Shown here: positions 1 to 64,000 of the stretch, one piece after another
Position numbering within the stretch: position 1 is the first letter of the stretch
How the letters are laid out: each line of letters starts with the position of its first letter
From: Sabellastarte sp. h YS-2021
Lineage: Eukaryota; Annelida; Polychaeta; Sabellida; Sabellidae
Length of the DNA: 64,000 nt
NCBI GenBank assembly: GCA_964017235.1
Contig: OZ024929.1
Span: 26,223,464-26,287,463, forward strand
Reading direction: 5' to 3'
Program-made: the position numbers and the translations under genes
The notes under the pieces: generated by a model
The model's database searches: none
What the model saw: the letters and a program-made list of their open reading frames with translations, nothing else
Told to the model about the DNA's origin: nothing

Positions 1-291
1 GTAAAACATCACTGATGGTAATTAAAAAGTAGTATGTGGATTGTAGATAGATATTGTTATCTATTATGTTTCTGCATACATTGTAAGAGTTTAAACTGTA
101 GTTTCTGACAATGTTTTATCATCCATGTGTTTTCTATATTTCAATTTTCTATATAAGGGGTTGCCTCATGTAACAGTAATATGTCACCTGTATGTGTCCA
201 GTACATGTACATTCCACTCTAGTAAAGGTGTTAGAGTTATTACAGGCTGTAAATATGGTTACCTGTGTGTTTATCTGTATGTTCCACCCAG

Positions 292-382
292 GTGAAGGTG
301 TTACAACTCTTACAGTCAGAGAATGATGTGGTGAGGCAGTATATGTCCAGACTTCTCAATGCATTTGCATCTCTCTGTGAAG
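292..382 (+). CDS. ARMC9: ARMC9 exon a
   Basis: Follows a TTCCACCCAG acceptor and ends before GTAAAA. Reads [20 protein letters not shown] and continues [11 protein letters not shown], ending in phase 1 so that the glycine codon is completed by the next exon. It is an amphipathic helical segment at the start of the armadillo region. It is the first exon visible; the preceding 291 bases are intron with nothing else recognised. Confidence 0.85.
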
Positions 383-3300
383 GTAAAACTTTGCGTATAT
401 TTCAGGTACATCTTCTAGGACTATAGTATATTTGACTCTGGCATATACTATAAAACTGAATGTTGTGCCAATACAGAGGAACCTCTATTATCCAACACTG
501 TATTATCCAGTGTATCTATCAAATCCAATCTACCAACTCCATTTGAGCCTGTTATTTTAGCCCTTCAATTATCGGACTAAAGTGTTACTCACCCAAGGGG
601 GTTGGATAGTAGAGGTTATACTGTATATGCTTGTAAATATGAAACTGGTGTGTGATGTCCTTTATATCAAACCTAGATTGTTCTGCACCTATGATTATCT
701 ATGACCTTCATTGACTGTGGCTACCTAATGTTAACTTACATGATAATTAACCTAATATACCAGTATACCTTCTCTCCATCCTGTTTTTGTTGTGACAGTG
801 CTGTGTGCCTGAAAGTCTTGCCAAAAACTTTTTCGCTCTACCTTGAACATATTGTTTGCAGGCCGTTCATATCTAGCCCAGAGTGCAGACCTGATGCAAG
901 CATTAATGGAGAATCTGCGTTCAGAAGACAGTGACTCTCTGAACAGAGAGAATGTGCTGGGCTGTCTGCAGAAACTCAGCCTCAGGTCAGGAGGGTCAAT
1001 TAATGACAATTATATACTGGAAGTAGTCTTTATTATGTCCACCCCCCTGGGGGTGGATATATTATTTTTGCTTTTTCCGCCGTCCGGCGTCCGATGTCCG
1101 GCGTCACGCATGGTTTCCGCTCATTTAAAGGAAAAGTATTAGAGCTATTGTCACCAAATTTGGTATGCAGGCTTATTGGGTCAGTAGCTTGCTTGGGATT
1201 GCTTTTGGCTGTTGTACCTCTTTTGCTTACTGAGTAATACTTAAGTACAGCTATTTTCAGTACCCATTGGTTTCCGTGCATTGAAGCCAAAATAATTAAA
1301 GATATTTTCCTACAATTTTGAATACAAGATTGTTATGTCCATAGCTCGCTTGGTATTGCATTTGGGACTGATAGCTTTGTCAGTACATGAGTAATAGCCA
1401 TTTAGGTACTTCATTGTGTATTTTCAGTACTACTTTTGAGTAATTTGCTAATATCTCAGAAACCGTAAGAGATAGAGCGATTTCGACAGAATTTTTGACT
1501 CGCAGGGTAGTAGAAAAGTATTCTGTACAAAATTAAAAAATTTCAATTTTCGCCACTTTTGGCGGCCATCTTGAATTTTTGCGAAAAACGAAAAAATCTT
1601 AATATCTCAGAAACCGTAAGAGATAGAGCGATTTGGACAGAATTTTTGACCCATAGGGTAGTAGGAAAATATTCTATATAAAATTTAAAAGTTTCAATTT
1701 TCGCCACTTTTGGCGGCCATCTTGAATTTTTGCGAAAAGCGAAAAAATCTTAATATCTCAGAAACCGTAAGAGATAGAGCGATTTGGACAGAATTTTTGA
1801 CCCGTAGGGTAGTAGGAAAGTATTATTTTTGCTTTTTCCGCCGTCCGGCGTCCCACTTGGTTTCCAGACATTTTAGGCAACAGTTCTTATCCTATCTTTA
1901 CCAAATTTGGCATTCAGGTTTATTGGGTTAATAGCTTGTATGGGATTGCTTTTGGTGATAATAGCTCTATAGCTAACTGAGTAATAGCTACTTTGCTACT
2001 TTTGAGTAGCTCTTTGGTTTCCAGACATTTTAAGGAATGCTATTAAGCCTAGCTTTCTGAAATTTGGTATGGAGATTCATTGGGTTAACAGCTTGTATGG
2101 GATTGCTTTTGGGGGGGATTGCTTCATAGATGAGTGAGTAATTAATTAAATAAATGAGTAATTGGCTATTTTGAATACTGAAAAAGGCAAATGTGCTCAT
2201 ATCTCCTAAACCGTGTGAGATAGAGCGATTTCGTCGAAATTTTGGACCCACAGGGTATCTAAGGAATGTACTCTTTGCAATTTTCAAAAAATTTTCCCCT
2301 CCCCAAAAATGGCGGCCATTTTGAATTTTCGAATTTTTGCCAAAAATTGGCAAAACACAAATTTGCTTCTATCTCCTTAACCGTGCGAGATAGAGCGATT
2401 TCGTCGAAATTTTCGACCCACAGGGTATCTAAGGAATGTAATCTTTACAATTTTCAAAAAATTTTCCCCTCCCCAAAAATGGCGGCCATTTTGAATTTTC
2501 GAATTTTTGCCCAAAATGGCAAAACACAAATTTCCTTCTATCTCCTTAACCGTGCGAGATAGAGCGATTTCGTCAAAATTTTCGACCCGCAGGTATTTGA
2601 GCATTGTATTCTTGGCAATTTTTAAAAAAATTTCCCCTCCCCTAAAATGGCGGCCATTTTGAATTTTCAAATTTTTGCCAAAAATGGCAAAACACAAATT
2701 AGCTTCTATCTCCTTAACCATGCGAGATAGAGCGATTTCGTCGAAATTTTGGACCCACAGGGTATCTAAGGAATGTACTCTTTGCAATTTTCAAAAAATT
2801 TTCCCCTCCCCAAAAATGGCGGCCATTTTGAATTTTCGAATTTTTGCCAAAAATTGGCAAAACACAAATTTGCTTCTATCTCCTTAACCGTGCGAGATAG
2901 AGCGATTTCGTCGAAATTTTCGACCCACAGGGTATCTAAGGAATGTAATCTTTACAATTTTCAAAAAATTTTCCCCTCCCCAAAAATGGCGGCCATTTTG
3001 AATTTTCGAATTTTTGCCCAAAATGGCAAAACACAAATTTCCTTCTATCTCCTTAACCATGCGAGATAGAGCGATTTCGTCAAAATTTTCGACCCGCAGG
3101 TATTTGAGCATTGTATTCTTGGCAATTTTTAAAAAAATTTCCCCTCCCCTAAAATGGCGGCCATTTTGAATTTTCAAATTTTTGCCAAAAATGGCAAAAC
3201 ACAAATTAGCTTCTATCTCCTTAACCATGCGAGATAGAGCGATTTCGTCGAAATTTTCGACCCACAGGGTATCTAAGGAATGTAATCTTTGCAATTTTCA

Positions 3301-6300
3301 AAAAATTTTCCCCTCCCCAAAAATGGCGGCCATTTTGAATTTTCGAATTTTTACCAACAATGGCAAAACACAAATTTGCTTCTATCTCCTTAACCGTGCG
3401 AGATAGAGCGATTTCGTCAAAATTTTCGACCCAAGGGGTATCTAAGGAATGTACTCTTGCAATTTTCAAAAAATTTTCCCCTCCCCACATATGGCGGTCA
3501 TTTTGAATTTTCGGATTTTTGCCCAAAATGGAAAAACACAAACTGGCCTTAACCGTGCAAAATAGAGTTATTTCGTTGAAATTTTCGACCCATAGGGTAT
3601 CTAAGAAATGTACTCTTGGCAATTTTCAAAAAATTTACCTTTTCCCAAAAATGGCGGCCATTTTGAACTTTCAAATTTTTTCCAAAAATAGAAAAACAGG
3701 AATTTGCTTCTATCTTCTTAACCGTGCAAGATAGAGTGATTTCGTCAAAATTTTCAACCCAACCAATGCAAAAAGGCATGAAGCTGAAATAATTTACATC
3801 TACACTAATAAATATTTAAGCATCATTGATATATTTTACAAATGAAACAGGGTCTTGTAAGACTACTGTACAATTTTGCCAAAAGGTTCATGGGGTGGAC
3901 ATTACACATGATAATGTGTGTTCTTCTATGCTATCCTGTTTCTATTCGCATCTACTATCAGGGTTAGCGAAGTACCTCTAAAATATGGAGTCCAGCGGAC
4001 TACATGTCCTCCGAAAAATGGAGTCCCAATCATTTTTTCCTGAGTCCAGTGTTTGCGTTAGTGTTATGAAACGTCGGGTACCTTGTACTTTATAGCTCAT
4101 CAAAAAGGGGTACCACTGTATGAAAATTGGGTGCAAGTAATAATTTTTCTCCCGTAATTCAGGTACATTTAAATATATATAAGCACTATCCAATTTCCTT
4201 TATACTGATAAATAATATGCATCTGTACATAAATAAATGCTAAAAATATTTTTAAAAGCTAAACCCCAGTCAACAAACTTCATTTTAGTGCAATTAGATT
4301 GAAATTTATTTTGTATTTAAGCTACAAATATGTCATTGATACTGTTTGAAATATAAAAATTTGTAGGTTTCATTGCTTTTTGTTTGACAAAAATTCATTG
4401 GGTAGTCCCAGAGATATAGTTTTTTTGTTACATCCCCTGTAAATATTTTCGAATTTTACAGCTTTTATTTTCCGGGCAACTTTCCGGGGTTAAATATCAG
4501 GAGTTTCCGAGATTTGGTAAAATAGTTTGTCTCCCACGAAATTCACCGTTCTGGCTTGTCGTTTCGACTGTTTCCGTGCAGAGATCAGCCTTTCTTTCGA
4601 TATATAACGTTTTGAGTAGATATGCTAGTGTACGAAATATCTCGCTTTACAATGGTGGACGTAAACAACTTGCCATGAAATCGCTCGAAACCATTTAATT
4701 TTAAAATATAAAGCTTATTTTCAGTGTTATATATATTGCTTGCATATCTACGCTTCGTGCCACCGAAATTCGCTTCTAAAGCAGAAATATTTCCTTCATA
4801 AAAATCGCGTCCCGATGGACGCACTGACAACCGAAATTTGCGTCCAAATCTGAAATACCGCGTGTTTAATATACTCGGACGGCGTAATCGCGAACCCTGA
4901 CTATCAACAGGGCGTCCTATTTCTAGTCTTATACCTTACAGTAGTACATATTAAGATTGTGACTTCGTTAGAAAAACGACACCGGGTATTCGTCTCGCAA
5001 GAACCGATCCGAATTCGGGTAACCGTCTTTTAGTTTTCACCCAGTGGAAGTAGCAGAGAAGCAAACATGGCGGATGATGTAAACAAAACGTTACGAAAAA
5101 TAATGTTAAATATCTGTATAACTAATGTGGGTGTTCCACCACACGACTAAGGCTCCCAATTAAGGGTTTTGAGGGTCGGTTTCAAAAATATGCTTAGTCC
5201 CAGGCTTCCTGTAAGGGTCGGTTGTGGTCGGTTGAGGCCGTGTGAGAAATCAAACATGTTTGATATTTCTCCCGACCCCAACCGATTATTTTTTCCCGCC
5301 ATAAACAAAATGTCCAGTCCCAGGCTTCCTCAGGCCTCCTCAGATCAAATTTACACAGTCCTATGTTGTCCCAGGCCGCCTGCGACCCTTAGTCGCCTAC
5401 CCTTAGTCCCAGACCCTCTATACCTTAGTCCCAGGCTTCCTGCGACCCTTAGTCCCATTGCAAAGCAAAAATCGGCTATCTCGGTCTGGGGACGCCTGGG
5501 GACGCCTCAGGACACCTTGTGGGGTCGGGACTTAATCCTGGGTTAGTCGGGGCTTAGTCCCAGGAGGCCTGAGGCGTCCTGGGACCCAGTCGGTTTGTCT
5601 ACGACAGGATCGTGGTTCAAACCGACCAGAAAAATGGCTTAGTCTGTTCTTAGTCCCAGACCAGTTAGGGACTGTCTGGGGCCTCCTGGGGCGTCCTGAG
5701 GCCGATCTGTAGTTAATCCCAGACCTTCATACCGATTCTGTCTTCCACCCCATTGGTCAATTTTTTTTCCATTTTTTCCAAGACTACCCACGATTAAGGG
5801 TCGCCGACAGGATCGGGGCTTAATCCTTTGGTGGAACAAGGGCATAAGGAAAATTACGTGAAAAACAAACAGCAATTAAAGAAATCTGACAGAATACTAA
5901 GGTTTAGCCAAGTATTTCATTGATTTTCGGTATATTTAATGTTTTTTTCGGTTAACCGCTTCGTCAGTTTGTAACCGGTTTCACAAGAAATTCGGACCGT
6001 TTTCGGGTAACCGGGTAACCTATCACAGCCTTAGTACATATCTGTGCTGATAGATTTAAAAATATATGATAGAAATTCTGGGAGGGGCAGTAATGTACAT
6101 AAACGGAGTGTTTTTTATGGTTAGAATTAATTACAAGTGCATAAACAGTCTCAGGTGACGAATGTATTATTAGTTGATATGGCTGTTATCAGTTGTGAAT
6201 TTCACATAGTATGAGGAATTTCCTATTTCCTTATGCTTTATAATGCTGAGACCTGTTGTCACTGTATTACAATGTAATTATTTGCTTATAGGCGTCTGTT

Positions 6301-9300
6301 GCATATCATCAAATGTTTGGAAGTTACACTTTCTGTTGAATCCATGGCAATATATTTCTCTGTTCCAGACGACAGCTGCAGAGCATCATGATTGAGCACA
6401 ATATCATTGTGTGGCTGGTGAGTGTGTTGGAGGACAATGATGCCTTGTCTGACTACACACTAGAGTATGCTGTGGCTCTCCTCATGAACCTCTGTCTCAG
6501 GAATGCTGGTACCACACTACAAACCCTATTATACAAACTTCTAACAGTTCGTGTCTCAGATCTTTTCATTCATCCACAGTTACCAGATGTATGTTGTGGT
6601 TCATTTGATGGAATGAAGTTAGCACTGTAGTTCTAGTCAGTTTTTAGGAAAAAGATAATAGACTATTGTTTCAATGATTTAATTCTATGTGGAAGGTTAA
6701 ACTTGGCATTACCAAAATCAATTAAATCCTGTACAAACAGGAGGCTGTAGCAGTACATAGTGTATTGTGTATAAGATATACAAAATGACAGGTGTGAACT
6801 GATTACAGGTAAGAAGAGGTGTGCTGAGAGTCCTGCAAAGATCCTGAAGGTACTCAGTGACTTACTGGGACACGAGAACCAGGAGGTATGGTTTTAACAC
6901 CAAATTTGGTACTTTGCATACTTAATTATTAATGAAAACATTTTGATGGTAATATTGTAACTATAAAATTTCAGGCCTGAGTTTCTTTTTTAGCGTTGCT
7001 CCATAGTGGTGTATTAAAGATTAGTTGATCACTTTATCTTTTATTAAGAACACGAATGCACCTTCACAGTCTTTGTTTTGTGATTGAAGTATATCAGGCC
7101 TGAATTTACATTTAAATAAGGCTCTTCAATAATATAATGAAGATATATGTTGAAAATCAGTGTACTGTGGAAACCTGTGGACATGGTTAATTTGTGGAAA
7201 TCTGTGGAATCTTGTGCACATGGTTAATTTGCATGAATTGGGTGTTGTGTTCAGTACCATCATCTGGGCATTCACATACTGTTTTTACTTTTCTCTTTAA
7301 TGAGACTTAATGTTGTACATATCTAAAATGTACTTGATTAAAATCATCTAAAATAAGAGGTATCAAGGTTGAAATGAATGGTACTTTTTGTGCTCTTTTT
7401 ATTTAATATTACTCTACTTCTTATGGAGTATCCTTCTTTGGTAAAAAATAGTTCTAAACTTTGTATGACTTTCATTTTTAAGTCATAATAAAAAAAAAAC
7501 TTTCTTGAAGCCAATTTTATAAGGATATTGGCAGAAAGTCCTGACATAGACAGTGCCCTTTTCACAACTGGGAGCTAATTGGTAACCATGAATAACTGAT
7601 TTATCTTTGAGCAGAACTTAAGTACACAGTCTTGGTTTTAGGAGTATGACATCTTAAGTCAAAGATTGGTTTAAATAAGGTGCCATAACCCAATTTGAGA
7701 GTCAGTATGTTGTGGAAAAGTATTCGCATGTTGGGTTTGCATGAATTCAGGTGATGGGCATGTTGGAGATATTTTAGTTTTGAGCTTGTCATCCTCTGTC
7801 GCATTGATTCCTTTCAGATACAATAATTAGTTGACCTCAAGCTTCATATTGTGTGTGTGGGTTTGAAGAGGCAAGTGCAAGAAGTCTATTTGATTGTGAC
7901 CTTGACATTCAATTTCAAGGTCAATGGTGGCCCTGAGAATGTGAAGTTTTGGGTCTTTTTTCACCTTCTGACCCTATTTTCATATATTGTAGCTTGATAT
8001 TTTGGGAAGTTGTACTTGTGAAGATGGTAAAAAAAGTATAGACATCCAGTACCTTGACCTTGAGTGTGCTTGTTCATCTCGCACCTTTAATCCCTGCGTC
8101 AAGATCAAACAGGATCTGCTTTTCAAAACTGCCTTGTTTATTTCTTGGGGTTTGGAATGTCAAAACAACTTCGATGGAAATCAGCTGTCAAAAACCTTGT
8201 ATTTCCCTTATTATTAAGGGTCCCGCTTGTTTGTATATGGGAGGAAATCAGGCTCTGCCGACTCCACGTATTGTTTTCCTTATAACTCTGTGACCATTGG
8301 GCGGATTCTTTTCAAATTTGGAGGGGGTATGCAGTAGCCCTGGCAAATTTTTTTAATATGCTGCAGTGACATTTTGACCAATCAGAGAGGTCACATGACC
8401 AAAAATGTCTTTTTTTTCGATGGGTAAGCTTGTCTGGATGATAACAACTTGAAAGGGATTTTATCTATGCACCTGAAACTTAGCAAACACATTCATTCTA
8501 TTAAAATCTGGAAATCATTAGATTTTGGCATTGATTGGTAAAGTAATGGCCGGCTAATTAAGCGGCCCGTCAGGGACGCTTATTTGTTTTCACCAAAGTT
8601 CGACTGATCACCGCCGCCGCCGGATTATGGTCTCCCTTGAATAACTTCTTAGCCTTTCAAATTTTTCTTCCCTTCTTATCTTTCTTTAAAACTATAGGGG
8701 CGGGAAAAATTTTTGAGATACTTTGCGCAGACCTTAAGCTTTACTTAAGGTAACCTTAAGCATACCTCCAAAACACCTCGTCATCGCGTTTTGGAAAAAA
8801 ACCACACACATCTGTTCTATAAAATTTATCAGGTACATTCTAGACCAAATTTCCAAGGTCGGAAAGGATTTTCTCATCAATCGGACCATAGATGCCTGAA
8901 TGGGAGGCGTTTTATTTTTGTAAATTTTTTAAAAATGGGTACTTGGTCTGTATCTCAAAAACGTTTTTTTTTTCTTCGTTTTGTTGGAATAACTTAATCA
9001 GCTACTTTTTGATAATCTTTCACATGCCGAAGTTTTAGCCCTGTATCTGCAATTTTAAGGTCACCTTAATGTCAAAAAACGGGGTTTTAGCCCTCCAGTT
9101 CACTTAGTTTTTCACTTTTTTCAACCAAACTTGGCACATATATTAAGATTTGCCAAAGGAATATCCTGACTTTATGGTGACCTTAAACTCAAAATGTTAA
9201 TGGACATTTGGCCTGCTTAAAGTCATCAAATTGGAATAAAATCCTCTGGCTCCTTTCTTTTTCCATTTTTTTATATCGAAATTATCACTGGTATTAAACT

Positions 9301-12300
9301 AGATAAAAATAATACTTATGGTCACCTTAAACTCTCAGTGTGAATGGAGTTGTAGCCACCTTAAAGTGAAATAAGGGGGTTTTCAGCCTCCAAGTATCTT
9401 TTTGTTCGACTGACCTCAGTTAAACTTTGCACACTTATAAAGGATGGCAAACCAAAGGGTTATCCTAACTTTAAGGTGACCTTAAACTGTTAATATAATT
9501 TTGGTCCCCCTAAAGTCATAACATTTGAATAAAGCCATCAGCTAAACTTTGTACACTTATAAAGGATGACAAAAGGGACATTCTCATTTTATGGTCACCT
9601 TAAAGTCGCAATATGGATGAAGTTATGGTCACCTTGCAGTGAAATTATGGAGTTTTTAATCTCCAGCTATCGTATTGTTCAGCAGAGCTCGGTTAAATTT
9701 GTACACTTTTAAAGATGACATGAGGGACATTCTTATTTTCTTTCCGCCTTGGAGTTCCAATACAAGTACAGTCATGGCCATCTTGACGTGAAAATGAGGA
9801 TTTTCAGCCCCTAACTGATTTACTGTTCAGTAATATCAGTTTAACTTGACATTGATTATACTAAAGTAAGATTTTGTATAACATTTCACTTAAAATTCCT
9901 GTACTTAAGAGGCTTTGGCCATCTTAACATGATAAATGTATACTTCTTGCTCCCTCCTCATTTATTTTAACACTTTTTAAAACCACACCTGGCATATGTA
10001 TGCTTAAAAATATTTATGCTGTCTGGCAAACCTAATCTCTTAGTGTTTATGAAGTTATGACATCTTCAAAGAAAAAAATGAGCTATTTATGATGCACTGA
10101 TGTGGTTATATTGCAACTGATCAGTGTTCACATAATATAAATTCCCAATTTTAGGCAGATTAAAAAACCACATTCTTCTGATTCCATTCATTTGGAAATG
10201 TGGGGATATAACTTTTCCTTTTTGGAAAAAAAGCTTCAATTGATTCAACTTTTGTTTTGTAGAAGGAGTTGATGATCTAGCTACTTGTTCACATAGACTA
10301 TATAAATTGGTCAAATGTATACACCTGACTTCTTTCACAATATAAGATGCTTGAAAAAAAAAACACTTTCTCATAAACAGTTTTTCTTGTACAGCATTTT
10401 ATGTATCTCCAGCTGAGTGGAAATGAATGACTTGTCCTTTTCTTCTTCCTCCCCAACTCTGTTGTGTGATATCTATCAAAAGGCACATTCATGGAAAGTC
10501 TTTCTATGCAGAAAGAACCCCCCCCCCCCCAACCCCCCCCCCCCCCAACTCCCCTTTAGTGCACACAAAAAGCAAGTGGAAAAAAAGAATGGCCTCAGTG
10601 GCGGGGTTCATGGAGGGAGATGATAGATAGAGATATATATGTTACAGTCAATCTGTGAAACCAGTCATTACGCGTAATGACTGAAAGTTTCAGTCATTTC
10701 GCGTAGTGACTGAAATGACCAGTCATTACGCGTAATGACTAAAATTTTCAGTCATTTCATGTAATGACTGAAAATAAGGTCCAGTCATTACGCGTAATGG
10801 CTGAATTGTGATAAATAGTTTTAAATACTTGTTTTACTAAAAATGAAATTGTCTGGCCTCACTTAGTAATTTAAATTGCATTCTCATGTGATTACTAAAG
10901 AGGGGTAATGAAATTATCACTTCAGATTTGAACATATTCTGACATGATTACTGATTGATAACATGGGTAAATGACCAAATTATCAAACTCTTCTACAGTA
11001 ATTTTAACTAAGCCCCACTTCTTTTAATTCATGTCATAAAAATGACCTTCATATATATGTACTCCCTTGTAAAATATGACAGGGGACCCAATAGATAGGT
11101 AGCATTCCTAACAAACGGGGACCCGATCTATAGACTCTTACTAACATCTAAAGTTCTGTGTAACATGCTTTAAGTTATCCTACTCGGGCTTTAATAACTA
11201 TTACAAGAATGGATTAAGTTGTCCCAGTTATGTTAGAACATTAAAGGTCAATTCCATCTTTGATAAACAGACTGTTTCTGTGGAGAGGTCAAACAACAGT
11301 AACAAGATGCACTCAGAGAGAGCAAAACGCTCGACTCCATGTGACCAGTCTCTCAAGTGATATAAAATATTGTAAGGAAGACAATAAAATAAAACCAAAC
11401 ATGTAAATTTATTTTCATAGAAATATCAAGAAGAAAGCTAAAGTCATTAAAAATACATTGAAATGGGACCTGAATTGGGACATGAACTTTTTGTCCCTAA
11501 AATAAGATCCTGATCATTGTTTTAGTAACTTCTTCCTTCAGTCAGGTCCTACTCACAAATTTTTAAGTAAAGATCTGTTCATTAGTTTTGGAGTAATCTA
11601 AACACCCCCCCCACCCCCCACCCCCCCATGCACACACAAAAAATAAAACAAACATAAACAATTAACACACAAAAACATAAACTGCTGGTGGAGGTCAAAA
11701 TTCTGTTTAAAGGTGAAAATCATGCATGGTAATTTTTTGTGATGGACTGTCAAGGAATTGAAAGAAAAAAGAGAAAATAAAACAGAAATAATAATTAATA
11801 AAAATGATGAATATGCCACCTCCCTCTTTATTATGTTTATGTCAATTTCAAGACATACAATGAGAAGAAATATTTTTACTTAAAGACATCAAGTATCACA
11901 AGCTAGGTTTGTGACCTCACAATGGCAGTTACATTGTGACATCACTTATTAATGACATCATCAGAAAGCAAAATATTGATTTTTACGTATGTGATGAAGA
12001 GAAGCAGTTTCACTGTGTGCTCCCAATTAAAATAAGAAAAACTCTCTCCTGGCTTTAATTTTTAAACAAATTAGACCAAATTTGGAAGAATCCGTCTGTA
12101 CCCCATGAAATACCTTCCCACCAAATTTGAGATTGATTGAAGTTATAGTTTTTGAGTTATAAGGGAAAAATGGTGCACAGACAGAGAAGCAGATTTCACT
12201 GTAAAAGCCCAATTAAAAATAAGAAAAGCTCTCTCCTGGCTTTAGTTTTCACACAAATTACACCAAATTTGAAAGAATCCGTCTGTACCCCATAAAATAC

Positions 12301-15300
12301 CTGCCCACCAAATTTGAGCTCGATTGGTGTTATAGTTTTTGAGTTATAGGGGCGAAACGGTGCACAGACAGACGGACAGACAGACAGACAGACAGAAACA
12401 AACTGATCACAATAACCCTCTCCTATCGTCGAGCGTTAACAAGGCCTGAAAGAACAAAACAGGACAAAAGAGCTGCATTGCAATTAGGACAAGAGTGGAC
12501 AAGATTTACTTCAAAAGCTTCATGGTTTTGTGCTTCCTAACAACCTGCCACAATAGAACAGATTCTTTAATTGATAACATAAAAGGCAAAATGTATTATA
12601 AATTATGATTTATAAATGAGAATTAGTCTTCAAAAAAGATATAAATTTCATTGACAACAAAGAAATATTTTCATTCTATGACAATGAGTTTAGTTTTAAA
12701 ACTGCAAATATGAATTTAGAATGTAAATAACATTTAAAATATAATTAGATACATGTAACCATTCAATATTTTAAAAATATTTTTGAAAATAACAATAGAC
12801 TCTATTACACAAGTCTGCGTTTAGATTTGAAAATTCTGGCTATAAATTCAGGAAGCATGTGAGAATTCCAAAGTTATTTATTTGATTAAAATAGTTTAAT
12901 GTTTTCTAGCACAAAAATTTTCAAAATGCAGGGGAACAATGTACAAAGGTTCTGAATAATGCAAAGGGTGTGAAGAAAAACAACTCTAAATCAATTACAC
13001 ATATTGACTGAAATTAGTTCAGTCAATCTGTGTAAAAATGAACCATATATTTCAGTCATTACATGAAATGACTGAAAATTTTAGTCATTACACGTAATGA
13101 CTGGTCATTTCAGTCATTACGCGAAATGACTGAAACTTTCAGTCATTACGCGTAATGACTGGTTTCACAGATTGACTGTAACATATATATGTGTGTGTGA
13201 AGCAAAAGTGGAACAAAAAAAAGTGGAATATATATGCTGTTCTTTCGAATGTATATTGTTTTCTTTTCTTTTACTTTCTTCCATTTCACTTAGACTTCTA
13301 CATTTAATTAATTTTAGCTCAAGTGGGAAATGAATTTGTGAAACTTTAATGCATTCAAATTCCTGAAGTGATGCACTAAATCACTTATAACTTGAAAAGT
13401 ATTGCGTTCACAGCATTTTGTTAAAATATGTTATTAGGCTACTTTTTCCACAGCTACACCAAGTCCAGTAACTTGTTTGGTCTTAATTTTGTGCATTATT
13501 GAAGTGTGGAATGGATCATGATCTCCTACTCTTATTCCTAAGCCTAGATTTTTAATTTCAATTGCTAAATCATTCATAAATATTGCAATATATAAACTCA
13601 TACTTTTCTTTCCCAATAAAACCAGTAACATTTTTCTAGCACTATAGCTTGACTTGTTTGTAACTTGATTTTTCTTGTAAGCAATAACTCTGAAGCAAAA
13701 TCAGTAACTTTTGAACAAAAAGTCTAACACACTTTGGTTCACTGGATTTTATTAGTGGTTTTGTTAAGTTTTTAGTTGAAGCACAACCAGTAATTTTAAA
13801 CAATAGTTCTTAAGCATCTTAGTCCACTGCATTCAATTAGTGTTTTATACTTAAGTCTGATACTAATGACATTTTGAACAGAGATGTCTCTGGTCAGTGT
13901 ACCCTTTCACTTGAGACCTCTTCTCTGAGAACATTACCAAAGAATGTAGGACATACAGAATCCAGGAAAAAAATGCCTCCTGGACAAAATGCCTCACAGA
14001 AAAAAATGCCTCCTAGAAAGAATGCCTCCTGGATATTTTGTGACTAGGAAAAAATGGCTCCTGAGAAAAAAAAGTTATTTCAACTTGTAAACATGTTACA
14101 TATGAAACCTATAACGTATAATATCAAAAACATGTTAATTTCAGATATGTACAGTCAAAACCAGAACGTACAATATCGTGAAGTACAAATTACAAATATC
14201 TTCTTGAAAGGGTATCCCTTCAGCTGTACTCTGGAGCAGTTTAAAAGCAGGATTTATGGCTGTGAGGTTTCTTGATGAAATAGTTGTGGCCTTTATGGCT
14301 TTCAATATGCATTCTTATCAAATTACAACATAGGTTATCCCCTCTGTAAGGAGTTGATCGCAGTTAGATGCACTAGGAGGGGCAGAAATGTAATTACAAG
14401 AAAAACACGACACCTGTCATAATGGAAACCGGGGATGAGCAGCCAGCCAAAAGAGTGAGAAGCACCAGCAAAACCTTACTAGAGAAACTTACATACCTTT
14501 GTACAGCTAAGCAAAATGGGTAAAAGACTGTGAATTTTTGACAGGCATTGGTGACTATAAGACTCAAGTGGAAAAAATGGAGATGCCTCTGAAGTTGTAA
14601 TGTGAACCTGTAGTGTTATAATACTTGAAAGAACTTTTTTTTCTTAGGAGGTATTTTTCCTGGTCATAAAATATTCAGGAGGCATTCATTCTAGGAGGTA
14701 TATTTCCTAGGAGGCATATTTTCTAGGAGGCATTTTTTCCAGGAGGCACTTTTTCCGTGCATCGGACATACATTCTTTTGAGAAGTAAATTTCACACCTA
14801 CAATTTCTCTTCTGCCAAGCTGTGGTCGTTCTTTCATTTGTTAAATATGGTAACATACACAATGCAATAAACTTTACATTTTCTATTCCTTGTGATGCAT
14901 ATCTTCACATCTTTTACGGCTTACTTCACACTTTTTCATCAGGGCCGCTTCGTTTTTTTCAGCAAAAACATTTTTCTAGTTAATGATTAATTAATCATTA
15001 CGAATTTTCCAAATAAGGAAAACACAAAACTGCCAGTATCTCAAAAACTGTGCGCGATAGAGCAATTTTGACGAAATGTTTTATCCAAAGGGTATCTCTG
15101 AAGATTATGTAACCCATTTTTCAAAAAAAAATTTGAATTTTTGGCAAAATTTACAGAACACAAAAATGCTTATATCTCGAAAAGCATGCGAGATAGGGCG
15201 ATTTCGATGAAATTTTTGACCCACAGGGTATCTCTGTGGAGTAGCTATCCCAATTTTCAAAGAAATTTTGTCTCGCCAAAAATTGTGGCCATTTTGAATT

Positions 15301-15932
15301 TTCAAATTTTTGGCAAAAATTGCACAACACAAAGATGTTTATATCTTGAAAACCGTGCCAGATAGAGCAATTTCGACAATTTTTTTATCTGCGGGGTATC
15401 TCTGCAGAGTAGCCATCCCGATTTTCAAAAAAATTTTGTAATTAACTACGCAGACTTTGGTTTCCACCACAGTATAAAGCAATAAGCAGAGCATTTTCTT
15501 AATATTAATCACCTTTATATCCTTTTAAGGTTATCTTTTTTTTGCAAGTGATCCTCTAGTTAATCTTAGGGCTGGGAATGTAAAAAAACAACCTATTCAG
15601 GAAATATCTTGTGAATCTATTGCAGGGTCAGATTTCATCTTTGTTCCATAAATGCTTTATATCTCCTTATTTTTGGCCTCAAGTGTTTAGATGTAAAACA
15701 ACTTACAAGAAATCAAAGGCTGCAAATCTTGGTAGTGTTGTATTTAACATTTGACCCCTATTTCAAGGTCAAATGGAGTAGACTGAACATAAAGACCTTA
15801 CAGCTTGCCTCTTATTGATCCAGAGGTTCAACCTTAAAGGAAATGATGGGTTGTGAATCTTTTGGCTATGTCAAATTTGTCCTGCAACATCTCCTTCAAG
15901 GTTAAATGGTATCAACATACCCTGTCCCTCAC

Positions 15933-15967
<35 letters not shown>

Positions 15968-18900
15968 GTTTCCTGTCAAGTGCAGTGTCTGGTTTCCCAT
16001 GTTTAAGTCCAGTGTGGTACTCAAATTACTTCAAAACTGACACTGGTAGATGTTGACATTAAATAATGCTTGCCTTTTCAACACCAGTATGAATATATCC
16101 AACAGTATGATTTACAATGAAACTGTGTTACAGTAAAAAGTGAAGTACTAGTTAGTTTCAAAATATATACATGTTGTCACTGCCAGTAATTCAAAGTGGT
16201 TCTAGTATTGTAGAAATGAATTGCCGTCACTGTTGCACACCCTGTACTTGCTGTTGTGCATGTTTTGAGAAAATAGTCTTTCACACTTTTAATAACACAA
16301 GAAGACCTGTCATTTATGCAATTTTCTGTGTAAACTATGTTTATAAATAGATTTCTTTTATAATAAAGACAGTTGAATTCAGATTTATGTAACATCATAA
16401 ATAATGCACATATATTATATTACAGTTAAATCCTATGAAAATTGAAATTATGAGAAAACTACTTGTACTTATCCAGGACCGGGACCCAGTGTCACAAAGC
16501 CTCCTGGAGATAAAGGTCACCTTAAATTTGAGGATTTCCTTCAATTTATCCCTCCTTGTCAGTTTCACAAAGCTTTCTTACTTCAAAGAAACCTTGAAAT
16601 TTGAAGGAAATTCCCTTAAATTTTAAAGAAGCAAAGGACCTACCTTAAATTTGATCAAATGTCCTCTGAGGAATGTTTAATACTTTTAAAGAAAATTTGC
16701 TCCCTCCTAAAGTTTGAATGAAAATCTTTGAGAGTTAAAGGAAGTTTTGTGAACCTGAATTTTAAGGTGGCCTTCCAAAAGAAGAAAAAGAATGGCCATT
16801 ACTTGAAAGAGGCTTTGTGACATCGGGCTCAGGTATTTACTACTATTTAAGGTTAATTGCACTCAGTAGGGCTGCACTTAAAGGGTTTGACTGTATAAAA
16901 CTGTGAGAGTGATTTCTCCATTATTAAATTATTAACAGAATTTCTTGTATTTTGTTTCAGCTGGCACCAAATGTAAATGACTCGTCTACATATGCTTACT
17001 TTTGACCTCTCTTTGTTTTATTAATTAATAACATAGGACTTTGTTAATCTTTTCATCTGTTATAAAATTATTTTCATTAAAGTTTCTGTATATAATTCAG
17101 TTTTTCATAAATGCCCAATAATTTGAATGCTTTTACAATAAGAGAAAAACATAGAAGATAACGTAGAAATGAAAAGTGTAATCAGCTTTCACTAAGCAGA
17201 AGCTTTTGAAATGGTTTCTAATCTTACTGCTTTCCAAGCTTTTCTCCAAATTATGTGAAGAGGTGTTAGGCCATATACTTTACTTTCATTTCCCAAATTA
17301 TTAAGATTGTAGAAGTTACACAAAAACTGGACTTGAAAAGGAAAATCGTACTTGGTGTGAGGAAGATGTTAATGATTTTGTGTGGTTCTGAGTTTAGGGT
17401 GATATGGTAGTTGGCAGTGCATGGTATGTGACAGTATGTGTTACAGGTGGAGGTATTGTGTTGAAGAGTGTTCATGTTGTTTGCATTAGGGTGATGAAAT
17501 GAGTGGTACTGTGTACCCCATGGTGTTTCAAAGAGGGCACCATGTTAAGGATTGTTTCATATTTAAGTCATAAGAATCTTGCATTCTTTGGTGAATTTCC
17601 ATTGATGAGATGTTGTGTGAATACAGCACATTAACAAAAAATGGCTTCGTATGATAATACAGATAGAAACTCCATTATCCAAACGTGCTGGGAGAGTAAC
17701 ATTTTGCTCAAACTAAAGCCTCTCTTACATCCCATCATATATGTATATGTTACAGTGAATATGTGAAGCTATTACTTGACAAAACCAGTGAATACGCGTA
17801 TTCCCTAAAATTTTCAGTGAATACGCGTATTCTCTAAAGTGGTCAGGGAATACGCGTATTCCCTGAAAATTTTAGGGAATACGCGTATTCACTGGTTTTG
17901 TCAAGTAATAGCTTCACATATTCACTGAACTGAAATCAGTGAATATGTGTAATGGTTCATCTGTTTTTAGTGCTTTTAAATATTGAACTTTTGTGTAGAG
18001 ATTATATGCAAGTTGCTTTTTTAAATAATTAACCTTTGGGTAGAGATTATATGAATGTTGTGATTTAAATTTCATGTTTATATATCCTGCTCAAAAAGTC
18101 TTAACTTTAACTTTTAGTTTGACACAGTTGTCTATTTTAGAATATTTAAAATAGACGGTTGCTTTGAATTAATAGAATTTTTAGTTATGGATCCCTGACA
18201 AATATTTTTGACACAAAACACATATTTAGTTGGAGACTGAATGGCTTCCCTTGAATTTATAATAACAAAGGGATTATTTCTTTAACCTTACCCACCTGTT
18301 TGACCACTGTAGAATGGATGACTTCTCTGTAATTGAAAGTATTAAAGATCATATAGCAAAATAAAGACAAATCACAGGACTGGGAAGCCAATTGGATTAA
18401 CTGAGATTGTTTAATTATGTCCACCCCACTGGGGGGTGGACATATTATTTTTGCTTTTTCCGGCGTCCGGCGTCCCACTTGGTTTCCAGACATTTTAGGC
18501 AACAGTTCTTATCCTATCTTTACCAAATTTGGCAGGCAGGTTTATTGGGTTAATAGCTTGTATGGGATTGCTTTTGGTGATGATAGCTCTATAGTTAACT
18601 GAGTAATAGCTACTTTGCTACTTTTGAGTAGCTCTTTGGTTTCCAGACATTTTAAGGAATGCTATTAAGCCTAGCTTTCTGAAATTTGGTATGGAGGTTC
18701 ATTGGGTTAATAGCTTGTATGGGATTGCTTTTGGGGGGAATTGCTTCATAGATGAGTGAGTAATTAATTAAATAAATGAGTAATTAGCTATTTTGAATAC
18801 TGAAAAAGGCAAATGTGCTCATATCTCCTAAACCGTGCGAGATAGAGCGATTTCGTCGAAATTTTCGACCCACAGGGTATCTAAGGAATGTACTCTTCGC

Positions 18901-21900
18901 AATTTTCAAAAAAATTTTCCCCTCCCCAAAAATGGCGGCCATTTTGAATTTTCGAATTTTGGCCAAAAATGGCAAAACACAAATTTGCTTCTATCTCCTT
19001 AACCGTGCGAGATAGAGCGATTTCGTCGAAATTTTCGACCCGCAGGGTATCTAAGGAATGTACTCTTTGCAATTTTCAAAAAATTTGCCCCTCCCCAAAA
19101 ATGGCGGCCATTTTGAATTTTCGAATTTTGGCCAAAAATGGCAAAACACAAATTTGGTTCTATCTCCTTAACCGTGCGAGATAGAGCGATTTCGTCGAAA
19201 TTTTCGACCCACAGGGTATCTAAGGAATGTACTCTTTCAATTTTCAAAAAATTTTCCCCTCCCCAAAAATGGCGGCCATTTTGAATTTTCGAATTTTTGC
19301 CAAAAATGGCAAAACACAAATTTCCTTCTATCTCCTTAACCGTGCGAGATAGAGCGATTTCATCAAAATTTTCGACCCACAGGGTATCTAAGCAATGTAA
19401 TCTTTGCAATTTTCAAAAAATTTTCCCCTCCCCAAAAATTGCAGCCATTTTGAAATTTCGAATTTTTGCCCAAAATGGCAAAACACAAATTTGCTTCTAT
19501 CGCCTTAACCGTGCGAGATAGAGCGATTTCGTCGAAATTTTCGACCCACAGGGTATCTAAGGAATGTACTCTTTTACAATTTTCCAAAAATTTTCCCCTC
19601 CCCAAAAATGGTGGCCATTTTGAATTTTCGAATTTTTGCCAAAAATGGCAAAACACAAATTTGCTTCTATCTCCTTAACCGTGCGAGATAGAGCGATTTC
19701 GTCGAAATTTTCGACCCATAGGGTATCTAACAAATGTACTCTTGCCAATTTTCAAAAAATTTTCCTTTTCCCAAAAATGGCAGCCATTTTGAATTTTCAA
19801 ATTTTTGCCAAAAATAGAAAAACAGGAATTTGCTTCTATCTTCTTAACCGTGGAAGATAGAGTGATTTCATCAAAATTTTCGAGCCAACCAATGCAAAAA
19901 GGCATGAAGGTGAAATAATTTACATCTACACTAATAAATATTTAAGCATCATTGATATATTTTACAAATGAAACAGGGTCTTGTAAGACTACTGTACAAT
20001 TTTGGCAAAAGGTTCATGGGGTGGACATTACACATGATAATGTGTGTTCTTCTATGCTATCCTGTTTCTATTCGCATCTACTATCAACAGGGCGTCCTAT
20101 TTTTAGTTAATACTTTAAGCCTTGAGAGAAAACTGCTATGACAAGTTGGTGTCTAATAAATTATAAGCATTCATATTGTTTAATAAATAAATATGTAATA
20201 TTGTGAATAGTCAGCCTCTTGTATTATATTTTGTCAAAATATATTTATATTTTAAATTCAGTACCAAGCTACATTGCTTCCCCTGACTCTCAACACAATC
20301 ATCATTATTGGCTATTACTGAATTGTATACTGGACAAAGTGGACATTTATACAGTTAAATCAAAGGACTAGGAAACCAAACAGATTGAGATGTGTCATTT
20401 TCTAACCCATTAAAACATCATTTAATATTTACAAAATAATACACTGTTCTTGAAAATCTTTAGTTTTTTTAAAATCAGTTGCAGTTTGTCTTGTCTTCAC
20501 AACTACATAAAAGTTAGTTGCAGAGCTCAATGTTAACAGACATGAATACTGCCTTTTGGCAAAGTGATATTTTTGTGTTTTTGTTTTGTTTTTTTTTCTG
20601 TTTTTTTTTTCGTTGTTGTTATGGTACAGTAAAAGTTATGTAAAATCACTGTTGGGAGATTTTAATGGTTATAGTACATAAACACACACGAGTCCATAGC
20701 AAAAGTTATTTTTTATATATTATAAGAATACAAAGCTGCATTCTCAACAATTTCTAGTTAGGGAATACGCGTATTCCCTGATCATCAAAACCAGGGAATA
20801 CATGTATACGCGTATTCCCTGATTACACATATTCACTGTAACATATATACACATAAGTGTACTGCGAATACTGTTGAAAAATACAAGCATAGCCTGCTAG
20901 TGGGATTGCAGAGATTTGCACATGTAAACAAGCTGCATTCATCCAACAAGAGTGTTACTACTTGAATATCCGAGAACAGACTGTGACTAGCTACAAGCTA
21001 CACAGAGGGTTTATGTACATGCAAGGCACACGTGCATGTATGATACAACATGTGCAATTTGTATAAGTAAAGGGTTAGGACCTACAACACTAGCAAGGAA
21101 AATGCAGGTGCCCAAGCCTCTCGTAAATTCCCCTTGATACATGGATGTGTTTGTAGCCACACTGCATGCATGCAGAGAATAATGTGCATGTCAATTTTTA
21201 TGACGGGGTCTCTGCGACCTTGAAATTATGTTATAAAATAACGTGTAGGTTTAATGTCCCTTGCAAATGAACCCATTTTTATGTCGTCACTCTGCGGCGT
21301 GGGCGTACGCGTCCGTGTGAACAACTTCTCCTCCAAAACTACAAGGCCTAGAGACGTGCTGTTTTTTTTAAAAGATACCTTATCTATCGAGGATGAAAAA
21401 TTGTTCAAGGCATGCAAATCTGTATGTTCGTCTGTTTGCTAGAGACATTACAAGGGGGGTACCCCCACCAAAAGTGTGAAAATTTCAACACTTAATCACA
21501 ATTTCTCAGTGACTATTGCAGGGATTTCTCTCATATCTTGCATATATGTACTAGGCCACAGGTAGATTCTCTTGTGTGAGTATGAGACCTGGATCTGTCT
21601 TACTTTTTTTTAAATAAATTTTTTTAATAATTTTTAATGCATTAAAATTCATGAAATCATGCACAAAATCATTTATAACTTGAAAAGTGTTGCATTTAGA
21701 GCATTTTGTTAAAATATGTTATTCAGCTACTTTTTTCATAGCTACAATATGGTGAGTAAGTTGGGTGCCTGTCTCAATAGCTAAGTGAGTAATAGCTACT
21801 TTTGGGCTTTTCAGTAACTTCCATCATGAGTAAAATCACTTGTAACTTAAAAACTATTGCATTTAGAGAATTTCGTATAAATATGTTATTCAGCTACTTT

Positions 21901-24900
21901 TGGGTCAGCTATAACATAGTAAAATTTTAGACCTGTAGCTCATGGCATAGCTGAGTAATAGCTACTTTTAGGTTATCACTGTTGAGTAAATCGCTTATAA
22001 CTTCAAAACTATTGCATTTAGAGAATTTCGTATAAATATGTTATTCAGCTACTTTTGGGTCAGCTATAACATAGTAAAATTTCAGACCTGTAGCTCATGG
22101 CATAGCTGAGTAATAGCTACTTTTAGGTTATCACTGTTGAGTAAATCGCTTATAACTTGGAAACTATTGCATTTAGAGTATTTTGTTTCAATATGTTATT
22201 CACCTATTTTGGGATCAGCTATAACATAGTGAAGTTTCAGATCTGTGGCTCATTGCATAGCTGAGTAATAGCTACTTTGAAGTTCTCACTATTGAGTAAA
22301 TCACTTGTAACTTAAAACCTATTGCATTTAGAGAATTTCATATAAATATGTTATTCAGCTACTTTTGGGCCAGCTATAACATAGTGAAATTTCAGATCTG
22401 TAGGTCATGGCATAGCTGAGTAATAGCTACTTTAAAGTTCTCACTATTGAGTAAATCAGTTGTAATTGGAAAACTATTGCATTTAGAGTATTTTGTATAA
22501 ATATGTTATTCAGCTACTTTTGGGTCAGCTATAACATAGTAAAATTTCAGACCTGTAGCTCATGGCATAGCTGAGTAATAGCTACTTTTAGGTCATCACT
22601 ATTGAGTAAATCAGTTGTAACTTCAAAACTATTGCATTTACAGTATTTTGCTTAAATATGTTGTTCACCTACTTTTGGGTCAGCTATAACATAGTAAAAT
22701 TTCAGACCTGTAGCTCATTGCATAGCTGAGTAATAACTACTTTGAGGTTCTCACTATTGAGTAAATCAGTTGTAATTGCAAAACTATTGCATTTAGAGAA
22801 TTTAGTATAAATATGTTATTCAGCTACTTTTGGGCCAGCTATAACATAGTGAAATTTCAGATCTGTAGGTCATGGCACAGCCGAGTAATAGCTACTTTGA
22901 AGTTCTCACTATTGAGTAAATCAGTTGTAATTGGAAAACTATTGCATTTACAGAATTTCGTATAAATATGTTATTCAGCTACTTTTGGGTCAGCTATAAC
23001 ATAGTAAAATTTCAGACCTGTAGCTCATGGCATAGCTGAGTAATAGCTACTTTTAGGTCATCACTATTGAGTAAATCAGGTGTAACTTCAAAACTATTGC
23101 ATTTACAGTATTTTGCTTAAATATGTTGTTCACCTACTTTTGGGTCAGCTATAACATAGTAAAATTTCAGACCTGTAGCTCATTGCATAGCTGAGTAATA
23201 ACTACTTTGAGGTTCTCACTATTGAGTAAATCAGTTGTAATTGCAAAACTATTGCATTTAGAGAATTTAGTATAAATATGTTATTCAGCTACTTTTGGGC
23301 CAGCTATAACATAGTGAAATTTCAGATCTGTAGGTCATGGCACAGCTGAGTAATAGCTACTTTGAAGTTCTCACTATTGAGTAAATCAGTTGTAATTGGA
23401 AAACTATTGCATTTACAGAATTTCGTATAAATATGTTATTCAGCTACTTTTGGGTCAGCTATAACATAGTAAAATTTCAGACCTGTAGCTCATGGCATAG
23501 CTGAGTAATAGCTACTTTTAGGTCATCACTATTGAGTAAATCAGTTGTAACTTCAAAACTATTGCATTTACAGTATTTTGCTTAAATATGTTGTTCACCT
23601 ACTTTTGGGTCAGCTATAACATAGTAAAATTTCAGACCTGTAGCTCATTGCATAGCTGAGTAATAACTACTTTGAGGTTCTCACTATTGAGTAAATCAGT
23701 TGTAATTGCAAAACTATTGCATTTAGAGAATTTAGTATTAATATGTTATTCAGCTACTTTTGGGTCAGCTATAACATAGTAAAATTTCAAACCTGTAGCT
23801 CATGGCATAGCTGAGTAATAGCTACTTTTAGGTTATCACTGTTGAGTAAATCGCTTATAACTTGGAAATTATTGCATTTAGAGTATTTTGTTTCAATATG
23901 TTATTCACCTATTTTGGGGTCAGCTATAACATAGTGAAGTTCCAGACCCGTGACTCATTGCATAGCTGAGTAATAGCTACTTTGAAGTTCTCAATGTTGA
24001 GCAAATCACTTATAATTTGAAAGCTATTGCATTTAGAGAATTTAGTATAAATATGTTATTCAGCTACTTTTGGGTCAGCTATAACATAGTAAAATTTCAG
24101 ACCTGTAGCTCATGGCATAGCTGAGTAATAGCTACTTTTAGGTTATCACTGTTGAGTAAATCACTTATAACTTGGAAACTATTGCATTTAGAGTATTTTG
24201 TTGCAATATGTTATTCACCTATTTTGGGGTCAGCTATAACATAGTGAAGTTCCAGACCTGTGGCTCATTGCATAGCTGAGTAATAGCTACTTTGAAGTTC
24301 TCACTGTTGAGTAAATCAGTTGTAATTGGAAAACTATTGCCTTTACAGAAATTTGTGCAAATATGTTATTCAGCTACTTTTGGGTCAGCTATAACATAGT
24401 GAAATTACAGACCTGTAGCTCATGGCACAACTGAGCAATAGCTATTCTCAGGCACTGACTGTTGAGTAAATCGGCTATAACTTGAAAAATATTGCATTTG
24501 GAGTATTTTGTTAAAATATATTGTTCACCTACTTTTGGGTTAGCTATAACATAGTGAAATTACAGACCTATAGCTCATGGCATAGCGGAGCAATAGCTAT
24601 TTTCAGGTTCTCACTATTCAGTAAATCAGTTGTAACTTGAAAACTATTGCATTTACAGTAGTTTGCTTAAATATGTTGTTCACCTACTTTTAGGTCAGCT
24701 ATAACAGAGCAAAAATTCAGACATGCATAGCTGAGTAATAGTTACTTTGAGGTTCTCACTCTTGAGTAAATCAGTAGTAACTTGAAAACTATTACATTTA
24801 GAGTATTTTGTTAAATATGTTATTCACAGACGTTTTGGTCAGCTATAACATAGTGAAATTGCAGACCTCTATGTCATGGCATAGCTGAGCAATAGCTTCT

Positions 24901-27900
24901 TTCAGGTTCTCACTGTTGAGTAAATCATTGTATCCAACCTGTAGGAAATCATGGGCTGGGAATCTGTTAATATGGTCCGATTTGACCTTGGAACCCTCCT
25001 TCAAGGTCAAATGAGGATAGCCAAACATAAAAGTGCTTATAACTCGCTTATTATTGGTCCTAGAGGTTTGGAATGAAAACCAACCTATAGAAAATCATGA
25101 GCTGTGAATTTTTTGGTGTGGTCGGATTTCACCTTGGACCCCTCCTTCAAGGTCAAATGAGGATAGCCAAACTTAAAAGTGCTTATAACTCGCTTATTAT
25201 TGGTCCTAGAGGTTTGGAATGGAAAACCAACCTATAGAAAATCATGGGCTGGGAATCTTTTGGTGTGGTCAGATTTCACCTTAGACCCCTCCTTCCAGGT
25301 CAAACGAAGATAGCCAAACTTAAAGTGCTTATAACTCGCGTATTATTGGTCTTGGAGGTTTGGGATGGTAAACCAACATATAGGAAATCATGGGCTGGGA
25401 TTCTTTTGGTGTGGTCAGATTTGACCTGGGACCCCTCCTTCAAGGTCAATTGAGGATAGCCAAACTTACAATTGCTTAGAACTCGCTTATTATTGGTCCT
25501 ACAGGTTTGGGATGGTAAACAAGCTACAGGAAATCATGGGCTGGGAATTTTTTTGTGTGGTCGGATTTGACCTTGGACCCCTCCTTCAAGGTCAAATGAG
25601 GATAGCCAAACTTAAAAGTGGGAGCTTATAACTCGCTTATTATTGGTCCTAGAGGTTTGGAATGGAAAACCAACCTATAGAAAATCATGGGCTGGGAATC
25701 TTTTGGTGTGGTCAGATTTCACCTTAGACCCCTCCTTCCAGGTCAAACGAAGATAGCCAAACTTAAAGTGCTTATAACTCGCGTATTAGTGGTCTTGGAG
25801 GTTTGGGATGGTAAACCAACATATAGGAAATCATGGGCTGGGATTCTTTTGGTGTGGTCAGATTTGACCTGGGACCCCTCCTTCAAGGTCAATTGAGGAT
25901 AGCCAAACTTACAATTGCTTAGAACTCGCTTATTATTGGTCCTACAGGTTTGGGATGGTAAACAAGCTACAGGAAATCATGGGCTGGGAATTTTTTTGTG
26001 TGGTCGGATTTGACCTTGGACCCCTCCGTCAAGGTCAAACAAGGATAGCCAAACTTAAAAAGTGCCTATGACTCACTTATTATTGGTCCGAGAGGTTTGG
26101 GATGGTAAACCATCCTAAATTCTTTGGCTGGGAATCTTTTGGTATGGTCAGATTTGACCTTTGGACCCCTTCTTCATGGTCGAACGAGGATATTGCATTT
26201 ATAGTATTTCTTTAAATATTTTTAACCTACTTTTTACACTTAAACAATTACCTTGTTACTTTATTTCATAATACCATTTGCAGGGCACAACTTTTTTGTC
26301 CTTTTTTACTGTCAGCTTCGGAATATCTTTCGAACATGCTGTTCAGTTACCATTTACTGTATTTCTGTACAGCCCTTTCCCTGATAATTATACTTTCCTC
26401 TCATTATCACCATCACAAATCAAAAACATTCAGTCAGCTGACACAGTGCCTGTTCACGGGCACTCTCCTCTTGTTTACTGTAACCTGGACGTACGTCCAC
26501 ATACGATGGGATATAAGAGAGGCTAAAAGCTTGTAAAATAAAGACAGAGGTATTTTGTATACAGTAGGAAATAATGAGTTGGTGACAGTGGTACTGTGTG
26601 AACTCAAGGTTGTGTAACAGAGGTTACATTGTATTGACAAATGACTGGCTTTAATTAGGCTTTCAGCAATCCAGGGAAGTTTAGATTCATTTGAGAAAGA
26701 AATACAAAGTATTGCAATGACGAGATCTCAACATGTGAATCTTTCCACTGTGAGCAAAAATAACAGATTTCAGAAGAATGCACCCACATTATAAACTTAA
26801 TTATGGCTACTTGTTTGCAATATATTACCTTTTAATATCCATAGATAAATTTGTAAGAATTTTTTTTTTTTTTTTTTTTTTTTTTTATGATTTTTGTCCC
26901 ACCATCATCATTTTATTACCCCACAGCCCTTAAGGGCTGTCGGGGTATTGTTTTCACCCAAGGTGTCCGGATGGGTGGGTGGGTGGGTGGCGGGAAGAAG
27001 TTTGTCCAGCCTGTATCTCCGAAACCGTAAGGTGTAGGAAGTTGATACTTGGTAGGGACATTGGTTAGGGCGTGTAGGTGTGCCACATCATAGTGTGACC
27101 TTGAATTGACCTTTGACCTTGCCGCAGTGACCTTGAGTTTGAAAATCTTGTCCGGGCTATATCTCAGAAACCGTAAGGTATAGGAAGTTGATACTTGGTA
27201 GGGACAGTGGTTAGGGGGTGTAAGTGTGCATCGTCGTGGTATGACCTTCATTTGACCTTTCCGTAGTGACCTTGACCTATTAAATCTTGTCCGGGCAATA
27301 TCTCGGAAACCGTAAGGTGTAGGAAGTTGATACTTGGTAGGGACATTGGTTAGGGGGTGTAGGTGTGCAATGTCATGGTGTGACCTTCATTTAACCTTTG
27401 ACTTTGCTGTAGTGACCTTGACCTATAAAAACTTGTCCAGGCTGTATCTCCGAAACCGTACGGTGTAGGAAGTTGGTACGTGGTAGGGATATTGGTTAGG
27501 GATTGTAGGTGTGCAACGTCATGGCGTGACCTTGATTTGACCTTTGACCTTGCTGTAGTGACCTTGACCTATAAAATCTTGTCCGGGGTATATCTTGGAA
27601 ACCGTAAGGTGTAGGAAGTTGATACTTGGTAGGGATATTGGTTAGGGGGTGTAGTTGTGCAACGTCATGGTGTGACCTTGATTTGACCTTTGACCTTGCC
27701 GTAGTGACCTTGACCTATAAAATCTTGTCCGGGCTATATCTCAGAAACCGTAACGTGTAGGAAGTTGGTACTTGGTAGGGACATTGGTTAGGGGGTGTAG
27801 GTGTGCAACGTCATGGAGTGACCTTGATTTGACCTTGCCGTAGTGACCTTGACCTATAAAATCTTGTCCGGGCTATATCTCAGAAACTGTAAGGTGTAGG

Positions 27901-30900
27901 AAGTTGATATTTGGCAGGGACATTGGTTAGGGGTCGTAGGTGTGCAACGTAATGGTCTGATCAGGATTTGACCTTGCTGTAGTGACCTTGACCTATAAAA
28001 TCTTGTCCAGGCCATATCTCAGAAACCGTAAGGTGTAGGAAGTTGATACATAGTAGAGACATTGGTTAGGGGGTGTAGTTGTGCAACGTCATGATCTAAC
28101 TTTGATTTGACCTTGCCGTAGTGACCTTGACCTATAAAATCTTGTCCGGGCTATATCTCGGAAACCGTAAGGTGTAGGAAGTTGATACTAGGTAGGGACA
28201 TTGGTCAGGGGCCATAGGTGTGTATTATCATGGTGTGACCTTAATTTGACCTTTGACCTTGTCGTAGTGACCTTGACCTTTAAAATCTTGTTGCACCTTT
28301 GGGTCTGTCTTTTGATGCAGATTAAGCACTGTTAATTCATATTAGAATTTATTAAGAATTTTACTTTCATAACTTCCCATTGTAAGAGATAGAATTTCAT
28401 CAAGTGAGCCACAGATTTTGCTCCAACACCACACATAAGCGTTCATTAAATGTATTACCACTTCTGAATGCATGGTAATATTCAAAACATCTAAACCATA
28501 ATTCGGCCATGCAGATGTAGATAAAGAATGTTGAATTTTAGTTTACTGATTAATGCTGTCATCTTGTTATTGAATTGACTTGTTTTAATACTTCATCTTT
28601 ACATGCATTATCTTTCTTTTAAACAATATTTTCTGCATTTAAACATTTTTTGGAACTTTATATAACTAACAGTGCTCTGAAAGTATCCTGAACTTTGTAC
28701 TGGTACAGTGCTTCTGTATCTCATGGTGTTGAAAATATTTCCTTAGGCTGTGGGGTACGGGCATCTCTGATGCTATTTTTAGTTTAGTGATTAATGCTGT
28801 CATCTTGTTATCGAATTGTCTTGTTTTAATACTTTATCTTCACATATATTTTCTTTCTCTTAGATGTTATTGTCTCTACTCTACTATTTGGACCTTTATA
28901 TAACTGACACTGCCCTGAAAGTATCCTGATCTTTGTACTGTTTCACTACTTCTTTGTCTCATGGTGTTGAAAACTATTTTGCCAGGCTGTGGGGTACTGG
29001 CATCTCTGATGCTGTTTTTTTCTTTTTTTTATATTTTGTATGTTTTAATTATTTTATAGACATCTTCCTTTATTGGTGGGGTGCTTTGTTTTTGTGTCGA
29101 CAAAAGCTGTGTTCTAGTTTTTATGAAATAGGTGGTGTTTGTTAGAAAATACCTGTATAGTTTGAATTAGTTTCTACCAATCATACATTTGCCATTTATT
29201 TAAAATTGAAAAAAAAGAACCCTTTATAAATAGGGATTCCATTTAAGTGAATTTCACTGCTATGTTCTTGCACAGTTTTTAAGATATGTTGTTTTCATCA
29301 GTGTTTAACAATTGTGCTACACTTGGTTGTACATAGTCATGAGCTGTGATTGTAAAAAGCATTGTTTGCTGTGAATGCACAAAAATATGATTTATCAAGT
29401 GTTAACCAATGATTGATATTAAGAAGCAAAGAATTCACAAATACACACACTTGTACAATGTAGTTGCCAGAAAACTGCCTTTTTTTCTTTTTTTTAAAAC
29501 ATATGGTACAGAATTTGGCATAATTATAGTAACAACAACACTTTATATATGTTCTTATCAACATATGTGACATATGATTAGCTACCACTTTCAGTCTCGT
29601 AGTAAAGAGAAAAATATTGCACTGAGAATAAAAACCAACAATAGAGAATTATAATTTTATGACATTTACCACTGAAAAACTTGTATCTTGTGAACTACAT
29701 TACTTCATTTCAGATCATCAGTCTTGTATTTTCTGTGCTAAAAACTGTTTTATTTTGTAATTATCCCTTCTGCCTAGCCATTTAATTTCAAATATATAAT
29801 TTTACTACAATTTAGTATTAGAATTGGCTACTTCTCTCAGTGAAATTCAGCTTAATAAAAATCTTATGGCCAGTAGACAACATCTGTATATACTTTTAGT
29901 TTGAGATTTCTCTTTCTCTTTGAATTAAATCTACTCACATGTATAAACTTCATTATGTCGATCTTCTCTTGAAATAAAACATGATTTCAAAGTAACAAAA
30001 AGAAGTGAAGGACACACAATTATTCAATGAAAAACTGGTCGTGTGGTATTAACTAGTATTATGAAGGGATTTCATGAATAACACCATTTGTTTCACTGCT
30101 CTGTAAGTCAATACATTTTTAAGACAAAAAAAAGGTTCTGAATAGTATTTTGATATTTCATGTACAATATTGAAAGTTATAGCTGGAGTCAATGATTTAA
30201 AAGCCGTTTGTATGTGTGTTTTGAATATTTTCATCTCAGGAGAGATTATGAATCAATTAGTGTTGTTGACCTATCAGTGGGAATACATGCCCTATAAGAT
30301 GCTTCTCTTACTGTTGATTTTCTGTCAATATGTAGTATGAGGTGCAACAGATAACGAAGTAAAATTGTGTGAAAAACTTGGGACAATATTCAAAACCAAT
30401 ATTATTGAGAGTGCTCTTTGTTTTTTGTTTTTTTTTTGAAGAAATCCAGCTATCGCAGGTCATTGTGATGATACAGAACTCTGTTTGATAAGTGACCTTA
30501 CTTAGTGACCAAGTGTATCTTGCAGTAAGATTCTTGCTGACTGTAAAGTTATTTATTAAATCTGGGTATATGTATGTACATGCTTAAGGATGCAGTGTTT
30601 TATGTGTGTTTCAGATCATCCCATATGTGAATGGCACACTGTACAGTATTCTGGCAATACCCTCTATCAGAGAAGAGGCCAAAGCAATGGTGAGTAGTAC
30701 AGTAATATGTAGTACTAAACCTCACACATACTATGTAAATAAAGAGGTTAATGACAAAAAGAAACAATCAAAAATAGGGTTAGCCTTCATATTGTACATT
30801 TAGGGCTCTGACAGGGTAACTACTAGAGCTGAAACGATTATTAAGTTATATTTTTCTTCCTAATAGTCTGCTTTCATTGCATTTTCTTGAGAAGTTCACA

Positions 30901-33900
30901 GATATTTAGCATGTTGTTTTAGATAAATTTATTCACATCAACAGTCATATATATGCTATTTATAGTTTTAACAAATCATAAGTTGTTTTGAATGTACAAA
31001 TAAATAAATTGATAATTGTTTTACTGTTGCAAGTATGTAAGCAATGGATATTTGATATTTTCCTATCAGCCTCTGTATGCAGTCACAACATCTTATTGAA
31101 TGTATTATTGTATGAGAGGTGATTAAGCCTTTGAGGCAGAGAATAAAGAAATAGGAATGTAATCGCAAATGTTTTATGAAAATGTTGTTCACAAATCAGG
31201 GAATGGAAGAAATCCTGCGTTGTTTTATCAAAGAGGATCAGCCAGACATGAATAGACAGATAGAATTCATCATAAAGCAACTCAACTCAAGTGAGTGGAT
31301 ACTCTGTTCATAGATCTCAGTAATTAGACCCGAATAACTCCATGTTTTGTTTTTGGAAGCAAAAATAATGTGCCTTTGTCCATTGCTCATCCTGGATGCA
31401 AGTTTAATTCAATGGCTTCAGAAACACAGAAATGAACCATTCATGATGAAACTTTTCAGAATGATAAAGTCCCAAGGATACTAGATAATCATACTAGTCT
31501 GATTGCCAACACTGCATCTTGAAAATTCCAGTAACTTAAGGAGACAAGTCCTAATTGTCCTAATCTGTATTTTGCTAAGTACAATATTTTATAAGGGTAT
31601 CGGACACAGTGCTATTCAGTGTTGTATTACTAAATGCAAGTTTTTATAAATTAAATTGGACGAAGGTTTTTCAGCGTTGGACTGTTGGCTGGTGAACTTG
31701 TTGATTTCTATATTACTAAATGCAAGTTTGTTTTTTTTTTTTTGTAAAAGTATGTGATAGAATGATGTTGTATGTTGGCTGGGATATTTGTAGATGAGGA
31801 GCCGGAAGAGTCTGAGTCAGATGATGAAGATGAAGAGGAGGATGAAGTAAGTACATTGCAGTCATACAAGATAAAGTGCAATACGAGAACACCCACTTCC
31901 TGTTTGTTGCATTATGGGACATTCTTACCAAATTTGTGATATTTATGATCATTATCTCGTCTATTGTCAGTGAAGTGTGCCTGTTCTTGCTTAGATTTAT
32001 TGGCTGTTTCAGATTTCTCACTCTGACATCTCCTGTTTCTATATTATTAGACGACTCATAACATGCCCATTTCTAGTGGTAGTGAACTCCATGACAGAGG
32101 TTTAACAGTACTTTTTAATTCTCCTAGAAAGAAAGTTTTTACTGAAACCCTTTAGATGAAATAATCTTAACTAGAATTACAATATATGATTAAAATTCTA
32201 GTCCGTTAAATTTTGACAGTGTGAAAAATGGATGAGCTTAAGTCTACTCCATTTGAGATGTTTAGTATTTCTGATATAGGAGGATGCAGATGCTATGGAG
32301 GCAGATTTAGATAAACAGGAAGTGCTCCGTCCTCAACAAGGAGAGTTGTCGGGAGAGAGGTTGCTCAACACCTACTATGTCAACACTGGCTCCGCATCTA
32401 GTCGACGCAAAAAGGTAAGTCAAGTGAAGAGAATGAAAAAAAGTCATCCCGTGGGTGTTGATTTGTTAAGAAATAGCTGTGTGATAAAGTATGTCCATAA
32501 GTAAAAGTGATGTGTGTTTAATTTATTAAAAATCTTGTTCAATCCTTGTAAAAGTTAAAGAATATATACTTTAGCGAAGAGAGTGATAATTTTATCTTTC
32601 CGGAACCAGTTTATGGAAAGAATTTGATAGGCATTTGGATTTTTTTTAATTAGTTCAATAATATGGCATTGATATGCATGTACATGAAACATAATATCAC
32701 AAACAAAAGCTCACATAATCCTAGGTGATATATTTGCCATACAAAATGTAGATTGCCACTGTAGATTGTTAATGAGTAGTGTATTTTTCCCACTTTCCAG
32801 TCAGAGGTACCAAGCACACAGGAAGAGATGTTGCGCAGACCCGTGACTCCGGCTCAGATGAAAGGCCAGGGGGAGAACCCTGTCTTACATGTACAGCCCA
32901 AGTCCTCAAGGTGTGTGCTCCTCTACACTTAGCACGTTTACACAGTCCAGTTACACTATTTAAAGTGGGACCCTCTCACATCCTTATGTTATGTACAACT
33001 TGAACATCAGGTGATCAGTGTAACGGGTAGGGATGGGTCGGTATAGAAAATGTGTACATCAGCTTGTTGCCAATGCAGAACCGTTCAGATGCTGGGACTC
33101 GGCGTTTTAGTACACCACAACCAAATATGGATGTTCCATGTCACAGAAAGTGCAATAGAAGTCCCAAAGAGCCAAAAAAAAAAAAAAAATATGTGGTAAA
33201 CATGAACACTTTCTTCATATTGGTAGTTTCTTTCCACTATTTAAAGTTTTCCTTGTGTTAATTGTGTTGACATGCGAGATGGAGGTTATAAAGTATTGCA
33301 ACGTATTTACCAAAACATGGCAGCTCTGCTGAATGAAATCACTATAAAAGTTTGCAAATGCATAAGTATAAAATTTGTTCAGATTTGGGGTATGTTTCAA
33401 ATGTTTTAGTTTTATCTTTAACTATATGTGTTGTACCTAACATGTACATGTATTTTTGTATTGAGACTTATCACTATCTCAACCTAGGGGTCAAGTAGAG
33501 GTGCTTTGATTTGCTGTTAATGATTGGCTTTACAGGATGTACCTGTGTCTTGTATATAGTAGTCCTAATATCTCTCACTGGGTTCATAAATTTTTTTTTT
33601 GTGGTGGGTAATGATTGTAGTTAGGGTCACTGGTATATACATCAAAAATTGAAAACCAAAACTAATTGGCATCATGACATCACCCAAATTATGATATATG
33701 ATGACACGTTTTTCACAGTTAAACTGTTATCTTTTTGAGAGCCGTCATTTTTTTTTCCGTGATTGTATATTTATACTGGAAGTGTAAGTTGAGACATAGT
33801 TAAATCATAATGAAAGAAGTAGTAAGCTTCCACACATAGTACACCCACTGTAAGCAGCCCCACTGATGTACATAAACCTGTCAGTTTTGAACATGATATT

Positions 33901-36900
33901 GAGTTTGTTACATGATTGTTTTTTTGTATCAGGCCTCCCACTGGTCAGGCGGAAGCCTACAACAGACCCAAATCACGTGACAATGTGAACAGACCGCCCA
34001 CACGGAGCGGGAGTAGAAACACACCTAGAAGTCGCCCTGGAACCTCAGATAACACACTCAGACCCATGTCCATGGGTGAGTTAAAACGCTCATTGCAATC
34101 ATTGTAAAGACAAAAGATTGTCATATTTTATTATTTCAAAATATGTTAATGGTTTAAAATTAGTGGACCAGACCCTTAAACAACACTCACAGACCTATGT
34201 AAAGATGGAGGTGAAAGTGTTGTTGTAAAGGTAAAATATCAATTTTCATTGTAAAAAGGGGTACATGTAATACTTTATAATTAGTAGCTTGGAACCCATA
34301 TGCAATAAGTAGCTCATGTTATGAGACTTCAAATTGATACTGGATCTACCTTAAATGCTGTATTAACCCTTTCGCTACCATGTATGTCGACCGCTAGTCA
34401 ACATCAATGTGTATTACAGGGGACCATGTCTGTCGACCAAGGGTAGACGGCAATAATATATATTTCTTCTCTCCCTTCAGTGTACTGTTATACGTTTTCT
34501 TTGGTGTATCAGTATTAAACCGATTTTTTAAGTATTTTATATGAAAGTTATGCTATATTTTAAAAAAAATTCGCCATTTCACCTATTTTTACTGGTTTCT
34601 GTATATATTGCCGTATTTACCGCGTATACCTGCATATTGTTTACTCTTGGTTATTTTTATTTGGGGAATTCCCACGAATTGTCCCATTCGACTTTCATCA
34701 ATTCCTAATGAAATATGCCGAAAAATACCGCAAATAAAGTGCATAAGGTAGTGAGTTATTATTTTACTTCATTGGCGTTTCTGACGTGATATGACATCAT
34801 ATGGCTACAGTCCAGTGGAATAATGTTCCTTCAGTAGCGAAAGGGTTAAGCAGTTGTTGCTTTGCTGAATTATTACCTCTAACTATGTTATATTCTGATT
34901 TTAATTATTACCTCAGGAAGTATTGAATTAAATTTAAAAATTAAGTTTAAATTAAATTAAAAATATCCTTATAATTATATGGAGTATTGAGAGTTCAGAT
35001 TTAATGCCCCGTCTGCCAGTTTGTTGAGCAAATTCACAGGTATGCCATTACGTTAGAACCGTTATACTACTTCTGTTAAATAAAAATTCGTGCTATGTTT
35101 TTTTACTTTCAGAAAAAGACATAGATGGTTCTGCATTGTTGAACAAAGCCACGGGACAGGGTAAGAAACTGGCCGTTGGCAAGGACAACCGGTCTGTGAT
35201 GCCGTCTCAGAAAGCGCTGGAAAAAGTGGGCAATGCAGACTTGAATGAATACTCGGCAGCCTTCAGCACCAGACCAAAGATACCCAGGTATGAGTGGGAC
35301 GGGGAGCCATCTGTTACATTGAAATCTGATGAAATCTCATCGTTTAATCTTCTTGTAAGTAGATAAGAAGACACACCTGACCAGAGATATCCAGATCTAT
35401 GATTTATATGGTACAAGCTACTTTTATTGGTGAGACTGTTATGAAAATCAAAGTTGATTACCAATGATTTTAAACGAATAAAATTATGTGTTTTCTATGC
35501 TTGTCACTGACCTATGGAAAGTTAATGCAAGTGTACATGAGCAACAACTTACAACTGGAAATGGCTTTCATGATATATAATGAAGTGGATAAACATCATT
35601 TTTACCCAGTATAAAGTAAAATTGAGAAATATTGCATCAAAAATACAGGTTTTTATTGTTTTAATTAAGCATATGAACTTAAAAAGCCCAAAATGATGAT
35701 GTTTTTAATAACTGGTTCCTAAATATTTTTTGTGGATTTTGTTGTTACTACTATAACAAAACGGGAAACTGTTGTTTTACCATTCTCACCACAACGAATG
35801 TATTCTGTCACTGCATGTGCAGTGATGCTTCTAGAGCGCGGGATACGCAATATCTCGCAAGTTTTAGTACTAGCCCGCAATTCGGTATATTCGGCGCGTT
35901 CGGTAGAAGACGCGATCCCGCATGTTTACAAAATGGGGGGGCACCGATCGTTTCGCGAGAATCCTTTAATTTTATCATCATGAAGGCTATATTTGGTCGT
36001 TTTTTCAGTGAAAAATGTTATTTCATATGAAAACAAAACGGATACTACAGTTTGAAAGTGGATGATGCAAACATCAGATACTAACAACAATACTGTTGAA
36101 CCAGTTCATACAGCATGTCTGTTACCTCATATCTGAATATTAATGAGTTGGGTGCTATGGCCGTGAGTTCTCAAGTTTTCTTAAAGTGTTAGATCTCTGT
36201 TGAGGCTTCCATTTTATAAAATATTGCTAGAAAACCCCAATAGAAATCTATGACCTCATCTTCTCATGAATATTAAAGAGTTGGGAGCTATGGCTGTGAG
36301 TTCTCAAGTTTAAAGTGTTAGATCTTTGTTGAGGGTCCATTTTATAAAATATTGCTAGAAAACCCCAATGGAAATCTATGATCTCATATCATCTCATGAA
36401 TATTAATGACTTGAGTGCTATGGCCATGAGTTCCCCAGTTTAAAGCATTTGGTCTTTCATTGAGGCACTTGAGGCCCCAGGTCTTTGATATTTTTCTTAT
36501 CCAAGCACTGATCCAGATAAGTACTGCCTTGCTACCAATTATCGCCGGCTACCGATTATCGCCAGACAGAATTCAAATAGATATAACTTCGCCAAAATAG
36601 CATCCCAAGTCTAGCAAATAAGGTAAAACTATTTCCAAAGTGAATGGAACAAATACACAACAAAAAGCCTTCAAAATATTTAACCATTTCTGAAATATGA
36701 ACATTTTATTTTCTGGTGGCGATAATTGGTAGCCGGCAATAATAGGTAGCAAGGCAGTAATAAAAATTAATGTGATCTAAGTTGGGCCAGTTTCCATCTT
36801 CTATTTTTTTTCGTGAAGATCCATACAGTAGCATTTGTGTAATCCTGCTAGTAAACGTACGGACAGACAAATGCTTCCAAAATTAATCCCTCTTTGGCGG

Positions 36901-39900
36901 AGGTACAAGTTCCCATTTTTATTGACCAAGCCCCCACATTTTTCGGACATAGGGGGGAACTGCCCCCACATTTCAAAATTTCTAGAATCAACACTGATGT
37001 GCACTCTTCTTTTTTTTTCTTTTTTTTTATATAAGTGTGGCACATAAAATACATTTCAAATAAATTGAACATAAATATATAATGCTGCAAAGTAATGTAA
37101 AAAAAAACCCAACTTTAATGTAATTTGAAATAGTTAATGTTTTTGGGGTGCACTCCTTTGTAGAACTCCTGCTGAGGGATCTCGCCCCACTAGTCGAGGG
37201 TCTGTTGGGAGTGGTCCCCCTCCACGCCCTGAGTACTCCGAGTCATTGCCCACATCTAGACCAGGATCTGGTGGCCGCCCATCCAGTAAGTACAAGTAAA
37301 TTGTTTTACACAAATCTGTTGAACTCATCTGACATATTGTTTGGGTGCTGCTCCTTAGTCAGTGATATTTCTGCAATAAAGGTTTGGTTTATGAATAATT
37401 TTGAAAAGCATAGCAGTGACTGTGAAATCCTCTAAGAAATGTGAGGGGTACGATAATGGAGTTTAAGGCCAACAATACTAGCGCGAGTAAGTAATTACCT
37501 CAAAAAAAGTTTTGTTTATTTGATCCTTTGCCACTTTTATAGGTTTATGACAGTCTGGTAAATAGGGAAGAAGGAGAAGCAAACTTATTGCAGGATATTT
37601 ACCCCAGTCTGAAACTAATATCTCAAAACAGGTCTTAGTTGTACAAAGGAAATAGAGTAATGTCCTCTTGAAGATTTTCATATTGTAAACATGTATCGTG
37701 CATCTGATGTAAGAAGTGTGGTTGTTAACGCTCAACAAGAGGAGAGGGTTATTGCAGTCAGTTTTGTTCTGTATTTCTGTCCTGTCTGTACACCGTTTTG
37801 CTATTATAAACATCGATTTCAAATTTGGTGGGCAGATTCTTCATGGGATACACAGAGATTCCTATAAATTTTGTGAAATTGTAGTGAAAATTAATGTCAA
37901 GAGATAGTTTTTGGTCAGGTTGCAGGTAACCAACCCTCCTATTAGATTAGATGTGTCCGAAGTCTGTACGTCTGTCCCGTCTGTCAGCATTTTGGTTTCC
38001 AGACTCTAACTCAAACACAAATCCCTAGATCAATTTGAAACTTAACAGGGTGGTAGGGCACCACCTAGGCTAGGGTGCTTTTGAAATTGGTACCATTTGG
38101 AAAGCAAGGTGACCACCAAATTCTGTTTCCTGACACTAACTTGAAGATGCTTCAGCTGATCGATTTAAAACTCAACAGGGTGGTAGGGCACCATATAGGC
38201 TAGGTTATTTTTTAATTGGTGCCATTCGGAAAACAATCTCATAGTGTTCAATGTGCTGTTTTCCCCAGGCTGTAAGATGCAAGCATATCTGATACTATTT
38301 TTACCTCACAGCCCTAATGGGCTGTCGGGGTATTCTCATCCATGGTGTCAGAGTGGGCGGGCAGCGGGAAAATGTTTGTCTGGGCTGTATTGCAGAAACT
38401 GGAAGGTGGAGGAAGTTCATACTTGGTAGGGACATTGGTTAGGGGGTGTAGGTGTGTAATGTCTTGGTGTGACCTTGTTTTGACCTTTGACCTTGCCGTG
38501 GTGACCTTGACCTATAATATCTTTTCTGGGCTATATCTCAGCAACTGTAAGGTGTAGGAAGTTGATACCTGGTAGGGAAATTGGTTGAAGGTTGTAGGTG
38601 TGCAGTATCATGTTGTTATCTTGATTTGACCTTTGACCTTGTCGTAGTGACCATGAGTTTAAATTCTTGTCTGGGCTATTTCTTGGATTCCGTAAGATGT
38701 AGAAGGTTGAGACTTGGTAGTAACATTGGTTAGGGGGTATAGGTGTGCATCATAGTGTGACCTTTAACTTTGGTTTTGGTAAAATATGTTCACCTGCCAT
38801 ATTTGAGAACTGTTTCTCTTATGACAAATATGTATAGATTTTCCAGTAAGTAAAATTACAGCTTCATAATTTTTAGTTTACTGTTTTATTGCGTTAATAC
38901 ATCTTACTAGTGGACAGATGCATTTGTCTGGCGCCCTGATGGTCTCGCCATACGTTAAAAAAAACGTCCTGAGCTGGGCTCTGGCCGGGACCGGTAGTGT
39001 CCTGTTCATCGCCAGGTAGCTGTGTAGCCTCCCTGCCAGTGTACTGCGCTTGTGCGTGCATGCGCACTTCCTCTTTTTGTTTGGCGCGAAGAGAGTTAGT
39101 CAGTTTTTTTATAAGCTGAAGTAAATTATCTTGTTTGTGTGGAAAACGTTTGTTATTCTCAAGAATTTTGTGTTCAGGATACAGTTGAATTATCATGGCA
39201 TCTCCAGGAGAGTTTAAGGGGCAGAGGAGAGGTTTGTGTGGCCATATTATGGCTGCATTTGATTTACATGAAAAATGCGCGCGTTGTCATAAAAAGAAAG
39301 TGGGAGATGATCCTTGTGTGAAAGGAAAAGCTTGTAACATTTGTGAAGGTTTTACTGATGCACAACGCAATACATTGGCCACCCTATCTTAAAAGATTTG
39401 AAAGGACAAAAAGGCAGGTCCATTCAGTGCGATCACATCCCAGTTTTTGAGAGTAATGTAGCAGCACCAGATACGCCCAATAATCCCTGGAAAGGCAAGC
39501 ATCCTAAGAAACAAGCTAGGATCTCTGTGGCCATGCCGCCGGACGATTGGCTCTGCCAAAAGCTAGAAAGATTGAATACTACTGTAGCTGAAGGCTACCC
39601 TTCAAGAGCACAAGATTCGGCTGGCCTCAAACGTGAGCAGTTTGTTAAGATCCCGAAAAGTCAGAGTAGATGGTATCAAATGCACACTATTAAACTGGAG
39701 GGTCCTCATCGTCCCGGAAAGAACTTATTTAGTTGGAGCAACACAGAGGTCAAAGTTAATTCTCAATTTCCTAGGATCATTAAGACTTCCTCTTATTCTC
39801 CAGCAGGACCACCTTCCAGACCCATCTCTCAGGATTATTTGTGTCACTGGGAAAGGTGTGCTAGAGAGGGGAGTTACATAGTGAACAGTGCTGCTGGGTT

Positions 39901-42900
39901 CAATCAGTGCTCATCCGAACTGCAGGAAGGGATTTCTAACAATGTGGCTTTTCTCTCTGCAAAAATTAACAAAGGCAAAGCTCCTAAAGAAGTCACAGAG
40001 GCCCTGAAGGACATTAAAGATTACATGGCGTTTCATCAGAACGTGTCAGTTGTCATGGGAACAGCTTTACAGCACCTGGCGGACAGTCTTTTTGTGAACT
40101 TGACAAATTTAGTGCTCATCCGTCGTGATTCTTATTTAGAGCATGTTAAACAGGGCATGAAGCCGGATACTTGGAATTTGCTGAGAAATGCCCCAGTTTT
40201 TGTGTATGGCCTATTCCCTGACTCTGTTTTGTGTACAGCGGAGCAAGATATTACTAAATTTGAGTCTGCAGGAGTTGCTCCAGTGCCCGGTCCGGGCGCC
40301 TCGCATACTCCAACCGGAGAGGGAATTTTAGGTACCGCCCGTATGAAAGGAGAGACACCAACAGAGGTTCAGGTCGAACTGATCAAGCCCAACAGCCATG
40401 GCGCCAATTTTCTAGAAATCGAAACAGGGGCCGTGGACGTGGTAGAGGTTCAAAGTTCAAACCCTCGTTTTTCTAAGTTGAGAGGTCTCAAAACTTACAA
40501 GTGACAATCACTGTGTTTTTCCAACCAAGTTGAGTGTAGAAATAAGCAGGTTGGGTTCAATGTGTCAAGTAAAACAAACTGTAAACCATTCAGTGTTAGA
40601 CAGTGTAAGATTTCTCAAACCAAAGCAGACTTTGATAGGGCAAGATCCCAAACAGGCTGTATCTTGTATAGGTGTTGTCAGTCATGTTCCTATTGTAACT
40701 TTACACGGGCAGCCGCAAAGGAAAGGCTTAAGCCCCGGTCAGTATTTGAACAAAATAAACCTTGTCAAAGGTGTCTCTTGTGTAAATCAATGTCTTTCTG
40801 CTCCTATTGCTCCAAATATTCCCAATGTTGCCATAGAGATCAGTGTCGGGGGAAGGCTTCACAGATTCTGGCAAGTTTGGCAGAAATTGGGTGCGAATCC
40901 CAGAGTGGTGTCCATTTTGAAAGAAGGCTATTCTCTGCCCTTCCGGGAAGGCCACCACTCAGCATGTTTCCCTTGATTATAAGCAAGTACGCAAACCCGC
41001 TCAAAAACAAGTCTCTCACAGAAGCTTTGGCCTCCTTCGTTCAAAAACAGGCTGTCGAGAGAGTGGTTGTCAGGTGCTCACTAGCCTTTTACAACCGGCT
41101 CTTTCTGGTCCCAAAACCCAACAGAAAATGGTGACCAATCTTGGATCTCAGCCACTTAAATCTGTTTATAGAAACAAAGACATTCAAAATGGAGACTCCA
41201 GAGACCATAAGACTGTCCCTCCACAAAGACCAATGGGTGACCTCGCTGGACTTCAGCGATGCGTATTTCCACATTCCAATAAATCACAGGTCCAGGAAAT
41301 ATCTAAGGTTTTACCTAAACAAACTTTCCAGTTCACTGCTCTTCCCTTTGGATTGGCAACAGCCCCATTGGAATTCACCAAAGTGGTCAAAGAGGTGAAG
41401 CTTATGGCTCAAGCCAGAGGTATCAGGATCCACCAGTACCTAGACGACTGGTTACTGAGAGCCCCATGCCAGGAAACTTGCCTACGACATACCAGACCCT
41501 CTTGGCCTGTGCTGCGATCTGGATTGGGTGGTCAACATGCAGAAATAAGAGCTGACCCCTCAGCAGGATTTCAATTTTGTCGGCTACCGGTTCGACCTAT
41601 TGACCGGTCGGGCCTTGCCCACTCAAGAAAGATGGTTGACCCTCCGGCAGAAGTTACAATTGCTCAAGACCAAGGACAGCTGCACAGTCAGACAGTTCAT
41701 GTCTTTGATAGGTCTACTCACAGCCACAGAAAAGCAGGTCTGGTCAGGTCACCTTCATATGAGGCCCATTCAATGGCACCTGAAGTGACACTGGCACGTT
41801 CCGGAGGTGTTGGAAAAGATTATCCCATTGCCAAAATCTCTACACCTGCACCTGGATCGGTGGTTAGAAGAGAAAAATGTCATCCGGGGGCAACCGCTGC
41901 ATCTCGTAGGCCATGCTCTACAGATGTTTACAGAAGCCTCAAACGAAGGTTGGGTCACACACTTAGAGGACTTTACTGCAAGAGGCGTCTGGTCAGAACC
42001 AGAAAGTCGCCTCCATATAAACTTTCTAGAGTTGAAAGCAGTGTTCCTGGCCCTCAAGGACTTCGAGCATCTTTGCAAGGGTCAGATTGTGTTGATAGCC
42101 ACGGACAACACCACTGTGGTTTTGTACATCAACAAGGAGGGCGGTATGAGATCCGGCTCTCTATGTGCCGGATAAACTGCCCTCCTCTGGAGACTTCTGT
42201 CTTGGTGCCATCCCAGGGGAATAGTCCTGAGGGCAAGACGCATTCCAGGCCGCTTGAATGTAATCACGGACAAATTGTCCAGATACAAACAAGTGATACA
42301 CGGAGTGGTCCCTATCTAAGCAGGTGTTCAATCTCTTGTGCTCCAGGTGGGCCCGGCCACAAATCAACTTGTTTGCAACCCGGTACAATCACAAACTGCC
42401 TAAGTTTGTTTCACCGGTACCAGATCAAACAGCCTGGACAGTGGACGCCTTGAGTCTCCAATGGGAGAATCTGGATGTTTACGCCATCCCACCAGTCTCA
42501 TTGCTCAACGAGGTGGTATCCAAGGTCATGGATCAGGGTTGCAGCAGAATGATCTTGATTGCACTGGGATGGCCCAACAGCTGGGTTCTGGACTGTCAGT
42601 GCAAATTCCCTTTGTTCTTCCTCTACAACCAGATCTGGTGACACTGTTCAATGGACATCCGCACCAGAATCCCAAGAATCTGAACTTGCATGCGTGGCTC
42701 CTAGAACCTCCACTATTCAGAAACAAGGTTTCTCTGAAGTGGCAGCAAGGATTGAGGCTCCTCAAAGATCTTCAACCAGAGCAGTCAACAAATCGAAGTC
42801 GGCCATTTTTGTCAAATGGTGCAGGGCAAAAGAGGTGGACTTCAGGTCGCCCTCTGTAACCCAAATTGCGGATTTTCTGTTGCACCTTTTTCAGGATAGA

Positions 42901-45900
42901 AAATTGCAACCCAGCACTGTAGAAGGCTATAGGACTGCTATTGCTGATATGGTAGGCAATGACAAGTTAAATATCAGCAAAGATGAAAATTTAACCCGCT
43001 TGTTGGACAGCTTTCATAGAGATAAGCCTAAGGGCAGACGAGGAATTCCCACATGGAGCCTCTCTCTTGTGCTCCACCAGCTTACCAAGGCTCCCTTTGA
43101 ACCTTTGCGGAAGGCTCCTCTTAAACTCTTTTGAGACAGTCCTTCTGTTGGCTTTAAGTTCCGGCAAGAGACATAGTGAGATTCATGCCTGGTTATACAA
43201 AAACATCCGTCATCAGGAGAATTAGAGCAACGTCTCTCTTTATCCTCCCGTTTTCCTGTCCAAGAATCAGCTGGCTAGGGAGGGTCCCTCTTGTGTGGCC
43301 CCAGTGGTTATACCAGCTTTAGCTCCAACTTTGGACAAATCCTTCCTGGAGGATAAGAGTCTTTGTCTGGTGAGAGCCTTGTGTTACTACCTGGACAGAA
43401 CCAAGGATTTGCACAAGGGTAAAGACCTAGTATTTGTGATATTGTTCCTGCTACCATCTCCTCCTGGATCAAGCAAACTGTTCTTCTGTGCTACCAACTC
43501 TCTGATGAGGAAGCCCAGAACCTGCATCAAGTTGGAGCCCATGATGTTTGGGCTTTTGCGGCTTCTAAGGCCTTCCAAGGGGCGGGGCCTCATTGGACCA
43601 GATCCTCTCAGCCTGCTATTGGAATGCCCATAATACCTTTACACAGTTTTATCTGAAAGACGTGGCTTGGGCAGATACAGAACTCTACCACTTAGGCCCT
43701 GTGATAGCTGACCAACAGGTCCACAAATGGTATAGTATTATTACTATTGTAGCAAAGCACAGGAATGTATATAGTGTACATATTTTGAAAAAAAAAAGAA
43801 AGAAAGTCGTCTACACTTGGTTCTGGGCTGCCATGAAACCAAAGTGGGCCCAGGAGTATAGTGATAGTAACTTCAGTTCCTGTTCTTCCTCCTCTACTAG
43901 GTGGGTCGGAACTCTAGTCTCCCTCTCAGTTCTCCCTGTACACTCAGGTCGAGTTTGTACAAAGAAAAAGGGGGGGGGGGGGGGGGGGGGGGAGGGTGTT
44001 TTGCTTAGGGCTGGTCGACTTAACCATTGCCTCAGTCACCCTTATTACTAGTCAGAGTTCTGGGAAATTTCCCCTTATTCAGCTACCCTCCATCCACTGG
44101 GTAGTTATTCTGCATCTGTCCACTAGGTAAGATATATTAACGCAATAAAATGGAAAATTTAATAGTAAATTAAATTTTTGTAAGTTAATACCTTACCTAG
44201 TGGACAGGGGGACTCCCACCTTTCCTTCCCCGCTATTCTAAGATAAAAAAGGTGACTTTCTAAATTAACAACAAAAAGAGGAAGTGCACATGCACGCACA
44301 TGCACAGTACACCGGCAGGGAGACTACACAGCCATCTGGCAAATGAACAGGACACTACCGGTCCCGGCCAGAGCCCAGCTCAGGACGTTTTTTTCTAACG
44401 TTTGGCGAGACCAGCAGGATGCCAGACAAATGCATCTGTCCACTAGGTAAGGTATTAACTTATAAAAATTTAATTCACTATTAAATTTTCCATTTTATTG
44501 CGTTAATACATCCTATCCAATGGACAATAGCTTATCCGGTCGGCGCAGACCGGCCCGCCAAACGTCAGAAAAAGACGTCCTGTGTTTCCACCGGCCAGGC
44601 CGGTCCAGTGCTGTGCACTCGCCAGATGGCGTGTGGTACTTCCTTCCTGTCTAGACAGCGTGACGTCATAGCATCTTTTTCGTTTGGCGCATGCTTGTGT
44701 ACACGGAATTTTTTCAACAGAACTTTAACTTCAGATTTTTATTATTTTGGTGAGAATTGTTTTATAAACTTGTATCAACATTGTTCAGGGAGTATATAGA
44801 ACGTTTTGAACTTATTATTTTGCTGCCATCAGATCATTATGTCTTCTCCGGGCCAGAAACATGGTAGCTGTGGCCACATCATGGCAAGTTTTGACAGCCA
44901 TTGTTTCTGCGCACGCTGCAGAGAGAAGGGTAAAGGCACGGACCCTTGCATTACCAATAATGATTGCCAGGCTTGTAATTCCTTGACTGAGGAACAACGT
45001 GTTCAGTTGTCTACCCCCAGTTATCGTTTAAAGAAAGAGAAACGTGATTTAAAGAAAGCTTCAGATACTCCCACCAAGGACTCAGACAGTTCCACCCTCA
45101 TTCACCCGTCCTCTGTGACGGTAGTGGGGGCTGTGGACGGCCAGGGTATGGTACAGTCCCCTGGTTCGAGTTCCTCTGCCAAGAAGAAGAAATCATCATC
45201 TTCTGACAAGAAATCTACTTCTAAATCCTCTACGTCTTCAGAGAAGCCGGTTAAGTCGCCTACCACTCACAGATCCTCAGCTGACGCAAGGATTGACGAG
45301 CTCGACCAGAAATGGTCGGTTAGGTTTAACAGACTAGAGGCTATCTTGCTTGCAAAGACTATGGATAAGGAACCGACTTTCTCCACAGTTAAAGTCACTC
45401 CTACTGCTACAGCTCCGGCTGGCATTGCCAAGTCCGCTGAACCGTTCATCAGACCGACAGCTGCTCAGACTTCAGATTTGGCTGGTGGCCGTGATTCCCC
45501 ACATAGTCAGGCTACCGACAAGTCGAGTTCTTCATCTTCTGATAGTAAGCACCCATCTTCAGATTTGCATGGTGTATCTCAGACTGCTCCTAAAGCTCAG
45601 TCGACCAGCAAGTCGCACAGGGAGAAATCGACTACCGACCGACGTTCAGATCTGCCTGGTACCGACCCACCCTCTTCTCAACAGGTCACCAGCAGGTCGT
45701 CCCCTACACCGGCCGGCCTACAGAACCAACCGGCTATGGATACTGATTCTGACTCAGATTTCTCCGACCAACCTCCAGTAGACATTTTTGTCGAAGAAGG
45801 TGAGTTGTCCGACCAGGACCCAGATGCTACCACTACTGATCCTGACCAAACCCTCTCGGAAGATCAGAATTATAGAGAGACTATGAGAGGGATCAGGTCT

Positions 45901-48900
45901 TATATGGGCTGGTCCCATATTCCTGATATGGACACAACGGCTACTGCATCTGACGACAACCCCTTCGCCGGACCTCAGTCTCAGCCCGCAGGAAAGGTCT
46001 CAGTTAAAATGCCAACCGATGAATGGTTGTGCAAGAAGATGGGCAAACTTAATCTGACACTGGTGGAGGGCTACCCCTCACGCAGTTCTGAGGCAGGGGG
46101 ACTGCTAAAAGATCAGTTTATTAAGCCAGCCCTTTCCCAAGCGAAATGGTACGGTTTTGTACCCGGCCAGCAGAAGAGTGACACTGGGACTGAGAAGACT
46201 GTTACTTCATGGTATACCGACGCCTCAAAGATCAACAGCACATACAGCCGTATTGCTAAGGCAGCAGGTATCTCTTCAACACCTCCAGCCTCCCGACAGA
46301 TCTCTCAGGACAACCTCAGACGTTGGGAGAAATCGGCCAGGGAAGCCTCTACTATATGTAATCAGGCGGCTGGGTTCAATAGGTGTTTGTACAGAGTCCA
46401 GGAGAATATGAAGGGACAGTTGAAAACTATCAAAGCAGAAATGGCCAAAGGGAAGTCTGCTTCCAAAACAGCTGATGCAGCCGACGAACTTCAATTTCTA
46501 TTGAACTTTAACACCAGCATCACTCAGGCCATGGCAAAGACCCTAGAACATTTGAGTGACTTTGTTTTTGTGTCGGTGGCCAATACGACCTTGACTCGTA
46601 GAGATTCGTATCTGTCACATCTTAAAGCGGGCATCAAGCCAGACACATTGGCTTCCCTGAGGACTGCACCTCTCCACACTCCAATGCTCTTCCCTGATGA
46701 AGCCCTCAGACAAGCTGAACAAGATATCGCCGCCTTTGAAAGCAAAGGTCAGCTTCAGTCGGGAAAGAAGGGTCGTTTCCACCCTTATGAACGCCCTGAA
46801 AAGCGTGGAGATAATAGAAAACAGGAACGACCGGCATGGAAGAACATTGGTCAGCGTGGACAAGGCAAGAAGCATAAGGGCAAGGCCTCCTTCTACTCCT
46901 CGAGACCGGCCAAGGGCCAGCAGTCTTACAAATGACAGTTATTATGTAAACAGTTTGACAACAGGACTGCTGGCCGGGAGCACCTTACAGAGACAAAAAG
47001 ACACTTTTGCAAACTTAAATGTTGTACCTTGTGTTCCTTCTGCGCCCGGGCATTCGCAAAAGAAAGAAATAAGTCCCGGGGCAGCAGTTTGTCTTTCTCA
47101 GAAAAGTTACAAAATAAAATCTGTGAAACTTGCTTCTTGTGTCACTCCATCGTCTTATGTCAAAACTGTGGTAAATGTCAAAAATGCTGTAACAAACCCA
47201 CCTGTAGGGGCCAGACTACAGAGTTTCTGGCAGGTTTGGTTGGACCTAGGGTCCAGCCACAAAGTTGTCCGGATGTTAAGGTCGGGTTACATCCTCCCCT
47301 TCCAGAACAGGCCCTTTCTATCAAGGCACCCAACGGTCATAAGCCGCTATGTGAACCACCACAGGAACAGCTACCTGTCGGAGGCTTTGCATCAGCTTAT
47401 TTCCAAAAATGCGGTGGAACCGGTACAAAACCCAAAATCTTTAGGTTTTTTCAACCGGCTTTTCTTGGTACCCAAACCCAACAACAAGTGGAGGCCCATC
47501 CTAGATTTGAGCAATCTGAATCCCTTTCTAAAAGTGGAGAAGTTCAAGATGGAAACACCAGAAACCATCAGAACTTCCCTTCAACGAGGGGAATGGGTCA
47601 CCTCAATAGACTTCACGGACGCCTACTTCCACGTACCGATACAGGAACAATCCAGGAAATACCTGAGATTTCACGTCCAGGGGCAGACATACCAATTCAA
47701 GGCCCTGCCTTTTGGTCTGTCCACAGCCCCTCTGGAATTCACAGTCATAGCCAAGGAAGTGAAGTTAATGGCCATGCACAGGGGTATAAGAATCCACCAG
47801 TACCTAGACGACTGGTTGGTGAGGGCCAATTCCCACCCAGCCTGTCTCCAGCATACCAGAGATCTACTGAAAATATGCCAGGACCTGGGTTGGTTAGTCA
47901 ACAGGGAGAAATCAGAGCTGGAACCAAAACAAGTCTTCGACTTTGTAGGTTACCAGTTCGACCTCGAGTCCGGCCGGGTCAGACCCACACCGGACCGTTG
48001 GCAGACTCTCACAGCAAAGATTCAAGCTATCTTAGCTCGGCCGACCTGTCCGGTCCGGCAGTTCATGTCCTTGATAGGTCTCCTAACGGCCACAGAAAAG
48101 CAGGTCTATCTAGGCCGCCTACACATGAGGCCCGTGCAATGGCACCTCAAGAACAACTGGAGGGTACCGGAATCATTAGAAAAGTTCATTCCCATACCCG
48201 CTTCTCTACATCCACATCTAAAATGGTGGTTGGAGGAAAACAATGTGTTGCAAGGACAACCTCTACACCCACTACGCCATGCTCTGCAGATCTTTACAGA
48301 CGCATCAAAAGAAGGGTGGGGCGCTCACTTAGAAGAACACACAGCCAGAGGCGTGTGGTCTCTACCGGAAAGCAAACTGCACATCAATTACCTCGAGTTG
48401 AAAGCAGTCTTTCTGGCACTAAGAGAGTTTCAAAACCTCTGTTCCGGCAAGATAGTACTGGTGGCCACAGACAACACTACAGTAGTGTCTTACATCAACA
48501 AAGAAGGTGGCATGAGGTCGGGCCCTCTGTGTGCCCTTCTGTGGAGAATTTTGACTTGGTGTACGACCAACCAAGTAACCCTCAAAGCCCGTCACATCCC
48601 GGGCCGGCTAAATGTGGTAGCGGACAAGCTATCCAGACTAGGCCAGATTATTCAGACGGAATGGTCTCTCCACACAGAAACCTTTCAGGCGATATGCTTC
48701 AGGTGGCACCGACCTCTGGTGGACCTCTTCGCCACGAGGTTCAACAACAAACTGCCTCAGTTTGTGTCACCGGTGCCGGATCCCTTAGCGATTGCAGTCG
48801 ATGCACTCAGCATACCCTGGGAGAACCTGGATGCTTACGCTTTCCCACCAGTGGCCATCTTGGGCAAAGTAGTGGAAAAATTACTGAACTCCCCAGGCAA

Positions 48901-51900
48901 CAGGATAATTCTGATTGCTCCGGGGTGGCCCAACATGCCTTGGTTTTGGGACCTGGTGGACATGTCCAGCCAAATCCCATTGAGTCTTCCCAACGTGCCA
49001 CACCTTCTGACACAGCCCTTCAATCAGATCCCTCACAGAAATCTGACAAATCTAAATCTCCACGCATGGCTCCTAGAGCCACAGCAATCAAGGAGCAGGG
49101 CTTCTCTGAAGCAGTGGCAGCACGAATTGAGGCACCTCAAAGAAAATCAACCAGATCAGTCTATGAGGCAAAGTGGACCATTTTTACAAAATGGTGCGTC
49201 TCTAATAAGGTGGACTTCGACTCTCCACCTTTAAAATCAGTGGCTGACTTCTTACTTTACCTCTTCGAGGTCAAAAACTTACAGCCAAGCACCATAGATG
49301 GTTACAGATCTGCCATAGCTGATAAACTGGGTAATGTCACCCTCAATATCAGCAAGGATGACAATCTCACCCGTCTCTTGGACAGCTTCCACAGAGACAG
49401 GCCCAAAGGGCGGAGGGGTATACCCTCCTGGAACCTCTCTCTGGTACTACACCAGCTAACGAAGGCTCCTTTCGAACCGCTTAGAGAAGCATCTCTGAAG
49501 CATCTTACCTTCAAGACTGTCTTCCTCTTGGCCCTGGGTTCCGGCAAAAGAAGGAGTGAGATTCATGCATGGCAAAACAAGAACATCAGGCACCAGTCAG
49601 ACTGGTCTAAGGTGTCTCTGTTTCCATCCCCCAGCTTTCTGTCCAAGAACCAGCTGGCAAAGGAGGGCCCAGAGAGTGTAGCCCCAGTGGTCATACCAGC
49701 CCTAGCTCCTACTCTGGATAGATCCCTCAAGTCTGACAGATCCCTTTGTCCGGTTAGAGCCCTACGCTACTATTTGGACAGGACTTCAGACATCAGGCAG
49801 GGCAAGGAATTAGTTTTTGTCTCCTTCAAAAAGAGTTTCGACAAGGACATCTCCCCTGCCACTATCTCCTCATGGATCAAGCAAACTGTGATCCTATGCT
49901 ATGAGCTCTCTGATCACCAAGCCCACACCTTACATCAAGTTAAGGCTCATGATGTCAGGGCTTTTGCTGCTTCTAAGGCATTCCAGTCGGGAGTCTCCTT
50001 AGAACAGATTCTATCAGCCTGCCACTGGAAATCTCATAATACCTTCACGCAATTTTACCTGAAGGATGTGGCTTGGGCTGATTCTGAGCTCTACCATCTG
50101 GGTCCTGTTGTGGCTGCTCAGCAGATCCACCAACAGGCAAATACCTAGAGGAGATTTGTACATAGCTTGTTAGTTGTACATTTTTATATACATGCACATA
50201 GTTTTAAAAAAAAAAAAAAAAAAAAAAATCTGGACGTACTTCCTCCGGGGGGTTTACTTCAATGGGACTGAATTCATCCCTCTCTTCCCCTACCTCAGAG
50301 CAGGTCTGTTTCAAAAAGGGGCGGGGGGGGGGGGGGGGGGGGGGGGGGGGCAAGGTCGACTCTGACGGCTTGTCTCCGGATAGCCGGATGATGATATTCG
50401 ACCATAGCCTTAAGGGTTAGCGACTTCAGGGTCTACCCAGGCTAAGAAAGGAATTTTGCATGGGTTCACTAGAGTTTTTAGTCCCTAATAGCTTACCCGC
50501 CGACCAAGCGGTAGTTATTCAGCTATTGTCCATTGGATAGGATGTATTAACGCAATAAAATTGCAAATTTAATAGGTAAATTAAATTTTTATAAGTTAAT
50601 ACCCTATCCAATGGACACACAAGACCCTCCCACCGACCCCGCTATCAGCTTATTAGGGGTCTAATAGGTTTAGACAACGAAAAAGATGCTATGACGTCAC
50701 GCTGTCTAGACAGGAAGGAAGTACCACACGCCATCTGGCGAGTGCACAGCACTGGACCGGCCTGGCCGGTGGAAACACAGGACGTCTTTTTCTGACGTTT
50801 GGCGGGCCGGTCTGCGCCGACCGGATAAGCTATTGTCCATTGGATAGGGTATTAACTTATAAAAATTTAATTTACCTATTAAATTTGCAAATTTATCCCG
50901 TCATCTTGCTATTGAATTGTCTTGATTTAATACTTTATCTTTACATACATTTTCTATACTTAAACATTTTTTGGACCTTTATATTACTGACACTGCTCTG
51001 AAAATAGGCCGATCTTTGTAATGTTTCACGACTTCTATATCTCATGGTGATGAAAACTATTTCCACAGGCTGTAGGGTATGAGCATCTCTGATGCTATTT
51101 TTTAACATTACAAATGTGTTGGGCTTTGGGGAGTTAGGCGCTCCCCAAGTGCTCATGTTTACAAAGTAAACATTAAGAGAGAATACATAAGGTAGATTAA
51201 ATTGTGTTAATAAATTTAATATTCAGATAATAAAAGTTTGGATAATAGGGGTTCTGTATGAAAATTTCACTTTAATGGAGCATGTGTTTGTCAGTTTTGT
51301 ACTCCAGAATACTCATTACTACAGTTGTAATACCAAAGTTATTTTAGTCCCCTTAATGCTTACCTGTCTACAAAAGCCATCGTACTTTAGCCACCCCATC
51401 TCCCATGTCTTCGTGGTATTACCCAGCTATGTTACCGAGCTAACAGGTTATCGATAAGGTACTAGATGTGGTGTAAAAAAATAACCAAATATAGTAATTA
51501 AATGTATAACAGGGTTTTGGGATTGTTGCTCAACTTGCACCGTAGAATCAGTCTACTGATAGAAATTGAGCACCAGAGAAGTTCATATTATATAAGATTT
51601 GACTACATGCTATGGTGTGGGAAAGTATACCCTGTATTTGAGTGCTGTAACACCATTCAGTATGATGGTACCTTTCAGATGTAAGTTTTCTGAAGCGTTG
51701 TTTCAGGAAAGGTATTTGCTGTACGTCGAAGACTACAAAGCTGGAACTTCAGGCATCGTGTAACTTTTTCTATTTAAGGCCAAGTTAAAGACTGTTGGTA
51801 AACAATATACAGCCTGGTTTCTGTGTACATACTTCTGTGTTGTATTCAGTTTTAGTTACTGTTTTATCTGTTCTATTTGTGTAGAGTCAAACCAGTTTAA

Positions 51901-54900
51901 GTGGTAGAACTCTGTCAAGTAAAAACAGAAATAAATAAACAGAAATAAATATTAGCTTGTTAAAGTCCTTCCACTGGAAATTTACCCCATTTTCAGGAAT
52001 ACTTTATTTGAGTGGAAGTATTTTCATTGTCCCTTGACATTCAAGGTCACAGAGTTCAGTTCGGGAGTCAAGTTATGAAGCATGTGAAAATCTCCACCTA
52101 ATTGTCCAATCTTGGAAACTACAATAATAATAATAACAAACATGCTGTTCTGAATGCTTTACATCAGAACAGAGTACATGCATCTGATTAACTATAATTG
52201 CTTTTTGATAAATTAAGCGAAAACTCTATCTATAAACCCTTTTCCAGAAATAGCCAAGTCACTGTCACATGTATAATTTAATTATATGGTACAGTGTAGT
52301 TTAATAAAAATAAATATGTTGTGGTAACTTTCTAAAGCTCCCTAAAAGCCTGTTTGGTCATATCAGGTTTAAAATAAACAAACTCATTACAATGACCCAT
52401 GTGTATCTAGCCTGATGTCATTGTGAACACAAGTAAAACTATAATTCTGTGTCTGTTCAAATTTGAACTTTTGCCAAACTAATTTACCATGAAATATGAG
52501 TTAACCAATTACACAATTGTTCCCATCTTGTATTTGGGACAATCAATCCTGTGTTACAGCCAGTTCACACACACAGGAAACTAAACAGGATCAAAGCATA
52601 AATATTTCTGATTTAAACCAGTGTAGGCCTGCATGATGTAGCTGAGATAGGAGTGTAACAGTGAAACATATGTATATGATTACCCTTGGCTTCTAAGGTG
52701 AGGGGCAAGGCTATTGAAATCAGATCTTTTTATCTGTGTCCCCGTGCGCTTACTGGAAAAACTATACGTCAGCTATGTGGGTCATATTTTTACACAAACT
52801 GTGATCTACCCATTTGGTTTTGTCCATCTCAAAAATGGTCTGGATATGAATCACGAGTCCATAAACTCAAAAAGTATACATCGAATCTGGATCATATTTA
52901 TACAAGTTGCAATCCATCTGTGACTCACTCATCCTCAAACATGGTCTGGATCTAGATTGCGAATACATAGAATTTTGTGCATTCCCAGCCACTGCTTGTT
53001 GGATTTTGTAATTGAGCTCTTTAGATTTCATTTACTGTATGCATTGTAGTCCTAGTTTTGGTGTACAAGTGCCTGTTGTGAACCATCCATTGCTTTACCA
53101 TGAGTAAATCTCACAAAAATACAGAGATTTGTTTATAATTTATTTATTATATTAACAAGTAACACACAAGACAAAGGACTGTTATGGCATCAGTAGAATT
53201 CTAGAATCAACTTCGATATACAAGTAACCCTATTTATGTTGCTATTTATTCAATAAAAGGTGAGTGTTTTATTTTATCAGGATTTATGCAGTGGTCCATG
53301 TACACTCTATCTATGTACACTCTCCTATTGCATTTTACTCTGTCGAATATCAATGTAATAAGTACCTGTCAAGTGTGAACTGGTCCATGAAAACGCAAAC
53401 AAAAATTTGGTTTCAGTTCATTCCTGTTGATGTTTCTGGGTGTGTTTTGAAATAACCTTTGTACAGACAGTACACCTTCAGAAGAGTGAACTCATATACA
53501 ACAGAGGATGGCTAAAGGTGTAAATTTCTGAAATATCACCCCAATTCAAATTTATACCTGGGTTCAAGTAAAAGCAGGTGCAAAACAACTGATTGCATTG
53601 TTTGTCACTATTTTTGTTCCCAATAAATGTCTGGTCATCTTGTGTTGACAATAAATTAACACCTGTACTCATATTTGTTATAAATCTAGAATAAGGCCTT
53701 ATGTGTAAGATATATTTATACAGAGACAAAAAAAAAACAGAAATCCAAAAAATCTTCTCTAAAGTCCAGGATTTCATATGTGGTGACTCAAAGATGGGTG
53801 GGAGGGCGGCGGGAAAAGGTTTGTCCGGGCTGTATCTCAGAAACCATAAGGTGTAGGAAGTTGAAACGTGGTATGAACATTGGTTAGGGTGTAGGTATGT
53901 AACGTCATGGTGTGACCTTTATATGACCTTCGACCTTTCCGTAGTGATCCTAACATTTAAAATCTTGTCCAGGCTATATATCAGAAACCATAAGGTGTAG
54001 GATGTTGATACTTGGTAGTGACATTAGTTAGGGGGTGTAAGTGTGCAATTTCATGGTGTGACCTTGGTTTGACCTTTGACTTTAAACTTTGTGACCTTGA
54101 ACTTTAAAATCTTTTCCGGGCTATATCTTAGAAATTATAAGTTGTAGGAAGTTGATACTGGTTAAGCAAAGTAGTTAGGGGGTGTAGGTGTGCAATGTCA
54201 TGGTGTGGCCTTGATTTGACCTTTGACATTGCTGTAGTGACCTTTACCTTTCAAAACTTGTCTGGGCTATACCTCAGAAACCATAAGGTGTAGAAAGTTG
54301 ATATTTGGTAGGGACATTTGTTGGGGGTGTAGATGAACAACAAGGTGGTGTGACCTTGATTTGACCTTTTACACCACTGAAGTGACCTTGACCTTTAAAA
54401 TCTTCTCCAGGCTACATCTCGAAAACTGTCATGTGTAGAAGATAATTATGTGTAGGGACATTGGTTAGGGAGTGTAGGTGTGCAATGTCATGGTGTGAAT
54501 TTGATATTTGTTCGAAAATTGGTTAGACGGTGTAGGTGAGCAACGACGTTGTTGTAGTGACCTTGACCTTTAAAATATTGTCTGAGCCATATCTCAGAAA
54601 CTGTAGGGTGCAGAAAGTTTATTCTTGGATGGTTCATTGGTTGAGGAGTGCAGGTATGCTAAGTCATGGTGTGATCTTTAACCTTAGCTATGCCAAAGTG
54701 TGTTCACCTGCCATAATTGAGACACATTTCTCTCATGACAAAGATATATGGATTGTTGTAACTTATTATTATATGTACTTTTACTTAATTGTGATATTTC
54801 TACTGGTAGCTATACTTCAATTAATACATTTTACAGTACTGTTCTGACAAATTTAACCTGTTTTTAAATGCAATTATACTGAAAATTTCCTTTAAAAATT

Positions 54901-55940
54901 GTGTAAATGTGGAAGGTAGTGTAATTTCCTTGCTCAGTACTTTGCGGAGTCAGTTTGCGGTAATTCTGTGCCACACCCCATCGCTGAAGTGTTCAAGCTC
55001 CTTCAGGCCTTGTATGTCTCTGGGTGCCATAATTTGTAATATAAGCCATCACTGACAGGGATCAATAACAGTATATATGTAACATTGGAGGCCTCATGTC
55101 GCCTTAATATTTTGTGTTGGAAATTAAACAAGACTGATCAGATCCCCTATATAATGTTCAGGCTCAACATAATGGAGTGAAAATAACCAAATAACTATAG
55201 ATTTGTTGCTCTTTCAGTCTTCTGCTATTTTGGGGACCAAAATTTGACCATGTGAAATATTATATTGTCAGTGTTTAGATATCTATATATGCAGCTGTTA
55301 CATTAAAAAAAAATGTGCCGGCAGTGTGCTATGACATAGGCTTCCTCGAACTGTAATTCAAGGTCCATCAGTTAACACCTGTTGCATAATTTTTACATGT
55401 AATGTACAAACATAGAAGATAAATAAATAAAAGAATGTATACACATTTTACAATATGTGAACTATCCAAAACTCAAAATTTGAGTTCACCATCCCATTGA
55501 TCCAGAAGAAGAATATAACCAATAGGGTGTTTCATCATATTTCTGACACACTTGGATTCATGTTGTATTGCAATTTGTATAACACAGTGGGTTTATAACA
55601 AAAGTAGCTCTAAGTTTACGGTTATTCTCTTATTCTCTATATTTTGATGTTGACAAGTATTTTTGAGTAATTCAATGTAGAGTTGAGACTTTAAGACATT
55701 GAAATATAACCCAAGTTACAGAAAGGGACATAAAAACCCAACCTTGACTTCAGTGTGCTTACTTTTTTTCTGCAGTAAATGAACATTATTTTCATTATAT
55801 AATATTCTGCAGTATAACAGATGCTGTGATTCTATGTGAATTCTATATATTTTTGTGTTTATTTTTCAGGTAATGGGGGGAAGACGCCAGTTTCTCCTAT
55901 CCAGAGAACCAAACCCTCCAGTCGAGGCAAGGCCAAGTAG
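292..55940 (+). CDS. ARMC9: ARMC9 orthologue, 3' portion, 13 exons (5' end outside window)
   Basis: Joined exons: 292-382, 862-985, 6369-6508, 6809-6885, 30615-30689, 31200-31290, 31794-31846, 32280-32414, 32801-32910, 33933-34075, 35113-35287, 37164-37285 and 55870-55940. Lengths sum to 1407 nt, exactly 469 codons including TAG, with all phases compatible and AG/GT at every internal boundary. The product runs from armadillo-type helices (exons 1-6) through an acidic Glu/Asp segment (exons 7-8) to a basic Pro/Ser/Arg-rich tail. Stretches such as [20 protein letters not shown] and [20 protein letters not shown] are what I recognise as ARMC9. From family knowledge, ARMC9 is a LisH and armadillo protein of the ciliary basal body, tied to ciliary stability and hedgehog signalling and mutated in Joubert syndrome. 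The N-terminal LisH and coiled-coil exons must lie before base 1. Exon assignment is by eye; alternative exons cannot be excluded. Confidence 0.87.
474..623. mobile_element. pogo/Tigger-like MITE, 150 bp
   Basis: Inverted ends: CAGAGGAACCTCTATTATCC on the left and, read inward from the right, CAGTATAACCTCTACTATCC, each followed by AAC. The ends are flanked by TA dinucleotides (472-473 and 624-625). The AACCTCTATTATCC end is typical of pogo/Tigger elements of the Tc1/mariner group. No coding capacity. Confidence 0.75.
862..985 (+). CDS. ARMC9: ARMC9 exon b
   Basis: Acceptor TGTTTGCAG, donor GTCAGG. Begins [20 protein letters not shown] and ends in QKLSLR, with the arginine codon split across the next junction. 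This is one of the most recognisable ARMC9 segments (armadillo helices). Donor GTCAGG is usable but weaker than the GTAAG type. A large repeat begins only about 50 bp downstream in the intron. Confidence 0.87.
1454..1835 (+). repeat. 148-bp tandem repeat, about 2.6 units
   Basis: ATCTCAGAAACCGTAAGAGA recurs at about 1454, 1601 and 1748. Each unit also has GGCGGCCATCTTGAATTTTT. It is related to, but distinct from, the 169-bp repeat further on. Confidence 0.85.
2190..3760 (+). repeat. 169-bp minisatellite array with 507-bp trimer duplication
   Basis: Each unit contains CTTAACCGTGCGAGATAGAG, ATTTCGTCGAAATTTT, ACCCACAGGGTATCTAAGGA and AATGGCGGCCATTTTGAATT. Blocks starting at 2266 and 2773, 2377 and 2884, and 2675 and 3182 are near-identical at a spacing of 507 bp, i.e. 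three monomers. Open frames across the array on both strands come from the length being divisible in places and from few stops; they are not genes. Confidence 0.9.
3959..4899. mobile_element. MITE, 941 bp, nested in repeat copy 1
   Basis: Ends CAGGGTTAGCGA and (inverted) CAGGGTTCGCGA. The uninterrupted sequence CTACTATCAACAGGG in copy 2 (about 20079-20093) shows the empty site. The duplication is ACTAT if the ends are CAGGGTT, or CTA if they are TCAGGGTT, so the superfamily cannot be fixed from the duplication alone. No transposase is visible. Confidence 0.8.
4952..6033. mobile_element. hAT-like non-autonomous element
   Basis: Flanked by an 8-bp duplication GTACATAT (4944-4951 and 6034-6041). 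Ends are TAAGATTGTGA and, inverted, TAAGGCTGTGA (9 of 11 identical). An 8-bp duplication is the hAT hallmark. Interior subterminal regions share ATCCGAATT/GTCCGAATT and GGGTAACCG motifs. A second repeat (5132-5838) sits inside. Confidence 0.7.
5132..5838. mobile_element. 707-bp element with TGTTCCACCA ends, rich in CTTAGTCCCAG
   Basis: TGTTCCACCA at the left and its inverse TGGTGGAACA at the right. The interior carries about nine variants of CTTAGTCCCAG or its inverse. It is more GC-rich than its surroundings. No convincing target duplication. Open frames in it (e.g. 5169-5546) are low-complexity and not credible as genes. Confidence 0.5.
6042..6368. other. Intron sequence, nothing recognised
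   Basis: AT-rich intron between the hAT-like element and ARMC9 exon c; no repeat or gene seen. Confidence 0.6.
6369..6508 (+). CDS. ARMC9: ARMC9 exon c
   Basis: Acceptor TCTGTTCCAG, donor GTACCA. Encodes [20 protein letters not shown] and then the highly conserved [20 protein letters not shown]. It lies 5.4 kb after the previous exon because that intron absorbed several nested transposons. Confidence 0.9.
6809..6885 (+). CDS. ARMC9: ARMC9 exon d
   Basis: Acceptor GATTACAG, donor GTATGG. Encodes [20 protein letters not shown] then GHENQE, ending in phase 0. It joins exon c in frame across a short intron of 300 bp that holds no recognisable repeat. Confidence 0.87.
6886..8690. other. Intron sequence with old repeat debris
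   Basis: 6886-7790 shows nothing. 7850-8300 contains degenerate TGACCTTGA/CAAGGTCAA units like those of the minisatellites further on, and 8550-8620 a short GC-richer stretch. No genes. Confidence 0.4.
8690..10060 (+). repeat. Diverged tandem repeat with AAGGTCACCTTAA motif
   Basis: AAGGTCACCTTAA or GGTGACCTTAAA recurs at about 9056, 9175, 9320, 9474 and 9595, each with stretches such as TTAAACTTTGCACACTTATA and TTTTCAGCCTCC between. Unit length is irregular (roughly 120-150 bp) and the copies are old. Confidence 0.55.
10507..10552. repeat. C-rich homopolymer tracts
   Basis: Runs of C broken by AA and AACT. Simple sequence; length is unreliable in an assembly. A similar C/A tract lies at 11603-11640. 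Confidence 0.9.
10634..13190. mobile_element. Palindrome-array element A, 2.6 kb
   Basis: The ends are inverted repeats of about 130 bp, nearly identical: TATATGTTACAGTCAATCTG followed by TGAAACC and then four spaced palindromes of the type CAGTCATTACGCGTAATGAC. The right copy is at about 13050-13190. The interior holds no transposase; it includes an older repeat (about 12000-12450) ending in a CAGA microsatellite and CGTCGAGCGTTAACAAGG. Terminal TATATA gives a TA-like or ambiguous duplication. It shares end sequence with element B (17743-20849). Class unknown. Confidence 0.7.
12000..12450. repeat. Interspersed repeat with CAGA microsatellite
   Basis: Two tandem units of about 200 bp (AAACTCTCTCCTGGCTTTAA; then ACCAAATTTGGAAGAATCCG) and a CAGACAGA tract, ending CAATAACCCTCTCCTATCGT. 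An inverted partial copy of the same end lies at 37726-37900. Confidence 0.6.
13200..13948. other. Intron sequence with one diverged 155-bp satellite unit
   Basis: At 13380-13450 CTTATAACTTGAAAAGTATT and AAAATATGTTATTAGGCTAC match the unit of the 21.6-24.9 kb array. The remainder shows nothing recognisable. Confidence 0.45.
13958..14763. mobile_element. MULE-like element with ATGCCTCCT-repeat ends
   Basis: Flanked by a perfect 9-bp duplication GGACATACA (13949-13957 and 14764-14772). Both ends (about 110 bp) are inverted repeats made of reiterated GGAAAAAATGCCTCCT. Nine-base duplications with long terminal inverted repeats are typical of Mutator-like elements. The 806-bp interior has no transposase. 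Confidence 0.72.
15020..15440 (+). repeat. Diverged 170-bp minisatellite, about 2.5 units
   Basis: Units with ATCTCGAAAAGCATGCGAGA, ACCCACAGGGTATCTCTG and TGGCCATTTTGAATTTTCAA. Clearly related to the 169-bp array at 2190-3760 but older. Confidence 0.8.
15640..15930 (+). repeat. Two diverged units of the TTATTATTGGTCC minisatellite type
   Basis: TATATCTCCTTATTTTTGGC and TTGCCTCTTATTGATCCAGA with downstream TTTCAAGGTCAAATG and TTCAAGGTTAAATG correspond to the 147-bp repeat at 24.9-26.2 kb. Confidence 0.55.
15935..15966. repeat. Poly-G run (32 G)
   Basis: Uninterrupted G homopolymer directly at the end of the preceding repeat. Length is uncertain in an assembly. Confidence 0.95.
16481..16830. 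mobile_element. MITE with TGTCACAAAGCCTC ends
   Basis: CCCAGTGTCACAAAGCCTCC at the left and, inverted, CCCGATGTCACAAAGCCTCT at the right. The interior has further AAGGTCACCTTAAATTTGA-like inverted pieces. Target duplication unclear (possibly AGG). GTCACAAAGC ends recur in many marine invertebrate MITEs as I recall. Confidence 0.6.
16850..17740. other. Intron sequence, nothing recognised
   Basis: AT-rich intron. Candidate frames are short and lack support. Confidence 0.6.
18416..20106 (+). mobile_element. CCACCCC-headed repeat, copy 2 (Helitron/pearl-like)
   Basis: Starts TATGTCCACCCC with its palindromic partner GGGGGGTGGACATA. It has 169-bp units from about 18806 to 19890, then GGGGTGGACATTACACATGA, the ACACAT/ATGTGT hairpin and a tail ending CCTATTTTTAG. 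It lacks the 148-bp units and has fewer 169-bp units than copy 1, so copy-number change is confined to the core. Immediate flanks are T on both sides. Confidence 0.65.
18806..19890 (+). repeat. 169-bp minisatellite array, about 6.5 units
   Basis: Same monomer as 2190-3760, with GGCGGCCATTTTGAATTTTC in most units. Frames on both strands are repeat artefacts. Confidence 0.9.
20850..21240. other. Intron sequence, nothing recognised
   Basis: No gene; a few ACATGTGCA-like words only. Confidence 0.5.
21640..24930 (+). repeat. 155-bp satellite array, about 21 units, with 465-bp trimer repeats
   Basis: TCAGCTATAACATAG occurs every 155 bp (e.g. 21905, 22060, 22215, 22370, 22525). TTGTTCACCTACTTTTGGGT recurs at 22661, 23126 and 23591, exactly 465 bp apart, showing a three-monomer higher-order unit repeated three times. 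The upstream 21250-21480 segment (CTCTGCGGCGTGGGCG; ACAACTTCTCC) looks like the head of the same repeat element. Confidence 0.93.
24930..26190 (+). repeat. 147-bp satellite array, about 8.5 units, with 443-bp trimer
   Basis: Units contain ATAACTCGCTTATTATTGGT, CCTAGAGGTTTGG, AAATCATGGGCTGGGAATC and TTCAAGGTCAAATGAGGATA. The block at 25244 repeats at 25687 with almost no change (443 bp, three monomers). It abuts the 155-bp array directly. Confidence 0.92.
26200..26855. other. Intron sequence, nothing recognised
   Basis: No repeat or exon supported; the open frame at 26278-26526 has no splice or similarity support. Confidence 0.5.
26860..26886. repeat. Poly-T run
   Basis: 27 consecutive T just before the ACAGCCC-headed repeat. 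Confidence 0.95.
26917..29022 (+). mobile_element. ACAGCCC-headed repeat, copy 1 (Helitron/pearl-like) with doubled tail
   Basis: Head TACCCCACAGCC with palindrome ACAGCCCTTAAGGGCTGT. The core has about nine units of 143 bp (27013-28310). The tail contains GGCTGTGGGGTA, the inverse of the head, then the hairpin GCATC-tct-GATGC and CTATTTTTAG ending at 28782. A second, 237-bp copy of the tail follows (28783-29022). The organisation parallels the CCACCCC-headed family. Confidence 0.65.
27010..28310 (+). repeat. 143-bp minisatellite, about 9 units
   Basis: Units with ATATCTCAGAAACCGTAAGG, AGGAAGTTGATACTTGGTAG and TGACCTTGACCTATAAAATC. Also present at 38400-38760 and 53800-54700. Confidence 0.92.
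29023..30614. other. Intron sequence, nothing recognised
   Basis: AT-rich intron leading to ARMC9 exon e. No gene or repeat found. Confidence 0.6.
30615..30689 (+). CDS. ARMC9: ARMC9 exon e
   Basis: Acceptor GTGTTTCAG, donor GTGAGT. 25 codons, [20 protein letters not shown] then EAKAM, phase 0 at both ends. It continues the armadillo region directly from exon d although the intervening intron is about 23.7 kb, the most repeat-loaded stretch of the window. Confidence 0.9.
31200..31290 (+). CDS. ARMC9: ARMC9 exon f
   Basis: Acceptor CACAAATCAG, donor GTGAGT. Encodes [20 protein letters not shown] then [10 protein letters not shown], ending in phase 1. This is the last helical armadillo-type segment before the acidic linker. 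Confidence 0.9.
31794..31846 (+). CDS. ARMC9: ARMC9 exon g (acidic linker)
   Basis: Acceptor ATTTGTAG, donor GTAAGT. 53 bp encoding [18 protein letters not shown], almost entirely acidic. Its reading frame follows from exon f (phase 1). An acidic stretch at this place is an ARMC9 family trait as I remember it. It is short enough for automatic predictors to miss. Confidence 0.85.
32280..32414 (+). CDS. ARMC9: ARMC9 exon h
   Basis: Acceptor CTGATATAG, donor GTAAGT. 45 codons: [20 protein letters not shown] then [20 protein letters not shown] and SRRKK. It finishes the acidic region and moves into a basic, probably disordered region. Phase 0 at both ends, so it could be skipped without a frameshift. 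Confidence 0.85.
32801..32910 (+). CDS. ARMC9: ARMC9 exon i
   Basis: Acceptor CACTTTCCAG, donor GTGTGT. Encodes [20 protein letters not shown] then [17 protein letters not shown], ending in phase 2. Low-complexity, Pro/Gln-rich. Supported by splice sites and frame continuity more than by recognisable similarity. Confidence 0.75.
32911..33932. other. Intron sequence, nothing recognised
   Basis: AT-rich intron between exons i and j. The shorter introns between exons e to i likewise show no repeats. A poly-A run is at 33176-33188. Confidence 0.6.
33933..34075 (+). CDS. ARMC9: ARMC9 exon j
   Basis: Acceptor TTGTATCAG, donor GTGAGT. Begins [20 protein letters not shown] and ends RPMSM, rich in Arg, Pro and Ser. 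The frame is carried in from exon i and out to exon k. Likely disordered basic C-terminal region. Confidence 0.78.
34377..34845. mobile_element. piggyBac-like MITE, 469 bp
   Basis: Ends CCCTTTCGCTAC and GTAGCGAAAGGG, flanked on both sides by TTAA (34373-34376 and 34846-34849). TTAA target and CCC...GGG ends are the piggyBac signature. The interior is non-coding. Confidence 0.85.
35113..35287 (+). CDS. ARMC9: ARMC9 exon k
   Basis: Acceptor TTTACTTTCAG, donor GTATGA. Contains [20 protein letters not shown] and, at the end, [14 protein letters not shown], a conserved tail motif that I associate with ARMC9. The last arginine codon is split and completed by exon l. Confidence 0.87.
35815..35985. 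other. CpG-rich patch in intron
   Basis: A local cluster of CG dinucleotides (GAGCGCGGGATACGC, GGCGCGTTCGGTAG, CGATCGTTTCGCGAG) preceded by the palindrome CACTGCATGTGCAGTG. It contrasts with the CpG-poor intron; possibly part of a young mobile element. No gene recognised. Confidence 0.4.
36130..36450 (+). repeat. Tandem repeat of about 125 bp, 2.6 units
   Basis: GAATATTAA(T/A)GAGTTGGG-type starts at about 36137, 36270 and 36400, with CTATGGCCGTGAGTTCTCAA and TTTTATAAAATATTGCTAGA in each unit. Confidence 0.8.
36534..36757. mobile_element. TA-flanked MITE, 224 bp, with doubled terminal motif
   Basis: Inverted ends of about 41 bp starting CTGCCTTGCTACCAATTATC, flanked by TA (36532-36533 and 36758-36759). 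Each end holds two direct copies of GCTACCRATTATCGCC. Probably Tc1/mariner-mobilised. Confidence 0.82.
37164..37285 (+). CDS. ARMC9: ARMC9 exon l
   Basis: Acceptor CTCCTTTGTAG, donor GTAAGT. Begins [20 protein letters not shown] and ends RPGSGGRPS. The junction with exon k gives KIPRTPAEG. The intron that follows is about 18.6 kb and contains both DIRS elements. Confidence 0.83.
37726..38240. repeat. Repeat fragments (inverted partial of the 12-kb repeat; 125-bp doublet)
   Basis: 37730-37765 is the inverse of the AATAACCCTCTCC...GCGTTAAC end seen at about 12411-12440. 37985-38240 is a two-unit repeat with AACAGGGTGGTAGGGCACCA in each. Confidence 0.6.
38243..38301 (+). repeat. Solo tail of an ACAGCCC-headed repeat
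   Basis: CCCCAGGCTGTAAGATG followed by GCATATCTGATACTATTTT matches the repeat's 3' tail and abuts the head of the next copy, head to tail. Confidence 0.5.
38884..39083. repeat. Element 1 left inverted terminal repeat
   Basis: Starts TTTTATTGCGTTAATAC. GTGGACAGATGCATTTGTCT and the later GCGCACTTCCTCTTTTTGTT are matched in inverse at 44271-44459 with modest divergence. Confidence 0.85.
39195..40504 (+). pseudogene. Element 1 gag-like frame, broken
   Basis: 39195-39392 encodes MASPGEF..., with the Cys/His cluster [20 protein letters not shown] matching the N-terminus of the intact element's gag. It then stops. The rest continues in another frame (39398-40504), with [20 protein letters not shown] and [20 protein letters not shown] aligned to the gag C-terminal half and ending ...TYK before TGA. 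The Ser-rich middle (about 300 residues in element 2) is absent. Frame change plus deletion make it a pseudogene. Confidence 0.85.
40505..40870 (+). pseudogene. Element 1 Cys-rich region, in frame with gag past the TGA
   Basis: Directly after the gag TGA (40502-40504) the same frame is open and carries the Cys pattern C-x2-C-x2-C-x5-C-x2-C-x5-CC-x4-CRG. Spacing is identical to element 2. The overlapping RT frame is also open here (to 40976). No ATG is present early in the Cys-rich frame. Confidence 0.7.
40860..42641 (+). pseudogene. Element 1 RT/RNase H, several frameshifts
   Basis: RT and RNase H pieces lie in different frames: [19 protein letters not shown] (to 40976), [15 protein letters not shown] (41141-41398), [11 protein letters not shown] and [12 protein letters not shown] (about 41316-41480), the [15 protein letters not shown] segment (41600-41788), RNase [19 protein letters not shown] (41807-42175) and the [18 protein letters not shown] segment (42324-42641). 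The catalytic YLDD remains readable, but at least four frame changes show decay. Confidence 0.85.
42650..43725 (+). pseudogene. Element 1 tyrosine recombinase, broken
   Basis: Three frames hold the pieces: [20 protein letters not shown] to [17 protein letters not shown] (stop at 43134), [20 protein letters not shown] to GKDLVFVI (43295-43440), and [20 protein letters not shown] (43593-43725), which retains the nucleophile Tyr context. The box I Arg segment survives as [11 protein letters not shown] in nucleotide sequence near 43160. Confidence 0.85.
43970..43992. repeat. Element 1 poly-G run (23 G)
   Basis: Lies between the recombinase remnant and the internal complementary region, as in element 2 (50323-50350). 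A short A-rich tract (43787-43805) precedes it. Confidence 0.95.
44111..44218. repeat. Element 1 internal complementary region
   Basis: GCATCTGTCCACTAGGTAAG followed by ATATATTAACGCAATAAAA is the inverse of the element's left end; TAATAGTAAATTAAATTTTT and the following bases are the inverse of its right end. This bridging block is diagnostic of DIRS elements. Confidence 0.88.
44271..44492. repeat. Element 1 right inverted terminal repeat and right end
   Basis: ACAAAAAGAGGAAGTGCACA through TCTGTCCACTAGGTAAGG is the inverse of the left terminal repeat; the last 40 bases, ending TTAAATTTTCCA, are the unique right end predicted by the internal complementary region. Confidence 0.85.
44503..44685. 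repeat. Element 2 left inverted terminal repeat
   Basis: CCTATCCAATGGACAATAGC through CTAGACAGCGTGACGTCATA and CATCTTTTTCGTT. Near-perfect inverse at 50676-50850. Contains a TGACGTCA CRE-like site (44661-44668) that may serve transcription; the promoter itself is not identified. Confidence 0.9.
44839..46935 (+). CDS. Element 2 gag-like protein (ORF1)
   Basis: 698 residues from ATG 44839. This start is preferred over 44806 because the element 1 relic aligns from MASPGEF to MSSPGQK. N-terminal Cys/His cluster (residues about 10-50: [20 protein letters not shown], then DPC...CQAC) probably binds zinc. There follows a Ser/Thr/Lys-rich disordered region (about 65-330) and a conserved C-terminal half with [20 protein letters not shown] and [20 protein letters not shown]. 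The tail is Lys/Arg/Gly-rich ([15 protein letters not shown]), suggesting nucleic-acid binding. By position and content this is the DIRS ORF1/gag equivalent that would coat element RNA. It ends TAC AAA TGA followed by CAG; the frame stays open beyond that single stop. Confidence 0.88.
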   Translation: MSSPGQKHGSCGHIMASFDSHCFCARCREKGKGTDPCITNNDCQACNSLTEEQRVQLSTPSYRLKKEKRDLKKASDTPTKDSDSSTLIHPSSVTVVGAVDGQGMVQSPGSSSSAKKKKSSSSDKKSTSKSSTSSEKPVKSPTTHRSSADARIDELDQKWSVRFNRLEAILLAKTMDKEPTFSTVKVTPTATAPAGIAKSAEPFIRPTAAQTSDLAGGRDSPHSQATDKSSSSSSDSKHPSSDLHGVSQTAPKAQSTSKSHREKSTTDRRSDLPGTDPPSSQQVTSRSSPTPAGLQNQPAMDTDSDSDFSDQPPVDIFVEEGELSDQDPDATTTDPDQTLSEDQNYRETMRGIRSYMGWSHIPDMDTTATASDDNPFAGPQSQPAGKVSVKMPTDEWLCKKMGKLNLTLVEGYPSRSSEAGGLLKDQFIKPALSQAKWYGFVPGQQKSDTGTEKTVTSWYTDASKINSTYSRIAKAAGISSTPPASRQISQDNLRRWEKSAREASTICNQAAGFNRCLYRVQENMKGQLKTIKAEMAKGKSASKTADAADELQFLLNFNTSITQAMAKTLEHLSDFVFVSVANTTLTRRDSYLSHLKAGIKPDTLASLRTAPLHTPMLFPDEALRQAEQDIAAFESKGQLQSGKKGRFHPYERPEKRGDNRKQERPAWKNIGQRGQGKKHKGKASFYSSRPAKGQQSYK
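46697..49234 (+). CDS. Element 2 reverse transcriptase / RNase H (ORF2)
   Basis: 845 residues from the first ATG, which overlaps gag by 239 nt in the +1 frame; the real start may be later or reached by frameshift. RT about 250-430: [43 protein letters not shown] and catalytic YLDD (369-372). RNase H about 530-650 with all four acidic residues D535, E567, D592 and D643. A third domain (about 672-760: [34 protein letters not shown]) sits where DIRS elements carry a Dam-like methylase; AYAFPP may correspond to the NPPF/DPPY motif, an inference. The protein would make element DNA from RNA. The last 169 nt overlap the recombinase frame. Confidence 0.92.
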   Translation: MKPSDKLNKISPPLKAKVSFSRERRVVSTLMNALKSVEIIENRNDRHGRTLVSVDKARSIRARPPSTPRDRPRASSLTNDSYYVNSLTTGLLAGSTLQRQKDTFANLNVVPCVPSAPGHSQKKEISPGAAVCLSQKSYKIKSVKLASCVTPSSYVKTVVNVKNAVTNPPVGARLQSFWQVWLDLGSSHKVVRMLRSGYILPFQNRPFLSRHPTVISRYVNHHRNSYLSEALHQLISKNAVEPVQNPKSLGFFNRLFLVPKPNNKWRPILDLSNLNPFLKVEKFKMETPETIRTSLQRGEWVTSIDFTDAYFHVPIQEQSRKYLRFHVQGQTYQFKALPFGLSTAPLEFTVIAKEVKLMAMHRGIRIHQYLDDWLVRANSHPACLQHTRDLLKICQDLGWLVNREKSELEPKQVFDFVGYQFDLESGRVRPTPDRWQTLTAKIQAILARPTCPVRQFMSLIGLLTATEKQVYLGRLHMRPVQWHLKNNWRVPESLEKFIPIPASLHPHLKWWLEENNVLQGQPLHPLRHALQIFTDASKEGWGAHLEEHTARGVWSLPESKLHINYLELKAVFLALREFQNLCSGKIVLVATDNTTVVSYINKEGGMRSGPLCALLWRILTWCTTNQVTLKARHIPGRLNVVADKLSRLGQIIQTEWSLHTETFQAICFRWHRPLVDLFATRFNNKLPQFVSPVPDPLAIAVDALSIPWENLDAYAFPPVAILGKVVEKLLNSPGNRIILIAPGWPNMPWFWDLVDMSSQIPLSLPNVPHLLTQPFNQIPHRNLTNLNLHAWLLEPQQSRSRASLKQWQHELRHLKENQPDQSMRQSGPFLQNGASLIRWTSTLHL
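46936..47260 (+). CDS. Element 2 Cys-rich segment in gag/recombinase frame (dual coding with RT)
   Basis: Open frame continuing from the gag [12 protein letters not shown]... then CSFC and a cluster with spacing C-x2-C-x2-C-x5-C-x2-C-x5-CC-x4-CRG (about 47122-47211), then TEFLAGL. The same spacing appears in element 1 in the same relative frame. The overlapping +1 frame encodes the RT N-terminal extension. There is no ATG in this frame until far downstream, so expression would need stop readthrough from gag, a non-AUG start or splicing. Its function is unknown; a zinc-binding nucleic-acid module is the simplest guess. Confidence 0.55.
49066..50148 (+). CDS. Element 2 tyrosine recombinase (ORF3)
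   Basis: The frame is open from 46936 to 50148, but the recognisable protein starts near ATG 49066 (360 residues). N-terminal core-binding domain about 30-130 ([36 protein letters not shown]). The catalytic domain has box [10 protein letters not shown] (Arg162), box II HDVR (His295, Arg298), His320 and nucleophile Tyr331 in [10 protein letters not shown]. All residues needed for a phage-integrase-type recombinase are present. It would insert the circular DNA copy. 47260-49060 of the same frame overlaps RT/RNase H and looks like a shadow. Same frame as gag. Confidence 0.9.
   Translation: MAPRATAIKEQGFSEAVAARIEAPQRKSTRSVYEAKWTIFTKWCVSNKVDFDSPPLKSVADFLLYLFEVKNLQPSTIDGYRSAIADKLGNVTLNISKDDNLTRLLDSFHRDRPKGRRGIPSWNLSLVLHQLTKAPFEPLREASLKHLTFKTVFLLALGSGKRRSEIHAWQNKNIRHQSDWSKVSLFPSPSFLSKNQLAKEGPESVAPVVIPALAPTLDRSLKSDRSLCPVRALRYYLDRTSDIRQGKELVFVSFKKSFDKDISPATISSWIKQTVILCYELSDHQAHTLHQVKAHDVRAFAASKAFQSGVSLEQILSACHWKSHNTFTQFYLKDVAWADSELYHLGPVVAAQQIHQQANT
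50206..50228. repeat. Element 2 poly-A run (23 A)
   Basis: Follows the recombinase stop by about 57 bp. Confidence 0.95.
50323..50350. repeat. Element 2 poly-G run (28 G)
   Basis: Located between recombinase and internal complementary region, matching the position of the G run in element 1. Confidence 0.95.
50521..50616. repeat. Element 2 internal complementary region
   Basis: AGCTATTGTCCATTGGATAG is the inverse of 44512-44531. ATGTATTAACGCAATAAAA is the inverse of the extreme left end. TTGCAAATTTAATAGGTAAA and onward is the inverse of the extreme right end. It therefore spells right end plus left end of the same element. Confidence 0.92.
50676..50890. repeat. Element 2 right inverted terminal repeat and right end
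   Basis: AACGAAAAAGATGCTATGAC through TATTGTCCATTGGATAGGG inverts the left repeat. The last 40 bases, ending AAATTTGCAA, are the unique right end. Confidence 0.9.
51105..53785. other. Intron sequence, nothing recognised
   Basis: AT-rich intron. A lone TTTGGATAATAGGGGTTCTG at 51236-51255 may be a degenerate pogo-type end. No genes. Confidence 0.5.
53790..54720 (+). repeat. 143-bp minisatellite, about 6 diverged units
   Basis: TATCTCAGAAACCATAAGGT recurs at about 53834, 53978 and 54276, with TGTGACCTTGATTTGACCTT. Same family as 27010-28310, older. No intact ACAGCCC head is seen. Confidence 0.85.
54721..55869. other. Intron sequence, nothing recognised
   Basis: AT-rich intron before the last ARMC9 coding exon. 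Confidence 0.6.
55870..55940 (+). CDS. ARMC9: ARMC9 terminal coding exon
   Basis: Acceptor TTATTTTTCAG. Encodes [20 protein letters not shown] then AK and a TAG stop at 55938-55940. The phase fits exon l exactly, which makes the assignment good although the tail is low-complexity and basic. Confidence 0.8.
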
Positions 55941-56339
55941 CCTGTAAAACAACAGATACTGTGACCAACCCACAGAGCCTTTAATACAAGCCCAAATCTG
56001 TCATGTTACATCACAACGGAACAAATAATTAGTCCAACCATCAACCACCTGCCTTGGTGGTTGATTTTATATGACAACCAAGGCAGGCAAAAGTAAAAAA
56101 TAAATAATTGAATAGAATTTCTGTGGAGACTGAAGGCACCAAGAATTACTTTTTTCCGCCAACTTGGGAAAACGTTTCCATGGTGACAATAGGAAGGCAA
56201 GAACAATTACAACAACAACAAAAAAACATTGAGTAGTAATTCCATGGCATCCAAAAGGACCAGAGAATTATTCTATCCACCGGATGGCACTATGGGTACG
56301 CCGCCCCTGCCGCAGTGTGTAGAGATTTTCTCCTTACCC

Positions 56340-57495
56340 CCCTAGAGGCCAGGGTATTATAGGTACACTTGTCAAATTTGGTGGATATATTCATAACCAT
56401 AAAATCTTGCCTGGGAATATTTTTGGCCTCATTTTGAAAAACAAGATGGCCGCCACGGGCGTTTTTTGACTTTCAGCAAATTTTGTTGGCCCTCTAGAAC
56501 AAATGGTATTATAGGTAGAGATCTCAAATTCACAGGATATATTTATCATTACAAAATCTTGACTGGAAATATTTTTGGCCTCATTTTGAAAAACCAGATG
56601 GTCCCCACAGGCTTTCCTTTTCAGTCATGAAAAGTACTTATGTCTCGCTTATTATTGGTCCTAGAGGTTTGCAATGTGAAACCAACATACAGGAAATCAT
56701 GGGCTGCAAAACTTCCACCAAATCTTGTGGTTAGATTTGACCTTGGGCCCTTCCTTCGAGGTAAACTAGGATTGGCAAACTTAAAAAGTGCTTATAACTC
56801 GCTTATTATTGGTCCTAGAGGTTTGCAATGTGAAACTAACCTGTAGGAAATCATGGGTTGCGAATCTGCTGATGTGGTAAAGTTTGACCTTGTGCCCCTC
56901 CTTCAAGGTCAAATGAGGATACCCACACTTAAAGCCCTTATATCTTGCTTATTATTGCTCATAGAGGTTTGCAATGTGAAATCAACCTATAGGAAATCAT
57001 GGGCAGGGAATCTTCTGATGTGGTCAAATATGACCTTGGACCCCTCCTTCAAGGTCAAACGAGGATAGCCAAACTTAAAATGCTTATAAGTCACTTATTA
57101 TTGGTCCTAGAGGTTTGGGATGGTAAACCAACCTATAGGAAATCATGGGCTGGGAATCTTTTGGTGTGGTCAGATTTGACCTTGGACCCCTCCTTCAAGG
57201 TCAAACGGGGATGGCCAAATTTAAAAGTGCTTATAACTCACTTATTATTGGTCCAACCTTTTGGAAATCATGGGCTAGGAATCTCCTGATGTGGTCAAAT
57301 TTGACCTTGGGCCCATTCTTCAAGATCAAACAAGGATAGCCAGATTTAAAACTACTTATATCTCACTTATTATTGGTAATAGACGTTTACAATATGAAAC
57401 CAGCCTATAGGAAACCATGAGCTAGGAATCTTCTGATGTGGTCAGATTTGACCTTGGGCCCCTGCTTCAAGGTCAGATGAGGGTAGCCAAACTTA
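56340..57495 (+). repeat. 147-bp minisatellite and related doublet downstream of ARMC9 stop
   Basis: 56340-56625 holds two units with TATTTTTGGCCTCATTTTGA and AGATGGCCGCC/AGATGGTCCCC. 56630-57495 holds about six units with CTTATTATTGGTCCTAGAGG, AAATCATGGGC and TTCAAGGTCAAA, the family of 24930-26190. Confidence 0.88.
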
Positions 57496-60400
57496 AAAGT
57501 GCTAACAACTTGCTTAATATTGAAAAATGCTGTTTATCTTCGAATCTATGTTAGTTGTCCTTTTCCGGTGGATACATTATGCATCTGGCCACAGACGTGT
57601 CCTTGGTCTAGTTCTATCTGCAACCTTGGGATAAGTGTCCTTGGTGACAAAAGCAAACAACTGAAAAAAAAAAGAAAAGTCTCTGAAAACCAGTGAAAGG
57701 GTAAAAATTCCATTGACCAGTGGTTCACTGCCGAGAAACATTGCTTACTTAGAGACTCATTTGGTCGCAGTAATCTCTATATTAAGTTTTCAAAATGTCA
57801 CATATCATGCTTATTATCTGTTCATTTCCATTTTACAATAATTAATCGCATATCATATTTGCCTGTCAGCTCTGAGAGTATGGATTTGAAGTAAGTGTAA
57901 GAAATTATGAGGAATTTAACTTGGCAGATGCTATTTATTTCTACTTGTAATTAAAACTGTGCAAAGTTTCCAACAAATCTAAAGAGCCATTCATATCAAA
58001 ATCATAACCAGGTTAAAATCCATGTTATTCATAGTGGAGTAAAATTTGTTAGAAGTTTGTCAGATGGAATATTTGGGTTATAGATTTTCCTCTGTGTTGT
58101 TTGGATGGTGGTCACTGGTGTGTGTCTTCAGATTGACTTTCAACTGGTGACATTTTCAAATTGGTAACTAACAATAACATTCCACCCAGTGACAGGACTT
58201 GCTACTTAATTTTGGCAGCTTTATAAGTGGACCAAATATTGCAGGTTTGTATAACTTTATCCCTGGATATAAGCCAAGAAATTCTAAGGAATGTTTCTAA
58301 AGTTAGTTCATTACTTTATTTTATTTTTTTGAGCACTTGCCAGATGCCATTCCACGTATGAATGTTTCTTGCAGTCCTTCTAATGACATTTAATACCTTG
58401 TTGCATGTGATGTTTGTGTAAAAGCTTATCTGTGATACAAGAGGTTTATGGCAGTTATTGGAGTGTGTAATTGTTCATGTTCACTGTTTAATGGTGTTTG
58501 CTAAAGGATTGAGATTTTCTAGTTGAACTGTATGTCCTATGAAATCATAAGGGTGGCTACTCACTGAAAACTTACATAATTTTGTGGGTCTACAAATTCC
58601 CACTTTATGAGATTAAGGGAAGAGGAAAGATACCTTGTTTTGAAACAAATTGATTTAATTTTTTCTCTACTCACTTTTAAAGTTACAATGACTTCCATGG
58701 TAAATAGATGACTTAAAATTCTGCAAATACTCTATAGAATTGAGTAATTTTAATTACTTAAATTCCATCAGTTTATTTCAATTGTTGACATTCCATGTAA
58801 AATTTGTTTACAGGAAGGTATGATTGATCCAGTTTATGTGTAATTTGTATTTACGTTTCTGTCCTTCTGTTCACAGAGAGGCTGTGATTAGGTCACCATT
58901 GGTATGATGCCACAAAGAATAGGGTTAAACCCAGCTGAGCTTGTCTTATTTTTGTCTCCTGTGTTTTTTAACTGGCGCGACACATTGTTGTTTTTTACAT
59001 TAGTGTTGAACCTATCGGTCCCAGATTATTTCTCTACATTGTAATACACAGTTTGCAACAATGTATGTGTATGTATAAACAGTTGTGACCCTTGCATAAG
59101 GGGGGCCCTGTTGTTTACAATACCTTGGTATATCTTGTTGACAACTGTTGACTAATAAAAAAACTCGACCACTGCAGTCAATGAACCAAGATTCTTCCCT
59201 TCATGTCAGTTGTTTTTCTCTGACCCAGTTTGTTATGTCTTTTCAAACTTTTTTTCCAACACATCTACACTTGTCTTTTGATCTGGCTTAAATTTTACTC
59301 GAGCTACTGTGTTGAACCTATTTTAATAGTATTACAGATATATGTAATTTATTAACTCAGTGTTAGTTATACCAGTTATATATGCTTAGGGAATAAGATC
59401 TAGCACTATTTTTATTAAAAATTAATATGGCAATAATTGTTGACTGAAGGAGCATTAACAGGGTGGGTGATAATGTGGGATGACAGTGTCATTATGTCAG
59501 ACGTCTTAGTTTGAGGTGTGTATTGTACAGTGGAAACTGTTGGAATCAGAAAATGCTTTCCATTCACCAGGAATTCCACAAAACATAACACAATTCAGAC
59601 TCAGGAGTTAACAGAGAATTCTACTGAACACACTCTGGCTGAAAACAGTGTGCCTGTGTAGTTCTGTACAGTGATGTCACACAGTTAATATGGATAAAAT
59701 ATTAATATTGATAAAATTGTAATGCATGGCACTGGTCAATTGAGTTATAAGTCACATAATTGTGTCAAAAAAGATTCCATTCAAACTAATGTTCTCTGCA
59801 TTTACTGTACTTTCTTCAAGTGGATACACTGTGTCTGCTTTAAATGTAACTTGGTAATTCCATCGATGTCTATTCTCCATTGTGGCCCCTTATACGGACT
59901 GATGCTTTTCAGTGAAATACAAACCTGTCTTGAAAATAGATGAAAACAGATATTTGGCAATAAAAATTTGACTGCAGTCAAAATATAAATGTTTGTCCCA
60001 TTGCATTGATTTTTTTTTGATTTTTTTTTTTTTTTTTTTCAAAATGTTTGGGGAGTGTAGGACAGATGAGTACACTGTTCACTTGAATAATATTAATGGC
60101 TCTGTAACTTATTGAAGAGAGAATTGAGAAAAAAGGTACTTTTAAATTCAGATTTTTATTTTATCACCCGAAATGAAAGTAAGATGAGTGACTATTTTTT
60201 ACATTTCACAGAAAACTGGGCAGTTTCTGTCTCGTTTATTAAAAGAAAGAGTACTTGGAAGGTAGTACAGTTATGCTAACAGAGGTCTGAGGTACAGCAC
60301 TAACTGGATTAAAAAGTGTGCACTCCACCACATCCGGACATTTACGAGTGTGGCTACTTCATTTTAATTGAGTCATAAGAAGTAAAATGTTGCTAACATT

Positions 60401-60793
60401 TTGTATTGGCTTAAATAAATGGCTTGAAACTGTCATAGAATCACAAATTTAATTAGAATTTTCCTATCATCCAAATTAAAAAAAAAAATGCTTTTTCAAA
60501 CACTAAGTTTCAACCAGAAAGGTAACAGGTATGCATCACACGCACATCATGTCATTTGTTAAATGTTTGTTATTTGTATCTGTAAATTGTACATATATAG
60601 GATGAATTACTATTTATTACTGTAGATTCCATCAGTTCAGATGTTAATACTAGTGCATGTTGTAATTTATTGTAAACATGATACATTTCAATTGTTGTGA
60701 GAAGTATGGACCAAGCCTTATACAGACATCTAATATATTTTCACATTTTGCCTCTTGTACTTTTTTGTGGCTTGTTATAATATGACCTGCGTT

Positions 60794-60799
60794 AATAAA
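60794..60799 (+). promoter_or_regulatory. Candidate polyadenylation signal
   Basis: AATAAA followed within 40 bases by a T- and GT-rich region, the usual arrangement of an animal cleavage site. It would give ARMC9 a 3' UTR of about 4.9 kb. Confidence 0.4.
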
Positions 60800-60815
60800 G
60801 AGACTTATTGCAAGA

Positions 60816-62541
60816 TTTTTGTTTTTTTGTGTTCATTTATTTATCCATGCATTGTATTTTATTAGAGTGACTTATACCATTACAAAAGCAAATATATAAC
60901 ATACAATGGTAAAGGCCTTTTGGATGTACAAGTCACTTTCATGAAAAAAAAATAGATATGAAACATAATTGGTGTAATAATTGGCTCTAATAACTCAGTC
61001 AAATTCAAGGATCAAACAATTATAATCACAAACATAAATTGATCTTTAATGATCAAGGAAAAAAAAAAAAACATTTTTATGTGGAAACAAACATTTTTAT
61101 TTGATCCATATTGTTCAACATATTTAGCAAGATGTTTTATATCAAATGTCAAAATGGTTATAAATTTTTTCATTCAATGGTTTTCAGTTATAATAACCAG
61201 TTTCAACATGTACAGATAATGTATCCATTCTAAGTTGTACCAGAAGGATCTATTTGACCTTGTTATAGAAAATGTCATATTTTTCTTCATTAATATTTTA
61301 TTTAATTTGTGTGAAGGTGGTTTTGGTTTATAGCCAATATTATTAGTCTATTCAGAATGCATTAAATCATGAAAAGCATTATATATTTTAGTCAAGCTTA
61401 AAGAGCTGGTGCAAGAGGGAACTAATGATGTCTTTAAATTGTCTTGAATTAGCTTTATGTTGTTTTGGCATAATTCTGGAATAAAACGAATATTAAAGCA
61501 ATTAAAATTTTATTAATTTCTTAAACAATGGTACTCTTGTGAGATATAATAGTACATCTCAAACAATTTGTTAATCTATATACAATGTAAATAAAGAAAA
61601 AAATAAACAAGAGTATAATGTAAAGTTTTAAAGGGATAATGTAGATTATACTTATAATATTATAGAATAATCTTTTAACATAAGTGGTGAATGAGATAGC
61701 TCACAGAATACAGATCTCATCGATCATAAAAACTGGTTACTTATCTCTGCAGTATCCAGAGTTGCTAAAAACCATTTAAATAAAATATAAATACCCTGAT
61801 TTTAGCCCTAAAATACAGTGACTAACAATGCCTTTCTTCATTGTATTAGCCTTATAAATACAAACAAAATGTAAAAAGCTAAATATATGCTAGGCAGCTG
61901 TATGTGAGGCAACTGTCCAGTATATTGTCCTGCATAAGCTAAAGTTTCAGCAAATTGAGCTCTTCTGTGCATCTCTTCAACATACACAAATACATACATT
62001 GTAACCTCAATTATATGTACTTTTATCATTTAAATACAGTACAACCTTTGTGTTCTAATATCTAATCGGATTGGGAAAGTGAAAATCTGTTGAGATATTA
62101 GAAGGTTGATAATATAGAAGAGGTTTTTAAGTATGAAACAATAGGGGCCTGGAGACTGGAAATGTGTTCATAAAATTGAATATTTAGTGAACAGAGATTT
62201 GGGATCCAGTTTTCCATGAACACTTTCACTCTCATGTTACTGGTGTTTGATAAAAAAATTCTTTTGTTTTCTCACCCATCTAGTATCTGATAATAATTTC
62301 ACTCTTGCTACTTGTTTGGATATAATAAGGTCTAATGTACACCCTGAATGTTTTCAGTTATTCTCATCTAATTGTACTCGGTGGGCAATGTATAAAAACA
62401 AATCTCAATCTTACAGATCTTGCCCCAATACTTGTCACAGGAAACCCAGATTGCTTTTCCATGACATAAAAAGTGGTCTCCAACACAGTCAAAAAAGTTC
62501 CCAAAAACTTCAGAAACCTAATTGTTCCCTTGGATCACTGT
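60816..62541. other. Intergenic / 3' UTR of the convergent gene
   Basis: AT-rich. TTTATT words (inverse AATAAA), e.g. near 61510, could end the - strand transcript. No coding signal. Confidence 0.4.
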
Positions 62542-62724
62542 TCAAAGGGTTACAGAGTGTCCATTTTGGGAGTAATTGACAGCATTTTCACCATTTTGAC
62601 TAGGGGTACTGGTCACACTAAAGAGTTGCTCAGGGGAGAAACCAAGAGGTAGAAGCTCCCCCACTTTCATCTTCCGATAAGTTTGGTCAGGTTTTAACAT
62701 GAAGACATCCCAATCCATTCCAAA
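62542..62724 (-). CDS. Terminal coding exon of an unrecognised gene
   Basis: On the - strand a TTTGTTGCAG acceptor is followed by an open frame beginning FGMDWDVFMLKPDQTYRKMK, then VGELLPLGFSPEQLF, and ending ...SQNGHSVTL with a TGA stop. The N-terminal half is rich in conserved-looking aromatic and hydrophobic residues; the tail is polar and probably disordered. I do not recognise the family. It is convergent with ARMC9. No upstream exon could be placed with confidence between 62725 and 64000. Codon content and the splice site argue that it is real. Confidence 0.55.
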   Translation of the reverse strand, partial: FGMDWDVFMLKPDQTYRKMKVGELLPLGFSPEQLFSVTSTPSQNGENAVNYSQNGHSVTL

Positions 62725-62769
62725 CTGCAACAAATTAAATATAAAACATTCATGATATATATGTCACAG

Positions 62770-62852
62770 GACAAGATTTGAAATGGACTCCAACCCACCA
62801 CCTCTCTGGTGGCCCACACTTTACCAAGCCAACTGCATGGGATATTCATACT
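62770..62852 (-). repeat. tRNA-derived SINE-like fragment
   Basis: Read on the - strand it contains TGGCTTGGTAAAG, like an RNA polymerase III A box, and about 34 bp later GGTTGGAGTCC, close to the B-box consensus. An intact tRNA fold is not evident. It probably represents the 5' head of a tRNA-derived SINE inside the intron of the - strand gene. Confidence 0.45.
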
Positions 62853-64000
62853 AGTAGAAGCAGTAATTTAATCACTGGGTTTGATTACTAACACAAACAC
62901 TGACAGAATCTCAAAGAATCACATTAAATTAGTAATGTTCCTGGATTTCTAAATAATCGTGTATTCAAATAGAAAAAAGTGCACTAGGGACATATTATTA
63001 ACGTCTGCCTGAAAGGAGATTCCACTTCTTATAATAAATAGTTGTATTTGAAGGGGTTTGACTGGCCATGTAAAATATCAGATTTGATCCCTTTAGGGTT
63101 TTAACCTTTGTTGTGAGATTGTATATGGTTGCTTACGAGATGTAAAAGCTAAACATTGTAGTATCACAGTTGAGTTTTTGGTTGTTAATGTTTTTAACTG
63201 TTCATAAATAGTTTAAGTTTGATGGAAGGGGTGTAGCTCATAGACGATAAACACATTCAATGTTGATGATAAAGTTTAAACAGTTATTTATTTTCACAAA
63301 TAGTCCTTCAGTTTTATACACCAAATGTCATAAGTTTGCCATAACAATATATAAAACTTTCACTTCACTTCTTTTCACTTTTCACATAACTTTAACACAA
63401 TCACATATACATAATCCTGTTGATTCACAGATAGTCTGGTTTTATTCTCTAACTCTCTATGTCTTTTTATCTCACTAATTGACTGATCATGCTCTTCTCT
63501 ATCTAATTAACTATCTCGCTTATCAATCCTGCACTTTTCTGACTAACTATCTCTCTATCTCTTTCTAACCCTTTTCTTATTCTGTTCCTATATTTTATAT
63601 TCAACCCTGGACATTAAAATTAGTTAAGTTGTCTAAAATATGATTTGGTGCCATTACTATTGGCTAGAAAGCAGGTCACATGTTGTGACCTGTAAGGTCA
63701 TTGGCTGGGTCACTGACCACTCAGGGGACAGTGCAGGTTCACTGCTTACTGTGGTTATTTTACAAGAGCTCTGACTGATCCCAGACATTAAGCCTCTAAT
63801 TAAGCAATAAGACAATTTATATAAGGTACTGCCAGGTGTTTCTACAATTGAAAATGGGGTATTTGTTCTAAATTTACTTCTGAGGAGCAATCACCTTTGT
63901 TCTTGTAATAGCAGTGTGCTATTTGTACATCATACACAAATTAATAGTGATGCCACCAATAAAAGTTTTACAGTACATAGCTTTGATTCCAGGTGTTTCT
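62853..64000. other. Probable intron of the - strand gene, nothing recognised
   Basis: No further exon could be supported. 63460-63560 is rich in CTCTCT/CTATCT words. Confidence 0.4.

Follow-up and report, generated by a model that had tools for sequence, protein, structure and literature searches.

We found that gag and the tyrosine recombinase (YR) of a retrotransposon, element 2, share one reading frame (frame 1) interrupted by a single TGA codon, and the YR is probably produced as a C-terminal extension of Gag by readthrough of this UGA. Element 2 lies in a window of 64,000 nucleotides (the whole stretch of DNA analysed), and by its sequence organization it is a DIRS1-like retrotransposon (Table 1). 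Its frame 1 runs from the ATG at 44839 to the TGA at 46933-46935 (TAC AAA TGA CAG) and then has no stop from 46936 until 50146-50148, a distance of 1,070 codons; this TGA is the sole stop inside a frame of 1,768 codons. This rereading agrees with the original prediction, as do the RT frame, which is open in +1, and the first frame-1 ATG after the stop, which had been placed far downstream and is located at 47593. The same arrangement had been described for the decayed element 1, where we found TAC AAG TGA CAA followed by 209 open codons (627 nt).

Table 1. Positions of features of elements 1 and 2 in the window.
Feature	Position	Strand	Basis or remark
gag TGA of decayed element 1	40502..40504	+	context TACAAGTGACAATCA
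Left inverted terminal repeat, element 2	44512..44684	+	173 nt, 100% complementary to 50676-50848
gag ORF with putative leaky TGA stop, element 2	44839..46935	+	open frame, 698 codons
RT frame (+1) with RT and RNase H	46661..49234	+	open frame; Pfam
ATG in RT frame within gag, possible RT start	46787..46789	+	146 nt upstream of gag stop
Candidate recoding site TAC-AAA-TGA-CAG-TTA (TAYAAATGACARYYA), element 2	46927..46941	+	sequence, copies compared
Variable linker 3' of gag stop	46936..47007	+	open in frame 1 and in the RT frame
Cys-rich domain, frame 1	47008..47245	+	alignment, 12 invariant Cys columns
Frame-1 stretch over RT/RNase H	47246..49050	+	without stops; no visible protein constraint
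YR domain, frame 1, through stop codon	49051..50148	+	Pfam, element 1 identity, constraint
Internal complementary regions, element 2	50521..50617	+	68-69 nt pairings with outer ends
Right inverted terminal repeat, element 2	50676..50848	+	right extension to ~50901

Within the internal complementary regions, 50521-50589 pairs with 44464-44532 at 90% and 50550-50617 with 50834-50901 at 96%. The gag product is homologous to that of element 1 (41% over 280 aa). A Pfam search of 47234-49231 gave RVT_1 (E=7e-22) and also RVT_3 (E=2e-5), each of which passed the cut-off, and the RT translation contains YLDD; no methyltransferase domain after RNase H was among the Pfam matches listed for element 2. 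The YR matched Phage_integrase at E=1e-4 with 22.5 bits, under the curated cut-off of 27.1, and is 70-79% identical to pieces in element 1. Its translation has HxxR and then a Tyr, which would be residues of the recombinase tetrad. DIRS1-like elements, such as DIRS-1 of Dictyostelium, likewise have gag, RT/RNase H, YR, inverted terminal repeats, and internal complementary regions (PMC3266345, PMC9210276). A pol/YR overlap was reported in half of 28 elements, and no long overlap was found in Mollusca DIRS elements (PMC3266345). However, the available parts of these sources describe three ORFs (gag, pol, and YR) and mention no gag-YR frame across a leaky UGA (PMC3266345, PMC9210276).

Relatives of element 2 were taken from the host genome (1.79 Gb). 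They included the best 30 matches of the genome search (L009-L038), 20 copies selected for long frames (L039-L058), every fifth of the remaining rows (L059-L078), and copies chosen for diversity among scored relatives (L079-L098); removal of seven near-identical element 2 copies (L001, L003-L008) left 91 copies. A near-invariant site, TAY-AAA-TGA-CAR-YYA, occurs at the gag end and is exact in 73 of the 91. With up to two substitutions allowed, a criterion already biased toward the motif, it was found in 84 copies, with TGA in 82, the preceding AAA in 81, CAR in 82, and YYA in 82. The conservation of TGA-CA had been raised as a question; it is conserved, and the bases after the TGA belong to a six-base motif, CARYYA. 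Across the genome, this site has 8,221 matches compared with 251 for a reversed control, and with any triplet replacing TGA the counts are 20,075 and 12,609, so that the excess does not exceed the one for TGA alone. The second post-stop codon is TTA in 62, TCA in 20, TTG in one, and TCT in one of the 84 copies. In 22/22 family rows (chosen by us and excluding element 1, which has AAG), the final Lys codon of gag is AAA, and the remaining conserved Lys columns contain both AAA and AAG. By this second-codon usage and the uniform AAA of these rows, the constraint acts on bases and not only on residues.

UGA-CARYYA is the type I readthrough context of tobacco mosaic virus (PMC3542737, PMC4132726). 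In a reporter assay in the OPRL1 context, CARYYA after the stop gave ~15% readthrough, all six bases appeared to matter, and UGA was about as leaky as UAG (PMC4132726). Two features of type I signals are present here, namely CARYYA directly 3' of the stop and constrained in-frame coding after it (the Cys-rich domain and YR). The known cases in tobacco mosaic virus and its relatives share the six-base context and the same-frame extension, but natural ones generally use UAG (PMC3542737), whereas the site here uses UGA and is predicted from sequence; the extension here also overlaps a second enzyme frame. Both the context and the downstream openness are conserved among the relatives, which supports the proposed gag-Cys-recombinase fusion by readthrough. 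We looked for intact relatives in which stops closely follow the gag TGA, and 19 of 20 long-frame copies are open directly from it; in the other, L039, another in-frame TGA lies 22 codons past the first, a point against readthrough.

Use of the UGA as a sense codon in another genetic code is disfavoured because it is the only stop in the 1,768-codon frame. For selenocysteine, the region 44400-50950 gave 10 matches at E<=5, none of them to a SECIS family. RNA structure was rejected as the main signal, since folding 3' of the stop was no better than that of shuffled sequences in four of five cases (z near 0; L057 at -2.1), and this lack of structure also counts against readthrough. A possible TCCAACC/GGTTGGA stem located 3' to the stop has mixed support. 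Paired cells reached 82.0% vs 75.9% after shuffling and covariation 0.171 vs 0.110, in an alignment that favours the stem by omitting three sequences with absent or different arms (L002, L026, and L061) from a set of 39, composed of 38 kept after thinning and L009. Sliding the partner by +2 gave more two-sided changes (23 vs 21 cells), RNAalifold found almost no energy, and element 2 lacks the stem. No relatives outside the host genome were found in viral_contigs or genome_contigs (viral and prokaryotic collections).

Frame 1 is kept free of stops across the RT region. When synonymous RT codons of element 2 were shuffled, frame 1 had a mean of 30.3 stops over 766 codons compared with 0 observed, and none of 5,000 shuffles reached 0; the third frame has 63 stops vs 56.6 expected. 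Among 16 copies, five with an RT frame open for <100 codons were set aside, and all 11 testable copies have 0-1 frame-1 stops over RT vs 9.2-33.7 expected. The open frame is exactly 1,070 codons in 51 of 150 scored relatives of element 2. The shuffles and expected-stop counts reject chance openness. A reading in which the frame is open by chance and the context is common through descent alone could appeal to the relatedness of families in one genome, where copy counts are not independent, and to the selection of L039-L058 for long frames. We regard it as scarcely credible, since 0-1 stops where 9-34 are expected cannot result from picking among ~14,000 candidates, and the motif persists beside a linker that varies in length and sequence.

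Codon-position patterns were compared in four pairs of disjoint families chosen by us, with changes counted at frame-1 positions 1/2/3. The counts were 12/1/69 in gag (-600 to -361), 6/12/22 in the Cys-rich domain, and 232/85/73 in the RT body, where position 1 is the third base of RT codons. For YR limited to the ORF end, they were 42/20/148 (L042-L050) and 40/18/152 (L039-L042), and the third position was highest in all 43 pairs with at least 30 changes (of 55 pairs). The linker gave 19/22/31, little protein constraint in either frame, and three of five YR comparisons without the ORF-end limit were flat, both of which count against readthrough; in the same set of comparisons, whose pairs were likewise chosen by us, gag-body counts were also flat for L028-L034, L042-L044, and L039-L028. 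Gag, the Cys-rich domain, and YR are under protein constraint in frame 1, and in the RT body frame 1 is simply kept open. This combination fits readthrough by ribosomes and argues against splicing.

The original prediction had Cys-rich coding beginning right after the stop. It is present and in frame 1, but it starts 24 codons past the stop in element 2 and ~40-60 codons past it in many other families. The alignment of 19 sequences has 12 invariant Cys columns, and the domain is probably zinc-binding. Pfam had no match for the element 2 domain; over the 19 members it gave three families with one member each (E 0.06-0.34), which we took as chance. A PDB profile search with the domain had no match, and a structure model with mean pLDDT of 47.6 was not used. 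No frame-1 ATG lies between the stop and the Cys-rich domain in elements 1 and 2. Some families have one at about codon +39, where the domain starts, and this counts against readthrough.

In a rival reading, Cys-YR would come from a spliced or internally promoted mRNA, with the stop context being a relic or serving something else. Tca2 of Candida albicans has a UGA that splits gag and pol, and its junction held a promoter, a precedent for this reading, and gave no readthrough in yeast (PMC2194720), which weighs against readthrough here; the possible stem in many families also fits such an mRNA. The available part of that report does not mention CARYYA conservation (PMC2194720). Under the rival reading, retention of the CARYYA bases in the families studied here would need another cause, and no conserved frame-1 ATG is present beyond the stop for internal initiation. 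If the RT body were spliced out, frame 1 could gather stops there, and the 0-1 seen argue against splicing as the only route. We consider a separate Cys-YR mRNA improbable.

The original prediction had RT made separately; readthrough for YR does leave RT to a second route, which may be a +1 slip at the same stop or a start of its own. One tentative possibility, which adds to the readthrough explanation, is dual recoding, in which readthrough yields Gag-Cys-YR and a +1 slip of Lys-tRNA on AAA-UGA yields Gag-RT. Of 32 loci with a single-frame RT match, 30 have RT in +1 relative to the Cys frame (exceptions L019 and L054). Over the linker and Cys-rich domain of 14 selected copies, the RT frame has one stop vs 19.6 expected and the third frame 139 vs 113. 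The third base of the AAA preceding the stop is conserved, and in the largest group no RT-frame ATG follows the stop until +643, deep within RT. In antizyme genes, the stop at the frameshift is UGA. Antizyme-type +1 frameshifting (OAZ1) similarly leads at a stop into a following gene in +1, and readthrough and frameshifting can compete at single weak stops (PMC9841425); the P-site codon in element 2, unlike in that system, is AAA. Against dual recoding, element 1 has AAG instead of AAA, and the copies conserve an upstream ATG in the RT frame. Over the final 216 nt of gag, the openness of the RT frame is a consequence of gag codon make-up, with 0 stops expected in 15/16 copies; it does not locate the entry point, and we rejected it as a sign of upstream entry.

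That conserved ATG, ~150 nt upstream of the gag stop, offers a somewhat doubtful alternative in which RT starts there by a shorter transcript or internal initiation and readthrough serves YR alone. The gag motif around it was located in 38 copies, and 36 of these keep the ATG. The Tyr codon that creates it is TAT followed by G in 35/38, compared with 20 TAT and 13 TAC for a neighbouring Tyr, and in 15/15 of the family set; in long-frame copies, L040-L042 among them, the RT frame has no stop between the ATG and RT. Yet the stretch from ATG to stop has no protein constraint in the RT frame (changes of 13/14/42 by gag codon position), and the gag ATG and others upstream make plain scanning unlikely to reach it. 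Moreover, two of the 38 copies lack it, and L013 has an RT-frame stop just past it.

Under the readthrough model, most ribosomes would stop at the gag UGA, and a minority would decode it, aided by the type I context UGA-CAR-YYA. These would continue in frame through the Cys-rich domain, then ~600 codons overlapping RT/RNase H that are kept only stop-free, and finally the recombinase. The product, Gag-Cys-spacer-YR, may travel in the Gag particle as a minor component, and RT would be entered by another route, either the +1 slip at AAA-UGA or the upstream ATG. The sequences show the shared frame, the motif and its conservation, the avoidance of stops, and the constrained frame of each segment; the occurrence and amount of readthrough in the host, and the Gag particle, are inferences. 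The stop that gammaretroviruses read through is that of gag. Those viruses also make a minor enzyme fusion past an in-frame stop, but they use UAG with a 3' pseudoknot to reach the replicase gene (PMC3542737), whereas UGA-CARYYA here would lead to a recombinase, not RT.

The pol/YR overlap is already known in DIRS elements, and we found no report of a readthrough signal in them. In the accessible portions of the literature, we found no explanation for how the DIRS recombinase and RT are expressed from overlapping frames; a conserved signal would explain recombinase expression in these families. It would also provide a natural example of readthrough at UGA-CARYYA in a transposon with very high copy number in an animal, the host being classed as such from the kind of element and our own reading. 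It would further show selection holding a long frame open for passage alone. A more speculative and rather unlikely extension is that one leaky UGA acts as a three-way switch among stopping (Gag), readthrough (Gag-Cys-YR), and a +1 slip (Gag-RT). If true, a single codon followed by two overlapping frames of at least 2 kb would set the doses of the enzymes for insertion and copying, and would do so in thousands of copies within an animal genome.

Frame 1 of element 2, a DIRS1-like element in the window, begins with gag and its TGA; a linker and then a Cys-rich domain come next, followed by a long segment across RT/RNase H and finally by the tyrosine recombinase (YR), which ends at 50148. RT/RNase H itself lies in the +1 frame. 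One of the two DIRS elements in the window may have inserted at the end of the other. The original prediction was that readthrough of the gag TGA yields a Gag-Cys-YR fusion, with RT produced separately.

Features of the DIRS pair and other repeats in the window
Feature	Position	Remarks
Inverted ends, element 2	44512-44684 and 50676-50848	173 nt, perfect; DIRS1-like element
Internal complementary regions, element 2	50521-50617	
Element 1, decayed relative	about 38907-44446	head to tail beside element 2
Gag stop TGA, element 2	46933-46935	frame 1
RT-frame ATG inside gag	46787-46789	matching sites in relatives; kept in 36/38 copies
Two head-to-tail DIRS elements	38907-50901	different families
Long A run and long G run	50208-50350	between recombinase stop and internal complementary regions
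Tandem array	21678-24927	155-nt units, about 20 copies
Near-perfect inverted repeat	17753-17927	83-nt arms, 9-nt spacer, 98% complementary

When the RT codons of element 2 were shuffled synonymously, 30.3 frame-1 stops were expected over 766 codons; none was observed, and none of 5,000 shuffles reached zero. Relatives were searched in the host genome (1.79 Gb, 647 contigs), and this stop-avoidance test was tried on 16 copies (including element 2 as L002), 11 of which had enough open RT frame. Ten of these had no frame-1 stop and L058 had one, against 9.2-33.7 expected; no shuffle in 2,000 was as low as the observed count, and third-frame stops exceeded expectation in 10 of the 11. A frame of exactly 1,070 codons was found in 51 of 150 scored relatives of element 2, one of the 51 having a flagged TAG inside the match. 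The expectation that relatives stay open past the gag TGA held directly for 19 of 20 copies chosen for long frames but failed for L039, in which a second in-frame TGA, also preceded by AAA, occurs 22 codons past the first. In weighing readthrough, this contrary copy and the YR codon-position comparison roughly offset each other.

Four pairs of disjoint families were compared for changes at frame-1 codon positions 1/2/3. Gag gave 12/1/69 upstream and 13/14/42 over its final 150 nt; the linker gave 19/22/31, the Cys domain 6/12/22, and the overlap of the Cys domain with the RT start 7/6/11. The RT body gave 232/85/73; position 1 there corresponds to the third base of RT codons. In YR, the third position was highest in all 43 pairs with at least 30 changes (e.g., 42/20/148), in a comparison bounded at the ORF end and with copies and families common to several pairs. 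Because of these changes, we infer that frame 1 encodes a constrained protein both upstream and downstream of RT and is merely maintained stop-free inside it. This pattern would be expected with ribosomes passing through, but not if the RT body were removed as an intron.

At the stop site, TAYAAATGACARYYA was present in 55 of 71 aligned junctions, among which the adjoining linker differs in length. In a second set of 20 junctions, taken from element 2's side, 18 were exact for this motif. The two misses were L082, with TCA where TGA is expected, and L090, which lost the gag stop by deletion and has a match with an open frame of 1,129 codons; frame 1 had no stop in the stretch read in all 19 exact rows (element 2 included). 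Pooled, 73/91 copies were exact and 84/91 had at most two substitutions, and the pattern had 8,221 matches genome-wide vs. 251 when read backwards; the TGA-CA context is conserved across related DIRS copies. With the stop triplet left free, there were 20,075 matches vs. 12,609 backwards, an excess no larger than with TGA alone, so the genome-wide counts show no large group of sites carrying TAA, TAG, or a sense codon at this triplet. The last gag Lys codon is AAA (AAG in element 1), and the second codon after the stop is TTA or TCA; the bases at this site are conserved, not the residues alone. Many families (e.g., L013, L031, and L057) have inverted arms (TCCAACC/GGTTGGA) about 17-60 nt 3' of the gag stop, with some compensatory changes but mixed controls; element 2 lacks these arms.

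In tobacco mosaic virus, stop-CAR-YYA forms the type I readthrough context; the stop in natural examples is generally UAG, but UGA also works (PMC3542737). In a reporter assay, each of the six bases of CARYYA seems important, UGA was about as leaky as UAG and far leakier than UAA, and one context gave about 15% readthrough (PMC4132726). A determinant proposed for yeast is a pair of adenines 5' of the stop, but a later study found no such bias (PMC9841425).

Across the linker and Cys domain of 14 copies, the RT frame has one stop vs. 19.6 expected (139 in the third frame). Because it is open there, the RT entry point is probably at or upstream of the gag stop. A +1 slip on AAA-UGA and a separate start at the RT-frame ATG within gag, conserved in 36/38 copies, would both fit this placement; the RT-frame segment from this ATG to the stop had no visible protein constraint, which does not decide between these two routes.

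The evidence base is one genome, read as sequence alone, and kinship among its families makes the copies count as more independent than they are. Long pol/YR overlap is already known, in half of 28 elements and none from Mollusca (PMC3266345), and the gag-UGA-pol layout can mislead, as in Tca2 (PMC2194720). Literature searches and passages of PMC3266345, PMC9210276, PMC5633606, PMC8547959, PMC2685390, PMC6681497, and PMC5941688 contained no mention of DIRS elements using readthrough; the principal reviews from Poulter and coworkers lie outside this coverage.

In the Cys-rich domain, 12 Cys columns are invariant across 19 sequences. Comparisons gave no match in PDB and nothing convincing in Pfam, and structure prediction gave no usable model. 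A DIRS recombinase with a Cys-rich N-terminal part has a counterpart in a brown-alga element, for which a zinc ribbon was reported (PMC3537659).
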